DNA of 64,000 nucleotides from assembly GCF_003288815.1 (NCBI RefSeq), contig NZ_NHYM01000004.1, forward strand, positions 62,001 to 126,000, given 5' to 3'. The stretch is from Helicobacter sp. 16-1353 (GTDB lineage: Bacteria; Campylobacterota; Campylobacteria; Campylobacterales; Helicobacteraceae). The notes under the pieces are model-generated. The model was not told the origin of the DNA. It was given only the letters and a program-made list of their open reading frames with translations, and did not search any database. The position numbers were made by a program, and so were the translations under genes. Of this stretch, positions 1-64,000 are shown one piece after another. Each line of letters begins with the position of its first letter. Positions within the stretch are counted from its first letter, which is position 1.

Positions 1-155
1 ATGCCACTTTTTTGTTATTTGGCTTTTTTGGTGGGAAACATTCACTTTGTTTTATAAAGCAATGGATTTTAAAAGTGCTATGGGGTGGTAAAATAAGGTT
101 TTCAAGGTGGAGTTACTAAGAAATGGTAAATTTCCTAAAAGGGCAATTATCGTAA

Positions 156-186
156 GGACGGACTTTTTAAGAAATTTTGTCCGTCC
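156..186 (-). terminator. Hairpin downstream of ackA
   Basis: An 8-bp perfect stem (GGACGGAC / GTCCGTCC) with a 15-nt AT-rich loop lies about 10 nt after the ackA stop codon. It is placed as a terminator for the pta-ackA transcript. No strong U tract follows on the minus strand, so factor-independent termination is uncertain. Confidence 0.45.
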
Positions 187-194
187 GCTAAAAA

Positions 195-1394
195 TCATAA
201 ACCTTTTACTATATCATAAGTATCTTGTGCGATTACTAGCTCTTCGTTCGTTGGGATTACGCAGACCTTGACATTAGAATCTGGCGTAGATATGATTGCC
301 TCCGTGCCAACGGTATTGACATTTACCTCTTTGTCTAGCTTTACACCCAAGAATCCCAAATGCTCGACTATCATTCCTCTTATATATACGGCATTTTCGC
401 CCACACCCGCACAGAATGCAACCGCATCGATGCCATTCATCGCAGCCATATATGAGCCGATGTATTTCGCCACACGATAAGCAAATACGCCCCTTGCGAG
501 TTTTGCAAGCTCATTGCCCTCCTCATCAGCTTTTAGCAAGTCTCTAAAATCACTTGATAGCTTGGAGATTCCAAGCACACCGGATTTTTTATTTAATATA
601 TTTAGAATCTCATCAATATTTAGATTTTCCTTTTTTGCGATATATTGAATAACCGCTGGGTCAATATCGCCACTTCTAGTTCCCATCGCAATACCCTCTA
701 GCGGGGTTAGTCCCATACTTGTATCAATGCTCTTGCCATCTTTTACCGCACAGATGGACGAGCCATTCCCAAGATGGCAAGTAATAATCTTAGAATTATT
801 TATATCAAGTCCCAAAAACTCCGCAGTTCGCTTACTTACAAAGCTATGACTTGTCCCGTGGAATCCATATTTTCGCACTTTATATTTTTCATACCACTCA
901 TATGGAAGTGCGTATAAATAGGCTTTTTTAGGAATGCTTGAGTGAAATGCCGTGTCAAAAACCGCCACTTGTGGAATCTTTGGTAGTAAATCTCTACAAG
1001 CCTCAATTCCCATAATATGTGCTGGATTATGAAGTGGGGCTAAATCGCTACAATCCCTGATTTTCCCTAACACATCATCATTTATCAACACAGATTTAAA
1101 GAAGTGCTCACCGCCGTGAACTACCCTATGCCCGATTGCCTTTATCTCATCAAGCGATTTTATCACACCATATTCACTATCCAAAAGCGCATCAAATACA
1201 AGCTTGATGGCACTTTTATGGTCTGGCATTGGGGTTTCTTTTTGCATTTTTTTACTACCGGCTTTGTGTTTTATCACGCTACCATCTATATAAATCCTAT
1301 CACATATCCCAGATGATAAAACATTTTTTGTATTAATATCAATTAATTGATATTTTAGCGACGAGCTACCACAATTTATTACTAATATATTCAT
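195..1394 (-). CDS. ackA: Acetate kinase
   Basis: This 399-residue protein is a full-length acetate kinase, which interconverts acetyl phosphate plus ADP and acetate plus ATP in the cytoplasm. It starts with the acetokinase signature NCGSSSLKY. It carries the HRVVHGGEHF segment near residue 90, the FDTAFH segment near 148, and the phosphate-binding stretch HLGNGSSICAV near 208. The C-terminal half (GVGENA, TNEELVIA) is complete. It lies 18 nt downstream of pta on the same strand, so the two genes form the classical acetate-node operon used for substrate-level ATP formation or acetate assimilation. Nothing in the sequence suggests damage. Confidence 0.97.
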   Translation of the reverse strand: MNILVINCGSSSLKYQLIDINTKNVLSSGICDRIYIDGSVIKHKAGSKKMQKETPMPDHKSAIKLVFDALLDSEYGVIKSLDEIKAIGHRVVHGGEHFFKSVLINDDVLGKIRDCSDLAPLHNPAHIMGIEACRDLLPKIPQVAVFDTAFHSSIPKKAYLYALPYEWYEKYKVRKYGFHGTSHSFVSKRTAEFLGLDINNSKIITCHLGNGSSICAVKDGKSIDTSMGLTPLEGIAMGTRSGDIDPAVIQYIAKKENLNIDEILNILNKKSGVLGISKLSSDFRDLLKADEEGNELAKLARGVFAYRVAKYIGSYMAAMNGIDAVAFCAGVGENAVYIRGMIVEHLGFLGVKLDKEVNVNTVGTEAIISTPDSNVKVCVIPTNEELVIAQDTYDIVKGL

Positions 1395-1412
1395 TTTAAT
1401 CCTTTATTTATT

Positions 1413-2411
1413 TTACTTTGTTGCTTGAATGGCAGTTATTGCGACTGCTCCAACTATATCCTTGCTATTGCAACCGCGGCTTAGGTCGTTTATCGGCTTT
1501 GTCATTCCCTGTGTGATTGGTCCATAGGCTTCAGCTTTTGCTAGTCTTTGAACCAACTTGTAGCCGATATTTCCAGCATCAATATCTGGGAAGATTAGCA
1601 CATTGGCATTTCCTGCTATTTTAGAATCTGGAGCTTTTGATTTTCCTATCTCAGGGACAATTGCTGCATCAAGCTGTAATTCGCCATCGATTTGTAAATC
1701 TGGGTCTTGATTTTTTGCGATAGCTAATGCCCTTAATACTTTTTCTATTTTTGGGTGCTCTGCACTGCCATAAGTCGAGTGGCTAAGAAGTGCTACTTTA
1801 GGCTCTTCTCGCATTAATTGCCTAAAACTTTTCGCCGAGGAAATTGCAATTTGTGCGAGTTCTTCATCGCTTGGGTCTTGGATAAGCCCACAATCGGAGA
1901 ATAAAAATATCCCACTACTACCATATCCTAACCCAAAGTTGCAATTAGGCACAATTATCACAAAAAAGCTAGAAACAATCTTTGTATTTTCCGCTGTGCC
2001 TATGATTTGCAATCCAGCTCGAATAACATCAGCAGTCGCATTAATCGCACCTGCGACCATTCCATCGGCTTTATCATCACGCACCAATGCTGCACCAAAA
2101 TAAAGCGGGTCGTTTAGCAAGAGATTTCTAGCCTTATGCTCGTTCATTCCCTTATGTTTACGCAATTTTATAAACATTTCTACATATTTATTTGTTAAAT
2201 CGCTATTTTTTGGGTCAATTATTTGAACCTTATCTGGATTATCAATTTTTTTTGCAATCTCATTTTCATCACCGATTAGAATAATATCCGCAAAATCATC
2301 TTTCACAATGATATTTGCAGCTTCTATCGTCCGCTTATCAACACTCTCAGGTAAAACTATCGTTTTTCGAAACTCTTTCGCTTTTCGCTTTAGATTATTT
2401 ACAAAATCCAT
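1413..2411 (-). CDS. pta: Phosphate acetyltransferase (short form)
   Basis: The product, 332 residues, is a phosphotransacetylase that converts acetyl-CoA and phosphate to acetyl phosphate. It is the short form, consisting of the catalytic PTA_PTB domain only, without the N-terminal regulatory domains of the long E. coli type. Visible family segments are PESVDKRTIEAA at the N-terminus, MVAGAINATADVIRAGL near residue 118, and NVLIFPDIDAGNIGYKL near 275. It precedes ackA and is followed upstream by a gene-poor, repeat-containing spacer. The ATG is preceded by AAGGGGGAAAA on the minus strand, a good ribosome-binding site. Confidence 0.96.
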   Translation of the reverse strand: MDFVNNLKRKAKEFRKTIVLPESVDKRTIEAANIIVKDDFADIILIGDENEIAKKIDNPDKVQIIDPKNSDLTNKYVEMFIKLRKHKGMNEHKARNLLLNDPLYFGAALVRDDKADGMVAGAINATADVIRAGLQIIGTAENTKIVSSFFVIIVPNCNFGLGYGSSGIFLFSDCGLIQDPSDEELAQIAISSAKSFRQLMREEPKVALLSHSTYGSAEHPKIEKVLRALAIAKNQDPDLQIDGELQLDAAIVPEIGKSKAPDSKIAGNANVLIFPDIDAGNIGYKLVQRLAKAEAYGPITQGMTKPINDLSRGCNSKDIVGAVAITAIQATK

Positions 2412-2962
2412 TTTTCCCCCTTATAATTTTATAGTTTGTAATGAATGATAAAATAAAAATAGCAAATAATGCAAATAAAAATTATTAATAATGGATTCTT
2501 GTTTGTATTAAAGTGTATAAATTTCGCGTAAAAATCTAATATTTAGATTTTTTTTGCTAGAATTAGCGACTTGAAATTTAAAATTTTCAAGTTTAGTAAG
2601 ATTTTGGCAGAGATTTAGCGAAATTTCAACAAAAACTTTGCCTATTGCAAAGATGAGTTTTACTAGTTTCGCGAAGTAAACACCTTAGATTCTCGAATTT
2701 TGCTTTAGCAAAAGTATTTGTAGCTTTAAGGATTTGACAAGAAAGCTTCGCTTTGAAAGGGCAAAATCCTTTGTCCCAAAGACTAGCGTGGCAAGGAAAC
2801 TTCGCTTCGCTTATTTTGGAGTTTTAAAACAAACGAGATTCTACTTCCCTTCTCGATTTTTAGACGAGGTCTAAATAATCGTAGCTTTAGGGTGTTTAAG
2901 AGGGCAACGCCCTCCATCGCAAGGACGAATTTTACTAGTTTCGTGAAGTAAGAAATCTTAGT
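2412..2962. repeat. Gene-free spacer with dispersed intergenic repeat modules
   Basis: I see no convincing gene between pta and the tRNA. The stretch is built from short modules that recur elsewhere in the window. One is CAAGGAAACTTCGCTTCGCT near 2792. Another, ACTAGTTTCG[C/T]GAAGTAA, occurs twice here (near 2663 and 2934). A third is ACACCTTAGNTTCTCGAATTT near 2679, which recurs near 29358. CGTAGCTTTAG near 2880 recurs near 29389. A small palindrome GGGCAACGCCC lies near 2904. This looks like a family of noncoding repeats, not decayed coding sequence. Confidence 0.5.
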
Positions 2963-3053
2963 GGACCGGTGGGTGAGTTGGCTTAAACCACATCCCTGCT
3001 AAGGATGCGTAGTCGCAAGATTACCGAGGGTTCGAATCCCTCCCTGTCCGCCA
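2963..3053 (+). tRNA. tRNA-Ser (anticodon GCU)
   Basis: A 91-nt class II tRNA with an encoded CCA end. The anticodon stem-loop reads CATCC-CTGCTAA-GGATG, giving anticodon GCT. A long variable arm follows, and the T arm is GAGGG-TTCGAAT-CCCTC. The acceptor stem GGACCGG / CCTGTCC has one C-T mismatch at the fifth pair, a possible sign of relaxed selection. A second tRNA-Ser with the same anticodon lies on the other strand about 6 kb away. Confidence 0.93.
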
Positions 3054-3251
3054 TACTTTTTAATACTTATATCAATCAATTTAAAGCTTTTACATAAGAT
3101 TAATTATTAGAAAACTAAGGGTAATTTAGCCTAGTTTTTTGGAATTACAATTTTCTTACAAAACTACATTAAAAAATATTTATTTTCTACTTTTTTCTAT
3201 GCCATTCCCTGTATATTGGGTGAGTTGAGTAGCCAAATATAGAATTTAGGA

Positions 3252-3257
3252 TATAAT
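3252..3257 (+). promoter_or_regulatory. Possible sigma70 -10 box
   Basis: A perfect TATAAT lies 58 nt before the start codon of the secreted-protein gene at 3315. The surrounding spacer is AT-rich, as is usual for Campylobacterota promoters, which lack a conserved -35 box. The assignment is by motif and position only. Confidence 0.4.
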
Positions 3258-3314
3258 TAATTTAAAGAATTTATTTTATATTAATTTAATTTATTAAAGA
3301 AAGGGGAAAGAAAT

Positions 3315-3782
3315 ATGTTAAAAAGAGTATTAGTATTATTGGGCGTTTGTGGATTGTTGGTTACTTTAAGTGCAGATATGGATAGTTATTATAAAACACA
3401 AGAAGAGGCAGCAAAAAGACTTCAAAAAGAACTTGATGAGTTGGAAGCAAGAAATAAAGCTAAAGGTAAAATGCTTGATGAAATGACATTAGATGAGGGT
3501 AGACCACCATTTAGTGTTAAATATCTTTATAATAACAAACTTTTAACTGGTTGTATGTTGGTTGAAGGGGAAAAAGAATATAAGAAGTGTTTAAAAGGTG
3601 AAGTTAAAGCATATAAGGATAGAACCACTAATTCAGAAACATATCTAACTAGAGAACAATGGAAAGCAAAATATAATTTAGAGCCTGAAGATACTTATTT
3701 TTGTCGCTCAATCAATAAACAACTAAATAAAGAAGACTATTTAAAGCAATATAAAAAGGATAGATGTAGTTTGTTTTATTAA
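3315..3782 (+). CDS. Small exported protein of unknown function
   Basis: I do not recognise this 155-residue protein. It begins with a signal-peptide-like segment (Lys-Arg, then a hydrophobic run to about residue 19, ending LSADMD). A charged, probably helical stretch rich in Lys and Glu follows (about 25-55). The rest is a domain with four cysteines (near residues 81, 94, 138 and 151) that could form disulphides in the periplasm. The start codon is preceded by AAAGGGGAAAG, a strong ribosome-binding site, and a TATAAT lies upstream. It is the first gene after tRNA-Ser and reads toward the small genes ahead of the relaxase, so it may belong to the mobile segment. Confidence 0.6.
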   Translation: MLKRVLVLLGVCGLLVTLSADMDSYYKTQEEAAKRLQKELDELEARNKAKGKMLDEMTLDEGRPPFSVKYLYNNKLLTGCMLVEGEKEYKKCLKGEVKAYKDRTTNSETYLTREQWKAKYNLEPEDTYFCRSINKQLNKEDYLKQYKKDRCSLFY

Positions 3783-3794
3783 GAGATTAGCATT

Positions 3795-4058
3795 ATGAGT
3801 GATAGGGAACTTAAAGTATTTATATTAGGCAAAATCCTTGTAGATTTATTAGGTGAAAAAGAGGCTATAGCTGATTTGGAATTGTTATATGAACGACACC
3901 CTGAAATGTTTAGAGATAGGGAAGAAGTCGCAGAAGTCATTGAGCGAGTTATTAATGAGCCTGAAATTGTTATGAAAAATCCACAGAACAAAAGAGATGA
4001 TGAGATTTTAGTAGCAAAAATGTTAGATGAGCGTAAAATGGGAGATGTAATAATATAA
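3795..4058 (+). CDS. Hypothetical protein, likely N-terminal half of a frameshifted gene
   Basis: An 87-codon frame begins 12 nt after the previous gene. The product is acidic and helical (LLGEKEAIADLELLYERHP, then EEVAEVIERVINEPEIV). In style this resembles the helical part of phage-type PBECR nuclease-like domains, which is inference only. Immediately after the stop, the next frame stays open and reads protein-like sequence (YKNYNEKTTIFHVNKKGL) into the following ORF. The two pieces therefore look like one gene interrupted by a single-base frameshift near 4050. Confidence 0.5.
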   Translation: MSDRELKVFILGKILVDLLGEKEAIADLELLYERHPEMFRDREEVAEVIERVINEPEIVMKNPQNKRDDEILVAKMLDERKMGDVII

Positions 4059-4089
4059 GAATTACAACGAAAAAACTACTATTTTCCAT

Positions 4090-4344
4090 GTGAATAAAAA
4101 AGGATTAAGAGATTTTAGGAGATTGCAGAGAAAAGCAATCGATGGTGGAGACGCCCTCTCTCTCCACACAGCAGGACAAGCCTACACGGGCGCGAATGTT
4201 GCATCTAGTGCACTTTCATCGACTGCTAATATATCTGATAAATCAGACAATAATATTATATCACAGGATAATCAAAAAGAATCTATTAAGCCTAAAAATT
4301 CCAAGAAAGTTGGCTTTAACCTAGCAAATAATAAACCTAAATGA
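4090..4344 (+). CDS. Hypothetical protein, likely C-terminal half of the preceding gene
   Basis: An 84-codon frame opens with GTG at 4090. It has no good ribosome-binding site, and the coding-like reading extends upstream to the stop of the previous ORF in another frame. The N-terminal part is basic (KKGLRDFRRLQRKAIDG). The rest is Ser/Asn/Lys-rich and looks unstructured, ending KKVGFNLANNKPK. I do not recognise a family. The best reading is a distal fragment of the gene that begins at 3795. Confidence 0.35.
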   Translation: MNKKGLRDFRRLQRKAIDGGDALSLHTAGQAYTGANVASSALSSTANISDKSDNNIISQDNQKESIKPKNSKKVGFNLANNKPK

Positions 4345-4402
4345 TTAAAGCGATAAGCTTAGTATTAAAGAAAGGGAAAGAATTAATATTTTAATAGAGT
4401 TT

Positions 4403-4572
4403 CCAAGCTCTGTAATATAGCATTATTACAAACCTATAAAATCCTATAAATAGATATAAAAACCTATAAGTTTCAGCTTTAAAACCATACATTGTAGGCT
4501 AACTTATAAACTAACTATTCCCAAGCTCTGTAACACATCTTTAAAACCACGCAATATAGGCTAATCCATAAA
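4403..4572. repeat. Iteron-like direct repeats beside the mobilisation genes
   Basis: CCAAGCTCTGTAA occurs at 4403-4415 and again at 4521-4533. A second, longer unit occurs at 4478-4510 and 4540-4572 with the form TTTAAAACCA...TAGGCTAA...ATAAA. Several AACCTATAA/TCCTATAA words lie between them. The block sits just downstream of the relaxase operon. It could be a vestigial replication origin with iterons or a regulatory repeat, and no replication gene remains nearby. Confidence 0.45.
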
Positions 4573-4626
4573 AGCAAATTTAAACTTTTTTACATTTTAT
4601 GTGAATCTTTACTTTAGATTCTACTT

Positions 4627-4923
4627 TTACACTTTTGCTAAACTATCTTCTATTAAACCTTTTATGGATTGTTCTAGGTTCAACATTTCTTCTATTGCTT
4701 TTATCTGTCCATCGCATTCTATAATCGGCGATTCTTTTAATTCCCAGCTTATGGAGTGCGTTAGAGTGCAGAAGCACCTTATCCCCGATTTTACTTGTTG
4801 CCATATGCCATAAGGGCAATACTCGCAAATGGTTTCTATTGGTGGTAGATTGTTTTGATGTAATTGCTTTATTAGATTTGATTGGTATATTTTGTTTGTG
4901 TTGTGTTGTGTTAGCTCTCTCAT
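4627..4923 (-). CDS. Small cysteine-containing protein overlapping the relaxase gene
   Basis: This 98-residue frame has its own Shine-Dalgarno (AAAGGAT, 4 nt before the ATG) inside the 3' end of the relaxase gene, in a different frame. Its central part has a CEYCPYGIW motif (C33, C36) followed by RCFCTLTHSISW (C50, C52) and IIECDGQI, then a helical tail. The four closely spaced cysteines suggest a small metal-binding domain. I think this frame, not the relaxase frame, is the conserved one over the shared 280 nt. A role in mobilisation is suggested only by position. Confidence 0.6.
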   Translation of the reverse strand: MRELTQHNTNKIYQSNLIKQLHQNNLPPIETICEYCPYGIWQQVKSGIRCFCTLTHSISWELKESPIIECDGQIKAIEEMLNLEQSIKGLIEDSLAKV

Positions 4924-6427
4924 TTCTATCCTTTGTTTTGAGTTTGATTTTATCTACATTTGCAATAAGCTCACTAGAATCTATTAAGCCATATTTATAT
5001 AATAATCTTAAATCCTTTGTTAGATAATGTAATTTCTTAATTGTTTCTTTTGAATAATTAGATTCTTTAGTATGTGTATCGATACTATTAAAAATAAATT
5101 GCTTTTTAGATTCTAGATTTGCTTTTAGCTTATCTCTAGCTTGAGATAGAGAATCTAATATAAATGATTGTTTTTTAGCATCAAATATCTCATTTTCATT
5201 TAAAAAATTCAATGTTTTAGTTATTTGTGTAATGGAATTAATATAATGATATAGATTGCGTTTTGTGGATTTAGAAAGTATTAGAGTATGTTTTATAGAA
5301 TCTTCGCTTAGATTCTCTATTTTTTGCTTATTTGCCATAATGAATCTAAGATTCTCAATATCATTTTTATTTAAAGTGCTATTGTTTTTTTTAAACTCCA
5401 AATAATCCTTATAATATTTAATTTGATTTAGCAAACTAAGAGAGCTAGTGTTTTTAATACTATAGTTAAGTTTATCAATGGATTTTAATAATTTCTTTTT
5501 AGTTGTGTGGAGTTCTTTTATACGCTCTAAATATGTTCTATACTCAATATTTACTTGCTTAATCTCATTTATTTTTGCAAAAAATGCACTATTTATATTA
5601 TCTTCTTCTTTGAATATATCTAAAGACTTTTGAATCTCTTTTCTTTTAGTTTCTAAACTATCAATCTTTGCTTGTATTTTTGGAATCTTATCTTGTATAT
5701 TATTTAATTTTTTAGTGCTTGAACTTAGATTCTTATAAAAAGAATCTTGCACATAAGATAGCTCTATTTCTTTAGTTAATTTCTCTTGTAAATCTATACA
5801 ATCAATCTTATTATGATTTGTAAATTTTTTAGTAGTATGGTAGCAATTAAGATTATCTTTAAAATCTTCTCGTAATTGAAAGAAAAAGTCTTTAATATGA
5901 GTTTTAGATTTAAAATGTAGTTTTTTATTATTGAATTTATTATTTTTATTTAATAATACATGAATGTGTGGTTTGTTTTGATGGATATGTGGAACTAAAA
6001 TATATTTATATTCTATAAAATTTTGTTGCATAGTATCGCTTACTGATTTTAAAATATCATCAATACTATTTTTATTATCATTCACACTAAATACTAAATG
6101 CCAAGCTTCTTTTGCATTCTTTTTAAAACTATAATCATATTGCCAATTATTAAGAATCTCATCAATACTTTTTTGTTGATTAAACTCATCTATACAATAA
6201 TCATTATTTGAATTATTTACAATGTAATTTATGCAATTTTTAATACCACTTGAACCAAGATTTGATATTAACTTTACTAATACTTGAGATGATGGATTTT
6301 TATTATTGTTTTGTGAATAATTATAGCTTAGTGATTTTAATATATTTGGAAAGTTTGGAGCATTTTTTGTGAATCTATTTTTATGAAATTCTTCAATAAA
6401 ATAATCAAGTTTAGCAATATCACTCAA
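4643..6427 (-). CDS. Relaxase / mobilisation protein
   Basis: A 594-codon gene opens with TTG preceded by AAGGGAAAAAAAA. The N-terminal half carries a histidine cluster, PHIHQNKPHIHVLLN, near residues 146-160. This is the HxH metal-binding motif of HUH relaxases that nick plasmid DNA at oriT. A weak upstream segment (KEAWHLVFSVN) fits the preceding strand of the fold. Residues 215-470 are long Lys/Glu-rich helices, probably coiled coil. The last ~94 codons overlap another gene in a different frame and read as low-quality protein, so the functional C-terminus is uncertain. A candidate oriT lies 130 nt upstream on the same strand. The gene implies a plasmid-like or mobilisable origin for this segment. 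Confidence 0.75.
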   Translation of the reverse strand: MSDIAKLDYFIEEFHKNRFTKNAPNFPNILKSLSYNYSQNNNKNPSSQVLVKLISNLGSSGIKNCINYIVNNSNNDYCIDEFNQQKSIDEILNNWQYDYSFKKNAKEAWHLVFSVNDNKNSIDDILKSVSDTMQQNFIEYKYILVPHIHQNKPHIHVLLNKNNKFNNKKLHFKSKTHIKDFFFQLREDFKDNLNCYHTTKKFTNHNKIDCIDLQEKLTKEIELSYVQDSFYKNLSSSTKKLNNIQDKIPKIQAKIDSLETKRKEIQKSLDIFKEEDNINSAFFAKINEIKQVNIEYRTYLERIKELHTTKKKLLKSIDKLNYSIKNTSSLSLLNQIKYYKDYLEFKKNNSTLNKNDIENLRFIMANKQKIENLSEDSIKHTLILSKSTKRNLYHYINSITQITKTLNFLNENEIFDAKKQSFILDSLSQARDKLKANLESKKQFIFNSIDTHTKESNYSKETIKKLHYLTKDLRLLYKYGLIDSSELIANVDKIKLKTKDRNERANTTQHKQNIPIKSNKAITSKQSTTNRNHLRVLPLWHMATSKIGDKVLLHSNALHKLGIKRIADYRMRWTDKSNRRNVEPRTIHKRFNRR

Positions 6428-6554
6428 TTTTTTTTCCCTTTCTTCAACTTAAGTTTATTAACCAGACAAACTACATAGAAGAAAGGAAAGAAATTATATA
6501 AAAAAATATGCTAAAAATCTATAAAAAAGCATAAAAATAAAAAATTAGTAGAAA

Positions 6555-6590
6555 TTAGCAGGATAACCCTTTTGTCTGACAAAAGTTAGC
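6555..6590 (-). other. Candidate origin of transfer (oriT) with IncP-like nic motif
   Basis: On the minus strand a perfect inverted repeat CTTTTGT-CAG-ACAAAAG (6569-6585) is followed within a few bases by TATCCTGC (6558-6565). The latter matches the IncP-family nic consensus YATCCTG/Y. An inverted repeat just 5' of nic is the classical oriT layout, and the relaxase gene starts about 130 nt downstream on the same strand. Function is inferred from motif and position. Confidence 0.6.
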
Positions 6591-6826
6591 ATTTTATGGC
6601 TTGAAAAGCCCTATATTACGAAGTAAAATGCTATTAAGGGGATAAAATAGATAAAAAAGAAAATTATTATAGATTTTATGATTAATAAATATCGTAAAAA
6701 ATATTAATATTTATTTTAAAAGAATGTCAAATGAAAATCGAAAAATACTTATTAGGCATATTTGATAACTTAGATGAAATGGCATTGTTTGTTAAAATTA
6801 AAAAAGTAATTGGCTAAAGAGATTTT

Positions 6827-7347
6827 ATGGCAATTTATAATATCGAATATTTTTTCTCAAATTCAGGCTCTAGAAATGAAGTTAGAACAAGGGTGATAAA
6901 TATTTTTCTAAAAGAATTGGCAGGAAAGGGAAAAGGTAGTTTGCAAACAAAATATTTTTATTTTATTGAAAAATTAACATCGGGTAATAGAATTTATTTA
7001 GAAAGACCTGCTAATTTGCATAATGGTTTTGATTTTTTAATAAATGTTGAAAATGTAAATTTCTCTAAAACAGCTAAAGTAAAAATAATCCTGCACATAA
7101 TAATATTTTTGATGATTTAAAAATGAAAAAACAAGAATCTCTAGAAAAATATGAAAAATTATATTCATTAATCTATGAAGTTTACGAATGTAAAGAAATA
7201 AAAGACAATATCGATTTAAACTTTAAAAATGGTTATCCTGTAGATTTAATTTTAAAAGTTTTAAAATGGTTTTTCATAGAACAAGATATTCGTTATTGGA
7301 ACTATTCGGGGAGAGAAATGTTTATGGCAGGTGTTCCAAAGCCTTAA
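6827..7347 (+). pseudogene. Frameshifted gene of unknown function (two frames)
   Basis: The first frame runs 6827-7120 (97 codons) and the second 7123-7347 (74 codons from its ATG). Reading the second frame upstream gives protein-like sequence (SKNNPAHNNIFDDLK) that joins smoothly to the first frame near NFSKTAK. A one-base change in the A-rich stretch near 7078-7090 therefore seems to have split a single gene of about 170 residues. The N-terminal part has GKGKGSLQTKYFYFIEKL and RPANLHNGFDF. The C-terminal part has FFIEQDIRYWNYSGREMF. The motifs look conserved but I cannot name the family. It sits in the mobilisable segment. Confidence 0.6.
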
Positions 7348-7475
7348 TAATTCCTAATTAAATATTCAATAATTTTACCTATGCTATTGTCTTTTATTAA
7401 TTGCACTAAGTCCAAATTTTTAAATTTATATTTGCATTGTGAGTTAGGGTGAGGAGGGGGGAGATTGGGGAATGA

Positions 7476-7484
7476 CCCCCCCCC
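7476..7484. repeat. C9 homopolymer tract
   Basis: Nine consecutive C residues are followed by ATAGCC. G/C tracts of 8-12 nt are typical slipped-strand contingency sites in Campylobacterota. Here no credible gene or promoter is attached. Two further tracts (27981, 39918) share the context ATA(T)GGGGGGGGG on the opposite strand. Confidence 0.7.
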
Positions 7485-7879
7485 ATAGCCTAAAATCAAA
7501 TTCAAAACCCCCGCTTTCTTTTTAAGCCTCTTTCGTTTTAAATTTATTTTTTGCAAACGCCTTAGATTCTAGCCCCTTAAATTTTGAAGTGGGCTTTTTC
7601 GTTTTGGGATTTTGTTTTTTTGGGCTTGGAGATTTTTGGGATTTCTTAAAGTTTTACTGCCACACTTTTTTAAGGTTACTGCCCCAAAATGCAAATTTAC
7701 CTTAAGCTTAATTTCCCACTCTCACACTATAGGCACTTTCAAGCCAAAAAAGTAAGTTTAATAGTTACTCCGACCCTTTAAACCTTAAGCCAACTCCCAC
7801 TAAAAGACCCATAATCCAAAGTCATTTATGAGATAGAGCCACGCCTATTTTGATAGGAAAGCCCTGCTTCACTCGTTGG

Positions 7880-7918
7880 CAAGGAAACTTCACTTCGTTT
7901 GTTTTCAAGGAAACTTCG
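7880..7918 (+). repeat. Two copies of the dispersed CAAGGAAACTTCG repeat
   Basis: CAAGGAAACTTCACTTCGTTTG (7880-7901) and CAAGGAAACTTCG (7906-7918) stand in tandem. The same word recurs at 2792, 9106 (one base shorter) and 29245, and in reverse orientation at 8812-8824, always outside genes. Confidence 0.6.
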
Positions 7919-8478
7919 TTTTACACGAAGCTAACGCTTTGCACTTTTGCACTCACAATTTTTCCCATGTCCCCATTGCAACCACAAGGTAAAATCCACC
8001 CCAAAACCCAGCAAAAAACAATTGCTTTTAGTAGATTTTCCAAAAAATCACAGCAAAAACTCCAAAGTCAATACTCCAAAAATAGCGATTTTTCATAATG
8101 TGGGGTGGTGAGGCACAAAAAGGGGAGGCTAAAGGGTATGAGAGGCTAGAATGTGGTGAAGTAGAAACGCCAAAAGGCGGACAAAGTCGTATAGAGGGGT
8201 GTGTGGCTAGAAATGTGCGTGGTGATGGTAGTGAAAAATGTCGAGTGTGTGGCGGTGGAAAGGCAGACAAAGGGAATAAAAGCGAGTCGGTGAGGCGTGT
8301 GGCAAAAAAGATGTGGCACGGAGGACAAGGAGACAAAGCGAGGCGGCGTGGAAAAGGAAAAAGGGGCGTAAAGGTAGAAATGTAGCGAGATAATGGCAAA
8401 ACGGCGAGGTGCGAAATATGGGCGGTGTGCGGGAAATAAAAAGGTATGTGGCGTAAAGGGTGAAGTCAAAGAAGTGGC

Positions 8479-8503
8479 AACTAACGAGGAATTCTCGTTA
8501 GTT
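8479..8503. other. Perfect 10-bp palindrome with GAATT loop
   Basis: AACTAACGAG-GAATT-CTCGTTAGTT forms a perfect 10-bp stem, extendable to 11 bp with the flanking C and G. It lies at the end of the G-skewed block. No T tract follows, so it need not be a terminator. It could be a recombination or protein-binding site. Confidence 0.5.
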
Positions 8504-8593
8504 GAAGTGGTAAATAAAGCACTAAAAAGTAGCTAGGTGCTTCAAAATGCACGAAGCTTTATTTATAATCAGCTATAAATGCATTGAAAATAA

Positions 8594-8719
8594 GGCACAA
8601 GAATCCTTTTTGATGACGAAGTAATCTCCACCGCCCATACTATTTTAACACTAGAAAATATAAGCGTGGGTGAAATAATCTTTATAAATAATATAGCTTG
8701 TGAAGTTTATAAGAATTAA
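8594..8719 (+). pseudogene. Short coding-like fragment
   Basis: An open stretch without a start codon reads ILFDDEVISTAHTILTLEN followed by ISVGEIIFINNIACEVYKN and a stop. The amino-acid pattern is protein-like, unlike the surrounding noncoding sequence. It probably represents the C-terminal remnant of a lost gene. I cannot name the family. Confidence 0.35.
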
Positions 8720-8963
8720 CAAATTTTATAAAAACTAATTAAGCTAAGCTGGTTTCTCATTTTTTTAGTGAAGTTAATAAACGAAGCTTTAGGACGAAAT
8801 ATCGGGCGGGGTGAAGTTTCCTTGTTACTATCATTTGCCAAACTCCCCCTTGCAATACTAACCAATCAAGCTTTTTATGTTTAAGGTCAGGGGAGATTTA
8901 CTTAATTTACCTATGGTGCTAATTGCAAGGGGCAATTTTCCTATAGAATTTCCTTTAAAATAA

Positions 8964-9054
8964 TGGCAGATAGGGAGAGATTCGAACTCTCGGTAGTTTT
9001 AACAACTACACTTCTTTAGCAAAGAAGCGGTTTAATCCACTCACCCACCTATCT
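8964..9054 (-). tRNA. tRNA-Ser (anticodon GCU), second copy
   Basis: A 91-nt class II tRNA on the minus strand with encoded CCA. The acceptor stem AGATAGG / CCTATCT is perfect, the anticodon stem-loop is CTTCT-TTGCTAA-AGAAG, the variable arm is long, and the T arm is GAGAG-TTCGAAT-CTCTC. It shares the anticodon with the tRNA at 2963 but differs in all the stems. It is therefore a distinct lineage, not a recent duplicate. Confidence 0.93.
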
Positions 9055-9431
9055 TTAAGTAGCACCCTAGCTTTTGGAGATTGCATAGCTCTCTAGGGTT
9101 TTATACAAGAAACTTCGCTTCGCTTGTTTTACTAGAGAGTAAAGTTCAAACGGGCTTACTTGGGATTCCGCCAGAATCTGTCTTTCGCCATTTTATGATT
9201 CTAGCTACAAATAAGGACATCATTGCCCGTCCCCCATATCATTGGGTAGCCCATAATATATTATTATGGTTACTATGCTTAGTCTTATGCTTACCATTGC
9301 AACATTTAGCATAATGGAGTCAAAGCTATCCGCTAAAGACTAAGCACGAACGAAATATATAAAAATCCAAATTCCAATAAAAGGTCGGTAGTTTTTAGTA
9401 TAATTTGGCAAGATTTTTACAAGGAAAACCT
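9055..9431. other. Spacer between tRNA-Ser and the antitoxin gene
   Basis: I see no supportable gene. The spacer holds one copy of the dispersed AAACTTCGCTTCGCTTG repeat (9106-9126). Short imperfect palindromes lie around 9236-9310. A TATAAT-like box (TATAATTTGG, near 9400) is about 30 nt before the antitoxin start and is its probable promoter. Confidence 0.4.
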
Positions 9432-9662
9432 ATGACTTTAATAATTGAAAATGTAAAAGATGAGTTTGTGCCTAGCTTTAAAGATTTAGCGAAAACTTCT
9501 AAGGCAAAGCTAAGGGTTACAGATAGCCTAAGCCCAAAAGACGCACAGAATCTAAAAGAAATTTACAAAAGAAGCCAAAAAGGGGATTTAGAGCTTTTTG
9601 AGATTGGCGAGGCAAAGCAAAAAATGGATAGCTTTTTAAGCAAATATGAAAATTCTATTTAG
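9432..9662 (+). CDS. Type II antitoxin-like protein
   Basis: A 76-residue product is read from ATG 9432, which has AAGGAAAACC just upstream; the longer frame from 9405 lacks such a site. The N-terminal MTLIIENVKDEFVPSFKDLAK has the look of a small strand-helix DNA-binding antitoxin (RelB/Phd-like). The C-terminal half is charged and helical, as expected of a toxin-neutralising tail. Its last 17 nt overlap the start of a RelE/ParE-like toxin frame, the usual antitoxin-toxin arrangement. Because the toxin is frameshifted, the antitoxin may be a leftover. The exact family is not certain. Confidence 0.65.
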   Translation: MTLIIENVKDEFVPSFKDLAKTSKAKLRVTDSLSPKDAQNLKEIYKRSQKGDLELFEIGEAKQKMDSFLSKYENSI

Positions 9663-9929
9663 TGATAATTTTCTAACCCAGCTTGAAAATATATTAGATT
9701 TTATCGCTAAGGATAGCCCAAAAAGGGCGATTGAGTTTAATAGCTCTTTATTCCAAGCTATCGAAAATATCTATCCAATGCCCCTTGAGAATTCCGCCAA
9801 AATAGAGAGCTAGGCGATAAGAGCGTTAGGGATTTAATATTTAAGGGCTACATTGTCCCATTTATCATTCAGGGTGAGTTTATTGAGATTCTAGGAATCT
9901 ATAAAAGCAATTCTTGGAAAGCCCTTTAG
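9646..9929 (+). pseudogene. Frameshifted RelE/ParE-type toxin
   Basis: The first frame starts at ATG 9646 (MKILFSDNFLTQLENILDFI) and stops at 9811-9813. The second half is in another frame and reads NRELGDKSVRDLIFKGYIVP then GEFIEILGIYKSN, stopping at 9927-9929. Together they match the layout of RelE/ParE toxins: an N-terminal helix pair, then the RDLIFKGY strand and a terminal strand. The shift lies near 9785-9800. A full-length toxin cannot be made as sequenced, so the module is probably dead. Confidence 0.7.
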
Positions 9930-9985
9930 TCTTTAGCAGTAGTTCGGTATTACCGAACAGCTCACATAACACCCCAGCTTACTTA

Positions 9986-10056
9986 CATAAATAACACACT
10001 TCATTAAGGTCTGCGTCCTCGCATTCAAATAATTTAGGCGTGGAATCTAGCTCTTT
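9986..10056 (-). pseudogene. Inverted remnant of a PP-loop gene paralogue (3' end only)
   Basis: The reverse complement reads KELDSTPKLFECEDADLNEV followed by CYLCK and a stop. This is nearly identical to the last 25 codons of the gene at 10149-10943. Six differences over 71 nt are almost all synonymous (for example ACG CCT AAA TTA against ACA CCA AAG CTA). The remnant therefore derives from a paralogue that diverged under selection. Upstream of it the similarity stops abruptly. Confidence 0.75.
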
Positions 10057-10148
10057 AAAAAAGCCTAACCCAAACCACAAAATCAACCGCCCTTTTATTG
10101 GAATCCACTTTTTTATATCTTTAAAAAAAATTCTTTTAAGGATATGCT

Positions 10149-10943
10149 ATGACAATCTCAAAAATAAGCGGTGGGCGAGATTCTACGGCGATGACCTTGC
10201 GATACTTAGAGCTAGGGAATGATATTGATTTTATCATTTTCTGCGATACTGGCTGGGAGTTCCCCCTAATGTATGAATACATAGACAAAGTAGATTCCTA
10301 CTTGCAAAAGCGATTTAATAAGAAAATTATTCGCCTTGATGAATCTAAGACAATAGAAAAATGGGCGTTCGAGTTGCCAATCACAGAGGGCAAGTATCAA
10401 GGACATACTAGAGGCGTCCCACGCTTAAATGGTATCGATTACTGCACTAGGGAGACCAAGATTCACAGCACAGAGAGATTTTTAAAGGAAAATTTACATA
10501 GCTTAGAGAAGTTTCGTAATGAAATGCTTATAGGCTACACCTATAACGAAGTGGCACGAGGTCGCAAAACTAATGCTAGGTATGGGATTAGCGTGTATCC
10601 GCTTTTTGAGTGGAAGTGGAATGAGCCTGAGGTAAATGAGTATTTAAATAGCATTGCCCTAAATAATCCGCTTTATCGCCATTTTAATCGCACTGGGTGT
10701 TTTATATGCCCTAAGCAAAGCAAAACTAGCTTGTATAATCTGTGGAAGCATTATCCCAAAGAATGGCAGAGGGCTAAGGATTTTGAAGCTAGGTGTGTTA
10801 AAGAAAATTGCGTTTTACAAAAATTCAAATATACAAAATCATTAGAGCAAATCGAAGCCGAATTTAAAGAGCTAGATTCCACACCAAAGCTATTTGAATG
10901 CGAGGATGCAGACCTTAACGAAGTGTGTTATTTATGCCGATAG
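10149..10943 (+). CDS. PP-loop ATPase of the PAPS-reductase family
   Basis: A 264-residue protein begins with the PP-loop motif SGGRDSTA (residues 7-14), which binds ATP in adenylate-forming enzymes such as PAPS reductases, DndC and IbrA. Further family-like features are FCDTGWEFP near 35, RLDESKTIEKW, and a C-terminal cysteine set (GCFICPKQS near 190, CYLC at the end) that could bind zinc or an iron-sulphur cluster. Such stand-alone proteins are frequent in phages and mobile elements, where the substrate is usually unknown. The flanks fit this: a broken toxin-antitoxin pair upstream and a conflict-type giant gene downstream. The substrate cannot be named from the sequence. Confidence 0.75.
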   Translation: MTISKISGGRDSTAMTLRYLELGNDIDFIIFCDTGWEFPLMYEYIDKVDSYLQKRFNKKIIRLDESKTIEKWAFELPITEGKYQGHTRGVPRLNGIDYCTRETKIHSTERFLKENLHSLEKFRNEMLIGYTYNEVARGRKTNARYGISVYPLFEWKWNEPEVNEYLNSIALNNPLYRHFNRTGCFICPKQSKTSLYNLWKHYPKEWQRAKDFEARCVKENCVLQKFKYTKSLEQIEAEFKELDSTPKLFECEDADLNEVCYLCR

Positions 10944-11031
10944 GGAGAGGGTGTTATTGTGAAGTTGTTCATGTAAAACAAACGCAGTGTAGTTTATTAT
11001 CAATTAAGCAAAATAGTTTTATAATTTTGTC

Positions 11032-11117
11032 CAAGCAAGGTAGTCGATGGAGTTTGGGGAGATTTTCTCCCCTCCAAGACATCTTTTAGGTGCTTCTTGT
11101 TCCTGCTACCTTGTTTG
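11032..11117. terminator. Nested inverted repeat between convergent genes
   Basis: An outer pair (CAAGCAAGGTAG at 11032-11043, CTACCTTGTTTG at 11106-11117) encloses an inner perfect hairpin GGGGAGA-TTT-TCTCCCC (11056-11072). The PP-loop gene ends at 10943 and the small gene at 11136-11519 converges from the other side. A bidirectional terminator is the simplest reading. A structured RNA is possible. Confidence 0.45.
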
Positions 11118-11135
11118 CTTTTTCAAATACACCAA

Positions 11136-11519
11136 TTAATCATTTTTAATCATATTCATTACTCTATTATGCGACCCATGATAGCTAGTTTTATAATTTA
11201 GTATATTTCCATCGCTTACTTCCACGCTTACTAGATTTATTATTTTGCCATTTTCATTTGTAAAAGGCTTATAGAAAAATAGCGTCCTCTCTGCGTTTTT
11301 AGTAACAAATAGCGGATTTAATAATGTTGGCAAGATTCCGCCATTTAGGAATTTCCTATTTTCTAGCTTACCATTTTTAACACGCCTAAGATGACTAAAC
11401 GCATACTGCGGATTTATTTTTAGCTCACCCACCGGCGTTTTTATAATGTTATCGCCTTTTGGATTTTTAAACTGATTTACAAATTGCTCTTTATTTAGCC
11501 TTTTTGGAATCATCGCCAT
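11136..11519 (-). CDS. Small PBECR-like (nuclease-fold) protein
   Basis: A 127-residue product whose start overlaps the end of the giant gene by 29 nt in another frame, suggesting translational coupling. It reads TPVGELKINPQYAFSHLRRV, then NPLFVTKNAERTLFFYKPF, then LVSVEVSDGNILNYKTSYHG. This resembles the compact strand-rich BECR/PBECR nuclease-like domains found in phage and conjugative-element polyvalent proteins. It may be a detached terminal domain of the giant protein, an autonomous effector or its partner. The family assignment is by resemblance only. Confidence 0.55.
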   Translation of the reverse strand: MAMIPKRLNKEQFVNQFKNPKGDNIIKTPVGELKINPQYAFSHLRRVKNGKLENRKFLNGGILPTLLNPLFVTKNAERTLFFYKPFTNENGKIINLVSVEVSDGNILNYKTSYHGSHNRVMNMIKND

Positions 11520-14500
11520 TTTTTGCTATAATTTCGCCACTTGTATCCTTTGGGTGTAGATTAGTCCCATCACCCTTCGTAAGCTCGTTACTTGGTAGGA
11601 CATCTGGGCGAGGGGATACAGGCTTATCTATTTCATACGCTGTAATTATCCAGTTATTATCGCCTTTTCTATCCCAGCCCTTAGATAATCCTATCCTATA
11701 AGTATTTTTGCCATTATCAAAAATTATCGTATTGATATTATTTTCAGTTCGCAATTCACCATTTTTAACAATGTTTGGAATCTCATCTGCTACTTGAGGG
11801 TGTTTATCCAAAATATGCTTTAATCCAAAATTAGAATCTCCCCATACTAAGTCAATATCCCCTAATTCATCTCTATAGAATGCACCGCTTACTTGCCCTT
11901 GCTTTTCATTTAGTAGCTTCTTAATCGCATTCACGCCGTCATGGTAGTATTCACTATAATTTACACCAAATTTCTTAATAGGCTCAGCTTTTGGGAGTTT
12001 GTTTTTTAAATACTCACCTATCAATCTTTTTACTTCTGTCGACCTTTGAAGTGAGCTGTCTTTTTTATTATGTTCTGTGGAGTAGTTGTTTTCCCTTAGC
12101 TCTTTTCGTAGTTCAGTGTGGTCTTTATAATCGGTGTATACTATCAGCTTATTTGCATTCACATTGTGCTTTGTGCCGTTCGCCTCGATTATCCAACTCC
12201 CTTTTATTTCGCCGATGATTGTTTTATATCCTATAAATCTTGTATTTGGGTATTTGCCTGTATATTCCTTTATAACAGCTAATCCTATCCCTTCGCTTTT
12301 TAATTTTTCTGCTTTGATTTTCGGTGCTTTTGTAACGCCATTTTGAGCTATCTCTGCTATGGCGTCAATAAAAGAATAATGGTCGGTTTCCTTAAAATCT
12401 ATTCCCGTGTGGTGCCAACTTGCCCTACCAGCTTTTTTAGCACTCTCCCTAAAATCCACCACGCTTGTATTTTTTAGAATTTCCTTTGCCTTTTCGACAC
12501 TCACGCCATTATCCTCTAAGTCGCTTTTGTATTTATCAATTTCATTTATAAGACGATTCATTCGCTCCCTATTAAAAAGACTTAATGGCATTTCGAAATG
12601 CTCGATAGCCCAGCTTGAGTTTCTACTCCTAGACCAGCCACTATAGCCACTATTGGCATTCATTGCTGCTATCGTCTCATCTTTTATTCTGCCGGAGTTT
12701 TCGTATTTGAATGTAAAATCATCATCGTAGTTATCTACTATATCATACACTGCTTTTTTGATTCGCTCATATGCGTTAGATTCTACTATTTCGCCAGTTT
12801 TCCCAGCCTTTGCCGCTCGGTTTAGTAAAATATCCTTGCTAAAAGCAAAAAGCCTCGTAATTGCATCTATTACTCTCTCAAATAGATTTACCGCTTTTAG
12901 CTTTTGCCTAAACTCCGGATTGCTAAGCTCAGCTATCATCTCATGCACATTCTTTAAGCCATAGTCGCCAGCACTAAACGCCCTTAATCCCTCTTGCTTC
13001 TTGGCGTATTCCGTGCTAGATTTTAGCTCGTTATAAATCGCATTTAAATCATTCACTGCCCTTTTTTGTATAGGATTTAGAATCTCCGGCTTATCTAATG
13101 CGCGTGAAGTAACGCTATGTAAAAGCTCGTGGAGTAGCGTTTTTGATTTACGCTCTGTTGGTGTAGATTTCTTAACTACGCTTAGATTCATAAGTGGGAA
13201 GTAAGCTCCAGCGATTTTCTTACGCTCCTCATCACTCATTACCACATCATTAAAGGTATTAACCGCAGTCCTTACCTTTACCCCTAGTCTTTTAGCAATA
13301 GGTAGGATTTTCTCAAATAATTCTTTTTGCTCTTGGTCGGTTTCGTGCTTGTTAAAGAATTTTATAACTTCCTTATAATCCGCTTCTTTTTGTAAATCAA
13401 GTGTTGGGATTGGCTTAGAATCAGTTGGGAGTTCTTTTATAGTAGTGCCTAATTTTTCTTTTAAATAATGATATTTTCTAGCTATTGGGAATAGCTTGTT
13501 TGCCACTTGTTGCATTTCTGCTCTAGTTCTATATTGAAACTCGGGCTTTAGCTTTAATCCATGTCCTTTCCTAGTTATTATGTAGCCCTCTGCCTCACCC
13601 TCATCAAGTATTTTTTTGTATCTTAAAGCTAGTTTGTAAATATCTCTTTTAGTCCAGTATTCTAAATCTAGTGGGAGATTTAGCTTATTTAGCTCTTGGA
13701 TTGTTTTCTTGGACTTTATTAGCTTTTCTAGCTCATCTCTTTTTTGGATTAGTGGGGCGATTTGGTTATAGCTTTGTGCGTTTGTATATTCTACTCCACC
13801 TTTTCCATCTAGCTTTGCTAAACCATTTCTTATTAGCCCATCTATTTTCTTTTCATATTCTCCAGTTGCGGCATTTCTTTCTCGTATTAAATTAATTGTT
13901 TCATCGTATAGCTTATCGCTTTCCTCCTTGCTTAAGCTTGGGATATTATCCAAATCTAGCGAATCCACATCGATTTTATTTATGGTGTTTGGCGTTTGTG
14001 GCTCGGTCGGCTCGGTGGATTTTGTAGATTCTGCCTTTGGTGTGGCAATCCCCTTAGATTCTAGCTCTTTTATTTTAGCTTGTAGCTCGGCTTCTAGCTC
14101 ATTTTTTAGCTCTTGGAATTCTTTTGCTTTGTTTTCTGCATAGATTCTACCCTTGTCGCTATTTGCCTTTGGGGCTAGATTCTTATAAGTATCGATAGTT
14201 CTATTTCGTGCTTCTATGTCGCTTAAAATCCTAATAATCTCTTTATTGTGCTTTAGATTCTCTGGGACTTGTATAGCTTGGGCTGGGGCTGGTGGAATCT
14301 CGGTGCTTTGAACTTGTGGTGGATTCTGCAAATCCACCGCCGAATCGTTTGCATTTTCTATCTCTTTTGTGGTAGAATCCCCTTGAGGATTACTAGGAGA
14401 AAAGCCCTCCCTAGTAGCGTTTGCTTGTCGAGAGTCGATAAACTTCGGCGAATCCTCTTTCTTGCTATACGCTGTTATAATCCACTCATTAGTATTTTCA

Positions 14501-17500
14501 CCTTTCCAATTATTCCTAAGTCCTACAATATCATTACCTAAAACGATATTTGTTCGCCCTTGTGCGTCTTTTACTATCTCGCCATTTTTAATCACGCTAT
14601 CTAATTTTTCCAAGATTTCGGGGTGATATTTTGCGATTTTTGATAATCCAAAGCCATCGCTTTTGCCACTGCCAACCTCGCCCCATACTAAATCAATATC
14701 CCCTAATTCATCTCTATAGAATGCACCGCTTACTTGCCCTTGCTTTTCATTTAGTAATTTCTTAATCGCATTAGCTCCGTCATGGTAAAACTCCGCATAG
14801 TTTTCCCCAAATTCTTTTATAGGATTTATATTTAGGGCTTTTTCTAAATTGCTTCTAAAGCTTAATATTTGTGTATAGACTTTTTCTGCTTGTTCTTTAG
14901 CAATGGATTCTAAGCTCTCATTTTTTAATTCACCTTTAGATTTTAAGTGATTGTAGTATTCATTTATTTTATATCTATTGCTATCGATTATGTCTTTTGC
15001 TTCAAGCTTTATAAACTCATCTTTAGTTATATTTGATAGGCTTAAAAGTCTTAGTTTTTTATAATGGCTTTCAAAGGAATGTTGATTTGCTACTTCTAAA
15101 TGCGGAAAGAATCTACTTTCATCGTCATTATCTACAATATTGCTTATAGTTTTATTCCTACCTTTTACATCATATAGATATTCCTTTGCAATACCATTAG
15201 TCCCTATCGTATCTAGTAATTTTTGTTTTTCTATTTTAAATACAAAGTTTTTAGTATCTCTTATTGCTTCGGTGATACTATATGCACTATCAATATGCTC
15301 TATAATCCCCCTTTTAAGATTAATATCTATATTACTATCTAAGATAATATTCCACGCTTTAATCTCATCTTTATTTTTTAGCTTTTTAATATGTGGGAGA
15401 ATCTCATCAATGCTATTAAATTTATAAGCCTTAGCAATACCATTTCTTAGATTCTCATTTGAGTTAAAAAACTCTCTAAATACTGCTTGATTAGCTTCCA
15501 TTGTAAAGGAGAATCTTTTATTTGTTTCGTTTTCAATGATTTTTTTTAGCTCAAAAGCAGTGTTATTTAGTAGGCTTACTATATTTCCTTGCTCTCTTTG
15601 ATTGTAATGCTTTAGGAATTCTTGGACTTTTAGTGGTTCTACAGGCTCTAGGGGTTCTAATTCTTTATTTACTAAATCGCTATCTTTATCTATAGACTGC
15701 TTATTTATCATTTGTGTTTCATCTAGTAAAGAAACTTCATCTTTTAGCGTTTTGATTGTTTTTAGTGAGTTTGTTATATTTTCAGCACCAAAAGCACCCA
15801 ATGGATTATAATTAGCAATAGCTCTTTTAAGATTAATATCTATATTATTATCTAAGATTATCTCCCACGCTCTAATCTCATCTTTATTTTTTAGCTTTCT
15901 TTTAACATATGGGAGAATCTTATCAACGCCATCATTCTCAATATCATTAAGCTTCATCGCCTTTGCAATCCCTTGAAATAAAAGCTCGTTTGTTGGATAT
16001 TTTTCTAACATTAACGCATTCATTTCATCATTAGAAAAGCTTTTAAGCTCTCCCCTTGCTCCTATTGGTCTTTCTCTATTAATCCTTTCTTTTAAAACAT
16101 CAAAAACATCTGCTATATGTTTTTTTAACCAGCCTTGTTCTCGCATACTATAACCATTTAAAAAATCCACTAATTCTTTTTTACTTGGCTCTTGTAGCTC
16201 TAGGGGTTGTGTGGAATCTATTTTATCCACTGGGGAATCTTTTAGATTCTGTGGTATAATATCGCCACTATCGCCACTGGCACGAACATCGCTTGAAGTG
16301 TCGGTATTATGCCTAGTCTGCTGTGAATGTGGTGGATTAGGGGCGGTAGTATTTTCATAGGCTGTTATCACCCATTTTCTATCCCCCTCGCCTTTGTAGT
16401 CAAGTGCTATCACCACGCTATTATCGCTATTTCTTATGAACGCCCTAGATTCGCCCATTTTTAGCACTCCGCTTTCTACTATCTGCGGAAGCGATTCTAT
16501 AAATTCATTAGCCTTGCTTATCGCCTCGCTCTCGCTAAATCCTTGCTTTACATAATCGCTTTTTCTGCGTTCTAAAATGTGTTGAATGCCTTTGCTAGAA
16601 TCTCCCCAGACTAAATCAATATCCCCTAGCTCTTGGCGATAGAATGCACCGCTTACTTGCCCTTGCTTTTCATTTAGCAATTTCTTAATCGCATTAGCTC
16701 CATCATGGTAAAACTCCGCATAGTTTGTGCCAAACTCCCTAATTACATTATATTTTTTATCGGTGTTGTCCCAAATGTATCCCTCTAAGCTTCGCCTAAA
16801 AAAGTCAAGTTCAGTTAGGTATCCACCAAATGAAGTGCGTCCGCTAATTTCGCCTTGTAGTAGCCCAATCCTATCGGTAACCACGCTTTTTCCATTTTCC
16901 TCTTTTAAGAATTTGCCATAATTTTCCATAAAGATTTCAAAGTCAAGTGCATGTTTCTCATCATATCGCCTTATTTGGTCTGTTCCCAGCCCAGTTCTGC
17001 CTATATATTCCGGGTGGTCTCTATGGCGTATATGCTCGTTATGTTCGCCTTGAATCCGCCTAATAATCCTATCCGCCTCTCTCCCTACGTCCTTTTTTAT
17101 ATCATCTATTATTTCCCTATCTGCCCTAACCTCACCATAAGATATAGGCTCACGCCCTCGCTTTAATAACTCCTCAATTTCCGCTTTAATATCCACTTTC
17201 ACATCTTGTTTTGGCGGATTAAATCTATTTTCCGCTCCTAAGTGATAGCTTAATCCCTCATCTTTTGGCAATACATTTATTTTAGTCTCCCCAGTGGCTT
17301 TATCGGTTTGCTTTATGGTCGTTTTCTTTGCTCCATGCGAAATTCTTACAATAAGCTCATTATCCTCGTAAGTCTGTTGTGGTTTAAGGTGTTTATATTT
17401 TTCCTCTTGGAGTTTTGCTAGTGTGGCTTCTGCTTGTTTTTTAGCTTCTGCAAATTCTTTATCTAATGCTTCTTTTGCTAGTTTTTGTGGTTCGGTTAGA

Positions 17501-20500
17501 TTCTCGCCTTTTAATACCAGCTTCATATATTCGCGCATTTTATCATCGCCCATAGATTCCCAGATGATTTTATATTTTGGGTTAATCGTGCCATCAATGT
17601 TTTTTAAATCAGACCATACATAAGCATAATCATTTATGAAATTTTCAAATGTTTTTTGTTCTTGTGTTTTTGTGTGGATTAGCTCTCTGCCCTCGCTAAT
17701 TTCCTTAATAGTTTTATTAGTTTTTAGTGGTGTTTTGCTGGTAAGTAGCCATTCGCCATTTTCATTTTTTGCCACGCTTAAAACATACCTAATGTTATCA
17801 AAAGCATCGTATACAAAGCTATAAGAATCCTCGCTTTGTTTAATAAGTGCGTCTGCGTTTTCAATTATGGCTTTTGATAGATTTAAAAACGCTATCTTAT
17901 CTTGTAGGTCGTTGGCGGATAGCTTCTCGCCTTTAATAAGGATTCCATTATTAAAAATAGATTCTGTTGCTTTTGGAGTTTTTAGAAAAAAATCTTGCTC
18001 TAAGCTATCTACCTTAAATAGCCTTTGTAGCAATTCCTTATTTTTGTCTTTTATGTTGCTTTGTGTTTGGTTTAGATTTTTTGCTATACTTTCATTAGAG
18101 TTTAAAGGGAGAGTCTCCCCTTTTGTCAAGCCGCTAGAGTTGATAATCTTATCGGCTTCTCTAACATCATCATACGCAGTAACTATCCATTTATTAGCAG
18201 TCGGCTCACCTTTCCAATTTTGCTTTAATCCTACTTTGTAAACCTTGCCTTGATTTGTGGTGTATTCTAGCGTCGCCCTAGCGTTATCATCTATTTTGAT
18301 ATTTCCATTTTTTACAATCTCATTTATTGCGTTTTGGATTCCAGCCTCGCCCTCGCCAAACTCGCCAAATTCCTTGCCGTGTTTATCCAAAATGTGCTTT
18401 AATCCAAAATTAGAATCTCCCCAGACTAAATCAATATCCCCTAGCTCTTGGCGATAGAATGCACCGCTTACTTGCCCTTGCTTTTCATTTAGTAGCTTCT
18501 TAATGGCATTCACGCCGTCATGGTAAAACTCCGCATAGTTTTCACCAAATTCTTTTATAGGGGTTATGTTAAAGGCGGATTCTAAATTTTTTCTTGCATT
18601 ATCAAAAAAATTAAATAAGTCCGGATTGTTTTCTTTGTATCGTTTTACTATTTCCTTATAGGCTTCCTCCTCGCTCTTGCCAGACTTTATTAGCTCATCA
18701 AAATCTTTTCTGCCACCTCGCTTAACGCTTCTTTTTGTCTCAAAAAGCACAAATTCATCTATACTTATATTTGCGAAATTAGCAAGGCGTAGCATAAAAT
18801 AGCCATATGCGTCATCTCTGCCAAGTGCGCTATAAGCTGGTAAAAGCTTGTCTGCATTTTCAATAAAAAAAGATTCCATTCTTTTAAATTTAGCTGGGTT
18901 ACTCTCCTCTAAATAATCCCTTGCGACACTCTCAAGCCCCTCTTTATTTGCTTTTTCTGCCAATCTAAGCTCAAATCTATCTCTTGCTTTTAAATCAACA
19001 AAATGAGAAAATTTGAGTTGCTGGGTTTGTGATGTAGGGATAAAACTTCCCTCCTTGTCTAATTCAATTAAAAATCTTGTTTCTTTGCCACTTTCTACCT
19101 CTTTTAATAATTGTTCGTTTTGTGCTAATTTATATTTATATTCATTGATTTCAAGTTTACTTGCTTTCTCCTTTAGCCTTGATATTTGGTTTTTAATTGG
19201 AAGTTCCCCAAATATATTCTCCTTGTGTGCATCTACTGGGTGCCATCTATCCATTGCTTTATTTCTTTGAAGGTATACTTTAAGTTTACGAGCAAGTTTT
19301 AGATTTTCTTGTCTTTGTTGCCTACCTAAATCCACTTCTTTTTCTATAGACCCTATTAGCTCTTTTAGTTGTTTTATATCTCTTTTTATAAGGTTGACAT
19401 ATTCCCCTTTACTTGCTTTTTTATATGTTTTTCCATTAAAAGTATATGTTTTTGGGAGTTTTTCATAGGGGACTAGACTTGGATTATGCTTTGTATTGCC
19501 CTCTATTATGAAGCCTCTTAGCCTTGCTTCTATTCGCTCTCCGCTCTCTTTATTTTGCGTATGTTTGACAATCTTGCCAGTTTCGGTATCTTTTATCTCA
19601 AAATCTACTTTATCGCCGTTGTGCGTGATAGTGGTCTCCCACTCATCATATTTATAAGTCGTGCTATTTGGTGTGGATTTGATAATGGAATCTTGTAGTC
19701 TTTGTGTGGAATCTTTTGGATTCTGTGGTATAATTTTATCTAGGGAGTTATTGCTCGCAGTGCTAGTAACACTGAGGTCAGAGGGTAGCTCTCTTTTATA
19801 AGCTATATCATTTTTATAATCCCCTCTATTTTTTCGCATTGTCTTAAATGCTAGTTCATTTGCCTTTGGTCGCACTTCCTCCACTACTACATAATATCCG
19901 TTTATTTGCTTAAACGATACGATAGCCTCCAAGCCTCTATCAGTAGTTGAAGTAATCGCTTCATCAGCATTTTTAACGATATTTGGATAATTTGCAATAT
20001 CCTCTAAAGTAATAGCAATTTGCCCCCTACTTTCCTCTATTGCGGAATCTCCATGTGCTTTTAGCGTGTGTTTTATTTCGCTACCTTGTAAAGTCCGCTT
20101 TGTATCATTTGGGTATTTCATTCCCAAAGATTCGCCGTTAATAGATTCTATTGCTACTTTTTTATTATTTTTAGCTAGATAATCCACCACTTCACCACTT
20201 AATCGCTCCTCGCCTATTATTGGTAAATCTAAGCCTTTTTGTGGGGAAGTTTCGATTAAATCTATAATGTCGTTATCGTTTGCATTTGGTGTGTCGCTAT
20301 TTGGTTTTGTTGTGCTTAATGTTTTTGCTTCTTGCTCGGCTAATAGCTTAGATTCTAACTCTTTTGCTATGTCGTAGTCTTTTATAAAGGCTTTATCATA
20401 TACATTTCTTTTCCTAGCAAATTTTAAAAGCTCACCTTTTGTTTGTCGTCCATATAAGTCTTGCATAGCGGAGAATATATTTGCTAGTTTGTCTTTGTCA

Positions 20501-23500
20501 TATGTTTTTCGTATATAATCATAGGTGTGTGGAAACTCCCTTTTAAAATAGTCTTTGCTAAATCTTGCCATTTGTGCTTTTTGGTAGCGATATTTTTCTA
20601 TGTCTTGGTTTCTATAGAGTTCGTTTAGTGCGTGATTCGTCTCTGCACTCTCTAGCATATTTTTATATTTTCTGTAAAGCCCACTCGCACCTTCGTCGAT
20701 ATATACATTCCATAAATCAGTTAAAAATTTTAGATTTATTATCTCTTTGTTTGTGCTATTTTTAAATTCATTTTCTAGCTTTATAGCTTCTTTGAAAACA
20801 TCTTTATTATCAAAATTCTTTTTTACTAGCTCATCATAAGCGGATTTTTCCGCCATATATTCACTACTCCATTCATCTAGTCCCTTTGTTCTTTCTAAAA
20901 ATTTTTGATATTCTGTTAGCTTTTGCGTGTATAAATCTACCACTTCCTCCCACTTAGATTCCCCTAGTTGTGTTCTAACCCAATTATATTTTGGGGAGCT
21001 TAGATGTCCTATATAAGATGATTTCTCTCCATACACTTCGCTAACTTTTTCATTTACCTTTTTTATCTTTGCTTCGATTCTAGGGTCGCCTACTTTTGGG
21101 CGGTATGATGATAAAGGCGGATGTTCCGCTTTAAATTTGGCATAATCAAATGGACGCTTCTCCGGGCGTGGCGTTTTAAGATTTTGTGTGGATTTTGTTT
21201 TTGGCTTTGGCTTTGCTGGGCTAGATTCTGCTTTTGGTGCTGGTGGAATCTCGGCTTTTGGTGTTGGGGAATCTATAGAATCTAAAGGGGAATCTTTTGG
21301 ATTCTGTGGTATAATATTGTCTGTGGCGTCATTGGGCGTTTTAGGTTTGCTAGTCCCTAACTCTGTTTGACTTTGATTCCCATTGGCTAGGTGGTCTTTA
21401 CTAGCGGGATTATATCTAGCCTGACTTATTTCATCTTGGGTTGAAATGCCACGAGAATTGGTAAAGTGGGACAAGGATTCTTGTCGTATCGCAGGTTCGA
21501 TTCCTGCTTCGACCCTCTGTAAATTTGGATTATTTAATTCACTTCTTAAAACTTTTTTAGCCGTTACTACATAATTCCCCTCTTTGTCTGCGTTAAAATG
21601 TAAAAAATTTACTTTGTCGGCATTTTCCATATCCTCAAAATCAATAATAAAATTCCTTTTTTCTGTATCAATTAGGGCAGATTTGGCACTAGCGATTATG
21701 TTTGGGATTTCTTTTATTTCATTTGGGCTAAGTGCTTTATCGCCCTTTCTTTCGGCTCGTATGTGGCTAAGGTGCTTTTTGGTTAAAAATACGCTAGATT
21801 GCGGTAAAGCTAAGGCGTCTTGTAAGTCTTTATTAATATCATTTAGGCGGACGACATTAGGAGCGGACGCATAATCCTTGCCTAATACATCATCAACAAA
21901 ATTATTAAATCCCTCTTGGCTTATCTTTTCTTTTGGTAAATCATATCGCTTTAGCGTTTCAAATTCCTTTATTATGCTTTGAGTGGAATCTATTGTATTC
22001 CCACCGCTTGAATCTATAGGACTACCACCGCCACCGCCATTATTCGACGGATTGCCATTTGGATTTATCGGCGGAGTTGGATTCTGTGGGTCATATGTTA
22101 GTAGCTCTTTTTTATCATAGCCGATTAGATTCTTTGAGTTTTTTTCTGCATTTTCTAGCATTAAGTTCGCTAGATTTTGGGCGTTATCTTGGACTTCTTG
22201 CATAGCCATATTTGATTTTAAGTGTTCGTAGTCTAGGTGCTTTAGCCACTCTTTTATTAATGGTTTTAGCTCGTGGAGTAAGTCAGGTGGAGTATGGGGG
22301 CTTGATACTAGATTAAAGATAAATTCCTTTGGCGTCCTTGAATACTTGGTCGATTGCCTTAAGTGGTATAAAAAGGCTGCATTTCGTCCGCCTTGTGTTG
22401 GGAGATACTTCATAGATTTTTTGAAAGTTTCACTTGCGATTTGCATTGCGATTTTGCCCTCGACGCTAACTGCAATATTATTTTTTATTAGCTTTGGGTG
22501 GGATTGGGATATTTTCGAAGCGAAATATAAATCGTTTTGGAATATGGTCGAAATCTCTTTGATTAAGTCTATATGCTCTTTCACGCTTGGATTTACGATG
22601 TTTCGCACTTCACTCAATGCCCTATTTAGCCCTTTATAGTCTGGGACAAATTTATTAGGCTCTAGCTCAATTAGATTTTTCTTTATAGTGGCATTTACTA
22701 TCCCTATTTGCAAGGAATCTCTAGTATCTGCCTTTAGCTTACCAAATAGCGTATTATCAAAGTTTTTTATAGATTTGCCAAACTGCAATAAGACTTTATC
22801 AAGGCTTTCATTATTTACCTTATAGCTTTCGCTCATTAGGTCATTATAAAGCTTACTCTTGCCATTATTGCCGTGCTTAAACTCGCTCCATAGCTTGTAT
22901 TCATCATTGATTAAATCCCATTGCTTTTTAAAGCGAGAATCTAGCCCTTTTATTTTAAGTGCATTTTCCATGAGAGTATCTATGTGGCTTGTTATATCCA
23001 TTAGGATTCCTTTATCGCTATAGTTGCCACGAGTAAAGATATTTCTAAACTTCTCGTTTATAAATTGCCTTGCTTGGATTAGCTCTTTTAGGCTCAAATC
23101 TTTATCTTTAATCTTATTTCGTATTAAGTCCAAATCGCCGCTTATGTGGTCTTTACTAATATTTGCTTCTATTTCTTGCATTTTAGAATCTAAGAAGTCG
23201 GTAATATTAAATCGCTCATTTGGCATTACACTATCTAGTATATCGATAGTTTCTCCATATCTGCTACTTAAATCTTTGTCATAATCCCTTATTGCTGTCC
23301 TTAGCTCATCTATATCAATAGTAGAATCTTTGATTAGCAAGTTATCTGCCCTATTTGTGATTTGCTCTAGGACATTTTTAGCTACTCTTGGCTCACTCTT
23401 TATAATCTCGCCTAAGAATCCAGCAAATCGTGGCTGCGTATATGCAATATCCCACGCTATCTTTTGGATTTTTTTGGCATTAGCGGAGTTGCTTTGGAAT

Positions 23501-23964
23501 GGAGAGAATGCTTCTTTTAGATTAAAGTTCGTCTGCATATTTGTAGTAACAAATCTATCGATATTATCTTGGACTTCTTGTATAAACTGCTCTCCTAAAG
23601 CCCTATCGCCATTAGCTATCACATCAGCTACCACTTTTGGGACGACTCCTGCGTTCCCGTCTCGTATGTATTGGATTGCTTCGTTTATGCCATTCTTTAC
23701 ACCACGCCCCACTTTAAAGGCAGTAAATACTGCGATATCAGATATCCCACTTAGTGCCATTTCCTCGCCCATAAATGCGAGTAGCTCCTCTGTGTTCCCC
23801 TCTCTATTTAGAATCATATTATTTACATAGTAGTCCCCTACGCTTCCCATACCAGCACCCAAAGCCCCACCGATGACGCTTCCAACTCCAGCTCCTAGCT
23901 TCCCAGCTCTAGCTCCAGCCTTAGCCCCATAATATGCCCCAGCCATACCAGTAAAGATACCCAT
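11491..23964 (-). CDS. Giant polyvalent-type protein (4157 aa) with repeated PBECR-like domains
   Basis: A single open frame of 12.5 kb. Residues 3-45 are Gly/Ala-rich (YYGAKAGARAGKLGAGVGSV), like a glycine-zipper membrane segment. Long helical regions follow. Four closely similar modules, each containing NEKQGQVSGAFYR[QD]ELGDID and a WIVTAY strand, lie near residues 1808-1928, 2408-2531, 3045-3165 and 3998-4108. Two more distant domains of the same style lie near 690-830 and 1240-1400. A zincin motif HELLH sits near 3611, and a further domain (SGWSRSRNSSWAIEHFEM) near 3780. Linkers repeat IIPQNPKDS. Two tandem copies of a roughly 150-residue domain (MREQGWLKKH / QREQGNIVSL) lie near 2580-2890. 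The architecture fits the polyvalent proteins described from phages and conjugative elements, which protect incoming DNA. The 5' end may be truncated. Confidence 0.75.
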   Translation of the reverse strand: MGIFTGMAGAYYGAKAGARAGKLGAGVGSVIGGALGAGMGSVGDYYVNNMILNREGNTEELLAFMGEEMALSGISDIAVFTAFKVGRGVKNGINEAIQYIRDGNAGVVPKVVADVIANGDRALGEQFIQEVQDNIDRFVTTNMQTNFNLKEAFSPFQSNSANAKKIQKIAWDIAYTQPRFAGFLGEIIKSEPRVAKNVLEQITNRADNLLIKDSTIDIDELRTAIRDYDKDLSSRYGETIDILDSVMPNERFNITDFLDSKMQEIEANISKDHISGDLDLIRNKIKDKDLSLKELIQARQFINEKFRNIFTRGNYSDKGILMDITSHIDTLMENALKIKGLDSRFKKQWDLINDEYKLWSEFKHGNNGKSKLYNDLMSESYKVNNESLDKVLLQFGKSIKNFDNTLFGKLKADTRDSLQIGIVNATIKKNLIELEPNKFVPDYKGLNRALSEVRNIVNPSVKEHIDLIKEISTIFQNDLYFASKISQSHPKLIKNNIAVSVEGKIAMQIASETFKKSMKYLPTQGGRNAAFLYHLRQSTKYSRTPKEFIFNLVSSPHTPPDLLHELKPLIKEWLKHLDYEHLKSNMAMQEVQDNAQNLANLMLENAEKNSKNLIGYDKKELLTYDPQNPTPPINPNGNPSNNGGGGGSPIDSSGGNTIDSTQSIIKEFETLKRYDLPKEKISQEGFNNFVDDVLGKDYASAPNVVRLNDINKDLQDALALPQSSVFLTKKHLSHIRAERKGDKALSPNEIKEIPNIIASAKSALIDTEKRNFIIDFEDMENADKVNFLHFNADKEGNYVVTAKKVLRSELNNPNLQRVEAGIEPAIRQESLSHFTNSRGISTQDEISQARYNPASKDHLANGNQSQTELGTSKPKTPNDATDNIIPQNPKDSPLDSIDSPTPKAEIPPAPKAESSPAKPKPKTKSTQNLKTPRPEKRPFDYAKFKAEHPPLSSYRPKVGDPRIEAKIKKVNEKVSEVYGEKSSYIGHLSSPKYNWVRTQLGESKWEEVVDLYTQKLTEYQKFLERTKGLDEWSSEYMAEKSAYDELVKKNFDNKDVFKEAIKLENEFKNSTNKEIINLKFLTDLWNVYIDEGASGLYRKYKNMLESAETNHALNELYRNQDIEKYRYQKAQMARFSKDYFKREFPHTYDYIRKTYDKDKLANIFSAMQDLYGRQTKGELLKFARKRNVYDKAFIKDYDIAKELESKLLAEQEAKTLSTTKPNSDTPNANDNDIIDLIETSPQKGLDLPIIGEERLSGEVVDYLAKNNKKVAIESINGESLGMKYPNDTKRTLQGSEIKHTLKAHGDSAIEESRGQIAITLEDIANYPNIVKNADEAITSTTDRGLEAIVSFKQINGYYVVVEEVRPKANELAFKTMRKNRGDYKNDIAYKRELPSDLSVTSTASNNSLDKIIPQNPKDSTQRLQDSIIKSTPNSTTYKYDEWETTITHNGDKVDFEIKDTETGKIVKHTQNKESGERIEARLRGFIIEGNTKHNPSLVPYEKLPKTYTFNGKTYKKASKGEYVNLIKRDIKQLKELIGSIEKEVDLGRQQRQENLKLARKLKVYLQRNKAMDRWHPVDAHKENIFGELPIKNQISRLKEKASKLEINEYKYKLAQNEQLLKEVESGKETRFLIELDKEGSFIPTSQTQQLKFSHFVDLKARDRFELRLAEKANKEGLESVARDYLEESNPAKFKRMESFFIENADKLLPAYSALGRDDAYGYFMLRLANFANISIDEFVLFETKRSVKRGGRKDFDELIKSGKSEEEAYKEIVKRYKENNPDLFNFFDNARKNLESAFNITPIKEFGENYAEFYHDGVNAIKKLLNEKQGQVSGAFYRQELGDIDLVWGDSNFGLKHILDKHGKEFGEFGEGEAGIQNAINEIVKNGNIKIDDNARATLEYTTNQGKVYKVGLKQNWKGEPTANKWIVTAYDDVREADKIINSSGLTKGETLPLNSNESIAKNLNQTQSNIKDKNKELLQRLFKVDSLEQDFFLKTPKATESIFNNGILIKGEKLSANDLQDKIAFLNLSKAIIENADALIKQSEDSYSFVYDAFDNIRYVLSVAKNENGEWLLTSKTPLKTNKTIKEISEGRELIHTKTQEQKTFENFINDYAYVWSDLKNIDGTINPKYKIIWESMGDDKMREYMKLVLKGENLTEPQKLAKEALDKEFAEAKKQAEATLAKLQEEKYKHLKPQQTYEDNELIVRISHGAKKTTIKQTDKATGETKINVLPKDEGLSYHLGAENRFNPPKQDVKVDIKAEIEELLKRGREPISYGEVRADREIIDDIKKDVGREADRIIRRIQGEHNEHIRHRDHPEYIGRTGLGTDQIRRYDEKHALDFEIFMENYGKFLKEENGKSVVTDRIGLLQGEISGRTSFGGYLTELDFFRRSLEGYIWDNTDKKYNVIREFGTNYAEFYHDGANAIKKLLNEKQGQVSGAFYRQELGDIDLVWGDSSKGIQHILERRKSDYVKQGFSESEAISKANEFIESLPQIVESGVLKMGESRAFIRNSDNSVVIALDYKGEGDRKWVITAYENTTAPNPPHSQQTRHNTDTSSDVRASGDSGDIIPQNLKDSPVDKIDSTQPLELQEPSKKELVDFLNGYSMREQGWLKKHIADVFDVLKERINRERPIGARGELKSFSNDEMNALMLEKYPTNELLFQGIAKAMKLNDIENDGVDKILPYVKRKLKNKDEIRAWEIILDNNIDINLKRAIANYNPLGAFGAENITNSLKTIKTLKDEVSLLDETQMINKQSIDKDSDLVNKELEPLEPVEPLKVQEFLKHYNQREQGNIVSLLNNTAFELKKIIENETNKRFSFTMEANQAVFREFFNSNENLRNGIAKAYKFNSIDEILPHIKKLKNKDEIKAWNIILDSNIDINLKRGIIEHIDSAYSITEAIRDTKNFVFKIEKQKLLDTIGTNGIAKEYLYDVKGRNKTISNIVDNDDESRFFPHLEVANQHSFESHYKKLRLLSLSNITKDEFIKLEAKDIIDSNRYKINEYYNHLKSKGELKNESLESIAKEQAEKVYTQILSFRSNLEKALNINPIKEFGENYAEFYHDGANAIKKLLNEKQGQVSGAFYRDELGDIDLVWGEVGSGKSDGFGLSKIAKYHPEILEKLDSVIKNGEIVKDAQGRTNIVLGNDIVGLRNNWKGENTNEWIITAYSKKEDSPKFIDSRQANATREGFSPSNPQGDSTTKEIENANDSAVDLQNPPQVQSTEIPPAPAQAIQVPENLKHNKEIIRILSDIEARNRTIDTYKNLAPKANSDKGRIYAENKAKEFQELKNELEAELQAKIKELESKGIATPKAESTKSTEPTEPQTPNTINKIDVDSLDLDNIPSLSKEESDKLYDETINLIRERNAATGEYEKKIDGLIRNGLAKLDGKGGVEYTNAQSYNQIAPLIQKRDELEKLIKSKKTIQELNKLNLPLDLEYWTKRDIYKLALRYKKILDEGEAEGYIITRKGHGLKLKPEFQYRTRAEMQQVANKLFPIARKYHYLKEKLGTTIKELPTDSKPIPTLDLQKEADYKEVIKFFNKHETDQEQKELFEKILPIAKRLGVKVRTAVNTFNDVVMSDEERKKIAGAYFPLMNLSVVKKSTPTERKSKTLLHELLHSVTSRALDKPEILNPIQKRAVNDLNAIYNELKSSTEYAKKQEGLRAFSAGDYGLKNVHEMIAELSNPEFRQKLKAVNLFERVIDAITRLFAFSKDILLNRAAKAGKTGEIVESNAYERIKKAVYDIVDNYDDDFTFKYENSGRIKDETIAAMNANSGYSGWSRSRNSSWAIEHFEMPLSLFNRERMNRLINEIDKYKSDLEDNGVSVEKAKEILKNTSVVDFRESAKKAGRASWHHTGIDFKETDHYSFIDAIAEIAQNGVTKAPKIKAEKLKSEGIGLAVIKEYTGKYPNTRFIGYKTIIGEIKGSWIIEANGTKHNVNANKLIVYTDYKDHTELRKELRENNYSTEHNKKDSSLQRSTEVKRLIGEYLKNKLPKAEPIKKFGVNYSEYYHDGVNAIKKLLNEKQGQVSGAFYRDELGDIDLVWGDSNFGLKHILDKHPQVADEIPNIVKNGELRTENNINTIIFDNGKNTYRIGLSKGWDRKGDNNWIITAYEIDKPVSPRPDVLPSNELTKGDGTNLHPKDTSGEIIAKNGDDSKKAK
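11833..11960 (-). repeat. PBECR-module DNA repeat, copy 4 (C-terminal)
   Basis: About 120 nt encoding the FYHDG...NEKQGQVSGAFYR...DIDLVWG segment, nearly identical to the blocks at 14681, 16597 and 18412. The shared DNA allows recombination between modules. Confidence 0.8.
14681..14802 (-). repeat. PBECR-module DNA repeat, copy 3
   Basis: This copy encodes the same segment but differs just after DIDLVWG, where it reads EVGSGKSDGFGLSKIAKYH instead of DSNFGLKHILDKH. The conserved core is therefore joined to variable downstream halves. Confidence 0.8.
16597..16726 (-). repeat. PBECR-module DNA repeat, copy 2
   Basis: This copy encodes the same core followed by DSSKGIQHILERRKSDYVKQ, again a distinct downstream half joined to a nearly identical core. 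Confidence 0.8.
18412..18540 (-). repeat. PBECR-module DNA repeat, copy 1
   Basis: This copy encodes the core followed by DSNFGLKHILDKHGKEFGEF. It shares DSNFGLKHILDKH with copy 4, so copies 1 and 4 are the closest pair. Confidence 0.8.
21491..21507 (+). other. tRNA T-arm-like sequence inside the giant gene
   Basis: GCAGG-TTCGATT-CCTGC, on the strand opposite to the coding strand, has exactly the form of a tRNA T arm and is followed by TTCGACCC. No other tRNA arms are recognisable upstream. It could be an integration scar carrying a tRNA 3' end, or chance. Confidence 0.3.
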
Positions 23965-24123
23965 TCTATGGGCTTCAAGGGAAGTGGTGATGGATATTCT
24001 TTGGGTGTCTTTCCTTTGGATTTCTAAGTCTTGCGGATTTGTCGCTGGAGATTATGTTTATGTCTGTGGAGATGGATTCTGTGTATTCTACGATTGAATC
24101 CGCAATGGTAATCCGTAGAATCT
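23965..24123 (-). pseudogene. Coding-like remnant upstream of the giant gene's ATG
   Basis: The giant gene's frame stays open upstream of its ATG for about 30 codons (reading TNPQDLEIQRKDTQRISITT, then SLEAHR) without a start codon. A second frame further upstream reads ITIADSIVEYTESISTDINI. This suggests that the original 5' part was longer and has been broken by a frameshift. The rest of the spacer up to 24423 contains several GATTC/GAATC words and no gene. Confidence 0.5.
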
Positions 24124-24423
24124 ATCATAATGAGAGCGAGAATTCACTATTTTTGTAAGATTCCATTTTTTACAAAATTTAACTTGTTAGATTCTATAAA
24201 TCTACAATATTCTACTGAATTTATATGGCTATTTGTTAGATTTCATTGTTATTTTAGCATAATTTAATTGTGTGGTTCTAGACTCTTAGAATATTTGCTC
24301 AATTTAGATTCTAGATTTATCGAAATCTATGTATACCAAATCTATAACATCTAACAAATTTGCAAAAAAAGTGAAAATATCATAAGTCTTTTAATAATAA
24401 AGAGCAAATAAATACTTGCTATA

Positions 24424-25551
24424 TTACTGATTTTTATTGAGCAATGAAAACTTTACTAATTTTTCCAACATATGCCTAAAGAAAGTATAGATTGATTTAC
24501 GCGGATTTATATTATTACACATATTGTGTTTATTATTTTGTGTATTCATAATTAAAATAGTGCGATAGCAATTAGAATGTTTTTCGACCAAATTTAGCTT
24601 GCAAAGCCTATCGAGATATTTTTTTACATATTTTTCTTTCAAGTGGATTTCTTGCGAAATTTGGGAAAGCGTGTGTTCGCTCATCAAAAAAACCAAAATA
24701 TCATCATATTTCTTAATCATTTTTTTAGGGGATTTGGTATTAATTTCCAATAATTTGCATTTATCTTCGTTTGATAATTGCAAATATCCTTCAAAAGATT
24801 CATCTCCTTTTACAAGCATAGCAATACTGCAATCATCGCTTGTTGTCTTGATAATTACCTTTTCAAAACTTTCTCTAAGTTGCTCTTGTAGTTTCTCAAT
24901 GGGGATAAATGTCGAAATTTGCATTATCTTTTTTACAATATCTGCTATTTTGTGCTCTTGTTTGTTATATAAACTTGCTTCGCTCCCATCAGACATTAAA
25001 ACAAATCCGCAAATTTCTCCCAAATCGCCATTTATTAGCTTCATTGTCATAATGGCATCTTTTGAGGTGGTAAATACGGTTGTATTCACAAACTCGCCAT
25101 TTTCCGGACAAGAGGCAGTCTTTAGCTCATTATTTTTAAGATAGCCTATTACTCCGTCCCCAATATGTGCCATTATAAACTGCTCGTTCTTAACTGCCAC
25201 TACTAGCAAAGTAGAAGCCAAGTCGTTTATTTCACATTCTAGTTGCTCCGCCCTTTCGCTTAAAACTTCTAATAAGCCATCTAAAAGCTGTTGTTTTATG
25301 ACTACTCCATCATTATTAGCAAAATAAGAATCAAATTTTTCGCTTAACTCCAAGCATATAAATTTAGTAACGCTCTCAGCCCCATAATGGGAGAATCTAG
25401 CAGATCCAGCACCATCTGCCAAAGCAATAATGAATGTGTCATTAGTGTAGAGAGAATCTGTCTTATCTTGGCAAGGCGTATTTGATTTTATATGTCCTCT
25501 GCCTTGCACGGCACATTGCATTATATTCCACATTTTAAGATTCTCAATCAT
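24424..25551 (-). CDS. PP2C-type protein phosphatase with C-terminal helix-turn-helix
   Basis: I place the start at ATG 25551, which overlaps the vWA stop as ATGA, rather than at the upstream TTG. The 375-residue product has PP2C (PPM) metal-binding motifs: CQDKTD (D29), ALADGAGSARFSHYGAESV (D46, G47), AHIGDGVIGYL, FVLMSDGSE and TSDDCSIAMLV. These make it a probable Mn/Mg-dependent Ser/Thr phosphatase. After about residue 250 comes an extra domain with a winged-helix-like stretch (LSQISQEIHLKEKYVKKYL, then LCKLNLVEKH) that may bind DNA or a partner. It is the last gene of a cassette with a vWA protein and a kinase, as in TerY-P systems, where it would reverse the kinase. Confidence 0.85.
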   Translation of the reverse strand: MIENLKMWNIMQCAVQGRGHIKSNTPCQDKTDSLYTNDTFIIALADGAGSARFSHYGAESVTKFICLELSEKFDSYFANNDGVVIKQQLLDGLLEVLSERAEQLECEINDLASTLLVVAVKNEQFIMAHIGDGVIGYLKNNELKTASCPENGEFVNTTVFTTSKDAIMTMKLINGDLGEICGFVLMSDGSEASLYNKQEHKIADIVKKIMQISTFIPIEKLQEQLRESFEKVIIKTTSDDCSIAMLVKGDESFEGYLQLSNEDKCKLLEINTKSPKKMIKKYDDILVFLMSEHTLSQISQEIHLKEKYVKKYLDRLCKLNLVEKHSNCYRTILIMNTQNNKHNMCNNINPRKSIYTFFRHMLEKLVKFSLLNKNQ

Positions 25552-26231
25552 AGCGTTCCCCAACCTTGTATCGCCTCTACATCTAGCGTTATGCTCTCTC
25601 TGGGAGTTGATTGTGAAGTCCTTGATACACTTTGGCTAAGCCACGCGAAAAATTCACGGAATTTTAAGCCTTGCAGTTTTAAAGGCGTCCTTTTGGTGGA
25701 GAATCCTGCAAGTATTTCCATATTTACCTCAGCACCTATGCCAATTGGAAATATGGTGAGCTTGTTTTGATTTTCTAATTCTAGCACTCTATTAACAGCA
25801 CGCCACAATTCCTCTTGACTGCTAGTTGGCACTCCATCTGTCATAAGAACTAGCCAAGGCTGGTAATAATCTACTCCTTTTTCTTTATATTCACTTTTCC
25901 GCCTCTCTAATAAATCTAACCCTAAATTAATAGCCTCTCCCATTGGGGTTGCTCCACTGGCTTGAAGAGTTGGGGCATTGGGCTGTATTTCCAAACCTGC
26001 AAAGTCACAAACACATGTTGCTCCCCCTCCACCAAAAGTTACAATGCTAATTTCTGCTGAATACAATGCCATTTCGTCCTCACGGATAGCCTCGTAAAAC
26101 AAGCGAACACCATCATTTAGCTCATTAATGGGAGCTCCGCTCATAGAGCCACTAGTATCTAAGCAAAGACATACTGGCACTCTTGCTGTTGGATTATCTG
26201 CCAAATCATCTATTTTCACTAATGCATACAT
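25548..26231 (-). CDS. von Willebrand factor A domain protein (TerY-like)
   Basis: The 227-residue product is a stand-alone vWA domain. The MIDAS residues are visible: D25-x-S27-x-S29 in CLDTSGSMSG, the threonine in QASGATPMGEA, and the aspartate in LVLMTDGVPTS. It lacks a signal peptide, so it is cytoplasmic. Its length and sequence fit TerY-like proteins, which couple to a kinase and a PP2C phosphatase in the TerY-P subset of the tellurium-resistance stress networks. It sits between the kinase gene (51 nt upstream) and the phosphatase gene (4-nt overlap). Confidence 0.88.
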   Translation of the reverse strand: MYALVKIDDLADNPTARVPVCLCLDTSGSMSGAPINELNDGVRLFYEAIREDEMALYSAEISIVTFGGGGATCVCDFAGLEIQPNAPTLQASGATPMGEAINLGLDLLERRKSEYKEKGVDYYQPWLVLMTDGVPTSSQEELWRAVNRVLELENQNKLTIFPIGIGAEVNMEILAGFSTKRTPLKLQGLKFREFFAWLSQSVSRTSQSTPRESITLDVEAIQGWGTL

Positions 26232-26281
26232 TTTTATCCTCCTAAAATTAAATATTTAAAAATATTCATTTGTTCCTACTA

Positions 26282-27776
26282 TTACACGAAACGGGTCCTT
26301 TTGTAACGAGTAGGAAACAATTCTAACGACATACTATCTTGTGTGCCAAACTTGCCACTATCTAACAAATCAATATAAAATTTAAAAATTTTAAGCCATT
26401 TTGTTACTGAGAGCCTAGTGTCCTCTGTGGAATAATTACCTCCTTTACTAAAAGTGTGATAAAACGCTTTTTTTACTTTATATGGCAAGTGGCTCCACAT
26501 AAAACGCCACGAACCATCTGGCTCTTTATTATTAGCCTTATCTTCAAAGCGATATGGAAAATTCATTTGAATAATATTTTCAATTTGGTTTTCCCCGCCT
26601 CGATGTGAATATGGCGGTTTCCCCGGAAGCATAATCATAAAAAGCAGTGTAGCTACTGCAAAATTTTCATTGCCTATTGTTCGTAAAAAACTAGCAAAAT
26701 TCTTTCTTTGAATCTCTGGTGCAGTATAGTTGATAGTGCCTACTGGACAAGGGAAATCGCCAATTTGATAGCTATCCGTATCGACAAAATAAACTTTCTT
26801 TGGCGATTCCACTAAAATATTTAGTGGATTTATATCTCCTATTATGATTTTTTTTGTCATGTAGATATTTAATTTTCTTTAAAATAGTTATACATAGTTC
26901 TACAGTATCGCGTTTTTTCCAATCTGGAAAATTTTTCAAAAATAATTTTTTAATGAAAATGCTTTTTTGTATTTCCTTTCCTTTTGCTTTTGGCATTATA
27001 AAGCCGACAAACTCATTCTTAGAGTTCCACAGCTCTGCAACTGGACAGCACACACCCTTACACTTCATTTCTTTGCTAAGCATAAGTTTAATTTTTTCAT
27101 ATTTTTTTTCGTCAATATTTTCTTTTTTGTAGATTTTGGCGACATATGGGGTATCTGTTGAGTATATGATGCCCTCGCCTCCACTTGCAACTTTGGATTC
27201 CAGCTTTATTTGACCTAATTTTGAATACACGATTTCATTTTCTTTTGGGATATGAGTTACATTTATAAATTTACTTAAGAATCCATACTCATTGATTTGC
27301 CTAACATGAATACAATTCGCTTTGACTGATTTATTGTTGTTTAAGGCTAAAATATCTCTAGCCAAATTATTATCTTGTGTGATAAGCAATAATTTATATG
27401 TCATTCTAAATTTGGTGAAAACCACTTGAAAGACATTGTCCGCGAAGCTATCATTTTCCTCGCCCCGAATGTCTATAAAATTATCATCATTAATTCGTTG
27501 CTGTAAGTCTTTTAGGCATCTTTTGGCTCGCTTGGCAAGTTCAGGCTTTGCTTTATTTGCTTCGTGTTTTTGTAGCTCCTCAATGATTTTAAAGGGGATA
27601 ATCAGCTTATTTTGATATTGTTGAAGAAATGGAATAATATTTATCCAGAATCTGTCTGATGCAAAGTGCAATATGCTACAAGTATCTATAAATATTTTCC
27701 AATCTTTAGCATAATATTCAAAAGGAATTAGTGATGTTGAACTTCCAGTGTTGCTATTTATAGCTCCATTAATCAA
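26282..27776 (-). CDS. PIN domain fused to a protein kinase-like domain, split by an A8 frameshift
   Basis: The upstream frame (27776-26772, TTG start overlapping the previous stop as TTGA) encodes a PIN-like domain. It has FIDTCSILH (D31), an IIEELQKHE segment and LLITQDNNLARDIL with its acidic residues. A kinase N-lobe follows: VASGGEGIIYS glycine loop, then YVAKIYKKE with the ATP-binding lysine. The C-lobe is in another frame (from 26860): IIIGDINPLNIL replaces the HxDxxxxN loop, and YFVDTDSYQ stands in for DFG. The frames meet at eight As (26848-26855 on the plus strand as T8). Seven would give one protein of about 498 residues. The PIN-kinase partner is a known theme in TerY-P-type loci. 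As sequenced it is off, or expressed only by slippage. Confidence 0.8.
26848..26855. repeat. A8/T8 tract at the kinase frameshift
   Basis: A run of eight A residues on the coding strand separates the two halves of the PIN-kinase gene. One base fewer restores a continuous frame reading HDKKIIIGDINP. The run is either a phase-variable switch, a fixed mutation or a sequencing error. Confidence 0.75.
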
Positions 27777-28039
27777 GGTGCTACCCTTAAAACTTGATTT
27801 AGATTCTTAGAAGTTATATGAAGCATTTTGTTTGCTAAAAAGAAAATGGGTCGAATCTTGATGTTATTAAAAAGTAAAATGGGAAATGTGGCGGAAAATA
27901 GAATCTTGTTTTGGATAGAGGATTCTGGGTCTAAATGTAATTTAGCTAAATTGGGAATTTGCTCTACGAGATAGCTAAATCCCCCCCCCATATTTTGGGG
28001 CTTTGTAGCGTATAAAAATTGCATTAAGAGAATTAGCAT
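27773..28039 (-). CDS. Small ORF with a G9 tract, upstream of PIN-kinase
   Basis: An 88-codon frame opens with ATG and a strong ribosome-binding site (GGAGGGATT just before it). It contains nine Gs (ATGGGGGGGGGATTT, reading M-G-G-G-F), and its stop overlaps the TTG start of the PIN-kinase gene. I do not recognise the product; the segment after the tract (LVEQIPNLAKLHLDPESS) looks protein-like. The G9 tract would switch the frame by slippage and could change translation of the coupled kinase gene. It may instead be the remnant of a longer gene. Confidence 0.45.
   Translation of the reverse strand: MLILLMQFLYATKPQNMGGGFSYLVEQIPNLAKLHLDPESSIQNKILFSATFPILLFNNIKIRPIFFLANKMLHITSKNLNQVLRVAP
27981..27989. 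repeat. C9/G9 homopolymer tract inside the small ORF
   Basis: Nine consecutive C on the plus strand, read as G9 by the 88-codon ORF. The length and base are typical of contingency tracts in Campylobacterota. Confidence 0.75.
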
Positions 28040-28159
28040 AATCCCTCCATTTAATCCCCAAGTATAAATCTAAGGCATGACTTAAATGCCAAATCTAGAG
28101 CGAATATTAGCTAATTTTTCTTTAATTTTACATTTCTTGCATTTTTTATATCTCAATTT

Positions 28160-28760
28160 TTATTCCAAACATAAGATTTCTAAAACAATATGACAATCTC
28201 GCTTAAAAATCCAATCCATCACAATCGTTTTTATGCCTGTTTGTTGATAGACCAAAATCCGCTTTGGCTTGTTTTTATACTTCGCCATTGCGGTATTGGA
28301 CTTGGTGTTGTTTATCTGTATGTATTCTATTCTTGGGGTTATATCACCCTTTTCAAAGACAGCAGATTCCGCCCTGCTACCAGTAGCGACATCACTTACG
28401 ATTACGCCATTAAAGGCACTTTGGATTCGATACATTTGGCGGACTTGAGAGCTTTTCCACGCTTAATTCGTCAAACATATCATTATTAAGTGCTACAATC
28501 TGTTTGGCTAATTTAATATCACAAGTGATAATGGCTAATCTATTGAAACATTTAAACATTGCAAAAACCGATACATCGCGTATATCTATTAGCTATTCAT
28601 TTTTTTAAAGCCAAAGGTTGTATCGCATCTAAAAATCAACTTCAACTAAAGCCGTTTGGTCTAAAAAATCCAATAGTTTTCTGCAATATTATTAAAATAT
28701 TCATTTGTAATTGATACTGCCTATTTCCATAGAATTCATTTGAATGCAATATGGTTGAAA
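28160..28760 (-). pseudogene. Decayed paralogue of the PIN domain protein
   Basis: Reading the minus strand in successive frames gives DIRDVSVFAMFKCFNRLAII, then TCDIKLAKQIVALNND, then QVRQMYRIQSAFNGVIV. These parallel the intact neighbour (FIDIRGEENDSF..., LLLITQDNNLARDILALNNN, HVRQINEYGFLSKFINV) in the same order. Stops and frame changes separate them, and upstream fragments (KLLDFLDQTALVEVDF) fit the preceding helix. This is a second PIN-type gene that has been inactivated. It shows that the locus once held tandem paralogues. Confidence 0.65.
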
Positions 28761-28769
28761 TAATCGACA

Positions 28770-28943
28770 ATGATTCTGGCTTGGCTTTACTCTACGCTAC
28801 TATTACTTTCAATTGTGATATTAATCTCATTTGCTTTTGCTACCATATCTTTTGATTTTATCCCTAGTTCAAAGGCGATTTCAATAATTTTGACTTTGAT
28901 TCTTGCTCTTTTGCCGTTTATAAAATATCTCCTTCAAACTTAA
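28770..28943 (+). CDS. Small two-helix membrane protein (57 aa)
   Basis: A short frame from ATG 28770 encodes an almost wholly hydrophobic peptide. One helix covers about residues 3-27 (WLYSTLLLLSIVILISFAFA) and a second about 35-53 (AISIILTLILALLPFIKYLL), joined by a short polar loop (FDFIPSSK). The regular helix-loop-helix pattern argues against chance, but the ribosome-binding site is weak. It is not part of any obvious operon. The function is unknown; a small membrane regulator or a remnant of a larger transporter are both possible. Confidence 0.45.
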   Translation: MILAWLYSTLLLLSIVILISFAFATISFDFIPSSKAISIILTLILALLPFIKYLLQT

Positions 28944-29478
28944 ATTATTTCACATTTCTTAGCCAGATTTATAATCCCATTTATCAAAGTAGAGCATTAT
29001 TTTACAAATAAATTCAATACTAGTTTAAAATTAATACTACTGGTCTAGAATATTTATTGCTATAAAAATCCGTTCTATAGCTTAATATGCTACTAAAAGT
29101 AATAATTTTCTAATTATTATTTAAGTTATAATTAATTTTATTATAACTATAATGAGAATCTATTTTATTTTAGATATAAATTCAAATATTAAGTTAGAAT
29201 TAAAAAGTTTAATAACTTTCTAGTAAAATTTTTTGTAGTTTTGGCGAGGAAACTTCGTCTAGCATTTGTTTTTAAGGTTTCGAAACCAAGCAAAACATAG
29301 TCGTTTGTAAAAGGTAAAGCCTTGCATCGCAAAGGAATGCTTGTTTTCTCTAAAAATACACCTTAGCTTCTCGAATTTTTAGCTAAAATTCGTAGCTTTA
29401 GTGGGTAAAGGGGTGAAAGCCCATTGTTGCGAAGTTTGGCTTGCCAATACTAGCGAAGTAAAAATTTAGGATAAATCT
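28944..29478. repeat. Gene-free spacer with the second large copy of the dispersed repeat
   Basis: The first 270 nt are very AT-rich with no gene seen. From about 29225 to 29470 the spacer carries the same modules as 2630-2960: CGAGGAAACTTCG (29245), ACACCTTAGCTTCTCGAATTT (29358), CGTAGCTTTAG (29389) and CTAGCGAAGTAA. The activase gene starts 9 nt after the end of the modules. Confidence 0.5.
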
Positions 29479-32400
29479 ATGAGTTTAAGTTTAGGAATTG
29501 ATGTTGGTTCGACGACTGCGAAGGTAGTTTTACTCGAGGGCGAGGAGATAATCTTCTCAAAATACGAGCGACACTACTCAAAAGTGCGTGAAAAAAGCAT
29601 AGAAATTTTAAAAGATTTGAGAGAAAAAATCGGCGATAAACGCTTTAGCGTAGCAATCTCCGGTAGTGCTGGCTTTGGCATTTCAAAAATCACAAATATC
29701 GACTTCGTTCAAGAGGTTTTCGCCACGGCTGAAGCAGTAAAAAAGCTAATCCCAGACACCGATGCAGTAATCGAGCTAGGAGGCGAGGACGCCAAAATAA
29801 TCTTTTTAAGTGGTGGCTTAGAAGAGCGAATGAACGGCTCATGTGCGGGTGGCACAGGCTCATTCATCGACCAAATGATTACGCTGCTAAATGTAACGCC
29901 AGAGGAATTTGATGATTTAAGCCTAAATCACAGCAAAATCTATCCAGTGGCTTCGCGTTGCGGAGTCTTTGCAAAGACCGATGTCCAGCCACTTTTAAAT
30001 CAAGGTATTAAAAAAGAGGATATTTCTGCTTCCATTTTCCAAGCGGTCGTCGAGCAAACTATTTCAGGTCTCGCACAAGGGCGGAAAATCGAGGGCAAGA
30101 TTCTATTTCTTGGCGGACCGCTATTTTACTACAAAGGCTTACAAGAGCGATTTAAGGAGACTTTAAAATTAAGCGATGAAAATGCAGTTTTCCCAGACTT
30201 CGCACAATTCGCCGTGGCAATCGGCGTTGCATTTTATAGTAGCAATAGCAATGTGGATTATTCATGCGATGAGTTGATAGATATTTTTGAAAATGCCAAA
30301 AATACCACGAGTAGGAATAAATATTTAGAGCCACTTTTTAGCTCACAAGCGGACTTAGAGGCATTTGAAAGTCGTCATAATCAAGCCACCACAAACGAAA
30401 TTGATATAAAGGATTTTGTTGGCGATGCTTATCTTGGGATTGACTGCGGTAGCACGACTACAAAGCTAGTATTAATCGATAAAAATGGCGGAATCATCTA
30501 TAAATACTATGGAAGCAATTTGGGGAATCCAGTGCAAGTGATTTTAGATGAGCTAAAAAAGATTTATATCCTTTGTGGTAATCGCATAAAGATTCGTGGC
30601 AGTGGCGTTACAGGCTATGGCGAGGAGCTTATAAAAAGTGCTTTTAAGATTGATATTGGCTTGGTTGAGACTATGGCTCACCTGAATGCCGCAAGATTCT
30701 TTAATCCAAAGGTCGATTTTATCATCGATATCGGCGGACAGGATATGAAGTGCTTTTATATCAAAAATAATTCCATTGATAGCATTATGTTAAATGAGGC
30801 GTGTAGCAGTGGCTGTGGGAGCTTCATAGAGACTTTTGCAAAATCTATGGGCTATGATGTGGAGAGCTTCGCAAAACTTGGGCTAGATTCCAAACACCCA
30901 GTGGAGCTTGGTAGTCGCTGCACGGTGTTTATGAATAGCTCGGTAAAAGAGGCACAAAAAGAGGGTGCGTGTATCGAGGATATAAGTGCTGGGCTTTCTA
31001 TGAGTGTTGTGAAAAATGCGTTATACAAGGTGATTCGTGCAAAAGACGCCGATGATTTGGGGAAAAATATCGTAGTGCAAGGCGGAACATTCCTAAATAA
31101 CGCTATTTTGCGGAGCTTTGAAAAAGAGCTAAATCGCAATGTAATCCGCCCAAAAATCGCCGGACTTATGGGGGCGTATGGCGTGGCATTATTCGCTAGA
31201 GAGTGCAAGGAATCTAGCATTATAACCCAAGCCGAGCTAGAGGGCTTTAGACATATTTCCGCCCCTAGCATTTGCAATATTTGTGGCAATAAATGTCAGC
31301 TTACTATAAATCGCTTTGAGGGTGGGCGAAAACTCATCTCCGGCAATCGATGCGACCGTCCACTAGGCATTAAGAAAAAGACGATTTTCTTGCCAAATAT
31401 CTACGATTATAAGCTAAATAAAATCAAAAATCTAACCATAAAGCTCCAGCATGACGAGGAATTAAAGACATTTAAGGGCAAGGTTGGGATTCCACTTGGG
31501 CTAAATATCTATGAAAATATCGTGTTTTGGCACGAGCTATTTTCCAAATTGGGTTATGAGGTCGTGCTAAGCGATATTTCTACGCGAAAAACCTACGCCA
31601 TAGGGCAGTATAGCATTCCAAGTGATACAGTTTGCTACCCAGCAAAGCTCTTGCACGGACATATTGAGAATCTGCTTTCAAAAGGCGTGGATACGATATT
31701 TTATCCGTGTATGGCTTATAGCTTTGATGATGGAGGGCAGTCTACTACGAATTACAACTGCCCTGTTGTGGCGTTCTATCCGGAGCTTTTAAATCGAAAT
31801 ATCGATAAGCTAAAAAATGTGAGATTCCTATACCCATATTTTGGTCTTCATAGGAGCGAGGACTTTATAAAAAAGGCGTATCCATTCTTTAAAAAGGAAT
31901 TTAAAGCAGATAAAAAGAGCTTCAAACTCGCCGTCCAATCCGCCTATGAGAAGCGACAAATCCAAATTGATGATATTCTAAATCAAGGCACAAAGGCACT
32001 TGAATTTGCCATGCAAAATAATCTTAAATGTATCATTTTAGCTGGTCGCCCATACCACATCGACCCAGAGATTAATCACGGCATAGATAAGCTTATAAAC
32101 TCGCTTGGCGTGGTCGTGCTATCGGAGGATTCCATAAGTGCGGAGATTGGCAAACTTGATATTTTAAATCAGTGGAGTTACCACGCTAGGCTCTATAGTG
32201 CGGCGAATTTCGCTAAGAAATATGACAATGTCGAGCTAGTTCAGCTTGTAAGTTTTGGGTGTGGGATAGATTCCATTACGACCGATGAGGTGCGGAGAAT
32301 CCTAGAAAATGGCGATAAATTCTACACGCAAATAAAAATAGATGAGATAAATAATTTGGGGGCAGTTAAGATTCGCATTCGAAGTCTTTTGAGTGCGATG

Positions 32401-32565
32401 GAAGTGAAGCAAAAAGAGGCTATGGAATCTAGAGAATCCGCTGAATCTGCTGGGAATCCGGAATCCGCGAAAATAGCGGAATCTGAATCTTTAGATTCCA
32501 CAGATTCTATGAAATCTGCCGAATCTAGCCACGAAAAAGCCAAAGAATTAGAATTAAATTATTAA
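29479..32565 (+). CDS. Acyl-CoA dehydratase activase-type ATPase with tandem ASKHA domains and DUF2229
   Basis: A 1028-residue protein with two BcrA/BadF/HgdC-type ATPase domains. The first begins LGIDVGSTTAKVVLLEGEE (residue 4), with NGSCAGGTGSFID near 120. The second begins LGIDCGSTTTKLVLIDKNG near 318, with ACSSGCGSF near 440. These domains usually hold an iron-sulphur cluster at a subunit interface and use ATP to inject an electron into a (R)-2-hydroxyacyl-CoA dehydratase-like partner. A DUF2229-type region follows, with CNICGNKC near 599 and a conserved SDTVCYP segment near 715. The last ~45 residues are Glu/Ser/Asp-rich and encoded by GATTC/GAATC words. The next gene, in the same frame 18 nt later, supplies the HgdB-like part. 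The physiological substrate is unknown. Confidence 0.87.
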   Translation: MSLSLGIDVGSTTAKVVLLEGEEIIFSKYERHYSKVREKSIEILKDLREKIGDKRFSVAISGSAGFGISKITNIDFVQEVFATAEAVKKLIPDTDAVIELGGEDAKIIFLSGGLEERMNGSCAGGTGSFIDQMITLLNVTPEEFDDLSLNHSKIYPVASRCGVFAKTDVQPLLNQGIKKEDISASIFQAVVEQTISGLAQGRKIEGKILFLGGPLFYYKGLQERFKETLKLSDENAVFPDFAQFAVAIGVAFYSSNSNVDYSCDELIDIFENAKNTTSRNKYLEPLFSSQADLEAFESRHNQATTNEIDIKDFVGDAYLGIDCGSTTTKLVLIDKNGGIIYKYYGSNLGNPVQVILDELKKIYILCGNRIKIRGSGVTGYGEELIKSAFKIDIGLVETMAHLNAARFFNPKVDFIIDIGGQDMKCFYIKNNSIDSIMLNEACSSGCGSFIETFAKSMGYDVESFAKLGLDSKHPVELGSRCTVFMNSSVKEAQKEGACIEDISAGLSMSVVKNALYKVIRAKDADDLGKNIVVQGGTFLNNAILRSFEKELNRNVIRPKIAGLMGAYGVALFARECKESSIITQAELEGFRHISAPSICNICGNKCQLTINRFEGGRKLISGNRCDRPLGIKKKTIFLPNIYDYKLNKIKNLTIKLQHDEELKTFKGKVGIPLGLNIYENIVFWHELFSKLGYEVVLSDISTRKTYAIGQYSIPSDTVCYPAKLLHGHIENLLSKGVDTIFYPCMAYSFDDGGQSTTNYNCPVVAFYPELLNRNIDKLKNVRFLYPYFGLHRSEDFIKKAYPFFKKEFKADKKSFKLAVQSAYEKRQIQIDDILNQGTKALEFAMQNNLKCIILAGRPYHIDPEINHGIDKLINSLGVVVLSEDSISAEIGKLDILNQWSYHARLYSAANFAKKYDNVELVQLVSFGCGIDSITTDEVRRILENGDKFYTQIKIDEINNLGAVKIRIRSLLSAMEVKQKEAMESRESAESAGNPESAKIAESESLDSTDSMKSAESSHEKAKELELNY

Positions 32566-32583
32566 AAAAATAAGGAAAATAAA

Positions 32584-33972
32584 ATGACAAAAAGCATGAA
32601 TATGAAAAATCTAGATTCGCAGAATCTTGAATCTAAAAATCCGCATTTGGCGAATCTAGATTCTAAGAATCTAAATCCTAAAAACCCACACAATGTCGAA
32701 TCTTGCTCTAGCAATTGCGATTGTGTGAGTAATACCGAAGACGACTTTGTGAAATTCACGGAGGAGATGAAAGAAACGCACACGATTCTAGTCCCCACAA
32801 TGCTCCCTATCCACTTTCGCTTTATGGTAAATATTTTGAAAAGCTATGGCTACAAGGCGGAATTGCTACAAAATCACGGCACAGAACTCGCCCAAGAGGG
32901 CTTGCGAAATGTGCATAATGACACTTGCTATCCAGCCTTGCTAGTTATAGGGCAGCTTATCGATGCACTCAAAAGTGGGAAATATGATTTGAGTAAAACT
33001 GCACTTCTAATCACGCAGACAGGCGGTGGCTGCAGGGCTTCGAACTATATTTATTTGCTTAGAAAGGCACTTAAAAAAAGTGGCTTTGGGGATATTCCAG
33101 TCGTGTCGCTGAATTTTAGTGGATTTGAGGAGGGACAGGCATTTCGAGTAACTATGCCGATGTTAAAAAAGCTCGTAAATGCCGTCATTATCGGCGATGT
33201 GCTGATGTGCCTACTAAATCAAAGCAAACCATATGAGATAAACGCTGGGGAGAGCGATGAGCTGGTCTCCAAGTGGATTGAACGCATCACAGACGAATCT
33301 CAAAGTAAGGCGTTGGTGGATTTTGGGGCGTTGAAAAAAGATGTGAGGGCGATTTTGAATGATTTTGGGAAGATTTTGCGAAATAATGAGCCAAAAATCA
33401 AGGTTGGAATCGTGGGTGAAATCTATGTGAAATACTCTCCAGTTGGGAATAATAACTTGGAGGAGTTTCTACTAAGCGAGGGTTGCGAGGTGGTGGTGCC
33501 GGGCTTTATGGATTTCTGCTTATATTGTATGAATGATGTAATGCTTGAAAATCGCCTATATGGCGGAAGTTTCGCTAAAAAAATCATTTATAAATTTATT
33601 TATAATATGTTCGTTGGCAAACAAAAAACGATTTACAAGATGATTAAAAAACACGGGATTTTTACCGCTCCAACGAGCTTTGAGCATACCAAAAAGCTAA
33701 TTAAGGGCTATGTCGAAGAGGGCATGAATATGGGCGAGGGGTGGTTGCTGACTGCCGAAATGCTAGAGCTAATCAATAGTGGGGTGAATAATATCGTCTG
33801 CACCCAGCCATTTGGCTGCTTACCAAACCACATCGTGGGACGCGGAATGATGAAAGTCATCAAGGAGAAAAATCCACAAAGTAATATCGTATCAATCGAT
33901 TACGACCCAGGTGCCACGAAAGTAAACCAAGAAAATCGCATTAAGCTAATGCTTGCAAACGCGAAAATGTAG
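32584..33972 (+). CDS. HgdB-like dehydratase-family protein (C-terminal part of the activase system)
   Basis: A 462-residue protein. The first ~50 residues are low-complexity (NLDSQNLESKNPHLANLDSK), built from the same DNA words as the preceding tail. The remainder matches the 2-hydroxyacyl-CoA dehydratase-like domain. Visible segments are HNDTCYPALLVIGQLIDAL with a cluster-type cysteine, TQTGGGCRASNY, FCLYCMNDV and QPFGCLPNHIVGRGM. In many anaerobes this region is fused to the activase and DUF2229 in one protein of about 1400 residues. Here a single stop and 18 nt separate it in the same frame, with a ribosome-binding site (AAGGAAAA) in the gap. The pair should work as one electron-transfer complex. 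Substrate unknown. Confidence 0.82.
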   Translation: MTKSMNMKNLDSQNLESKNPHLANLDSKNLNPKNPHNVESCSSNCDCVSNTEDDFVKFTEEMKETHTILVPTMLPIHFRFMVNILKSYGYKAELLQNHGTELAQEGLRNVHNDTCYPALLVIGQLIDALKSGKYDLSKTALLITQTGGGCRASNYIYLLRKALKKSGFGDIPVVSLNFSGFEEGQAFRVTMPMLKKLVNAVIIGDVLMCLLNQSKPYEINAGESDELVSKWIERITDESQSKALVDFGALKKDVRAILNDFGKILRNNEPKIKVGIVGEIYVKYSPVGNNNLEEFLLSEGCEVVVPGFMDFCLYCMNDVMLENRLYGGSFAKKIIYKFIYNMFVGKQKTIYKMIKKHGIFTAPTSFEHTKKLIKGYVEEGMNMGEGWLLTAEMLELINSGVNNIVCTQPFGCLPNHIVGRGMMKVIKEKNPQSNIVSIDYDPGATKVNQENRIKLMLANAKM

Positions 33973-34210
33973 GGCTTGGCGGGAAATCCGTGCGGGAATC
34001 TAGATTCGCGGAATCTAGGGTGGAATCCGTGCAGAATCTATGCGGAGATTCTGGCTAGATTCTTAGATTCTCACTTAGATTCTCAGCTAAATCCGCCTAG
34101 TTTTTTGGAATCTTGCTTAGATTCCAGCTAGATTTAACCGGATTCTCACTTATATTTTAGACAGATTCTAGCCCAAAGATCACCTAGATTCCCACTAGAT
34201 TCCAGCCCAA
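33973..34210. repeat. Intergenic array of GATTC/GAATC words
   Basis: By hand count about 15 GATTC or GAATC words fall in 230 nt, many as CTAGATTC or TTAGATTC. The spacer separates the convergent HgdB-like gene and the GTPase operon and holds no gene. Confidence 0.8.
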
Positions 34211-34214
34211 ATCG

Positions 34215-34397
34215 CTACTTAAATAATTCCTTTATAATGCCAAATATGTCGCTTAGGCTTGACATATCTAGCTTTTGGAGTTTTATTCCACATTTAGGAC
34301 AGAATGATGATAGTGGCGATTTATAGTCTGGCACGATTTTCTTTGTATAGCCACATTTGGGGCAAGTGTAGAATGCCTTTATTGGTTTTTGTATCAT
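34215..34397 (-). CDS. Zinc-ribbon protein (60 aa)
   Basis: This small protein has two CxxC knuckles, YTCPKCGYT (residues 10-18) and FCPKCGIK (residues 32-39), forming a classical zinc ribbon. A helical tail follows (SSLSDIFGIIKELFK). The ATG follows the end of the GTPase gene by 30 nt, so it is the last gene of the dynamin-like operon. A ribosome-binding site (AAAGGAAAACAA) precedes it. It could bind RNA, DNA or a protein partner; no enzyme function is implied. Confidence 0.75.
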   Translation of the reverse strand: MIQKPIKAFYTCPKCGYTKKIVPDYKSPLSSFCPKCGIKLQKLDMSSLSDIFGIIKELFK

Positions 34398-34427
34398 TTG
34401 TTTTCCTTTAAAATAGAATCTCTGTTT

Positions 34428-35915
34428 TTAAGAAAGCCTATCAATGATAGCAAATAGTTTATTCTTCATTTCTAGCAATTCGCTATTATCGCTTTTAAGT
34501 TGCTTGGCTTTGTTGTCGATTTTGTCAATCGTGCCATCAAATGTGATTTTAATGCAGTTTTTATAGCCATTTATTAGTTGCTCTTTTAGCTTATTAATCT
34601 CGCTTTGGGATTTGCTTCTAGCCTCTAGTTGCATTGTCTTTTGTCGCTCCTCTTTTTGATAGCTATTAAACATATCTAATATTGCACTTACTATAAGGAT
34701 TAATGTTTGAGTCCACCCAGCTTTTCCACCTATTTCGTTTATAATCGTTGGTATAAAAGCCTTTACTTGCTCTATTATCTTAGGCAATATTTCGTCGAAT
34801 ATATCACTACTTGGGGCTTCGATATTTGCGAGATTTGTAGTCGCATTTGGGGTGCTAAACTCTAAAAACTCATCAGTTTTTGTCCTTAGCTCTCTCTCTG
34901 CTATTTTCATAATGTTTATTGCTTTTTCATTGATATTTGAGACTTTGGCATTTAGATATTTTTCAATATCACTTTTCTTGCTCTCAATACTGCTTTGTTG
35001 GCTTAGTAGTATCTCTAGGATTCTGCTATCTGCCCCTACTAGTTCATTATTAACCATTTTTTCTAGCTCAATGTTTAGGGATTCTTGCTGCTTTTTTAGA
35101 AGCGTGATTAGCGTTTCGATTTGATTGGATTCCTTATTGTCGATTTTGTTGTCGAGCGTTTCAAGCATATTGTTTATAAAGTTTCTAATGTATTGATTTA
35201 GTGCATTTACGACTTCCTTATGCCCGGATTTTGTTAGGCAGTCATCTATGGCACTTTCAAGCCCTAGAATTTGGCTATCGCTTAATAGTCTATGCTTATT
35301 TTCAATCTTTGCCTTTAGGGCTTCTTTGGCATTCACTATATAAACGCTTATTTTATTCTCAATCTCCTCTATATCGTTTAGCTTCCCAATTCGCTCTAGA
35401 TTTAAATAGACTTTGTTTATGATTTGACGCTCTTGTAATGAGTTTGGATTAATGCCATTTTTATTATTTAAGACCAAGATTATTGGCTTTTTTGCCTTTA
35501 CTACTTCGCCTATTTTCTCATAGACAAACTCCACTTCAAGCGACCCATCAGTGCTAATGACAAATAGCACAATCTCGCTTTTTTCTAACTGCTCTTTTGT
35601 TACCAAGTCATCTTTATTGTCCACATTTATGCCCGGCGTATCAAATATCGTGTAGCCATTATATAAATATTCATGCACCTCTTTAGTCTCTGGGGCATCG
35701 CCCATTTTTGCAACTTCCTTGCCAAATAGAGCATTTATTAGAGTGCTTTTTCCAGTATTATATTCGCCATAGATTATCATCGTTTGCCTAAAGTCTCTAA
35801 TCTTAGAATCTATATGCGAGATAAACTTTTCAATCTCACTAGATTCACATACTTTTTGTGCGACCTGCGTAACCTCATCTTTTATTTTTCTGTAATCGTT
35901 TTTGTCGTTTATCAT
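34428..35915 (-). CDS. Dynamin-like GTPase (495 aa)
   Basis: A dynamin-family GTPase with Walker A IIYGEYNTGKSTLINALF (near 43-60), a switch threonine (APETKEV near 75), G3 IFDTPGIN (near 94) and a G4-like LVLNNKNG (near 146). The C-terminal two thirds are long helices typical of the stalk. A hydrophobic patch (TQTLILIVSAILDMF near 405-420) may insert into membrane. Its start overlaps the stop of the larger GTPase by ATGA, so the two are translationally coupled. Paired dynamin-like proteins in Campylobacter jejuni and the Leo proteins of enterotoxigenic E. coli are the closest analogues I can name; a membrane-remodelling role is inferred. Confidence 0.82.
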   Translation of the reverse strand: MINDKNDYRKIKDEVTQVAQKVCESSEIEKFISHIDSKIRDFRQTMIIYGEYNTGKSTLINALFGKEVAKMGDAPETKEVHEYLYNGYTIFDTPGINVDNKDDLVTKEQLEKSEIVLFVISTDGSLEVEFVYEKIGEVVKAKKPIILVLNNKNGINPNSLQERQIINKVYLNLERIGKLNDIEEIENKISVYIVNAKEALKAKIENKHRLLSDSQILGLESAIDDCLTKSGHKEVVNALNQYIRNFINNMLETLDNKIDNKESNQIETLITLLKKQQESLNIELEKMVNNELVGADSRILEILLSQQSSIESKKSDIEKYLNAKVSNINEKAINIMKIAERELRTKTDEFLEFSTPNATTNLANIEAPSSDIFDEILPKIIEQVKAFIPTIINEIGGKAGWTQTLILIVSAILDMFNSYQKEERQKTMQLEARSKSQSEINKLKEQLINGYKNCIKITFDGTIDKIDNKAKQLKSDNSELLEMKNKLFAIIDRLS

Positions 35916-37717
35916 AATGTTCTCCTTACTTTTTCCATATTATTTTTAAACTTTCCTATCTCTGTTTTTATTGCCCCTATTTCCGTTTTAATATCGCTAA
36001 AGCTCTCGCCTAATTGCAAAAAAGTCGCCTCAAATGCTTGGCTATAAAAAGATTCTACTTTGGCTCTAAAGCCCCTTAAAACAACCTCTTTATTATCACC
36101 AATAAGCGTTTTTTTGACTATTTCATCATCATTAATTATATCAGCCACTTTATCGCCGAATGCAGCTAAGCCGCCGCCGATAATTTTGACAAATGGATTA
36201 GGAAGTATCGCCAGAATGCTTCCTGCAACTTTTGCTCCACCCTTAAAAGCTTTTTTATACCATGGCTCCTCTTTGTGTTTAGTTTCGATAAATATATCTT
36301 CTATCTCAATATCTCCAACCTCAAGACCCTCAAATAGCACACCAAAATCATTGCTGATATTTTGCAGAATCTCGTTTGTGTTATTGGTGATAATCTCACT
36401 TGTCTTAGAGTTTATTTCATTGGTGATTATTTTGCATTTTTCTTTGACATTTTCCTTAGTTGTGCTATCTATGTGCCTATTAAATGCCTTATCTATCGCC
36501 ACTTGCAAATCTACTTGAGATATTTTTTGTGCGTCTTTAAGTTGCCTTAATCCCTCATTAAGCGAATTTTCTAGCTTTTCAATCTTGTTGTATATATCTT
36601 TGATAGACCCCTTAGAATCTGTGGAATCGCTCAAAATTAGGCTTATAAACGCATTCAATCCATCATAAGGCACTTGACTTTTTAAGCTTTTGGCTTTTTT
36701 GATTGCATGGTCTTTCATTAGCTCATAAAATTTTGGGATATTGCTATTTTCAAACATCTCCAAATCGTTATTTTTTATTGCTTCTTTTGCAGTCGCCACA
36801 GAAATAGAGAATATGTCCCCTAGCTTATTTTTTATTTTTTCTTTTGGGATAATTTCATTTATGGTGTTTTTTACATACTCTTCTTGGTTTTTTCTATCTT
36901 TATCATTTTTATTTACTAGCTTTTTAATAATGCTTTCTTCGCATTTATCGCAAGCAGTTTTGCTATCACACTCGCACTCATCGCTTTCGATTATGTCGGA
37001 TTTTGTGATACATATGGTTACCTTTTTATTTTGGTCAAAAAGCTCTTTTATGTTGTCCTGCTCATCTTTTTGTAATGGACTAGTTGATGAAGTGGGGTAG
37101 ATTATATAATCTGCATTTTCTATATATTCCCTTGCTAATGCTCCATTTTCCTTTGTAAGAGAACCAAGCCCCGGCGTGTCAATCCACGCCATTCCACCGA
37201 GATTAAATCGTTGGATTCTATCAGTGCACTCCACCACATCGGTGGCAAATCCGCTTTCTTCAGATTCCCCATTCTCTTTCGTATCTGGCAGCTCTTCTAA
37301 TCGCTCGATTTTATGCCATTTTTTATGTCTGTATTCTAAAAACTCCACTTTTTGTTGTTCTAATTTATTATTTGCGATAAAGTTCCCAAAAGTGCTTTTC
37401 CCAGCCTTAACCTTGCCAAAAATAATAACAATAAACTTATTCTTTAGCTCCGTTCGAAACTTCTCTCTCTCAAGCATTTTGCTAAAGTTATGATTCCACA
37501 TTAAAAACACTTCTTTTAAAGAATTCATAAGTTCCTTAAAAGATTCCTCAATGTCCGGATTTTTAATATTAATATTAATGCCCTCTATGGCATTTTTAAA
37601 GCTATCAATGTGGCTTCTAATCTCACTTCTTGTGTTATCTAGCTTGTTGTTTACATCTGCTATATCTTTTAGCGATTCATATAAAGACACATAAAAGCTA
37701 TTTAGCTGTTCTTTCAT
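35912..37717 (-). CDS. Dynamin-like GTPase (601 aa), LeoA-like
   Basis: This is the largest GTPase of the operon. An N-terminal helical region of about 95 residues precedes Walker A FGKVKAGKSTFGNFIANN (near 100). Then come G3 AWIDTPGLGSL (near 175) and G4 CITKSDII (near 230). Directly after G4 is a cysteine-rich insertion (DECECDSKTACDKCEE) that could bind metal. Helical stalk sequence follows. A Gly/Ala/hydrophobic segment (KKAFKGGAKVAGSILAILPN, then IIGGGLAAFG) near 500-530 is a good candidate membrane paddle. The overall layout resembles LeoA-type bacterial dynamins. The gene shares its stop/start junctions with neighbours on both sides, indicating one mRNA. Confidence 0.82.
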   Translation of the reverse strand: MKEQLNSFYVSLYESLKDIADVNNKLDNTRSEIRSHIDSFKNAIEGININIKNPDIEESFKELMNSLKEVFLMWNHNFSKMLEREKFRTELKNKFIVIIFGKVKAGKSTFGNFIANNKLEQQKVEFLEYRHKKWHKIERLEELPDTKENGESEESGFATDVVECTDRIQRFNLGGMAWIDTPGLGSLTKENGALAREYIENADYIIYPTSSTSPLQKDEQDNIKELFDQNKKVTICITKSDIIESDECECDSKTACDKCEESIIKKLVNKNDKDRKNQEEYVKNTINEIIPKEKIKNKLGDIFSISVATAKEAIKNNDLEMFENSNIPKFYELMKDHAIKKAKSLKSQVPYDGLNAFISLILSDSTDSKGSIKDIYNKIEKLENSLNEGLRQLKDAQKISQVDLQVAIDKAFNRHIDSTTKENVKEKCKIITNEINSKTSEIITNNTNEILQNISNDFGVLFEGLEVGDIEIEDIFIETKHKEEPWYKKAFKGGAKVAGSILAILPNPFVKIIGGGLAAFGDKVADIINDDEIVKKTLIGDNKEVVLRGFRAKVESFYSQAFEATFLQLGESFSDIKTEIGAIKTEIGKFKNNMEKVRRTL

Positions 37718-38148
37718 TATAATCTCCTTATTAATTCACTTAAAGTAGCAAGCCTTTCATTAAGGCTTCTTTGCCCTACTTCATTCATAATTACATTGTC
37801 AACACCTCTAATCTCTCCGCCCCTTATATTTTCTAGCTCTTTAATTGTCGCCTCAATTCCCTCTATATCATCATTAAGATAGTCAATATTTTCGTCTAAA
37901 GTGGCAATTTGATGTTCTAGCCTCCTAAGTTCTACTTTTATGGGTTCTTTTATTGAGAATTCTGTCTCTATAGGCATTATTTTTACAGGTTCTTTTCTTT
38001 GGACTTGCTCATGTTGTTCTTTTGCAAGTTTTTCAGAATCCTCTTGTGGAGCTTTGTCATTTTCGTTGTCGGCAAACAAATCGTAAGCAAGTTTTCCAAT
38101 AGTTGCTACTGCGACCACTCCGCCGATTACGGGTAAAAACGGTATCAT
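37717..38148 (-). CDS. Membrane-anchored coiled-coil protein
   Basis: I place the start at ATG 38148 because AAAGGAGAGG lies just before it; an upstream ATG at 38184 lies inside the previous gene. The 143-residue product begins with one transmembrane helix (IPFLPVIGGVVAVATIGKLA), then a charged linker and a coiled coil of about 60 residues (LRRLEHQIATLDENIDYLND and beyond). It lies between two GTPase genes and could be a membrane receptor or adaptor for them. No family is recognised. Its stop and the start of the 601-residue GTPase share a base. Confidence 0.65.
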   Translation of the reverse strand: MIPFLPVIGGVVAVATIGKLAYDLFADNENDKAPQEDSEKLAKEQHEQVQRKEPVKIMPIETEFSIKEPIKVELRRLEHQIATLDENIDYLNDDIEGIEATIKELENIRGGEIRGVDNVIMNEVGQRSLNERLATLSELIRRL

Positions 38149-38159
38149 ATCCTCTCCTT

Positions 38160-38990
38160 TTATTGATTTAAGTGTGCATTCCATTCACTAACTTTTCTAG
38201 CTAGTTTGGCTCTTTGATTTTCTAGTTTGTCCTTTTCTAGTTGGATTCTCTCTCTTTGTGTTTTAAGTTTTTGTATGTATTCGTCGCATTTTAGAGCTAG
38301 GCGATTTTTCTTTGCTTGCATAATTGTATTTCCATATTTTTCAATTAAGGTATTTATCTCTACTCTAATCTTGTCAATATTGCTATTTTCAACTAGCCTG
38401 TTTTTGTTCTCCTTTTTGCCTTTTATATAGTTTTTAGACGATGTGGCGATAACCTTATTGTTAATTGCTTGATTTGGAGTGCCAAAAATATCTATTATCT
38501 GCCGTTTCATTTTATTACTAATCTTATCTATGTCGCTTTGTTGCAAACTATCAGCTCTAGATAACACAAAGATATTTTTGTTTATGAAATCATTAGGATT
38601 ATCCCAATTGCTTTTTATGTGGTGCAAAAAATTCATTTCCGGCTGGTTAAATTCGCCCTCTGCACCATTATGAACGAATATATTAAAATCAGCTTCCCTT
38701 ATGGCATCAATTGCCCTTTTGTCGTCATTTTCCCTTGCATTTAAGCCCGGCGTATCGATATACTCAATATTTTCGTAAACAAAAGATTTGTTTTTAGCAG
38801 TCGTTCGCACATCGCCGATTTTAAAAGTTTTTTCTTCAAAATCATCAATTAAGGCGTTCATAAGAGAGCTTTTTCCGTGGTTATAAAGCCCCGTGCAAGT
38901 GATTTTTACGACATTATTTTGGATATTCTTTCGCAATATTTCTAGGATTTTTATATCCTCTCTAGATAGGTATTTGTCCATTTTGCTCAT
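38160..38990 (-). CDS. Small dynamin-like / Era-like GTPase (276 aa)
   Basis: A GTPase with Walker A TGLYNHGKSSLMNALI (near 32-47), switch threonines in DVRTTAKN, G3 EYIDTPGLNA (near 75-84), and a G4 site in FVLSRADSL (near 143-151). The C-terminal ~60 residues form a basic coiled coil (AKKNRLALKCDEYIQKLKTQ and onward). It is much shorter than the two other GTPases and lacks a long stalk. It may act as a regulator or hetero-oligomer partner, as in LeoBC or the C. jejuni dynamin-like pair (analogy). It starts 10 nt after the TerB-like gene. Confidence 0.8.
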   Translation of the reverse strand: MSKMDKYLSREDIKILEILRKNIQNNVVKITCTGLYNHGKSSLMNALIDDFEEKTFKIGDVRTTAKNKSFVYENIEYIDTPGLNARENDDKRAIDAIREADFNIFVHNGAEGEFNQPEMNFLHHIKSNWDNPNDFINKNIFVLSRADSLQQSDIDKISNKMKRQIIDIFGTPNQAINNKVIATSSKNYIKGKKENKNRLVENSNIDKIRVEINTLIEKYGNTIMQAKKNRLALKCDEYIQKLKTQRERIQLEKDKLENQRAKLARKVSEWNAHLNQ

Positions 38991-39000
38991 TTATTCCCCT

Positions 39001-39399
39001 TTAAATCTCAATAAGGGCATAGCCTTGCACATACGCAGATAGCACCGTTTTCGCCCACTCTACATAGATGGTTTCTAGGTAGTAGCTAAGACCAAATTCC
39101 TCGCGAACTTTCTCCAAAACTTTCCTTTCCTCCTCGTGCAAAAAATGGTCGGAATAGATAAGTAGGAGAATCTCCATTAATACTATTTTTTGGCTTTTCT
39201 TGTTTTTGATTTTCCCAAGTGTGTCGTAAATATCAAAGTTTTCTTTATCAAATTCAATATCCCCAATCTGCATTTCAAGCAAATATTTTTCTATGATGTC
39301 ATTTTGCGTCTGACTGAAGTTGTTGCAACTCTCAGCGATATAATGTGCTAGCTCCAAAAATCCTATTTTTTCCTCATTCGTTAGGCGGTTTAAAAACAT
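39001..39399 (-). CDS. TerB-like helical protein
   Basis: A 132-residue all-helical acidic protein. The pattern NRLTNEEKIGFLELAHYIAE, then KIVLMEILLLIYSDHFLHEEE and RKVLEKVREEFGLS, fits the TerB/DUF533-like fold. In that fold paired acidic helices (ADG.....EE) bind metal or sit beside membrane. The match is weak and by eye. It has its own ribosome-binding site (AAGGAGAAAA) and stands second in the operon. TerB domains often accompany stress and membrane-associated systems, so it may link GTPase activity to a signal. Confidence 0.5.
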   Translation of the reverse strand: MFLNRLTNEEKIGFLELAHYIAESCNNFSQTQNDIIEKYLLEMQIGDIEFDKENFDIYDTLGKIKNKKSQKIVLMEILLLIYSDHFLHEEERKVLEKVREEFGLSYYLETIYVEWAKTVLSAYVQGYALIEI

Positions 39400-39410
39400 A
39401 TTTTCTCCTT

Positions 39411-39698
39411 TTAATTTTTATTTACACTTTTTAGGGTTTCTAAAATCGCATTAAATTTCTTTTTGCCCTCTATTTCGCCATATTCGCTAATTAGCGTATT
39501 TTCAATATTTGCGATGAAGTCTTGCAAGGCTTGGGATTCTATAGATTCTGTGGAATCTTTCGATTGGCTGGATTTATCAGATTCTCCAAAGTCATCAAAA
39601 TCACTAGAAAAGTCCCAATCTTTTATAAACTCATCATATATCTTTTTCCCCGCTATCCCTACAATTATCCCAGCTAGTAAATGAAATGGAAATCCCAT
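39411..39698 (-). CDS. Small membrane-anchored protein heading the GTPase operon
   Basis: A 95-residue protein with one N-terminal hydrophobic helix (FHLLAGIIVGIAGKKIY). A low-complexity Asp/Ser linker follows (residues 35-52, with SKDSTESIESQ encoded by GATTC/GAATC words), then a short helical domain (FIANIENTLISEYG, KKKFNAILETLKS). It is the first gene of the operon. The single helix near the N-terminus suggests a membrane tether facing the cytoplasm. No family is recognised. Confidence 0.6.
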   Translation of the reverse strand: MGFPFHLLAGIIVGIAGKKIYDEFIKDWDFSSDFDDFGESDKSSQSKDSTESIESQALQDFIANIENTLISEYGEIEGKKKFNAILETLKSVNKN

Positions 39699-39917
39699 TT
39701 TGTCTCCCTTGTTTAATATTTAATATTTTTAAAGTCATTTGCCATTATTGTTGAATTGATTTCACAGCAAGTATTGACCTAGAACAGAAAATAATTTTGG
39801 CTGATTTGTAAGATTTGTAATTGGATTTATAGGACACTTTAAAAGATATTTAAGGGAAATGGAAATAATTTGAAGTAGTTTAAAAAGGCTTTTTAGAATG
39901 GGATTATATTGATTGCT

Positions 39918-39927
39918 CCCCCCCCCC
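39918..39927. repeat. C10 homopolymer tract
   Basis: Ten consecutive C residues stand in the divergent spacer, about 220 nt before the GTPase operon start and 256 nt before moaA. It may affect promoter spacing if a promoter lies there. Confidence 0.75.
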
Positions 39928-40109
39928 TATTTGCATATTTTTCGCTTTGGATTCTATGGATTCTATAAGATTTTGGGGGTTTCGCATTGTAAATTTGCTA
40001 ATTATAAAATCATTCATCGCCATTCCATTTTAAAATATGCAAAATTATAACCAAAAATCACTAGCGATTTTTTAAATTATTTTGAATGTATATTGAGAAT
40101 TCACATAAA

Positions 40110-40115
40110 TATAAT
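40110..40115 (+). promoter_or_regulatory. Probable -10 box for moaA
   Basis: TATAAT followed by ACAATAC lies 69 nt upstream of the moaA ATG in AT-rich sequence, consistent with a Campylobacterota sigma70 promoter. The assignment is by motif only. Confidence 0.45.
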
Positions 40116-40183
40116 ACAATACGGGATTTAGAAAATGTGGAAGTGCGAAATTTTGGTTAAATTTAGCGAGATAAAGGAGTCAT

Positions 40184-41401
40184 ATGCTAATCGATAGTTT
40201 TGGTCGTAGTATCGACTATATCCGCGTGTCTGTAACGAAAAATTGCAATTTTCGCTGTTTGTATTGTATGCCTGATACGCCCGATGAAATTAAGGAGAAT
40301 CTAATCCCACTAAACCAAATGCTAGAGTTTCTAAAAATTGCTATGGATTTGGGCGTGAGAAAAGTGCGATTAACTGGTGGAGAGCCACTTTTGAGAGGCG
40401 ATTTAAGCGAATTTGTAAGGGGGATTTATAGCTATAAAAACGATGTGGAAGTCGCCCTAACTACGAATGGATTCTTGCTTAAAAAATACGCAAAAGAGCT
40501 TAAAAATGCGGGGTTAAAACGGATAAATGTCTCGCTTGATAGTTTGCAATCGCATAAAATTAGCACCATTTCAAAGAAAAATGACGCACTAGATTCTATC
40601 TTAGAGGGCATTTTTTTGGCGAAAAATGTCGGTCTTGGCGTAAAAATCAATATGGTTCCGCTAAAAAATATCAATGAAAATGAGATTATCGATTTATTAG
40701 AGTTTGCCAATAAAAATGGCTTTCTAATCCGCTATATTGAGTATATGGATAACACATTCGCAAAAAGCGGTATTGTAGGGCTTAGGAGCGAAGAGATACT
40801 AAAAATAATTGATAAAAAATACCGCTATAAAATGTTACAAAAAGAGCATTTTGGACCCGCGAAATTATATGAGATTGAGGGACTAAGTGGGGAATCTAAA
40901 GCGTTAGATTCTATAAATTCACTAGATTCGGCGGAATCTAAGAATCTAGATTCCGTGATTTTAAGAGATTCGGCGGATTTGAAAAATTCAGCAGAATCTT
41001 GGGATTCTGTGGATTCCAAGAATCTAGATTCGGCAAGTTTGATAGAATCTAATTACTCGCTGGATTCGGCAGAATCTGGGGATTTTAAGAATCTAGATTC
41101 CACAGATTCCACCACAAATCCAAGTAAATTTAAAACCACCAAAAAGCCCGTATTTGGGATTATCGCTCCACATAATGATGAGTTTTGTTTATCTTGCAAT
41201 AGGATTCGCCTAAGTGCTGAGGGGATTATTTTCCCCTGCCTATATTTCGAAGATGCGGTAGATGCGAGTGTGGCGATACGAAGTGGCGATAAAATTGCGA
41301 TGAAAGAGGCACTTTTGAAATCCATTTGCAATAAACCAGAAAAAAATAAATGGGGAGAAAACGAGCGTTCAAATCGTGCATTCTACCACACTGGCGGATA
41401 A
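40184..41401 (+). CDS. moaA: GTP 3',8-cyclase with a low-complexity insertion
   Basis: MoaA is the radical SAM enzyme that starts molybdenum cofactor synthesis from GTP. The N-terminal cluster C21-x3-C25-x2-C28 (NCNFRCLYCMP), VRLTGGEPLLR near 62, and the C-terminal FCLSCNRIRLSAEG with a third cysteine (IFPCLYF) that binds the second 4Fe-4S cluster are all present. The essential GG C-terminus is also there. At 405 residues it is about 80 longer than usual. The excess is a Ser/Asp/Glu-rich tract (about residues 236-316; SLDSAESKNLDS-type repeats) placed just before the C-terminal cysteine motif. The frame is kept, so the enzyme is probably active with a disordered loop. RBS: AAAGGAG. Confidence 0.95.
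   Translation: MLIDSFGRSIDYIRVSVTKNCNFRCLYCMPDTPDEIKENLIPLNQMLEFLKIAMDLGVRKVRLTGGEPLLRGDLSEFVRGIYSYKNDVEVALTTNGFLLKKYAKELKNAGLKRINVSLDSLQSHKISTISKKNDALDSILEGIFLAKNVGLGVKINMVPLKNINENEIIDLLEFANKNGFLIRYIEYMDNTFAKSGIVGLRSEEILKIIDKKYRYKMLQKEHFGPAKLYEIEGLSGESKALDSINSLDSAESKNLDSVILRDSADLKNSAESWDSVDSKNLDSASLIESNYSLDSAESGDFKNLDSTDSTTNPSKFKTTKKPVFGIIAPHNDEFCLSCNRIRLSAEGIIFPCLYFEDAVDASVAIRSGDKIAMKEALLKSICNKPEKNKWGENERSNRAFYHTGG
40894..41115 (+). repeat. GATTC/GAATC expansion within moaA
   Basis: By hand count 18 GATTC or GAATC words occur in about 220 nt. Because the words are read in frame as Asp-Ser or Glu-Ser, the tract encodes LDS, AES and DSV-type repeats without a stop codon. Confidence 0.9.
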
Positions 41402-41664
41402 AATATTGATTAGAAATGGATTTTTAAAAATAAGTGCAAATTAAGATTTTAAACTAAAGCACCCTGAGATATATAAAATATATTGGGATTCTTAAGGAGC
41501 AATATTCTTGATTTTTTGGATATAAAATAAATGAGAATTTACAAAATGGGATTTTTAGGATTCGCTAGATTTAGATTCTGTGGAATTTAGCTTAATCTTG
41601 CTTTTTAGATTGCTTGGAATTTGCCAAATTTATAAATTCGCCAAATCACACTTTAAAACATATT

Positions 41665-41979
41665 TTACCCAAGTGCTTTTAGTCCAATGGCTGAAGCGAT
41701 GATGATAAAGATAAAAAATATCTTTAAAAACGAGGCAGATTCCCCAAATACTAAAATCCCCACAAGAACGCCTCCACTCGCCCCTATCCCAGTCCAAATC
41801 GCATATGCCACGCCCATTGAAATCCCCTGCATTGCAAGGCTTAGGAAACTTAAGCTCACCATAAATAAAAGTGCAATTGGGAGTATGAATATTTTTTTAT
41901 TGGTTGTTGCGAATTTTTTCATAGTAAATACGCCGGCAATCTCCATACAACCCGCTACGATTAGAAATATCCAGCTCAT
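41665..41979 (-). CDS. Small multidrug resistance (SMR) family protein, short subunit
   Basis: A 104-residue four-helix transporter. The conserved membrane-embedded glutamate is in VAGCMEIAGVFTMKK (residue 13), and the SMR signature GVAYAIWTGIGASGG is near 75. Paired SMR genes usually form heterodimeric exporters (YkkCD or EbrAB style) for guanidinium-type or quaternary ammonium compounds, driven by proton motive force. Its start overlaps the stop of the longer partner by ATGA, so the two are co-translated. Confidence 0.9.
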   Translation of the reverse strand: MSWIFLIVAGCMEIAGVFTMKKFATTNKKIFILPIALLFMVSLSFLSLAMQGISMGVAYAIWTGIGASGGVLVGILVFGESASFLKIFFIFIIIASAIGLKALG

Positions 41980-42533
41980 TTCTCGCCCCCATTTTTTAAC
42001 AAAATCTGTGCTTTTGTGGCTTTATTTTTTGCAGATTCCACAGATTCTGTGAAATTTATAGATTCCGCATTTTTCCTAGATTCGACAAAATCCGCACCAT
42101 TAACATTTTTTATAGATTCCCCAGATTCCCCAAGATTTACAGCATCTAGCACTGAATCTAGCCCAAACTCCGCACTTAAATCTCTAGCTAGTTTCTTATC
42201 ACTTTTATTACTTGTGAGTTTCAAGCCAACTACGCCAATTAAAAGCATTACAATTAATGCGATTTTAATAATGCTTACTTCCTCGCCAAATGCGACCATT
42301 TCAGCGACCACCACTCCAGCCGTGCCAATCCCTACAAACACCGCATAAGCCACGCCTACTTCTACATATTTAATCGCAATCAACATCACACAAAATGAGA
42401 ATAAAATAGCCACTCCAGTTAAGGCGTAAAGCCAAAAGCTATCGGCGTATTTCAATCCGCTAACCCAAAATACCTCTAAGATTCCAGCACTTATGATTAG
42501 AATCCAACTAATGCTTTCTTTGGAGATTTTCAA
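41976..42533 (-). CDS. SMR family protein, long subunit with C-terminal tail
   Basis: The first ~108 residues are a complete SMR protein: the key glutamate in SAGILEVFWVSGLKYAD, then VEVGVAYAVFVGIGTAG, then the last helix IALIVMLLIGVVGLKL. An unusual extension of about 75 residues follows. It is partly low-complexity (NLGESGESIKN, SRKNAESINF, TESVESAKN), encoded by GATTC/GAATC words. The tail should lie at the membrane surface and may be unstructured. The gene is the first of the pair and is transcribed divergently from the aminotransferase gene. Confidence 0.88.
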   Translation of the reverse strand: MKISKESISWILIISAGILEVFWVSGLKYADSFWLYALTGVAILFSFCVMLIAIKYVEVGVAYAVFVGIGTAGVVVAEMVAFGEEVSIIKIALIVMLLIGVVGLKLTSNKSDKKLARDLSAEFGLDSVLDAVNLGESGESIKNVNGADFVESRKNAESINFTESVESAKNKATKAQILLKNGGEK

Positions 42534-42786
42534 TGTTTTTCCTTAAATTTATGCGATTTTCGAATTGATTTATAAACCCATAATTCGTCTTGTAAAATTT
42601 TGGCTGGGATTCTATCCAATCCAATAAATTGATGTCAAGATTTCCGCTAATAAGGGAGATTCTTATAGTTTTAAAATATTTTTAATGATAAATTTATTTA
42701 TAAAATTCAAATCAATTTAAACATTTTAAATAACCTAATTTATGCTAGAATCCAAGCCAAAATTATAGAATCTAAAAAGGATAATT

Positions 42787-43881
42787 ATGCTTTTATTTAC
42801 TCCCGGACCGACTCCAAGCCCAGAATCTATCCGCCAAGCAATGGCAATCCCCACACTTCACCACAGAACAAAGGAGTTTGAATCTTATTTCGCATTCTGC
42901 CGCGAGAAACTCATAGAAATGCTAAAAATGCGCGATGTGCTAATGCTAGCAAGTAGCGGAAGCGGGGCAATGGAGGCGTGTGTAAGGACATTTTGCAAAA
43001 AGCCCTTGATTGTAAATAGCGGGAAATTTGGCGAGCGATTTAGTAAAATCGCCAAGGCTTACAATATCGATTTTATTGAGCTTAAAAGTGAGTGGGATAC
43101 CGCTCCAAGCGTGGATTCCGTGGAAAAAATATTGAGTGAAAATAAAGATATAGATTCCATATGTATTCAAATCTGCGAGAGTGCTGGGGGACTGCGACAC
43201 AATGTCGAGGCAATCGCAAAAATGGCAAAATCACTAAATCCAAAAATCGCCATAATCGCCGATGGGATAACTGCAATCGGCGTTGAGAAAATCGACACGA
43301 CGCATATCGACGCCCTAATCGGTGGCTCTCAAAAGGCGTTTATGCTACCACCGGGAATGAGCCTAATTGGCTTGAGTGATTTGGCTTTGGAGCTAATCGA
43401 GGCAAATGATGTGGGATTCTACTTCAATCTTAAAACCGAGCTAAAAAATCAGCGTAAAAATACCACTGCTTGGACTTCGCCGACAAGCATAATTATTGGC
43501 TTAGCGAAGTATTTTGAAGTGGCGGATTTGGAGGCGATTTATAGGGAAACGAGGGCTAGGGCGAAAGCCACGCAAAAGGCACTAAGTGCAATTGGGCTAA
43601 AAATCTACCCAAAAAGCCCAGCACTTGCGATGACTACGATTTACCACGAGGATTCCGTTGCGATTAGAAAATTGCTAAAGGAAAAATACGCCCTAAATAT
43701 CGCAGGAGGGCAAGACCACCTAAAAGAGCTGATTTTCCGCATAAACCATATGGGGATTATCCCTATTTATGAGGCTTCGTGGGTGGTGAATGGGATTGAG
43801 TTGGCATTAGACGAGCTTGGGCTTAGGAAGTTTGATGGCACTGCAAATAAGGTGTTTTTGGAGAATTATAATCGAATTTAG
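42787..43881 (+). CDS. Class V aminotransferase (alanine-glyoxylate / serine-pyruvate type)
   Basis: A 364-residue PLP enzyme. It opens LLFTPGPTPSPESIRQAM, the usual start of this family. It has the ASSGSGAMEA cofactor-phosphate segment near 57, an IADGITAIGVE aspartate segment near 158, and the Schiff-base lysine in GGSQKAFMLPPG near 181. Relatives act as alanine-glyoxylate or serine-pyruvate transaminases, and in Campylobacterota a homologue is common near housekeeping genes. The exact amino donor cannot be told from the sequence. It stands alone after the divergent SMR pair. Confidence 0.85.
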   Translation: MLLFTPGPTPSPESIRQAMAIPTLHHRTKEFESYFAFCREKLIEMLKMRDVLMLASSGSGAMEACVRTFCKKPLIVNSGKFGERFSKIAKAYNIDFIELKSEWDTAPSVDSVEKILSENKDIDSICIQICESAGGLRHNVEAIAKMAKSLNPKIAIIADGITAIGVEKIDTTHIDALIGGSQKAFMLPPGMSLIGLSDLALELIEANDVGFYFNLKTELKNQRKNTTAWTSPTSIIIGLAKYFEVADLEAIYRETRARAKATQKALSAIGLKIYPKSPALAMTTIYHEDSVAIRKLLKEKYALNIAGGQDHLKELIFRINHMGIIPIYEASWVVNGIELALDELGLRKFDGTANKVFLENYNRI

Positions 43882-43994
43882 ATTATTGTAAATTTTTATA
43901 AAAATACTAGCAATTTTACTAGTATAATTTAGGCTAATGATATAGCTTTTATTTTGCAAATAACATCAAATAAAATATTGCAAAGAATCTATGA

Positions 43995-44000
43995 TACAAT
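43995..44000 (+). promoter_or_regulatory. Possible -10 box before the DUF507-carA operon
   Basis: TACAAT (in ATGATACAATATAAA) lies 29 nt before the DUF507 start codon in an AT-rich spacer, consistent with a start of the DUF507-carA-bamD-lon-rimO-tilS run. Confidence 0.35.
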
Positions 44001-44028
44001 ATAAAAAAATATTTACAAGAGAGATATT

Positions 44029-44580
44029 ATGAGATTAAAGGCTTCGCATATACGATATATTGCTGATAAAATTGCATTGGATTTGGTAAATGCTCCATAT
44101 ATTGAGATTCTAACAAATGATAAAGATATTGTTAGAATAGCCATTAAATATCTTGAAAATAATATTAAAAAAGAGCTTGCCATAGAAGAAAAAGCTAAAA
44201 ACTTTATTGATGATAATATAGATGAGATTGAAAGTAATGGAGCTGATGAAAAGCGTTTATTTGCCTTAGTAAAAAAGAGATTTGCAGATGATGAAGAGTT
44301 TATTTTATCTTGGGACGATAGGTATAGCAATCTATCACACGAAATAATGGACGAGCTCATTGATACGAGCATTATTAATTTTCATGTTTCAGAAATGATG
44401 ATAAAGAACCTTATTTTCAAATCAATAAATACATATGCTAAAAATTATAAAGACATAGAAGAAAGGGTAATTGATAGAATTAAAAATTATAAAAAGAAAC
44501 TTTTAGTTGGCACTGAGGAATATGATTTGGTATTTGAAAAGATGTATGAAGAAGAGCTGAAAAAACAAGGTTTTTTATGA
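44029..44580 (+). CDS. DUF507 family protein
   Basis: A 183-residue helical, charged protein. It starts MRLKASHIRYIADKIALDLV and contains two similar halves of about 90 residues (HIRYIADKIALDLV... and HVSEMMIKNLIFKSI...). This matches DUF507, which in C. jejuni also precedes carA. The function is unknown. It opens a run of genes on the plus strand that continues through tilS with short spacers or overlaps. Confidence 0.85.
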   Translation: MRLKASHIRYIADKIALDLVNAPYIEILTNDKDIVRIAIKYLENNIKKELAIEEKAKNFIDDNIDEIESNGADEKRLFALVKKRFADDEEFILSWDDRYSNLSHEIMDELIDTSIINFHVSEMMIKNLIFKSINTYAKNYKDIEERVIDRIKNYKKKLLVGTEEYDLVFEKMYEEELKKQGFL

Positions 44581-44628
44581 TTTTATTGCAAGATTCTACT
44601 TGCTTTTAGATATAAGGATTTCAAATAA

Positions 44629-45792
44629 ATGAAAAAAGCAGTTTTATATTTAGAAAATGGAATGAGATTTGATGGCATAAGTTTTGGTGCTAAAGGCACT
44701 AAAGTAGGTGAAATGATATTTAACACTTCACTTACTGGCTATCAAGAAATCATTACAGACCCTAGTTATGCTGGGCAATTGATAGTATTTTGTATGCCAG
44801 AGATTGGCATTGTCGGGGTGAATAATCAAGATGTAGAATCTTTATCCAATACATCTTATGCAAAGGGTGTTATTGTTAGAAGTTATAATGATTTTTACTC
44901 TAACTTTCGTGCCACTGGAACTTTGGGAGAATATCTTAAGAAAAATAATATAATGGGAATTGCAAATATTGATACAAGATTTTTAACAAAGCTTATTAGA
45001 ACACAAGGTGCGATGAATGCGGTTATTTCAAATGAGATTTTTCAAACAAAAAAGCTAAAAGATATTTTGGATTCTACTCCAAGTATTGAGACAATAAATT
45101 ATATTAAAGATGTTAGTTCCAAATCCCCTACAACACACAAACAAAGCACTTTTAGTTTTAAAACTCTTTCGTATGGCAAACCAAAATTTAAGAAAAAAAT
45201 AATAGTAATAGATTTTGGAATCAAACAAAATATACTAAATGAACTTAGTGCAGTTGGATTAGAATGTGAGATAGTAAGTCATAATATTAATGCAGATAGT
45301 ATTATCAAAAAATTTAATGATAAAGAAATTGGCGGAGTTTTTCTATCAAATGGACCCGGCGACCCAAAAATTTTAAAAAAGGAAATAAAGGAAATAAGGA
45401 AGTTAATAGATGCTAAGATTCCAATGTTTGGAATCTGCCTTGGACATCAACTATTAGGTTTAGCACATGGATATGAAACCTACAAACTTCAATTTGGACA
45501 TCACGGAGCAAATCACCCTGTAAAAAATATGCAAACAAATGAGGTTGAAATCACATCGCAAAATCACATCTATTCTGTCCCAGAATCCATACAAGAAATC
45601 GCCCATATAACATATATAAATCTATTTGATGGCACAATAGAGGGATTGCGTTATAAAGATTCTCCTATTATTTCATTGCAACATCACCCAGAGGCTAGTC
45701 CGGGACCAAAGGAATCTAATAAGATTTTTAAGGATTTTTTTAAAATGGTGCAAGATTGCAAGATAAATAAATCAAAAGAGAGTAGCAAGTGA
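44629..45792 (+). CDS. carA: Carbamoyl-phosphate synthase small subunit
   Basis: A 387-residue glutaminase subunit that supplies ammonia to CarB for arginine and pyrimidine synthesis. The N-terminal domain has FGAKGTKVGEMIFNTSLTGY. The class I amidotransferase domain carries GVFLSNGPGDPK (near 243), the nucleophile cysteine in MFGICLGHQLLGLA (near 272), and the histidine-glutamate pair in QHHPEASPGP (near 355). The residues needed for glutamine hydrolysis are present. carB is not in the window. The stop overlaps the next start by GTGA. Confidence 0.96.
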   Translation: MKKAVLYLENGMRFDGISFGAKGTKVGEMIFNTSLTGYQEIITDPSYAGQLIVFCMPEIGIVGVNNQDVESLSNTSYAKGVIVRSYNDFYSNFRATGTLGEYLKKNNIMGIANIDTRFLTKLIRTQGAMNAVISNEIFQTKKLKDILDSTPSIETINYIKDVSSKSPTTHKQSTFSFKTLSYGKPKFKKKIIVIDFGIKQNILNELSAVGLECEIVSHNINADSIIKKFNDKEIGGVFLSNGPGDPKILKKEIKEIRKLIDAKIPMFGICLGHQLLGLAHGYETYKLQFGHHGANHPVKNMQTNEVEITSQNHIYSVPESIQEIAHITYINLFDGTIEGLRYKDSPIISLQHHPEASPGPKESNKIFKDFFKMVQDCKINKSKESSK

Positions 45793-46421
45793 GATTCTAT
45801 TTAGTAACAATTTTTATAGCATTATTTTTTGTTTCTTGTAGCAGTGTTGATGAGTTTAACAAACCAGCATTATTTTGGTATGAGAGGATTATAGTAGCAA
45901 TTAGCAAGGGTAATTTGGAACAAGCAGATAGTTATTTTAATTCACTTCAAAGTGAGCATATAGCTTCTCCTTTGATTAATGAGGCTTTGATTATGCTTAC
46001 AAAAGCACATATTGATAGAAATGAGCATTTACTTGCTGGATATTTTGCGAATGAGTATAAAATTCGCTTTAGCAATCCTAAAAATGTAGATTATATGCCA
46101 TTTTTAGCAATGGAATCTAATTATTATGCTTTTGGTAGTTATAGCAAAGACCAAGGTTTTATTAATGATAATATTGACGAAATATCACATTTTGTAACCT
46201 TAAACACAAATAATAAATATTTACCTTATATAAGGCATATTTTGACAAGTTTCAAACTTTCTCAATTAGAAATAAATAAAGAGATTATAAGAATCTACAA
46301 TATAAAAGACAAAGATGCAGCAAAAGAAAAATACGAGCAATATAATGAGGAATTAGGTGTGAATGATATAGATTTTATACCATCACATATACCTTGGTAT
46401 GTTAGAATTTTTAGCTGGTAA
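45789..46421 (+). CDS. bamD: Outer membrane assembly lipoprotein BamD-like
   Basis: A 210-residue lipoprotein read from a GTG that overlaps carA's stop. A signal segment (FYLVTIFIALFFVSC) ends in a lipobox with the cysteine near residue 17. The rest is helical, tetratricopeptide-like sequence (ALFWYERIIVAISKGNLEQA; LINEALIMLTKAHIDRNEHL) ending in PWYVRIFSW. This is typical of BamD, which with BamA inserts beta-barrel proteins. The position directly before lon matches other Campylobacterota. Confidence 0.85.
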   Translation: MRFYLVTIFIALFFVSCSSVDEFNKPALFWYERIIVAISKGNLEQADSYFNSLQSEHIASPLINEALIMLTKAHIDRNEHLLAGYFANEYKIRFSNPKNVDYMPFLAMESNYYAFGSYSKDQGFINDNIDEISHFVTLNTNNKYLPYIRHILTSFKLSQLEINKEIIRIYNIKDKDAAKEKYEQYNEELGVNDIDFIPSHIPWYVRIFSW

Positions 46422-46447
46422 TTAGACAAAATTAAAAGGATATTAAC

Positions 46448-48796
46448 TTGAACAATACAAAATTTCCAACAACCTTACCTATTTTAATTGAAGAAAATTC
46501 ATTTATCTATCCATATACAATTAGCCCTATTTTTATAAATGATGATGCAAATATAAGTGCATTATCAAAAGCACAAGATGAAAATAATATTATTTTCATA
46601 ACCACTTCTAAAGATATTGATATTGAAAGTGATGAGCAAAGTGATTTTTACGATGTGGGCGTCGTGGGGAATATTATGCGAAAAGTTTCTCTCCCCAATG
46701 GAAAAATCAAATTTCTTTTTCAGGGCGTTTCAAGAGCTAAGATTCTAAAGGTGGAAAGTCAAAAGCCACTTATAGGTTTGATTGATTTGATTATTCCAGA
46801 CCCATACGACCCAATAAAGCTTAATGCTACGCTCTCGCTATTAAATGAACGAATTGATGTTATGTCAAAATTACTTCCATATTTTCCTAGCGATTTGCTA
46901 AAAACGATAGAAAGCTATGAGCCAAATCGTATTATTGATACGATTTTAAGCACACTTAGAATCTCCAAAAATAAAATCTATAATATTTACTTAAATAGCA
47001 ATACAATTGAGAGATTGATATTGCTTATAAGCTACATTGATGAGGAAATAGAAGCTTTAAAATTACAAAAAGAGATTAAAACAAAAGTTAATAATAAAGT
47101 TGAAAAAATTAATAGAGAATTCTACCTAAAAGAGCAATTAAAGCAGATTCAAAAAGAACTAGGAATCAATAATCAAAAAAATGAAGAGATTGAAAATTAT
47201 TATAAAAAGCTGGAATCTATAAAACCACATATAGAAAATGACGGATACAAGGAGATTAAAAAGCAAATAGATAGGCTTTCTCGTATGCATCAAGATAGCT
47301 CTGAGGCGAGTATGATACAAAATTATATCGAGTGGATGCTAGAGATTCCATTTGGTAAATTTTCATCTAAAAAAATGTCGATTAATGCCGTAGCGAAGCA
47401 ATTAGACAACGACCATTATTCGCTTAAAAAGCCAAAGGAGCGAATCTGCGAGTATTTTGCAGTAAAAGAGCTTTTGGCATTAAGGGGTAAAGAAAGTGAG
47501 CAAAGCAAAGGCACTATTTTATGTTTCTATGGACCGCCGGGCGTGGGGAAAACCTCCCTTGCAAACTCCATTTCTAAAGCACTTAAAAGGTCGCTTGTTA
47601 GAATCGCACTTGGCGGATTAGAAGATGTAAATGAATTGCGAGGGCATAGGCGGACTTATCTGGGAGCGATGCCCGGGCGAATAATACAAGGGCTAATCGA
47701 CGCAAAAGAGATGAATCCAGTAGTCGTTTTAGATGAAATCGATAAGGTTGGCAAGAGCTATCGAGGCGACCCTACTTCCGTGCTATTGGAGATTCTCGAC
47801 CCAGAGCAGAATGTGGCGTTTAGGGATTATTATGCGAACTTTAATATCAATTTAAGCCAAATTATTTTTATCGCCACAGCAAATGATATAAGCCAGATTC
47901 CCGCTCCATTGCGTGATAGAATGGAATTTATCCAGCTAAATAGCTACACGCCACAAGAAAAGCTAGAGATTGCCAAAAAGTATCTAATTCCCCAAGAGCT
48001 AAAAAAACACGGCATTTCAAACACGGAATTTAGCATAAACACAAACGCCCTAAAGGAAGTCATCGAAAAATACACTAGGGAGGCAGGAGTTAGGAAACTA
48101 AGAGAGCAAATCGCCCAGATTATGCGAAAATGTGCTAAAAATATCCTAGAAAACCATGAGGCAAAGAAAATCAGCATTACGACAAATAATCTTAAAGATT
48201 TCTTAGATAAAACTATTTTTGAGATAGAAAGCACGAAAGGTATTCATAAAGTCGGTGTTGTAAATGGCTTGGCATGGACAAGTGTGGGCGGTGATGTGCT
48301 GAAAATCGAAGCGATTAAGATATTTGGTAAGGGCGTTTTAGAGCTAACTGGGAATCTTGGTGATGTAATGAAAGAATCCGCCAAAATCGCCCTAAGCGTA
48401 AATAAAGTGCTAATCGATAAGAAATTTAGAACAAAAGAGCAAATCTATAATAAATATAATATCCATATCCATGTCCCAGAGGGTGCTACGCCAAAAGATG
48501 GACCAAGTGCGGGGATTGCGATGGGGCTGGCGATACACTCTGCCTTGCTTGATAAAAAGGTAAATTCAAAAATCGCAATGACAGGGGAGCTAACGCTAAG
48601 TGGCGATGTGCTGCCGATTGGAGGATTAAAAGAGAAGCTAATCGCTGCATATAAAGCTGGAATGGAAGCCGTGCTAATCCCAGAGAAAAATTATAAAAGA
48701 GATTTAGATGAGATTCCAAAAGAGGTTTTGAGTAGTCTTAAGATTATCCCTGTATCACGCATCGAGGAAGTTTTAGAAAAGGCTTTAGTTAAATAA
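46448..48796 (+). CDS. lon: ATP-dependent protease Lon
   Basis: A 782-residue LonA protease. It starts at TTG with AAAAGGATATT upstream. The N-terminal substrate-binding domain (to about 300) is followed by a AAA+ module with Walker A FYGPPGVGKTSLANSI near 358 and Walker B VVVLDEIDKVG near 425. The protease domain has the catalytic serine in PKDGPSAGIAMGL near 683 and the lysine of the dyad in LKEKLIAAYKAG near 726. The domains are complete and the enzyme should be active in removing misfolded proteins. Confidence 0.97.
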   Translation: MNNTKFPTTLPILIEENSFIYPYTISPIFINDDANISALSKAQDENNIIFITTSKDIDIESDEQSDFYDVGVVGNIMRKVSLPNGKIKFLFQGVSRAKILKVESQKPLIGLIDLIIPDPYDPIKLNATLSLLNERIDVMSKLLPYFPSDLLKTIESYEPNRIIDTILSTLRISKNKIYNIYLNSNTIERLILLISYIDEEIEALKLQKEIKTKVNNKVEKINREFYLKEQLKQIQKELGINNQKNEEIENYYKKLESIKPHIENDGYKEIKKQIDRLSRMHQDSSEASMIQNYIEWMLEIPFGKFSSKKMSINAVAKQLDNDHYSLKKPKERICEYFAVKELLALRGKESEQSKGTILCFYGPPGVGKTSLANSISKALKRSLVRIALGGLEDVNELRGHRRTYLGAMPGRIIQGLIDAKEMNPVVVLDEIDKVGKSYRGDPTSVLLEILDPEQNVAFRDYYANFNINLSQIIFIATANDISQIPAPLRDRMEFIQLNSYTPQEKLEIAKKYLIPQELKKHGISNTEFSINTNALKEVIEKYTREAGVRKLREQIAQIMRKCAKNILENHEAKKISITTNNLKDFLDKTIFEIESTKGIHKVGVVNGLAWTSVGGDVLKIEAIKIFGKGVLELTGNLGDVMKESAKIALSVNKVLIDKKFRTKEQIYNKYNIHIHVPEGATPKDGPSAGIAMGLAIHSALLDKKVNSKIAMTGELTLSGDVLPIGGLKEKLIAAYKAGMEAVLIPEKNYKRDLDEIPKEVLSSLKIIPVSRIEEVLEKALVK

Positions 48797-48804
48797 TTTA
48801 ATAA

Positions 48805-50127
48805 ATGAAAACACTTTGCTTAATCTCACTTGGTTGTAATAAAAATCTAATAGATAGTGAGGTTATGCTAGGGAAATTAAGCGATTATATATTGGTAGAT
48901 TCCCCAAAAGATGCGAATGTAACAATAGTAAATACTTGCGGATTTATCCAAAGTGCTAAACAAGAAAGTATAGAAAAGATTCTAGAAGTAGCACAAGATA
49001 AACCAAAAGACAGCATTCTAGTAGTAAGTGGATGTTTAAGTCAAAGATATGCCAATGAGCTTAGAGATGAGATTAAAGAGATTGATATAATAACTGGTGT
49101 AGGGGATTATGATAAGATTGATAAAATGATTTTAGATTTGAATAAAAATCAAAAAATCATAAAAAGCAACGCTACATTTTTAATAGATTCCCACTCAAGA
49201 GTTATCACCGGCTCTTCTATCCACGCATATATCAAGCTTAGCGAGGGTTGCAATCAGCAATGTAGCTTTTGTGCTATCCCAAATATCAAAGGGAAACTCC
49301 ATTCTAGGAGCTTAGAATCCTGCCTAAAAGAAATACATCATTTAGTGGAAAAAGGATTCTATGATTTTAGCTTTATCGCACAAGATTCTAGCTCGTATAT
49401 GCGTGATTTAGGTAGAAAAGACGCATTAATCGAGCTTATAGATAGGGTTGAGAAAATACAGGGTATTAGGAGTGCTAGAATCTTATATCTATATCCCAGC
49501 ACTACGACAAATAGGCTTATTGATAGAATCGCAGAATCTCCCATTTTTCAAAACTATTTTGATATGCCAATCCAACACATCACAGATTCTATGCTAAAGA
49601 TTATGCGACGAGGGAGCGATAAAAATCGCCATATTGAGTTACTCAAACATATGAGAAAAGTAAAAGATAGCTTTATTCGCACGACTTTATTAATCGGGCA
49701 TCCGGGGGAGAGCCAAAAAGATTTTGATGATATTTGTGGATTTATGAGCGATTTTGTATTTGATAGAGTGAATATTTTCGCATTTTCTAGTGAAGAGGGG
49801 ACAAAGGCATTTACAATGCCACAAAAGGTAAATTCTAAGATTATAGATAAACGAATTAATATCCTAAATAAGATTATAAAAAAACAACAAAATGAGATTT
49901 TTAAAAATTATAAGGGAAAAACAATGACTTGCATAATCGATGGAATCTCAAAAACAAGTGAGTTTTTTTTGAGTGCTAGGGATATAAAATGGGATAGGGA
50001 AATCGATGGCGAGATTTTAATAAATGAGAATCTAACGCAAAAGCCACTAGAAGCAGGATATTATAATATCAAAATAGAAACATCTAAAGATGGGTATTTG
50101 ATTGGGAAAGCGATTAATAGGCTCTAA
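48805..50127 (+). CDS. rimO: Ribosomal protein S12 methylthiotransferase
   Basis: A 440-residue radical SAM methylthiotransferase that modifies Asp of ribosomal protein S12. The N-terminal domain has LISLGCNKNLIDSEVML and VNTCGFI, with cysteines for the auxiliary cluster. The radical SAM motif C-x3-C-x2-C is in EGCNQQCSFCAIPNIKG near 148. A TRAM domain ends the protein. It begins 8 nt after lon and overlaps tilS by 26 nt. Confidence 0.95.
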   Translation: MKTLCLISLGCNKNLIDSEVMLGKLSDYILVDSPKDANVTIVNTCGFIQSAKQESIEKILEVAQDKPKDSILVVSGCLSQRYANELRDEIKEIDIITGVGDYDKIDKMILDLNKNQKIIKSNATFLIDSHSRVITGSSIHAYIKLSEGCNQQCSFCAIPNIKGKLHSRSLESCLKEIHHLVEKGFYDFSFIAQDSSSYMRDLGRKDALIELIDRVEKIQGIRSARILYLYPSTTTNRLIDRIAESPIFQNYFDMPIQHITDSMLKIMRRGSDKNRHIELLKHMRKVKDSFIRTTLLIGHPGESQKDFDDICGFMSDFVFDRVNIFAFSSEEGTKAFTMPQKVNSKIIDKRINILNKIIKKQQNEIFKNYKGKTMTCIIDGISKTSEFFLSARDIKWDREIDGEILINENLTQKPLEAGYYNIKIETSKDGYLIGKAINRL

Positions 50128-51121
50128 AAAATTTAATTTATTTGGCTTAGAGGCTCTCACAAACGGGCGGAATCTGCTTGGATTTAGTGCGGGGGTGGAT
50201 TCCACTTGCCTTTTTTTCTTGCTTTTAAATTCTAATATTGATTTTGATATTGCAATCGTGGATTATGGCATAAGGGCAGAATCTAAAAGCGAAATCGCAT
50301 ATGCAAAAAAACTAGCAAAAAAATATAAAAAGCAAATTTTTATCTCCAAAGCCCCAAAGTTTAAAAATAATTTTGAAGCAAATGCAAGGGCATTTCGATT
50401 TGATTTTTTCGCCAAAATTATCTTGGAATCTAATTATCAAAATTTGATTTTAGCCCATCAATTAAATGATAGATTCGAATGGTTTTTAATGCAGTTTGCA
50501 AAAGGAGCTGGATTAAACTCTTTGCTTGGATTTGATTACATCACTAAAAATGTGGATTTTAATATCATTCGTCCGCTTTATAATACAAAACGAGCCGATA
50601 TTTTGGCATTTTTAAAGAAAAATAAAATTAAATATTTTGTCGATAAAAGTAATAAAAATCAAGCATTTTTACGCAATTATTTCCGCAAACATTATGCAAA
50701 TAGATTTATAAAAGATTTTGAAAAAGGGGTAATAAAATCATTTCATTTATTAAAAAATGACTATCAAGCCATATATGGCAATGTGTTCGTATATAATGTA
50801 GCAAATATTTTTATATGCAAGAAAGATTCTGCTCTATTAAATTTATACAATATCGATATATGTGTTAAAAAGCTTGGTTATGTAGTTTCTAGCAAACAAA
50901 GAGATGAGATTTTAAAAAGTAGGTATTCTTGCGTAGTAGCATCTAAATTCATTATTGATTGCAATGATAGATTTATTTTCATTACAAAAGATTCTGCTAG
51001 ATTTAGCCACGATAAACAAATAAGAAATATATTGCGATTGCATTCCATTCCACCAAAGATACGACCATTTGTGGATTTGAATCTCTTAGAAGAAATAAAA
51101 AATATAGTGGATAAAACTTAA
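50102..51121 (+). CDS. tilS: tRNA(Ile)-lysidine synthase
   Basis: A 339-residue PP-loop enzyme that converts the CAU anticodon wobble C of tRNA-Ile to lysidine. The PP-loop reads FSAGVDSTCLF near 29, with ALA-HQ-type sequence ILAHQLNDRFEWFLMQF near 117 and the RPLYNTKRADILAFL segment near 156. No ATG is available, so a TTG inside rimO is the start. The C-terminal domain is reduced, as in other Campylobacterota. Confidence 0.9.
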   Translation: MGKRLIGSKKFNLFGLEALTNGRNLLGFSAGVDSTCLFFLLLNSNIDFDIAIVDYGIRAESKSEIAYAKKLAKKYKKQIFISKAPKFKNNFEANARAFRFDFFAKIILESNYQNLILAHQLNDRFEWFLMQFAKGAGLNSLLGFDYITKNVDFNIIRPLYNTKRADILAFLKKNKIKYFVDKSNKNQAFLRNYFRKHYANRFIKDFEKGVIKSFHLLKNDYQAIYGNVFVYNVANIFICKKDSALLNLYNIDICVKKLGYVVSSKQRDEILKSRYSCVVASKFIIDCNDRFIFITKDSARFSHDKQIRNILRLHSIPPKIRPFVDLNLLEEIKNIVDKT

Positions 51122-51167
51122 GAAGCCAAATTTTATTATAATACCTTTAAAAATTTTAGGAATAATA

Positions 51168-51794
51168 ATGAAATTAGCAGTATTTGATTTTGATTCAACA
51201 CTTATGGACGGCGAGACTATCGATGAATTGGCAAAATATTATGGTGTGAAACAAGAAATAAATCTAATAACAAAAATGGCGATGGAAGGAAAGCTCGATT
51301 TCTACGAGAGTTTAAAAAAACGAGTTAGTTTTCTAAAAGGAATGAGAGAAAAAGACGCAATCGAAGTATGTGAGAATCTGCCATTAGTAAATGGTGCAAT
51401 TGAAATAGTGAAAGAATTGCAAAAAATGGGCTACAAGGTAGTGTGTTTTAGCGGTGGATTTAAGATTGCAACTTCTTATTTTAGAAGAGTTTTAGGACTT
51501 AATGCCGATTTCAGCAATATACTTCATTGTAAAAATGGATTTTTAAGTGGCGAAGTGGGTGGAGAAATGATGTTTGGAGATTCCAAAGGAAGAATGATAT
51601 ACACGCTCCAAAGGCTACTTGGGACTTCTAAAGAAAATACTATTGCAATAGGTGATGGTGCAAATGATTTATCGATGTTCCCATATGCGAGTAAAAAAAT
51701 AGCATTTTGTGCCAAAGATGTATTAAAAAAAGAAGCAAATATCATAATCGAAAATAGAGATTTAAGAGAAATTTTGAATTATATAAAGGTGTAA
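51168..51794 (+). CDS. serB: Phosphoserine phosphatase
   Basis: A 208-residue HAD-superfamily phosphatase, the last step of serine synthesis. Motif I is VFDFDSTLMDGE (residues 4-15) with the nucleophile aspartate. Motif II is VVCFSGGFKI near 90. Motif IV is AIGDGANDLSMF near 158. The length and the small cap domain (EINLITKMAMEGKLDFYES) match the SerB group. The next gene, tal, begins 2 nt after its stop, so the two are probably co-transcribed. Confidence 0.93.
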   Translation: MKLAVFDFDSTLMDGETIDELAKYYGVKQEINLITKMAMEGKLDFYESLKKRVSFLKGMREKDAIEVCENLPLVNGAIEIVKELQKMGYKVVCFSGGFKIATSYFRRVLGLNADFSNILHCKNGFLSGEVGGEMMFGDSKGRMIYTLQRLLGTSKENTIAIGDGANDLSMFPYASKKIAFCAKDVLKKEANIIIENRDLREILNYIKV

Positions 51795-51796
51795 AT

Positions 51797-52747
51797 ATGG
51801 ACTTACGAAATAGTGGATTTAGCCTATGGTGCGATTTTATAGAACGCAATTTCTTAAATACAGAGTTTAAAAATCTAATCACTAGCAATATCATTTATGG
51901 TGCAACTAGCAATCCAAGTATATTTGCAAATGCGATTTTAAAGAGCGACGCCTATCGGGCAGATATTGAAAAACTAAGAGACAAAAAAGCAAAAGATATT
52001 TATGAGAATCTCGCATTTAGTGATATTAAAAATGCTGCACATTTATTATTGCCACTTTGGGAAAAAAATAAAAATGACGGATTTATTAGCATTGAGATTG
52101 ACCCTATGCTATGTGATGATGCTACAAAAAGTATTGATGAGGGGAAGCGAATCTTTAAAACTATAGGATTCCCAAATGTGATGATAAAAGTCCCTGCTAC
52201 AAATGCTGGATTTGAAGTGATGAATGAGCTTTATAAGAGCAGTATTAATGTCAATGCGACATTGGTTTTTTCAACGAAGCAAACGAAACTAGCCCTAGAA
52301 TCTTTTGGAAAAACCACCAGCACAAATGCACCAAAAGCCGTAATTAGTATTTTTGTATCTAGGTTTGATAGGGCATTAGAGGATATAAATAAAACAAAAG
52401 ATTCTACCCCAAAATTAGGAATCTACAATGCCATAAATTGCTACAACCTAATAGAATCTTTTGCAAATCCAAATATCCGCACACTTTTTGCCTCTACAGG
52501 AGTAAAAGATAGTTTTATAGATTCTAGTTATTATATCAATTCGCTACTTTTTAAAAATTCAATAAACACTGCCCCGCTAGATACTATCAAAGATTTTATA
52601 AAAAGAGATTCTAAAATCATTATCCCAGAATCTAATATAAATGATTATTTGCATAATATAGATGTGGATTCTATGAGTAAGATTCTCCTAGATGATGGTT
52701 TAAAATCGTTTATAAAAAGTTTTGAGGATATGTTGGGAGCAATTTAA
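51797..52747 (+). CDS. tal: Transaldolase
   Basis: A 316-residue transaldolase of the pentose phosphate pathway, linking sedoheptulose 7-phosphate and glyceraldehyde 3-phosphate to erythrose 4-phosphate and fructose 6-phosphate. The GATSNPSIFANAIL segment (near 35) and the Schiff-base lysine in PNVMIKVPATNAG (near 134) are present. A NATLVFSTKQTKLAL segment follows. The sequence is closest in style to the long transaldolases of Campylobacterota. It forms a pair with serB. Confidence 0.9.
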   Translation: MDLRNSGFSLWCDFIERNFLNTEFKNLITSNIIYGATSNPSIFANAILKSDAYRADIEKLRDKKAKDIYENLAFSDIKNAAHLLLPLWEKNKNDGFISIEIDPMLCDDATKSIDEGKRIFKTIGFPNVMIKVPATNAGFEVMNELYKSSINVNATLVFSTKQTKLALESFGKTTSTNAPKAVISIFVSRFDRALEDINKTKDSTPKLGIYNAINCYNLIESFANPNIRTLFASTGVKDSFIDSSYYINSLLFKNSINTAPLDTIKDFIKRDSKIIIPESNINDYLHNIDVDSMSKILLDDGLKSFIKSFEDMLGAI

Positions 52748-52788
52748 TTGGAATTAAGAATAATTAATTTTATTCCTAAAAAGCTAAA

Positions 52789-52819
52789 AAATAGCTATAA
52801 TCTACGATTACAGCTATTT
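52789..52819. promoter_or_regulatory. Inverted repeat overlapping a -10 box
   Basis: AAATAGCT (52789-52796) and AGCTATTT (52812-52819) form an 8-bp inverted repeat. A TATAAT (52796-52801) begins within the left arm. The outer-membrane protein gene starts at 52833. It could be an operator over the promoter or a hairpin at the 5' end of the mRNA. Confidence 0.4.
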
Positions 52820-52832
52820 GAATGGGATTAAT

Positions 52833-53537
52833 ATGAAGATTATTATATGTGTATTATTGCTATTATCAGGCATCTATGCTAATGATAGGGCTATAAATGA
52901 GAGAATGCTAAGGCAAAAGGCATTCAATAATCGTAGCAATGTCATAGCGAGAACTCAAAACCAAACGCAAAATACAGATACAACTAGCTTTTTTGTCGCA
53001 CTAGAAGGCTCTCTAAACAATACCGTGTTAAAAAAGAATATAGAATCTACAAATGTAAATACTACTAGCTTCATCAAACAACGAGTTTTTGGCGGAGCGA
53101 TGAAAGTTGGCTTTATGGATATAGATAGATTTATAGGTGGGAGATTCTATGCGGAGGGCTCATATACTGGGCTAAGTGATTTTATGATTTTTGGGCTTGG
53201 ATTGAATTTAGATATTTTGGTGAATTTTTTAGATTCCAAGATGTGGAATGTGGGTGTTTTCGCTGGGATTGGCGGAGGAATGTATGTAGCGACTTTTAAA
53301 AATGATAGCCTAAACTCAAGCGGGAAAACGCCCCTAAGCCCTGCTGGGTGGATAAATGCTGGATTTAGATTTACTATATTTGGCAATCAAGCCATAGAGA
53401 TAACTTATCGCTACCCATATACTTATGCTTCAATTTATAAAGATTCCATTGTAGTTCCGGGGACAACAGGTCAAGAAACCACAAGCTATTCATATAAAAG
53501 CGATTATATCGGCATATCCTATGCATTCGCATTTTGA
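52833..53537 (+). CDS. Outer membrane beta-barrel protein
   Basis: I use ATG 52833 (234 residues), which puts a clean signal peptide first (KIIICVLLLLSGIYA, cut before NDRA). After a polar, Asn/Gln-rich stretch the rest shows alternating beta strands: FFVALEGSL, FGGAMKVGFMD, RFYAEGSYTGL, NVGVFAGIGGGMYVA, QAIEITYRYPY. It ends with an aromatic C-terminal strand (SYAFAF), the usual signal for Bam insertion. It resembles the small Helicobacter outer-membrane protein families; the ligand and role are unknown. Confidence 0.8.
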   Translation: MKIIICVLLLLSGIYANDRAINERMLRQKAFNNRSNVIARTQNQTQNTDTTSFFVALEGSLNNTVLKKNIESTNVNTTSFIKQRVFGGAMKVGFMDIDRFIGGRFYAEGSYTGLSDFMIFGLGLNLDILVNFLDSKMWNVGVFAGIGGGMYVATFKNDSLNSSGKTPLSPAGWINAGFRFTIFGNQAIEITYRYPYTYASIYKDSIVVPGTTGQETTSYSYKSDYIGISYAFAF

Positions 53538-53585
53538 TTATGAGATTAAATAGAGGAGTTAATAACACATAAAAGGGGTTAGGCT

Positions 53586-54038
53586 TTGGATTTTTTGCAA
53601 ATTAGCATTTATGATTTTTTTGTTTTTGGCATTCTTTTTATTATTTTTATTGCGATTTTCTTGCTATCGCTACTTTTAAATGGTGCTTTTCGTAATGTTT
53701 TGCTTGTGTTTTGCCTATTATTTTTTATCTCCATTCCATTTTTAAATATTTTTATTATGGATAATTATATAAACAAAGTCGCTTTCAACCTAAATATTGC
53801 TAGAAAAATGCACTACACAAACGCATTTATACTTAATGGTGAGATAACAAATCAAGGTAAAAAAGCCATAGAATCTTGCAATATTTATCTATATATCAAT
53901 AAAAAATATCCGCTAAATCCAGATTTCATAATCCAAATCAATGAAAAAATCGCCCAAAATACAAGCCTAAATATCGATAAAATCATCAATGATTTTGATT
54001 ATAACGACCCAAAAAGCATTAAGATTCGCTGTTTTTAA
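53586..54038 (+). CDS. DUF2393-type membrane protein
   Basis: A 150-residue protein with two N-terminal transmembrane helices (FFVFGILFIIFIAIFLLSLL, then VLLVFCLLFFISIPFLNIFI). A periplasmic domain of beta strands follows (TNAFILNGEITNQGKKAIES, then CNIYLYINKK). This is the layout of DUF2393 proteins, found mainly in Campylobacterota, with unknown function. The start is TTG with AAGGGGTT upstream. Confidence 0.75.
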   Translation: MDFLQISIYDFFVFGILFIIFIAIFLLSLLLNGAFRNVLLVFCLLFFISIPFLNIFIMDNYINKVAFNLNIARKMHYTNAFILNGEITNQGKKAIESCNIYLYINKKYPLNPDFIIQINEKIAQNTSLNIDKIINDFDYNDPKSIKIRCF

Positions 54039-54245
54039 TACAAATAATACTAATGTGAAAACATAGAATCTTTAATTAAAAATATTCATTATCCAAATTA
54101 TAAAAAAGCAAAAAACAAGGTGAAATATAAAAGCTAATTAAAATTTAAAAAATTTTATAAATGGCGATTTTACTATCTATGAAATTACTAGTTGAACATA
54201 CAAGATTGAATTACTACTTAAACTACTATAAGGAGACAAGGGGAT

Positions 54246-55640
54246 ATGGCGAATTTTAAAAAAATTCTAATTTTAGGTTTGATTATTTCACAATCTATCG
54301 CTTTAGCTCAAGATGTTCCAGAGGAAAAGCAAAGCAGGGAATCTAAGCTAAGTAATGCTACAAACTTGCAACAGCAAATTGATGACCTAGAGGAAAGCAT
54401 TGCCGAGCTACAGGAAAGAGCCGATGAGAACGAGCTACAAGCAGCACTTAGTAAGATTAAATTTGGGCTTGAATTTAATACAATGGTATCAAACTTTTTT
54501 ATTAAAAATCCACTAGGACTTGGAATCCCAGAATCTCAAAAAACACAGCCAAATCGCTGGGCTATGGGGCTTTACCTAAATATGAATGCCGATATAAATG
54601 ACTATACGAAATTCACCGGCAGACTCTCAATGTCAAAGGCATTTGGGGATTTAAGCATTCAAGGCAATGGCAACCCAAGTCCGCTTGATGCAGGACGCGG
54701 ATTCTATGGTCCAAATATCTATGTGGAACGAGCATATATCGATATTTACGGCGGAGACCATTTTGCATTCACCATTGGGCGACTTCCTAGCACCGATGGA
54801 CCCGGCTCAAATTTACGCAATGGTGGGGCTAGAATGGCGACTTACCCAGCTTTAATGGTAAATGCACTTGGCGATGGAGCGGTATTTACATTTAAAAACA
54901 CAGAGGGCGATATTGCACTTAGGGCTGGATATAGCAAGATTTATCAGCCACTTAGCGATAGCAATGGGGTTAGCAATATTTTTGGCACAAGAGACGCCAT
55001 AGATTCAAATCTATTTTTTGCGATTTTTGAAACGCCATTTTTACCAAAATCCGCTGGGGAGAGCCTATTTATGCTTGGGTATGCTGCGATTTTAAAATAC
55101 ACACTTCCAGAAGGCTCATTTACTCTACCCACATCAAACTCCGTATCCAATAATAACTCAAATATCGGTGATTTACACTATATCGGGGCTCATTTCGAGC
55201 ATAGGTTTAATTTTGGGCTAAATTGGTTTTTATCTGGCGTTTATTATCGTGGGCTAAATCCAAAAAATATGGTTCTTAACAATGGAACTCCAATGGCGAT
55301 TTTCAATGACAAAGGAGCTTATGCAATACATTTAGGATTAAGACAAGATATTGGAAATCACTTTAAAATCGGTGTGGAGTATTTCAACTCCTCTAAAAAT
55401 TGGTATGCACTCTCTCGTGCCTCTGTAAATGACCCGCTAAACTTCCGCAATACAAAGGGCGATGTAATCGATGTTTATGCGATTTTTCAAATCGATTTAT
55501 ATCAATTCTTTAGATTAGCATTCACACAACAAAATAATAAATATGCCAATTACGCCGCACCAATCGCCCCAACCGGAAGTGCAACTGCGATAAATACTAA
55601 GATTCAAAATGTCTCTTTATCGTATATTTTGAGATTTTAA
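54246..55640 (+). CDS. Porin-like outer membrane protein (DUF3373-like)
   Basis: A 464-residue protein with a signal peptide (KILILGLIISQSIALA). A short coiled coil follows (LQQQIDDLEESIAELQERAD), which may anchor to peptidoglycan or trimerise. A long beta-barrel follows with features of the DUF3373 family: GFYGPNIYVERAYIDI, FTIGRLPSTDGPGSNLRNGG, IGVEYFNSSKNWY and a terminal SLSYILRF strand ending in phenylalanine. A role as a general or specific porin is likely. The strong RBS (AAGGAGACAAGGGG) suggests high expression. Confidence 0.85.
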   Translation: MANFKKILILGLIISQSIALAQDVPEEKQSRESKLSNATNLQQQIDDLEESIAELQERADENELQAALSKIKFGLEFNTMVSNFFIKNPLGLGIPESQKTQPNRWAMGLYLNMNADINDYTKFTGRLSMSKAFGDLSIQGNGNPSPLDAGRGFYGPNIYVERAYIDIYGGDHFAFTIGRLPSTDGPGSNLRNGGARMATYPALMVNALGDGAVFTFKNTEGDIALRAGYSKIYQPLSDSNGVSNIFGTRDAIDSNLFFAIFETPFLPKSAGESLFMLGYAAILKYTLPEGSFTLPTSNSVSNNNSNIGDLHYIGAHFEHRFNFGLNWFLSGVYYRGLNPKNMVLNNGTPMAIFNDKGAYAIHLGLRQDIGNHFKIGVEYFNSSKNWYALSRASVNDPLNFRNTKGDVIDVYAIFQIDLYQFFRLAFTQQNNKYANYAAPIAPTGSATAINTKIQNVSLSYILRF

Positions 55641-55654
55641 TTAAAGGATTTAAA

Positions 55655-55888
55655 ATGAAAAATCTAATATTTTCGGCTCTATTTTTAGTTTTGCCACATT
55701 TTGCATTTGCAGATTGTGCCGCACTTATGACTAAATACGACGCCCCTAACCCAGCGTCAAAAACGATGAAGCAGATTCAGCGATGGCTTAAAAAAGTGGA
55801 TAATCCAGCAGACGCAAAAACGCTAGAAGAATGTATGATAAGCCAAGCCGCAGATAATCCAAATAAAGCACAATTAGCAGGAAAATAA
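55655..55888 (+). CDS. Small periplasmic protein
   Basis: A 77-residue protein with a signal peptide (KNLIFSALFLVLPHFAFA, cut before DCAALM). The mature part of about 57 residues has two cysteines (DCAAL and EECMIS) that could form a disulphide joining two helices. It follows the porin gene by 14 nt with its own RBS (AAAGGATT), so it is probably co-expressed and may act on or beside the porin. The family is not recognised. Confidence 0.7.
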   Translation: MKNLIFSALFLVLPHFAFADCAALMTKYDAPNPASKTMKQIQRWLKKVDNPADAKTLEECMISQAADNPNKAQLAGK

Positions 55889-55910
55889 GATTCTAAAATT
55901 AGGAGGGTAA

Positions 55911-55961
55911 ATGAAACAGAATAAACTATGGAGTAAGACCAATGTCATTTCAAGATTTTAA
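55911..55961 (+). CDS. Possible 16-codon leader ORF before the chemotaxis receptor
   Basis: A short frame ([16 protein letters not shown]) begins 4 nt after AGGAGGG, the strongest Shine-Dalgarno in this part of the window. It ends inside the receptor gene, 20 nt past that gene's start. It could couple translation to the receptor start, which has its own weaker GGAG. It may also mean that the true regulatory logic is a leader peptide. Confidence 0.35.
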
Positions 55962-57702
55962 GAATCTTAGTCTTTCTAAGAAATTAAATATTAGCTTAGG
56001 TGCTTTATGTGCATTGATTATTCTTAATACATTGTTATTTTTTGTATTCAAATATACTTTTTCTAGTTTTATAAATACAGAAGAGGATAATTTCGAGCAG
56101 ATTAATACTAGCTTCAAAAGTCTAGAATCTCTTTCTAAAAATGCAAATGAACAAATTGAATCTATGCTTAAATATATTAAAGAAACCAAAGATACTATGA
56201 ACGATATGGAATCTTTAATAGAGCAATTTGAGTTTATTGGAACTATAAATGCCAGACTTGTGAAACTTGCATTAGAGCCACAAGATATATCTAATAAAAA
56301 TATAGTAATCCAAATGACTAGAAGTTGGAATGATAGCTTTATCAAAAATGATTCTGCACTAAAGGAATTTCATCCTAAGATTCAAAGCACTTTAAACTTG
56401 GGTGATACAAAAGCTATATCACTTAGACTTCAAGGGTATTTTGAAGATATTTATAGTATTTTGATTGAAAGAATAGCAGATACTTCGTCTAAAACTAGTG
56501 AAAACCTAGTAACTTCAGCAAATAATCTAGAAAAAATTGCTGTTGATATGAATGATAATTCCACCTCACTTTTAGATGTGCTAAATAATCTATCATCATT
56601 AAGTAGCATAAGAGATGCCGCTGTTTTACAATCCAATATCGTAATGACAATTCTAATTATTGTTGTAATCACTACCATAATAGTAGTATTCCTACTTTTT
56701 AAGGTTTTAGATGATTTTACAAAGGATTCTAATACAGTTGTCAAATATCTACAAGATGTATCAAAAGGCGGAGAAAAACTAATAGCTGGTGGGAATCTAA
56801 ATCTAAAAAGAAATCAATACGATGAGCTATTTATTATTAGCAGATTTATAAATCTATTTATTGATAAAATGAAACAAACTATAGAAATAGCAGGTGAAAC
56901 AAGCACAGAAATTGTGAATCTTAATAATTATATTGCGAATCTAAAAGACAACATACTAAGTGTAAGTCATAAAACCCAAGAAAGTGTGGAACAAAGTGCC
57001 ATTATATCTAGAGGTTTAGATAATAATATGGAATCTGCAAATGAATCTAGAACTAAAATCAATGAAAGCAAAACATTTATTGATGATACAAGCTTAAGTA
57101 TAGAGAATCTTTTAGCAGAATTAGAAAATAGCATAACAAGTCAAAATGAGCTTAAACTAAGGCTTGATACCTTAAATAATAGTGTTTCCCAGATTAAAAA
57201 TATATTATCTCTTATTTACAATGTTTCCGAACAAACAAATCTCTTAGCTTTAAATGCCGCAATAGAAGCTGCCAGAGCTGGAGAGCATGGGCGTGGCTTT
57301 GCTGTGGTTGCTGATGAGGTTCGCAAACTAGCAGAAAGCACTCAAAGAAGTCTAAGTGAAGTTGAATCTACAATAAGTGCCATAACAGATAACTTAGATG
57401 ATATTTCTTTAGCGATAAAGAAAAATGTTACTATATTTGATGGTCTTTCAAATGAGGGCAAACATTCTAAAGATAGCCTTCATACGATACAAGAATATAT
57501 GATTGATGTTGTAAATGATATACATAATCAAAGTGAAAATACTATCTCACTAGCAAAACAAACTAAAAGCATTATTAGCAGTATGAATGTTGTTAATGAC
57601 TTATTAGGAGAATCTTCAAAAGTGATTGAAGATGTTATGTATCGTTCGCTAAAACTTAAAGATAATGATGCTATTTTAAGTAAGGTTATTCGTGGATTTT
57701 AA
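55942..57702 (+). CDS. Methyl-accepting chemotaxis protein
   Basis: A 586-residue transmembrane chemoreceptor. TM1 lies near residues 16-36 ([20 protein letters not shown]). A helical periplasmic sensor of about 190 residues follows, then TM2 near 232-254 ([20 protein letters not shown]). The cytoplasmic signalling tip carries the invariant hairpin ([38 protein letters not shown]) near 431-470. The segment after TM2 is HAMP-like but diverged. The sensor is all-helical, not a dCache domain, so the ligand cannot be guessed. No CheB/CheR tether pentapeptide is visible at the end. Confidence 0.9.
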
Positions 57703-57712
57703 AAGTTAGCTT

Positions 57713-57749
57713 GTGATTTAATGATTTTTAAAATAATCTATTAAATCAC
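57713..57749. terminator. Inverted repeat between convergent genes
   Basis: GTGATTTAAT (57713-57722) and ATTAAATCAC (57740-57749) form a perfect 10-bp AT-rich stem with a 17-nt loop. It lies where the chemoreceptor gene ends and overlaps the last codons of the hydrolase on the other strand. A bidirectional terminator is likely, though weak. Confidence 0.4.
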
Positions 57750-58659
57750 TTGCAACCTCATCTTTATTTAATTCCAAAAATAGCTCATGCCTTGCTTTGG
57801 CATATAGAATGCATTTTGCATTATTATATCCTTGTTTATTTAGATGTTTAAAAGCACTCAAAACACCTTTACCAAACTTCCCACAAGCATCATCTTCGCC
57901 ACTTATAAATAATATTGGAATATTTTCTTTATTTATCTTATGTGGATATTTGCTAAATACTTTTTTTAAGCCAGAAAGTAGATTTATAAAGCTATTGATT
58001 GTAAAAATAGCACGATGTTCCCTATCATTTAGATGTTTTATAAGTTGGTTTTCATCGCGATTAACCCACAGAATCCCACTTGGCTTTCCAGAATCTAGCT
58101 TATCAAATTTATAATATTTTGCATTAAAAGTGCAGAATGAAAACCTATAAGCAATATTTCGCCCAATCTTATTTATACCTACAAATCTACACATTTTTAG
58201 AAATAAGATTCCAAAGCTAATACCAAAATACGGGCTTGGCGTCCCACAAATAACCAATATATCAATACTACTTTCATATTCCTGCAAGAATCTCCTTGCC
58301 AAAAGTGAGCCCATACTATGCCCGATTAATATAAATTTCTTTGGTTTAAATCGCTCTTTTAGTATATTTGATAATTTATACATATCCAATAGAGCAGCTT
58401 CAAATCCATTTTCTCCCATTTCGCCTAAATGGATATTTCCGCCGATACTTTCTCCGTGTCCCCTATGGTCATTTATCGCTACTATATAACCATTTTGGGC
58501 TAAAATACTAGCGATATATTCATAATTTCCCCTATGCTCCATCATTCCGTGTGCTATTTGGATAAGATTCCCATTTGGAATCTTGGGGATATAAATATCA
58601 TATTTAATATAAATAGAATCTAATACATCGCTTTTGAATTCAAGTGTTTCTTTATCCAT
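57718..58659 (-). CDS. Alpha/beta hydrolase (monoacylglycerol lipase-like)
   Basis: A 313-residue serine hydrolase. It shows the lysophospholipase/monoglyceride lipase pattern: IAHGMMEHRGNYEYIA near 31, DHRGHGES near 58, and the nucleophile elbow GHSMGSLLARR near 114. The catalytic aspartate lies in FISGEDDACGKFG near 251 and the histidine in KARHELFLE near 288. It has no signal peptide. It is the last gene of the thiC-mrp run; its ATG overlaps mrp's stop by one base. The substrate is probably a lipid ester, but it cannot be specified. Confidence 0.85.
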   Translation of the reverse strand: MDKETLEFKSDVLDSIYIKYDIYIPKIPNGNLIQIAHGMMEHRGNYEYIASILAQNGYIVAINDHRGHGESIGGNIHLGEMGENGFEAALLDMYKLSNILKERFKPKKFILIGHSMGSLLARRFLQEYESSIDILVICGTPSPYFGISFGILFLKMCRFVGINKIGRNIAYRFSFCTFNAKYYKFDKLDSGKPSGILWVNRDENQLIKHLNDREHRAIFTINSFINLLSGLKKVFSKYPHKINKENIPILFISGEDDACGKFGKGVLSAFKHLNKQGYNNAKCILYAKARHELFLELNKDEVASDLIDYFKNH

Positions 58660-59726
58660 TAATGTTTAATAGGCTGAATCTCAGCATTACTAGCTTTACC
58701 TTTTGCTTTTTCTAAAAAATCATTTAGTTTATGTGCCGCTTTTATATATTCTTTTGCACCAGCACTATTTGGCTCAAAAAATACAATCGGTTTGCCTTCA
58801 TCTCCACCCTCGCGGATTTTGCCCTCAATTGGCACTTGTGCTAAAACATCGCATTTATTTGTATTTGCAAGTTCTATCGCCGTCCCTTTGCCGAAAATAT
58901 CATAATGCTCCCCACATTTCGGGCAGATAAAACCACTCATATTTTCTATTATCCCAGCTATTGGGATATTTAGGCGATTAAACATATCTAGGCTTCTTGC
59001 ACTATCATCTAATGCGACTAATTGTGGTGTGGTAACTGAGATTCCAGCACTTACAGGCACACTTTGTGCTAAAGTTAGTTGTGCATCGCCCGTCCCCGGT
59101 GGCATATCTATAATTAACATATCTAAATCCCCCCAAAGCACATCGCTTAGCATTTGCTCGATTGCTCGCATTATCATTGGACCACGCCAAATTAGACTCT
59201 GCCCCTCTTCATACATCATTCCCATACTAATTACCTTTATTCCATAAGCCTTAAGTGGGATTAGCTTCATTACAGATTCATCGACAAGTGGCTTTTGTGC
59301 GGTTAAAGAAAGCATTCTAGGAATGTTTGGACCATAAATATCAGCGTCTAATAAACCTACTTTTTTTCCCATTTGTGCTAGTGCAATGGCTAGATTCACA
59401 CTTGTAGTGGATTTCCCCACGCCTCCTTTGCCAGAGCTTATCATTACAAAGTTTTTAATATTCGGGGCTATATTCTTGCTTTTTTTTGTTTCATTTTCTA
59501 ATTGTGGGGTTTTTATGTGAATCTTGGTTTTATCACCTAGAATCTGTAGAATCTCACTATGAATCTTTTTTGCAACCTCTGGGTTATTTGATGGAATCTC
59601 TAGTGAAATCTCCACATTTTCACCATCAATTTCTACATTTTTCACAAATCCAAAATCCACAATATCCCGCTTAAAATTCGGGTAAATTACATACTTTAGC
59701 TTATTTAATATATCTTGTTTATTCAT
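58659..59726 (-). CDS. mrp: Mrp/NBP35-type iron-sulphur carrier ATPase
   Basis: A 355-residue protein of the ApbC/Mrp family that carries and inserts iron-sulphur clusters. An N-terminal DUF59-like domain (residues 1-90) is followed by the deviant Walker [18 protein letters not shown] near 97. Then come [27 protein letters not shown] near 205, and the C-terminal [13 protein letters not shown] CxxC motif near 265 that binds the cluster at the dimer interface. It follows thiC with an ATGA overlap. ThiC needs a 4Fe-4S cluster, so the pairing makes functional sense. Confidence 0.93.
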
Positions 59727-61033
59727 ACTTCACCTTCATATTTTTTAAAAATATTTTGACTAATTTTATAACTACAAAATTTTGGACCACACATTGAGCA
59801 AAATTCTGCTTCCTTAAATACATCTTGGGGGAGCGATTCATCGTGGAATTCCCTAGCTCTATCACCATCAAGTGCGAGATTAAACTGCTCTTCCCATTTA
59901 AAAGCATATCTTGCATCGCTCATTTTATCATCTCTAACCCTAGCATTTATCCGTCCTCGTGCAATATCTGCGGCGTGTGCGGCGATTTTATAAGCGATTA
60001 TGCCCTCTCTTACATCTTTTACATTTGGTAGCCCTAAATGCTCTTTTGGTGTTACATAACATAGCATTGCCACACCTTTCCACGCCGCTACACACGCACC
60101 AATAGCACTTGAGATATGGTCGTATCCCGCACCAATATCAGTAACCAATGGTCCCAAAACATAAAAAGGTGCTTCATTGCAAAGCTCTTTTTGGATTTCT
60201 ACATTTCGCTCGATTTGATTTAGTGGAATGTGGCCGGGTCCCTCAATCATTACTTGCACATCTTTTTGATATGCTCTTTTTGCTAATTCTCCTAATACTT
60301 TCAACTCTGCTATTTGTGCCTCATCACTCGCATCAGCCAAACAACCCGGGCGAAGCGAATCCCCAAGTGATAAGCTCACATCATATTGTCTGCAAATATC
60401 TAAAATATCATCAAATGCCGAATAAAAAGGATTCTCCTTATGATGATGTAACATCCAGCTTGCCATTAGTGAGCCACCTCGACTTACAATTCCCATTTTT
60501 CGTTTTGCCACAAGTGGCATATGAAAGAGTAGGAATCCGCAGTGGATAGTAAAGTAGCTAACACCTTGTTTGGCTTGTTTTTCTAATGTGGATAGCATTT
60601 TATCAATGGTTAGATTTAGAATATCATCTTTTAAATCGTGTAAGATTTGATAAATAGGCACAGTGCCAATTGGCACATTTGAATTTGCCAAAACTGCCTT
60701 TCTAATCTCGTCTAAATTACCACCTGTGCTTAAATCCATAATTGTATCTGCTCCATATTTTATGGAAATCTGTGTTTTGCAAATCTCATTTTCAATGGAG
60801 TTTTGAATGCTAGAGCTTCCAATATTTGCATTGATTTTCGTTCGTGTGGCAACCCCAATGCCGATTGGATTTAGATTCTTATGATTGATATTTGCAGGGA
60901 TTATAAGTCGCCCTTTTTTAATCTCATTTTTGATTAGATTTACATCTAATTCCTCGCTATTTGCGACGAATTCCATTTCTTTAGTGATTTTGTCTTGCTT
61001 TGCGTAAAATAATTGTGTATTTACAGAATCCAT
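59723..61033 (-). CDS. thiC: Phosphomethylpyrimidine synthase
   Basis: ThiC is the radical SAM enzyme that converts aminoimidazole ribotide to the thiamine pyrimidine. The 436-residue protein has the family segments [13 protein letters not shown] near 97, [19 protein letters not shown] near 185, [12 protein letters not shown] near 214, [15 protein letters not shown] near 250, and the C-terminal cluster motif [15 protein letters not shown]. It is of the shorter, bacterial-archaeal type without the N-terminal extension. The 209-nt leader to ispDF shows no CTGAGA or other TPP-riboswitch hallmark, so control by that RNA is unlikely. Confidence 0.95.
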
Positions 61034-61242
61034 ATTATTTGCCTTGAATGTAATTTAAAAGTTTAAAATTATCGTAAAAAATATAAAATAAAGCTTTTTT
61101 GCATAAATTTCAATTAAATATTTTTTAATATCATTTTTCTTTGAAAATCCTTAAAAATTAAATATAATAGAAATGATTATTTATTTTAAATAGGGTTCTT
61201 ATAATCGCAACAATACAATCCACTATATTAAGGTGAGAAGTT

Positions 61243-62367
61243 TTGAAACAAAATATTTCATTAATCGTTATGAGTGCAGGAGAAAGTTCTAGATTTAGAC
61301 AGAAAACGAAAATAAAAAAACATTGGATTCGGGTAGAAAATAAGCCTATTTGGCTTTATGTCGCCGATACATTACAAAATAGATATGGTTTTGATAAGGT
61401 TATTATTACAAGTGCGAAATTGGAATTAGATTATATGAAAAGATTCTGCTCCTATGAGATTATAGAGGGCGGAGAAAGCAGACAAGATTCTCTTACTAAC
61501 GCACTTAGGGCTGTTTCTAGTGAGTTTGTAGCAGTTAGCGATGCGGCTAGATTCAATCTTGATTTTGATGTTTTAGATAGGCTATTTAGCTATGATTTGA
61601 GTGATTTAGACTGCCTTATTCCTGTGGTTGGTGTAAGTGATACCATTTTTATGGAATCTAATCATATAAAAACATATCTAAATAGAGATTCTGTGCATTT
61701 GGTGCAAACTCCGCAAATTTCAAGATTAGATATATTATTAAAATCATTAAAACTTGGGAATTTCAGTGATGAAAGTAGTGCGATAAATAAATATGGCGGT
61801 AGAGTTGTTGCGATAGAGGGCTCAAGGAAATTAAATAAGCTCACATATTTTGATGATTTAAAAGAATTTAATATAGATTCTTCTAGCGATATTTTTAGCG
61901 GATATGGCTTTGATGTTCATAGATTCTGCGATAATAAGGAGATGTTTTTAGGTGGCGTTAAGATAGATTGTGGTTTTGGATTAGAAGCACATAGCGATGG
62001 AGATGTTGTTATACACGCATTATGCGATGCGTTACTTGGTGGAATTGGGGCTGGTGATATTGGAGAGTGGTTTCCTCCAAATGATAATAAATATAAAAAC
62101 ATAGATTCCAAGTTGTTACTAAATGAAGTTGTGGATTTTGTTTATGGCGTTGGTTTTAAGATAATCAATGTTGATATTATGATAATGGCACAAAAGCCAA
62201 AAATTCTACCTTATAAAAATAAAATGATAGAAATTTTTAGTAATATCTTAGATATACAGAAAAATTATATTAATATTAAAGCTACAACAATGGAAAAAAT
62301 GGGTTTTATAGGCAGAGAAGAGGGAATTTGTGCTAGTGCAAATGTATCTTTAAAGTTTAAACAATAA
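61243..62367 (+). CDS. ispDF: Bifunctional IspD/IspF enzyme
   Basis: A 374-residue fusion of two non-mevalonate isoprenoid enzymes. The N-terminal IspD half (to about 205) has MSAGESSRFRQKTKIKKHWI and VAVSDAARFNLDFD. The C-terminal IspF half starts near 225 with GYGFDVHRFCDN, then LEAHSDGDVVIHALCDALLG and GDIGEWFPPND, with metal and substrate ligands intact. The fusion is typical of Campylobacterota. The start is TTG with AAGGTGAGAAG upstream. Confidence 0.95.
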   Translation: MKQNISLIVMSAGESSRFRQKTKIKKHWIRVENKPIWLYVADTLQNRYGFDKVIITSAKLELDYMKRFCSYEIIEGGESRQDSLTNALRAVSSEFVAVSDAARFNLDFDVLDRLFSYDLSDLDCLIPVVGVSDTIFMESNHIKTYLNRDSVHLVQTPQISRLDILLKSLKLGNFSDESSAINKYGGRVVAIEGSRKLNKLTYFDDLKEFNIDSSSDIFSGYGFDVHRFCDNKEMFLGGVKIDCGFGLEAHSDGDVVIHALCDALLGGIGAGDIGEWFPPNDNKYKNIDSKLLLNEVVDFVYGVGFKIINVDIMIMAQKPKILPYKNKMIEIFSNILDIQKNYINIKATTMEKMGFIGREEGICASANVSLKFKQ

Positions 62368-62395
62368 TTATTAATATTACATACAGGGATTTATT

Positions 62396-63301
62396 ATGAA
62401 AACATTAATTATAGAAAATGATATTTATTTAGCTCAAAGCATTAGTAACAAACTAATTGATAAAGGTTATGAATGTGTCATATCCAAAGATACAAATTTA
62501 AAGATTGATAATAGTAGTTTTTTTGATGTTATTTTAATATCGTATGATACTTGTAGTAAGAATTGTGCAGGTATCATAAAACAATTTCCTGATAGCATAG
62601 TTATTATGATGATAAAGTATATTAATGATGATACTTTTACTAAGATGTTTAAAGCTGGGATTCACGACTATATAATAAAACCACTTATTGTAGATGAACT
62701 CATTAGAAAAGTAGAGCATTATAAGCAATTTATTAGATTGCAACGAGAGGCTATTTTTTATAAAAATTATTTTGAATTTATCGAGGGAATGCTAAATACA
62801 CCATTTCCATTTACCTATAATTTACCATTTATTATTAGAAGTAGTTCGCAAAGAAGTGCCGATATTTATGCGATGCGATATGCGAGATTAAAGAATATTC
62901 ACTTTAATTTTCTATCGTTAAAAAATATTAATTGGCAAGATATTTTGAAATTCGATAATAGAATTAGCGAAACAATATATTTAACAGGATTGGAACATAT
63001 TAGAAGAAATGAAAGAGATGAATTATTATCAAAGTTACATAAACAAAATGTAATCTTTTCATTTATCTCACAAGAAGAAATTCCATTTAGTAACATTGTA
63101 GATATTTCAATGCCACAAAATGGAATTGACCTAAATGGCGGGATTATACCTATAAAAGAATATGAAAAAATGGTTATTACAAAGTATGAGAATCTTTACT
63201 CGGATATTGAGCTTGCAAAAGAGCTTGGAATCTCCCGCAAAAGTCTTTGGGAAAAGCGTAAAAGATATGGCATAGTTAAGCAACGAAAACATACAAAGTA
63301 G
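62396..63301 (+). CDS. Atypical response regulator of the HP1021 / Cj1608 type
   Basis: A 301-residue orphan regulator found directly after ispDF, as in Helicobacter pylori and Campylobacter jejuni. The receiver-like domain (1-120) lacks the phosphoacceptor aspartate: the strand DVILIS places a serine at residue 49. The conserved KP (IIKPLIVDEL) near 99 remains. Cysteines occur at 27, 53 and 57. The C-terminus has a Fis-type helix-turn-helix (DIELAKELGISRKSLWEKRK). Members of this family bind the replication origin and many promoters, and respond to redox state instead of phosphorylation. The RBS is AGGGATTT. Confidence 0.87.
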   Translation: MKTLIIENDIYLAQSISNKLIDKGYECVISKDTNLKIDNSSFFDVILISYDTCSKNCAGIIKQFPDSIVIMMIKYINDDTFTKMFKAGIHDYIIKPLIVDELIRKVEHYKQFIRLQREAIFYKNYFEFIEGMLNTPFPFTYNLPFIIRSSSQRSADIYAMRYARLKNIHFNFLSLKNINWQDILKFDNRISETIYLTGLEHIRRNERDELLSKLHKQNVIFSFISQEEIPFSNIVDISMPQNGIDLNGGIIPIKEYEKMVITKYENLYSDIELAKELGISRKSLWEKRKRYGIVKQRKHTK

Positions 63302-63327
63302 ATTCCATTAAAATAGGATTAGATATT

Positions 63328-63810
63328 ATGAATAAAAGAGAGCATTTCTTAACATTATTTAAGATTGGATATACTTCAAAAGCACCCGGAACTTGGGGAA
63401 GTGCATTTGGTCTTATTATTGGGATTCCAATCCTATATTTTTCTGCTTCTACTTTATTTGTTTTGGCGATTTTAGTAGGAATTATTGCAATTAAGCAAAT
63501 AGATATTTATGAAAAAGAAGAGGGCGGAATCCACGATGCAAGTTATATCGTAATTGATGAGCTTATTGGAATCTGGTTTGCTATGAGTATAGCTGGATTC
63601 CATATTTTGACTATTATTTTTTCATTTATATTTTTTAGAATCTATGATATTTGGAAACCATCTATAATAAGAAAAGTCGATAAGAATGTGGAGGGCGGTT
63701 TGGGCGTTGTCGGTGATGATGTATTGGCTGGATTCTTCGCTGGAATCTCGAGCCTTTTATTTGTCGCAATCCTAAGCTTAATTGGATTTGATATAAAATT
63801 TAATGTATAG
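63328..63810 (+). CDS. pgpA: Phosphatidylglycerophosphatase A
   Basis: A 160-residue integral membrane phosphatase that makes phosphatidylglycerol. The PgpA segments are KAPGTWGSAFGLIIGIPIL near 20, YIVIDELIGIWFAM near 70, and the C-terminal NVEGGLGVVGDDVLAGFFAG with acidic residues of the active site. Four hydrophobic helices can be seen. It follows the HP1021-type regulator by 26 nt on the same strand. Confidence 0.93.
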   Translation: MNKREHFLTLFKIGYTSKAPGTWGSAFGLIIGIPILYFSASTLFVLAILVGIIAIKQIDIYEKEEGGIHDASYIVIDELIGIWFAMSIAGFHILTIIFSFIFFRIYDIWKPSIIRKVDKNVEGGLGVVGDDVLAGFFAGISSLLFVAILSLIGFDIKFNV

Positions 63811-63815
63811 AAATC

Positions 63816-64000
63816 TCATTTACTATAAGCCCCTTTAACATAAAATTTTAAGCTGGTATTTGGTGTGATGATTCCACTTTTTGTGCCATTTGCGGAGTGG
63901 AAAACTATTGTTTTATATATTCTTGCATAGTATTTTATTAACATCATTTGTAACACTGGCTCGATACTTGGCTTAAACCACGCATTATTGCTTATTAAAA
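63816..64000 (-). CDS. lnt: 3' end of a probable apolipoprotein N-acyltransferase (cut by the window)
   Basis: The last 61 codons of a gene on the minus strand, continuing beyond the window. The reading [40 protein letters not shown] and then GIITPNT resembles the C-terminal nitrilase-fold part of Lnt, where the (N/D)AWF segment sits close to the active site. The assignment rests on this short piece only. It converges on pgpA with a gap of 5 nt. Confidence 0.5.

Follow-up and report, generated by a model that had tools for sequence, protein, structure and literature searches.

A mobile, probably phase-variable operon of three dynamin-like GTPases, found from Helicobacter to a woesearchaeon and probably anti-phage

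Bacterial dynamins are usually described in pairs, and membrane repair has been proposed for one of them, B. subtilis DynA. Cj-DLP1 and Cj-DLP2, the heterotypic dynamins of Campylobacter jejuni, are encoded in one operon as a pair beside a beta-lactamase-like gene (PMC6104087), and Eleos, made up of LeoA and LeoBC, has been presented as a defence system of dynamin-like proteins (PMC11811056); dynamins are also treated as defence proteins in a review (PMC12926258). That review reports Dionysus, an anti-phage system with a TerB homologue, in a passage that mentions no dynamin component. LeoABC, which a sequence-only reading of the DNA studied here had listed among dynamins that come singly or in pairs, is indeed a pair, but one with a split member, the cut between LeoC and LeoB falling inside the GTPase domain (PMC4159319). 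The operon described here resembles Eleos and LeoABC in combining dynamin-like GTPases in one operon with one member probably split, and differs from them in encoding three GTPases.

The operon lies in the window, the whole stretch of 64,000 nucleotides that was analysed, from Helicobacter sp. 16-1353. Seven minus-strand open reading frames at positions 34215–39698 were verified where the sequence-only reading had placed them, transcribed in the order m95, TerB132, A276, M, B601, C495 and Z60 (hereafter m, TerB, A, M, B, C and Z). A layout of three GTPases with a membrane adaptor between their genes and a zinc ribbon had been unfamiliar to that reading, and no description of the gene set was found in the literature that we searched, which consisted mostly of papers outside subscription.

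Profile searches for dynamin N and TerB domains bore out the proposed composition, with A, B, C and TerB all passing their Pfam cut-offs. Against Dynamin_N (cut-off 27 bits), the three distinct GTPases of 276, 601 and 495 residues scored as follows: A (38160–38990, minus strand; G1 motif GLYNHGKS and G3 motif DTPG), 29.8 bits, with 45.1 bits against MMR_HSR1; B (35912–37717, minus strand; GKVKAGKS, DTPG and TKSD, and a glycine-rich hydrophobic segment at about residues 486–531), 42.8 bits; and C (34428–35915, minus strand; GEYNTGKS and DTPG), a full-length dynamin-like GTPase of the LeoA type, 43.7 bits. The G1 and DTPG/DxPG motifs are invariant in the A, B and C alignments. All three GTPases belong to the dynamin family and would be predicted to hydrolyse GTP and to oligomerise at the membrane.

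By fold, models of B (pLDDT 79; Foldseek matches to IniA, Cj-DLP1 and mitofusin) and of A matched the Cj-DLP1/Cj-DLP2 entries 5owv/5oxf, at 10–16% sequence identity in the structural alignments; the C. jejuni pair differs in coming without TerB, M and Z. A GTPase with a helical stalk and a hydrophobic membrane tip, the arrangement known from IniA, BDLP1 and the mitofusins, was seen in the models of B and of an unsplit, 405-residue A, and the C profile aligned with LeoA (4AUR) along its whole length. Whole-chain TM-scores to IniA, BDLP1 and the mitofusins were low (about 0.2–0.4), and the gene context of those proteins is different.

Spacing within the operon is tight: 11 bp separate m from TerB, 10 bp TerB from A and 30 bp C from Z, and the M–B and B–C junctions read TAATG and ATGA. 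The B–C overlap stands as it had been reported, but the apparent overlap of A and M arose because the first ATG of M (38184) was taken as its start; this codon lies inside A and would give a product of 155 aa. M (37717–38148, minus strand; 143 aa, with an N-terminal membrane segment and then a helical region) more likely begins translation at its second ATG (38148), which follows a good ribosome-binding site, AAAGGAGAGG, and leaves an 11-bp gap past A. Relatives of M also start at the hydrophobic segment.

Rather than a membrane adaptor set between GTPase genes, as had been suggested, M is probably the membrane-binding part of A made as a separate protein, since M is present where A is short and absent where A is long. 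A is 247–326 aa in 31 loci with M and 386–451 aa in 8 loci without it; this comparison left out two loci with M (L100 and L112) in which the start of A is uncertain, and even their values (361 and 379 aa) do not overlap those of the group without M (at least 386 aa). We rest nothing on a p-value for this difference, in which related loci count as independent. M follows A even where the gene order is B–C–A–M (G325). The model of the unsplit 405-residue A (pLDDT 83) runs from an N-terminal helix through the GTPase domain into a long helix, a hydrophobic tip and a return helix, so that cutting the chain at the tip would yield a protein like A276 together with an M whose N-terminus is the hydrophobic segment. 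Because HHalign, set to compare the profile of M with that of the C-terminal part of A, did not show homology (probability 4%), we infer the relationship from length complementarity and modelled topology, and regard M as probably the missing half of A. The split would then fall past the GTPase domain, in contrast to LeoC/LeoB, where it falls inside (PMC4159319).

We surveyed loci with an alignment of B, using one genome per species (a single B sequence as query gave no loci) and covering the host's family with 121 genomes. The scan gave 58 loci, 50 of them (L080–L129) with a clear B homologue, spread over Campylobacterota, Gamma-, Beta- and Alphaproteobacteria, Mariprofundaceae, Firmicutes, Synergistota, Riflebacteria, Kiritimatiellae and one woesearchaeon. 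A homologues were present in about 40 loci, and about as many hold the A–M–B–C core, in Campylobacterota, Proteobacteria, Firmicutes, Synergistota, Kiritimatiellae and the woesearchaeon. Where the contig has room the three GTPase genes generally occur together, the consistent exception being acetic acid bacteria, which have B and C only. Order is A–M–B–C in most lineages, C–A–M–B in Firmicutes and Synergistota and B–C–A–M in G325. Identity matrices of A, B and C were correlated across 34 loci (Spearman 0.65–0.75; none of 999 permutations as high), as expected for co-inheritance, with shared species history contributing. The arrangement is not chance, because it is conserved across phyla.

Several further genes were noted around these loci. 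A 405-aa GTPase matching the C profile flanks the B–C pair in Gluconobacter (L122:13518-14735), and in Helicobacter didelphidarum (L023:4922-6052) a DUF697-type GTPase of 376 aa sits just upstream of the cassette. A protein of about 360 aa that starts NLLILYNPYYQ and has no Pfam match recurs beside Campylobacterota cassettes (L173:11630-12721, L174:11233-12129, L088:7479-8579 and L080:13567-14115) and is a possible further partner. In Firmicutes, Synergistota and Riflebacteria (L094–L112), C–A–M–B is followed by two genes of conserved size, with products of about 375 and 566 aa. The L100 pair encodes radical SAM proteins, of which the second also has a B12-binding domain, and open reading frames of similar size follow in other loci.

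The complete block m–TerB–A–M–B–C–Z was found in two other Campylobacterota, Sulfurospirillum (L080) and another Campylobacterales genome (L083), where one opposite-strand open reading frame separates m and TerB. Of the seven genes taken earlier as one unit, A, M, B and C hold together as a core, but TerB, m and Z are variable lineage accessories. TerB (39001–39399, minus strand; 132 aa, helical) scored 25.4 bits against PF05099, marginal at one bit over the cut-off of 24.4, and five of six aligned members matched this family (best E 3.5e-9). It is 61–69% identical to the TerB preceding A in L080, L081 (Arcobacteraceae) and L083, and a TerB also directly precedes A in the woesearchaeon and in the Kiritimatiellae locus. 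The small protein m (39411–39698, minus strand) has an N-terminal glycine-rich hydrophobic segment, a probable membrane anchor, and no Pfam match; anchors of similar appearance precede TerB in the same three Campylobacterota loci. Z (34215–34397, minus strand), the zinc-ribbon protein, carries two CxxC pairs, and its homologues adjoin the cassette in L080–L083, L088, L109 and L127, lying between m and TerB in L081.

Cassette TerBs of Campylobacterota scored 207–214 bits against their own profile, and other copies in the phylum at most 147. TerB is nevertheless no exclusive marker of the cassette: 79 of 397 Campylobacterota genomes have a match, and many of these, mostly cassette-free, hold lower-scoring paralogues. 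Both of the two non-cassette copies inspected came with a CxxCxxCC protein and a similar glycine-rich membrane protein. One such group, L169:4036-7968, also has a 555-aa protein with no Pfam match; it adjoins cas2 and a repeat region, and has no dynamin gene. In L084, L126 and L127, moreover, A and M have a CxxCxxCC-like protein between them. TerB, anchor and metal-binding protein thus resemble a reusable accessory module.

The cassette is patchily distributed (10 of 397 Campylobacterota genomes), with a relic carrying a B/C fusion in G063. The 462-aa gene and moaA that bound it in the window are separated by about 6.2 kb (33973–40183), and by 193 bp at the empty site of a sister species (G001). 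Klebsiella plasmids carry the same four-gene A–M–B–C set, and a Photobacterium plasmid has it between type III CRISPR genes. Patchiness, an empty site and plasmid carriage together mark the cassette as mobile. A phage-borne origin was considered and rejected: at the sensitivity of our searches, neither IMG/VR contigs nor a set of 50,697 phage records yielded a B homologue.

In the window the cassette stands alone between housekeeping-type genes, but many of the roughly 40 core loci adjoin defence genes, and the check proposed with the first reading, on gene order and defence islands, comes out positive. Type III CRISPR or CARF genes lie at L079, L085, L103 and L105; type I restriction genes at L122 and a type II methyltransferase at L086; Schlafen AlbA_2 at L087, AbiEii at L083, and TrlF with an S-4TM effector at L074; and WYL regulators at L080, L083, L114, L173 and L176. 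In C. volucris an island beside infC and rpmI-rplT holds the cassette, a genuine Eleos pair, a WYL gene and a D12 methyltransferase. PADLOC profiles at E 1e-15 detected 157 families from 96 flanking proteins compared with 5 from 56 control proteins, a contrast that supports a recurrent siting beside known defence genes and does not measure it, because the controls (from the window and other Campylobacterota loci) were few and taxon-unmatched and the family counts are redundant.

Two-gene A–B relatives, with an unsplit A of about 420–440 aa, were observed inside catechol/benzoate degradation operons (L075–L078) of Acinetobacter, Caballeronia and Diaphorobacter.

Upstream of the operon lies a G10 tract (39918–39927, minus strand), a probable phase-variable element, and 9 bp downstream of it a TATAAT hexamer (39903–39908, minus strand), a candidate −10 element for which no matching −35 was called upstream; the pair stands about 220 bp before m. 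Two Campylobacter genomes have, just upstream of A, a promoter that matches the consensus at 12 of 12 positions and whose spacer is occupied by a G10 tract; the promoters of L088 and L174 read TTGACA-17-TATAAT and TTGACA-16-TATAAT, respectively. At L086 a C11 tract lies inside a short upstream open reading frame. Slipped-strand phase variation of cassette expression would be the natural reading of these tracts.

G/C homopolymer tracts of 9–10 bases occur at three places in the window (7476–7484, 27981–27989 and 39918–39927) and are likely contingency loci; they outnumber the runs of 8 in every one of 100 shuffles. The second, a G9 tract, precedes by about 205 bp a group resembling a TerY-P type triad (24424–27776, minus strand), comprising a PP2C phosphatase, a vWA protein and a PIN/protein-kinase gene whose coding sequence appears to shift frame part-way. 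An open reading frame of 4,157 aa with a glycine-rich N-terminus (11491–23964, minus strand) runs in the same direction as the triad.

We consider the cassette to be a mobile, probably phase-variable, heterotypic dynamin machine of the inner membrane, probably anti-phage, with a probability of roughly 0.55. Observed are the genes, their motifs and folds, the conservation of the unit, its patchiness and empty site, its defence neighbours and the homopolymer tracts at its promoters; from these we infer the function. Because the gene set recurs in distant taxa, often beside anti-virus systems, it is probably an undescribed membrane-based phage defence, and the role in membrane remodelling and defence that the earlier reading had conjectured seems plausible. 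A and M would together make one dynamin-like protein, from a GTPase half and a membrane half, with B and C as two more. The products may form a hetero-oligomer at the cytoplasmic membrane, to which M, B, C and m would anchor it by their hydrophobic segments, with TerB, together with m and perhaps Z, sensing or licensing. Perturbation of the envelope by a phage would lead the GTPases to assemble and hydrolyse GTP, and the membrane would be tethered and resealed, or deliberately broken, with the result that the infection does not succeed or lysis comes later.

A more ambitious form of the defence reading, that this is a cross-domain family whose three dynamin-like GTPases, one of them split at its membrane tip, act only as an obligate complex, with a promoter phase switch in Campylobacterota and a role as a type III CRISPR-coupled membrane effector in some bacteria, is held only tentatively. 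About equally tentative is general repair of membrane stress, in which chemical or antibiotic damage to the inner membrane would be resealed by the GTPases, and the cassette would lie near defence genes through sharing mobile islands with them. Such a role has been speculated for Cj-DLP1/2 (PMC6104087), and the A–B relatives sit in aromatic-compound operons, where membrane-active substrates are handled; these relatives, like the radical SAM genes that follow the Firmicutes version, are not obviously defensive and count against the defence reading. The three-GTPase form, however, is patchy, occurs on plasmids and lies repeatedly beside CRISPR, Eleos, restriction–modification and WYL genes, whereas one would expect genera to retain a housekeeping system for repair more steadily.

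That the cassette is a diverged Eleos (LeoA with LeoBC) with extra genes is improbable. A, B and C are indeed hit by the PADLOC LeoA and LeoBC profiles (E 1e-15 to 1e-34), and C aligns with LeoA throughout, but C reached 111 bits with LeoBC, where intact LeoBC proteins of genuine systems from that family score 290–445 bits. Against the NCBIfam LeoA/HP0731 model (NF041922, cut-off 325 bits) A scored 27.5 and B and C had no match at E 1, and the helical domain PF18709, at 371 bits in the genuine LeoA of C. volucris, is absent from A, B and C. The two systems also coexist in G011, G066 and C. volucris. We rejected membership of Eleos/LeoABC on these profile scores, the missing domain, the architecture and the coexistence. 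Vesicle release aiding protein export, as proposed for LeoABC in ETEC, where leo deletions halve a vesicle-associated marker protein (PMC4159319), is very unlikely for the cassette, which shares with that system a LeoA-like C but has no secretion genes and is present too in Firmicutes and a woesearchaeon, neither of which has an outer membrane.

Defence-finding profiles would probably mislabel the cassette as Eleos. As we read it, it is instead a new form of dynamin-based membrane system; the G10 tract inside a perfect promoter in two Campylobacter genomes predicts ON and OFF subpopulations. A conserved triplet of dynamin-like proteins with a probably severed membrane half, found from Helicobacter relatives to a woesearchaeon, would offer a tractable case of heterotypic dynamins under phage attack.

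Follow-up and report, generated by a model that had tools for sequence, protein, structure and literature searches.

A word-dense insert in MoaA and the genome-wide word behind it, a candidate DNA uptake signal of Helicobacter

An in-frame insert dense in the words GATTC and GAATC, found in the moaA gene of Helicobacter sp. 16-1353, is better understood as one instance, the largest sampled, of a word phenomenon that runs through the genome than as a peculiarity of MoaA. The core of the word is AGA(A/T)TCT, with RGAWTCY as a looser form, and the bias toward it acts on the DNA, being seen both in noncoding DNA and in the choice among synonymous codons. We propose that a preference for self DNA during uptake may drive this bias, which would make the word a candidate uptake signal; we hold the case for this to be about evenly balanced. 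The tract lies in a window of 64,000 nucleotides, the whole stretch of DNA that was analyzed, from a genome of 1.907 Mb in 32 contigs (G000 below). Word counts refer to a 464-kb sample of this genome (the window and a further 400 kb), and the word was also followed through 121 genomes of the family. The gene and its insert comprise the following features.

40184..41401, forward strand: moaA open reading frame (ORF), 405 residues, GTP 3′,8-cyclase family, intact except for the insert
40883..41149, forward strand: insert segment, residues about 234-322, with about 86 extra residues that have no same-genus counterpart
40886..41137, forward strand: predicted disordered loop, residues 235-318 with pLDDT below 50, flanked by strands at residues 226-232 and 323-327
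40892..41109, forward strand: word-dense core, whose 218 nt hold 18 GATTC/GAATC words, some of them in the three copies of GAATCTAGATTC
41186..41239, forward strand: C-terminal [4Fe-4S] cysteines C335, C338, and C352, all kept, in invariant columns

The enzyme core looks intact with its catalytic parts kept, in agreement with a preliminary description of the sequence that had called the protein an otherwise normal MoaA. Pfam matches to Radical_SAM (residues 15-175) and Mob_synth_C (residues 302-389) are present, and the six cysteines of both [4Fe-4S] triads all fall in invariant columns of a 14-sequence alignment. The AlphaFold2 model is mostly confident in the core (mean pLDDT of 72.4 overall) and has the MoaA fold, and the nearest solved relative, both by sequence and by fold (Foldseek), is Staphylococcus aureus MoaA (1tv7). 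That protein shares the fold and, in the matched parts, the same cysteines, but is without the roughly 86 extra residues, its matched positions 241 and 249 on either side of the insert site being separated by 7 residues. The preliminary description had reported an Asp/Ser/Glu-rich tract of about 80 residues just before the C-terminal iron-sulfur motif and had proposed a disorder prediction for it. The tract is real and its frame stays open, its site is the hairpin turn before the C-terminal cysteines, and its length is closer to 86 residues than to 80. Since the stretch with pLDDT below 50 lies between two strands, the insert appears to be a long, disordered loop that replaces the hairpin turn, and its effect on MoaA activity is most likely small.

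Four MoaA proteins of the same genus align with residues 1-232/233 and 322-405 and have only 2 to 3 residues between these blocks. From the "GPA" motif to the "FCxxCxR" motif we counted 110 residues here, compared to 22 to 36 in 23 other loci, so that the length is far from identical across relatives. This spacing was measured in 24 of 30 loci; the other six (L018, L019, L022, L024, L028, and L030) are without the motif as written, and their alignments show no long gap at the insert site. Among the loci measured, with one genome per species, the insert is confined to the present species, and its polarity is clear, as no other measured relative has it.

Eighteen words had been counted at 40894-41115. 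The number stands, but 17 of them lie inside that interval (10 GATTC and 7 GAATC) and the eighteenth starts at 40892. By comparison, 1000 dinucleotide shuffles of the tract gave a mean of 2.06 words and a maximum of 7, and the raised word density of the genome predicts 1.38 words (Poisson P 1.5e-14, a value to be read with the caveat that words are somewhat clustered genome-wide, spacings of 30 nt or less making up 24% against 17% expected). No other 218-nt stretch of the window is as dense. By position arithmetic, all ten GATTC and five of the eight GAATC are read in codon frame 0 as Asp-Ser or Glu-Ser, and the three remaining GAATC sit in the palindrome GAATCTAGATTC (Asn-Leu-Asp-Ser), with copies at 40942, 41020, and 41089. 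That most tract words share one codon frame indicates that a protein-level filter also acts. Within the tract, copies of 35 to 47 nt are 62 to 77% alike and unevenly spaced, and Tandem Repeats Finder (TRF) gave no array scoring at least 50 at 40892-41109; the similar units at a fixed period that mark a tandem minisatellite were not found. This suggests that the tract grew by duplication in multiples of three, after which the spacers drifted and the words stayed.

Throughout the G000 sample, GAWTC occurs 2944 times where composition predicts 952, and GASTC 76 times where 472 are expected. The two strands carry equal numbers of AGAATCTA (1039 and 1012). The word had been described as expanding in coding DNA, and so it does in MoaA, but DNA outside called ORFs is at least as dense (GAWTC at 7.77 per kb, compared to 6.05 per kb within them). 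Nor is repeat growth without loss of frame unusual here, as had been supposed, 38 of 386 called ORFs holding clusters of at least four words; the original interpretation is thus partly supported. The sample contains 47 clusters of at least five words, 12 of which overlap no called ORF (at least 100 residues), and two clusters of 18 words, the MoaA tract being the denser. The second 18-word cluster (L033:14870-15204) lies nearly all outside a called ORF. Four further tracts stand in the window.

32425..32525, forward strand: ten-word tract near the C-terminus of a 1028-residue ORF (29479-32565)
32614..32702, forward strand: seven-word tract at the N-terminus of ORF 32584-33972, where a relative's match begins after the tract, at query residue 56
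33996..34202, no strand assigned: 15-word tract overlapping no called ORF
42034..42158, reverse strand: seven-word tract near the C-terminus of ORF 41976-42533

By eye, we take ORF 29479-32565 to resemble a CoA-dehydratase activase. The tract at 33996-34202 also holds what look like decayed words. Elsewhere in the window, a single ORF of 4157 residues (11491-23964, reverse strand), presumably resembling a giant mobile-element protein, contains the phrase NAIKKLLNEKQGQVSGAFYR four times, and a run of ORFs on the reverse strand at 34428-38990 resembles, by eye, dynamin-like or GTP-binding proteins. At the protein level, Asp-Ser dipeptides exceed expectation 1.6-fold in the G000 sample and 2.6-fold in that of G030, another genome of the family. 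GATC is nearly absent from the G000 sample (28 in both-strand counts; observed/expected [o/e] 0.01). Pentamers with GGCC or GTAC are also among the rarest.

Codon choice was compared over the whole gene sample, word tracts included. In G000, Glu is encoded by GAA before TC in 476 of 489 cases (97.3%), compared to 4213 of 7308 (57.6%) elsewhere; Ile by ATC after NGA in 321 of 561 (57.2%), compared to 2300 of 12717 (18.1%; odds ratio 6.06); and Phe by TTC after NGA in 172 of 532 (32.3%), compared to 970 of 6363 (15.2%; odds ratio 2.66). The control contexts are not all flat: Ile ATC after NCA has a raised odds ratio of 1.49 (p 1.2e-5), and a slight rise is seen for Phe TTC after NAA (odds ratio 1.25, p 0.03). 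None of the three word contexts is significantly raised in G021, a member of the genus here called g6, in which GAA is less frequent before TC than in other contexts; this genome has large context effects of another kind (Phe TTC after NCA, odds ratio 5.6).

The same gene sample, tracts again included, was used for the retention of codons between species. In the largest species pair, GAA before TC was retained in 302 of 307 cases, compared to 2546 of 3192 elsewhere, and seven of nine word contexts showed an increase (p no higher than 0.016). The two exceptions were Ser TCC, without an increase, and Ser TCA, whose end falls outside the preferred word and whose retention was lower. Several word contexts were nonsignificant in the two smaller pairs, and the control Ile ATC after NCA moved in opposite directions, up in one pair (p 0.003) and down in another (p 0.006). 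Among 5-mers ranked by conservation, the word stood at 5 of 486 and 2 of 373 at 87-89% identity, and at 74 of 365 and 50 of 330 at about 81.6% identity. In the first of two pairs, AGAWTCT was 92.2% identical, the 10 bases next to it 84.2%, and the sequence overall 86.7%; in the second, the values were 94.0%, 88.0%, and 88.6%, respectively. Control words differed little from their own flanks. Better conservation than the flanks, as expected of an uptake sequence, was thus found in two pairs at 87-89% identity.

Substitution is the main mode of word gain, and in-frame growth of tracts is a second, rarer one. A homologue was found for 138 of 418 ORFs, the samples of the relatives covering part of each genome, and these 138 contain 22 insertions of at least 10 residues; words are present in 14 of them, and the longest is the one in MoaA. 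Isolated words lie within insertions in 9 of 517 cases (1.7%), the background being 1.9%, and clustered words in 58 of 362 (16%). As isolated words are no commoner in insertions than residues generally, most of them arose by substitution. The in-frame insertions are dense in words (30.7 per kb); outside MoaA their polarity, a gain here or a loss in the homologue, rests on one homologue per gene. In close pairs, words were not clearly more often gapped than other k-mers, which indicates that insertions are rare on that time scale. DNA shared with a sister species carries 2.14, 1.95, and 2.48 AGAWTCT per kb in three comparisons, compared to 1.62, 1.57, and 1.82 in DNA missing from the sister; unaligned DNA has 19-27% fewer AGAWTCT and 6-17% fewer GAWTC, with a G+C content that is also lower.

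To follow the word over the family, AGAATCTA was counted in the 121 genomes with the same pattern reversed as the control. Outside genus g6, 77 of the 87 genomes have a word-to-control ratio of 2 or more, compared to 1 of 34 within it, and the genus medians run from 29.6 (g11) down to 1.6 (g9), with 1.08 in g6. In G030, a genome of 2.7 Mb, the count reaches 9796, or roughly one copy every 276 bases. In an order-level draw of 199 genomes, 16 of them in the family, the only genomes outside the family with more than 300 copies were G036 (650, control 135) and G039 (379, control 95), and some copy-poor genomes also show a ratio above 2. Ranked by z-score, AGAATCT heads the 7-mers in the samples of G000, G004, G003, and G024 and comes second in that of G030, at 36 times expectation; it is not among the top 7-mers in the samples of G021 or of G015. 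The o/e of GASTC is 0.26-0.59 in five word-rich samples and 0.85-0.88 in G021 and G015, and that of the neighbor AGACTCT, one transition off, is 0.28-0.86 compared to 1.46 and 1.73. No report of the word was found in the open-access literature searched, which is weak evidence of absence; the accessible part of a 30-genome spaced-motif analysis covering Helicobacter hepaticus mentions only the Shine-Dalgarno motif for that species (PMC5217627).

A further property expected of an uptake sequence, strong genome-wide over-representation on both strands, is seen here, and so is the presence of a competence component of the pilus or type II kind in the host genomes. T2SSF (PF00482) is matched in 86 of the 121 genomes, that is, in 86 of the 87 outside g6 and in none of the 34 within it; by subtraction, the 35 genomes without a match are these 34 and the incomplete G097. 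A fuller gene row was taken from G000 alone, in which a secretin, an unnamed ORF, the T2SSE ATPase, and T2SSF are encoded by four consecutive ORFs, a row that resembles the type II secretion-like transformation system of Campylobacter as outlined in the available part of PMC539331. Since the word and T2SSF are both absent from one genus, the two absences probably reflect one event. VirB8, a marker of a type IV secretion route, was found in all 34 g6 genomes and in 31 of the 87 others, which makes it an imperfect separator of the groups.

In many respects, the word is like the DNA uptake sequence (DUS) of Neisseria and the uptake signal sequence (USS) of Haemophilus, as characterized in sections of PMC2397512, PMC1939737, PMC1626085, and PMC3630211: a short word that recurs many times on the two strands, better conserved than its flanks and dense in noncoding DNA, with isolated copies that look like substitutions, in hosts with type IV pilus or type II-like competence genes. 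The profile of conservation across word and flanks resembles that of the neisserial DUS in the relevant part of PMC2397512. The Helicobacter word differs in being another, pseudo-palindromic word with up to 18 copies in one tract and in forming in-frame insertions inside proteins, where the USS of H. influenzae are reported not to be insertions. We infer biased uptake from the DUS/USS-like profile together with the distribution of the competence component and the uptake by Campylobacter jejuni of DNA methylated at RAATTY. Under such a bias, gains of the word would be favored genome-wide, and duplication of words in a tolerant loop would be favored as any other gain; in MoaA this would have filled the hairpin turn with some 86 hydrophilic, predicted-disordered, Asp/Ser/Glu-rich residues. 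More tentatively, and with somewhat less confidence than in a role in uptake as such, AGA(A/T)TCT could be the uptake word of Helicobacter outside g6 and could have run away, converting sites by substitution, swelling genes and spacers with tracts, and reshaping the proteome, with the genus that lacks the competence component also wordless. Several findings speak against uptake. A single genus lacks both the word and T2SSF, and genera g2 and g9 have T2SSF yet little word excess (median ratios 1.85 and 1.62); the thinning of words in DNA missing from sister species is only mild, whereas DUS are described as absent from recently acquired genes (PMC2397512); the tracts, unlike the USS, involve insertions; the conservation rank of the word falls at about 81.6% identity; the codon-context controls are not all flat, and the shared frame of most tract words points to a filter on the protein; and the symmetrical word resembles the site of a methyltransferase.

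This last resemblance leads to the alternative that survives best, if as an unlikely one: the word (GAWTC or RGAWTCY) would be recognized by a DNA methyltransferase or by a restriction-modification system, and methylation, not uptake, would give it value, for example, as an epigenetic or self mark. A short symmetrical word is typical of type II sites, G000 has 14 N6_N4_Mtase and 11 D12 matches, GASTC is depleted in the word-rich genomes, and a match to RAMA, a domain of GANTC-type methyltransferases, occurs in ten genomes outside g6, including G002 and the word-richest G030. Uptake in C. jejuni is reported to be restricted to DNA that carries methylation at RAATTY, a different word (PMC10046745), so that a methyl mark and an uptake signal may be one and the same. 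However, restriction sites are normally avoided, as GATC is here, and not enriched, and neither of two methyltransferase families surveyed across the genomes follows the distribution of the Helicobacter word. G000, G001, G003, and G004 have no RAMA methyltransferase, 21 of the 31 genomes with RAMA (out of 121) belong to the word-poor g6, and D12, present in 107 of 121 genomes, is missing from the word-rich G003, G016, and G019. Neither a CcrM/HinfI-type enzyme with RAMA nor a D12-type enzyme thus accompanies the word in the word-rich genomes as a whole, and on this distribution both were rejected as the general cause. When 11 N6_N4 methyltransferases of G000 were compared with the partial-genome samples of relatives, eight were unmatched at E 1e-15, and the other three had partial matches (26-47% over 154-205 residues). 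One methyltransferase gene of G000 (L128:1465-2490, reverse strand) has an N-terminal NPKNPAKNP-like repeat tract.

It is rather improbable that the word serves maintenance within the cell as a site, akin to HIP1, Chi, or KOPS, for a protein of the nucleoid, of segregation, or of recombination. HIP1 of cyanobacteria is a palindromic word iterated genome-wide, and the present word, different and from another phylum, is likewise palindromic, genome-wide, conserved, and found on both strands and in and out of called ORFs. Polar sites of the Chi or KOPS kind would show a strand bias, which is absent overall, making a Chi-like site unlikely, and clusters of 18 words in 218-335 nt would be unexpected for sites whose function depends on spacing.

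We also consider it improbable that the tracts reflect plain repeat instability, that is, a minisatellite that arose by slippage or unequal exchange and then decayed, with a functionless word. The likeness of the copies within the MoaA tract, word spacings that peak at 7, 9, 12, and 18 in the G000 sample, and the share of longer insertions that contain words would all fit such a process, which overlaps with biased uptake and may be its local growth step. It is unlikely to be the only cause: isolated words occur in insertions at the background rate, synonymous codons and their retention favor the word across the gene sample with the tracts included, and the MoaA tract yields no scoring array in TRF.

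A bias of mutation or repair that turns near-words into words, with no part for uptake, appears quite improbable. It would account for the depletion of AGACTCT in the word-rich samples, but it leaves the word-dense in-frame insertions unexplained, and we judge the excess of AGAATCT, 6- to 36-fold, to be large for such a bias. Finally, selection on a functional Asp/Ser/Glu-rich loop in MoaA, for partner binding or phosphorylation, for instance, would explain the prevailing Asp-Ser/Glu-Ser frame but is highly improbable, and protein-level repeat selection was rejected as the driver, since words also fill other proteins and non-ORF DNA (15 at 33996-34202), the choice of Ser and Glu codons follows the word and not the residue, and the loop is predicted to be disordered and is absent from all 23 other measured loci.

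Returning to biased uptake, if the word is an uptake signal, sequence-specific uptake words would extend beyond the Neisseriaceae and Pasteurellaceae to the present family, and a reason why genus g6 differs would be suggested. With the 121 genomes of the family ranging from a lack of excess to almost 10,000 copies of AGAATCTA, an uptake drive can be tested against other functions of the word. The low-complexity Asp-Ser/Glu-Ser loops of these proteins may then be a by-product of the DNA and not an adaptation of the protein, and the word, if an uptake signal, would offer a clear case of a DNA-level drive that inserts tens of residues into conserved enzymes.
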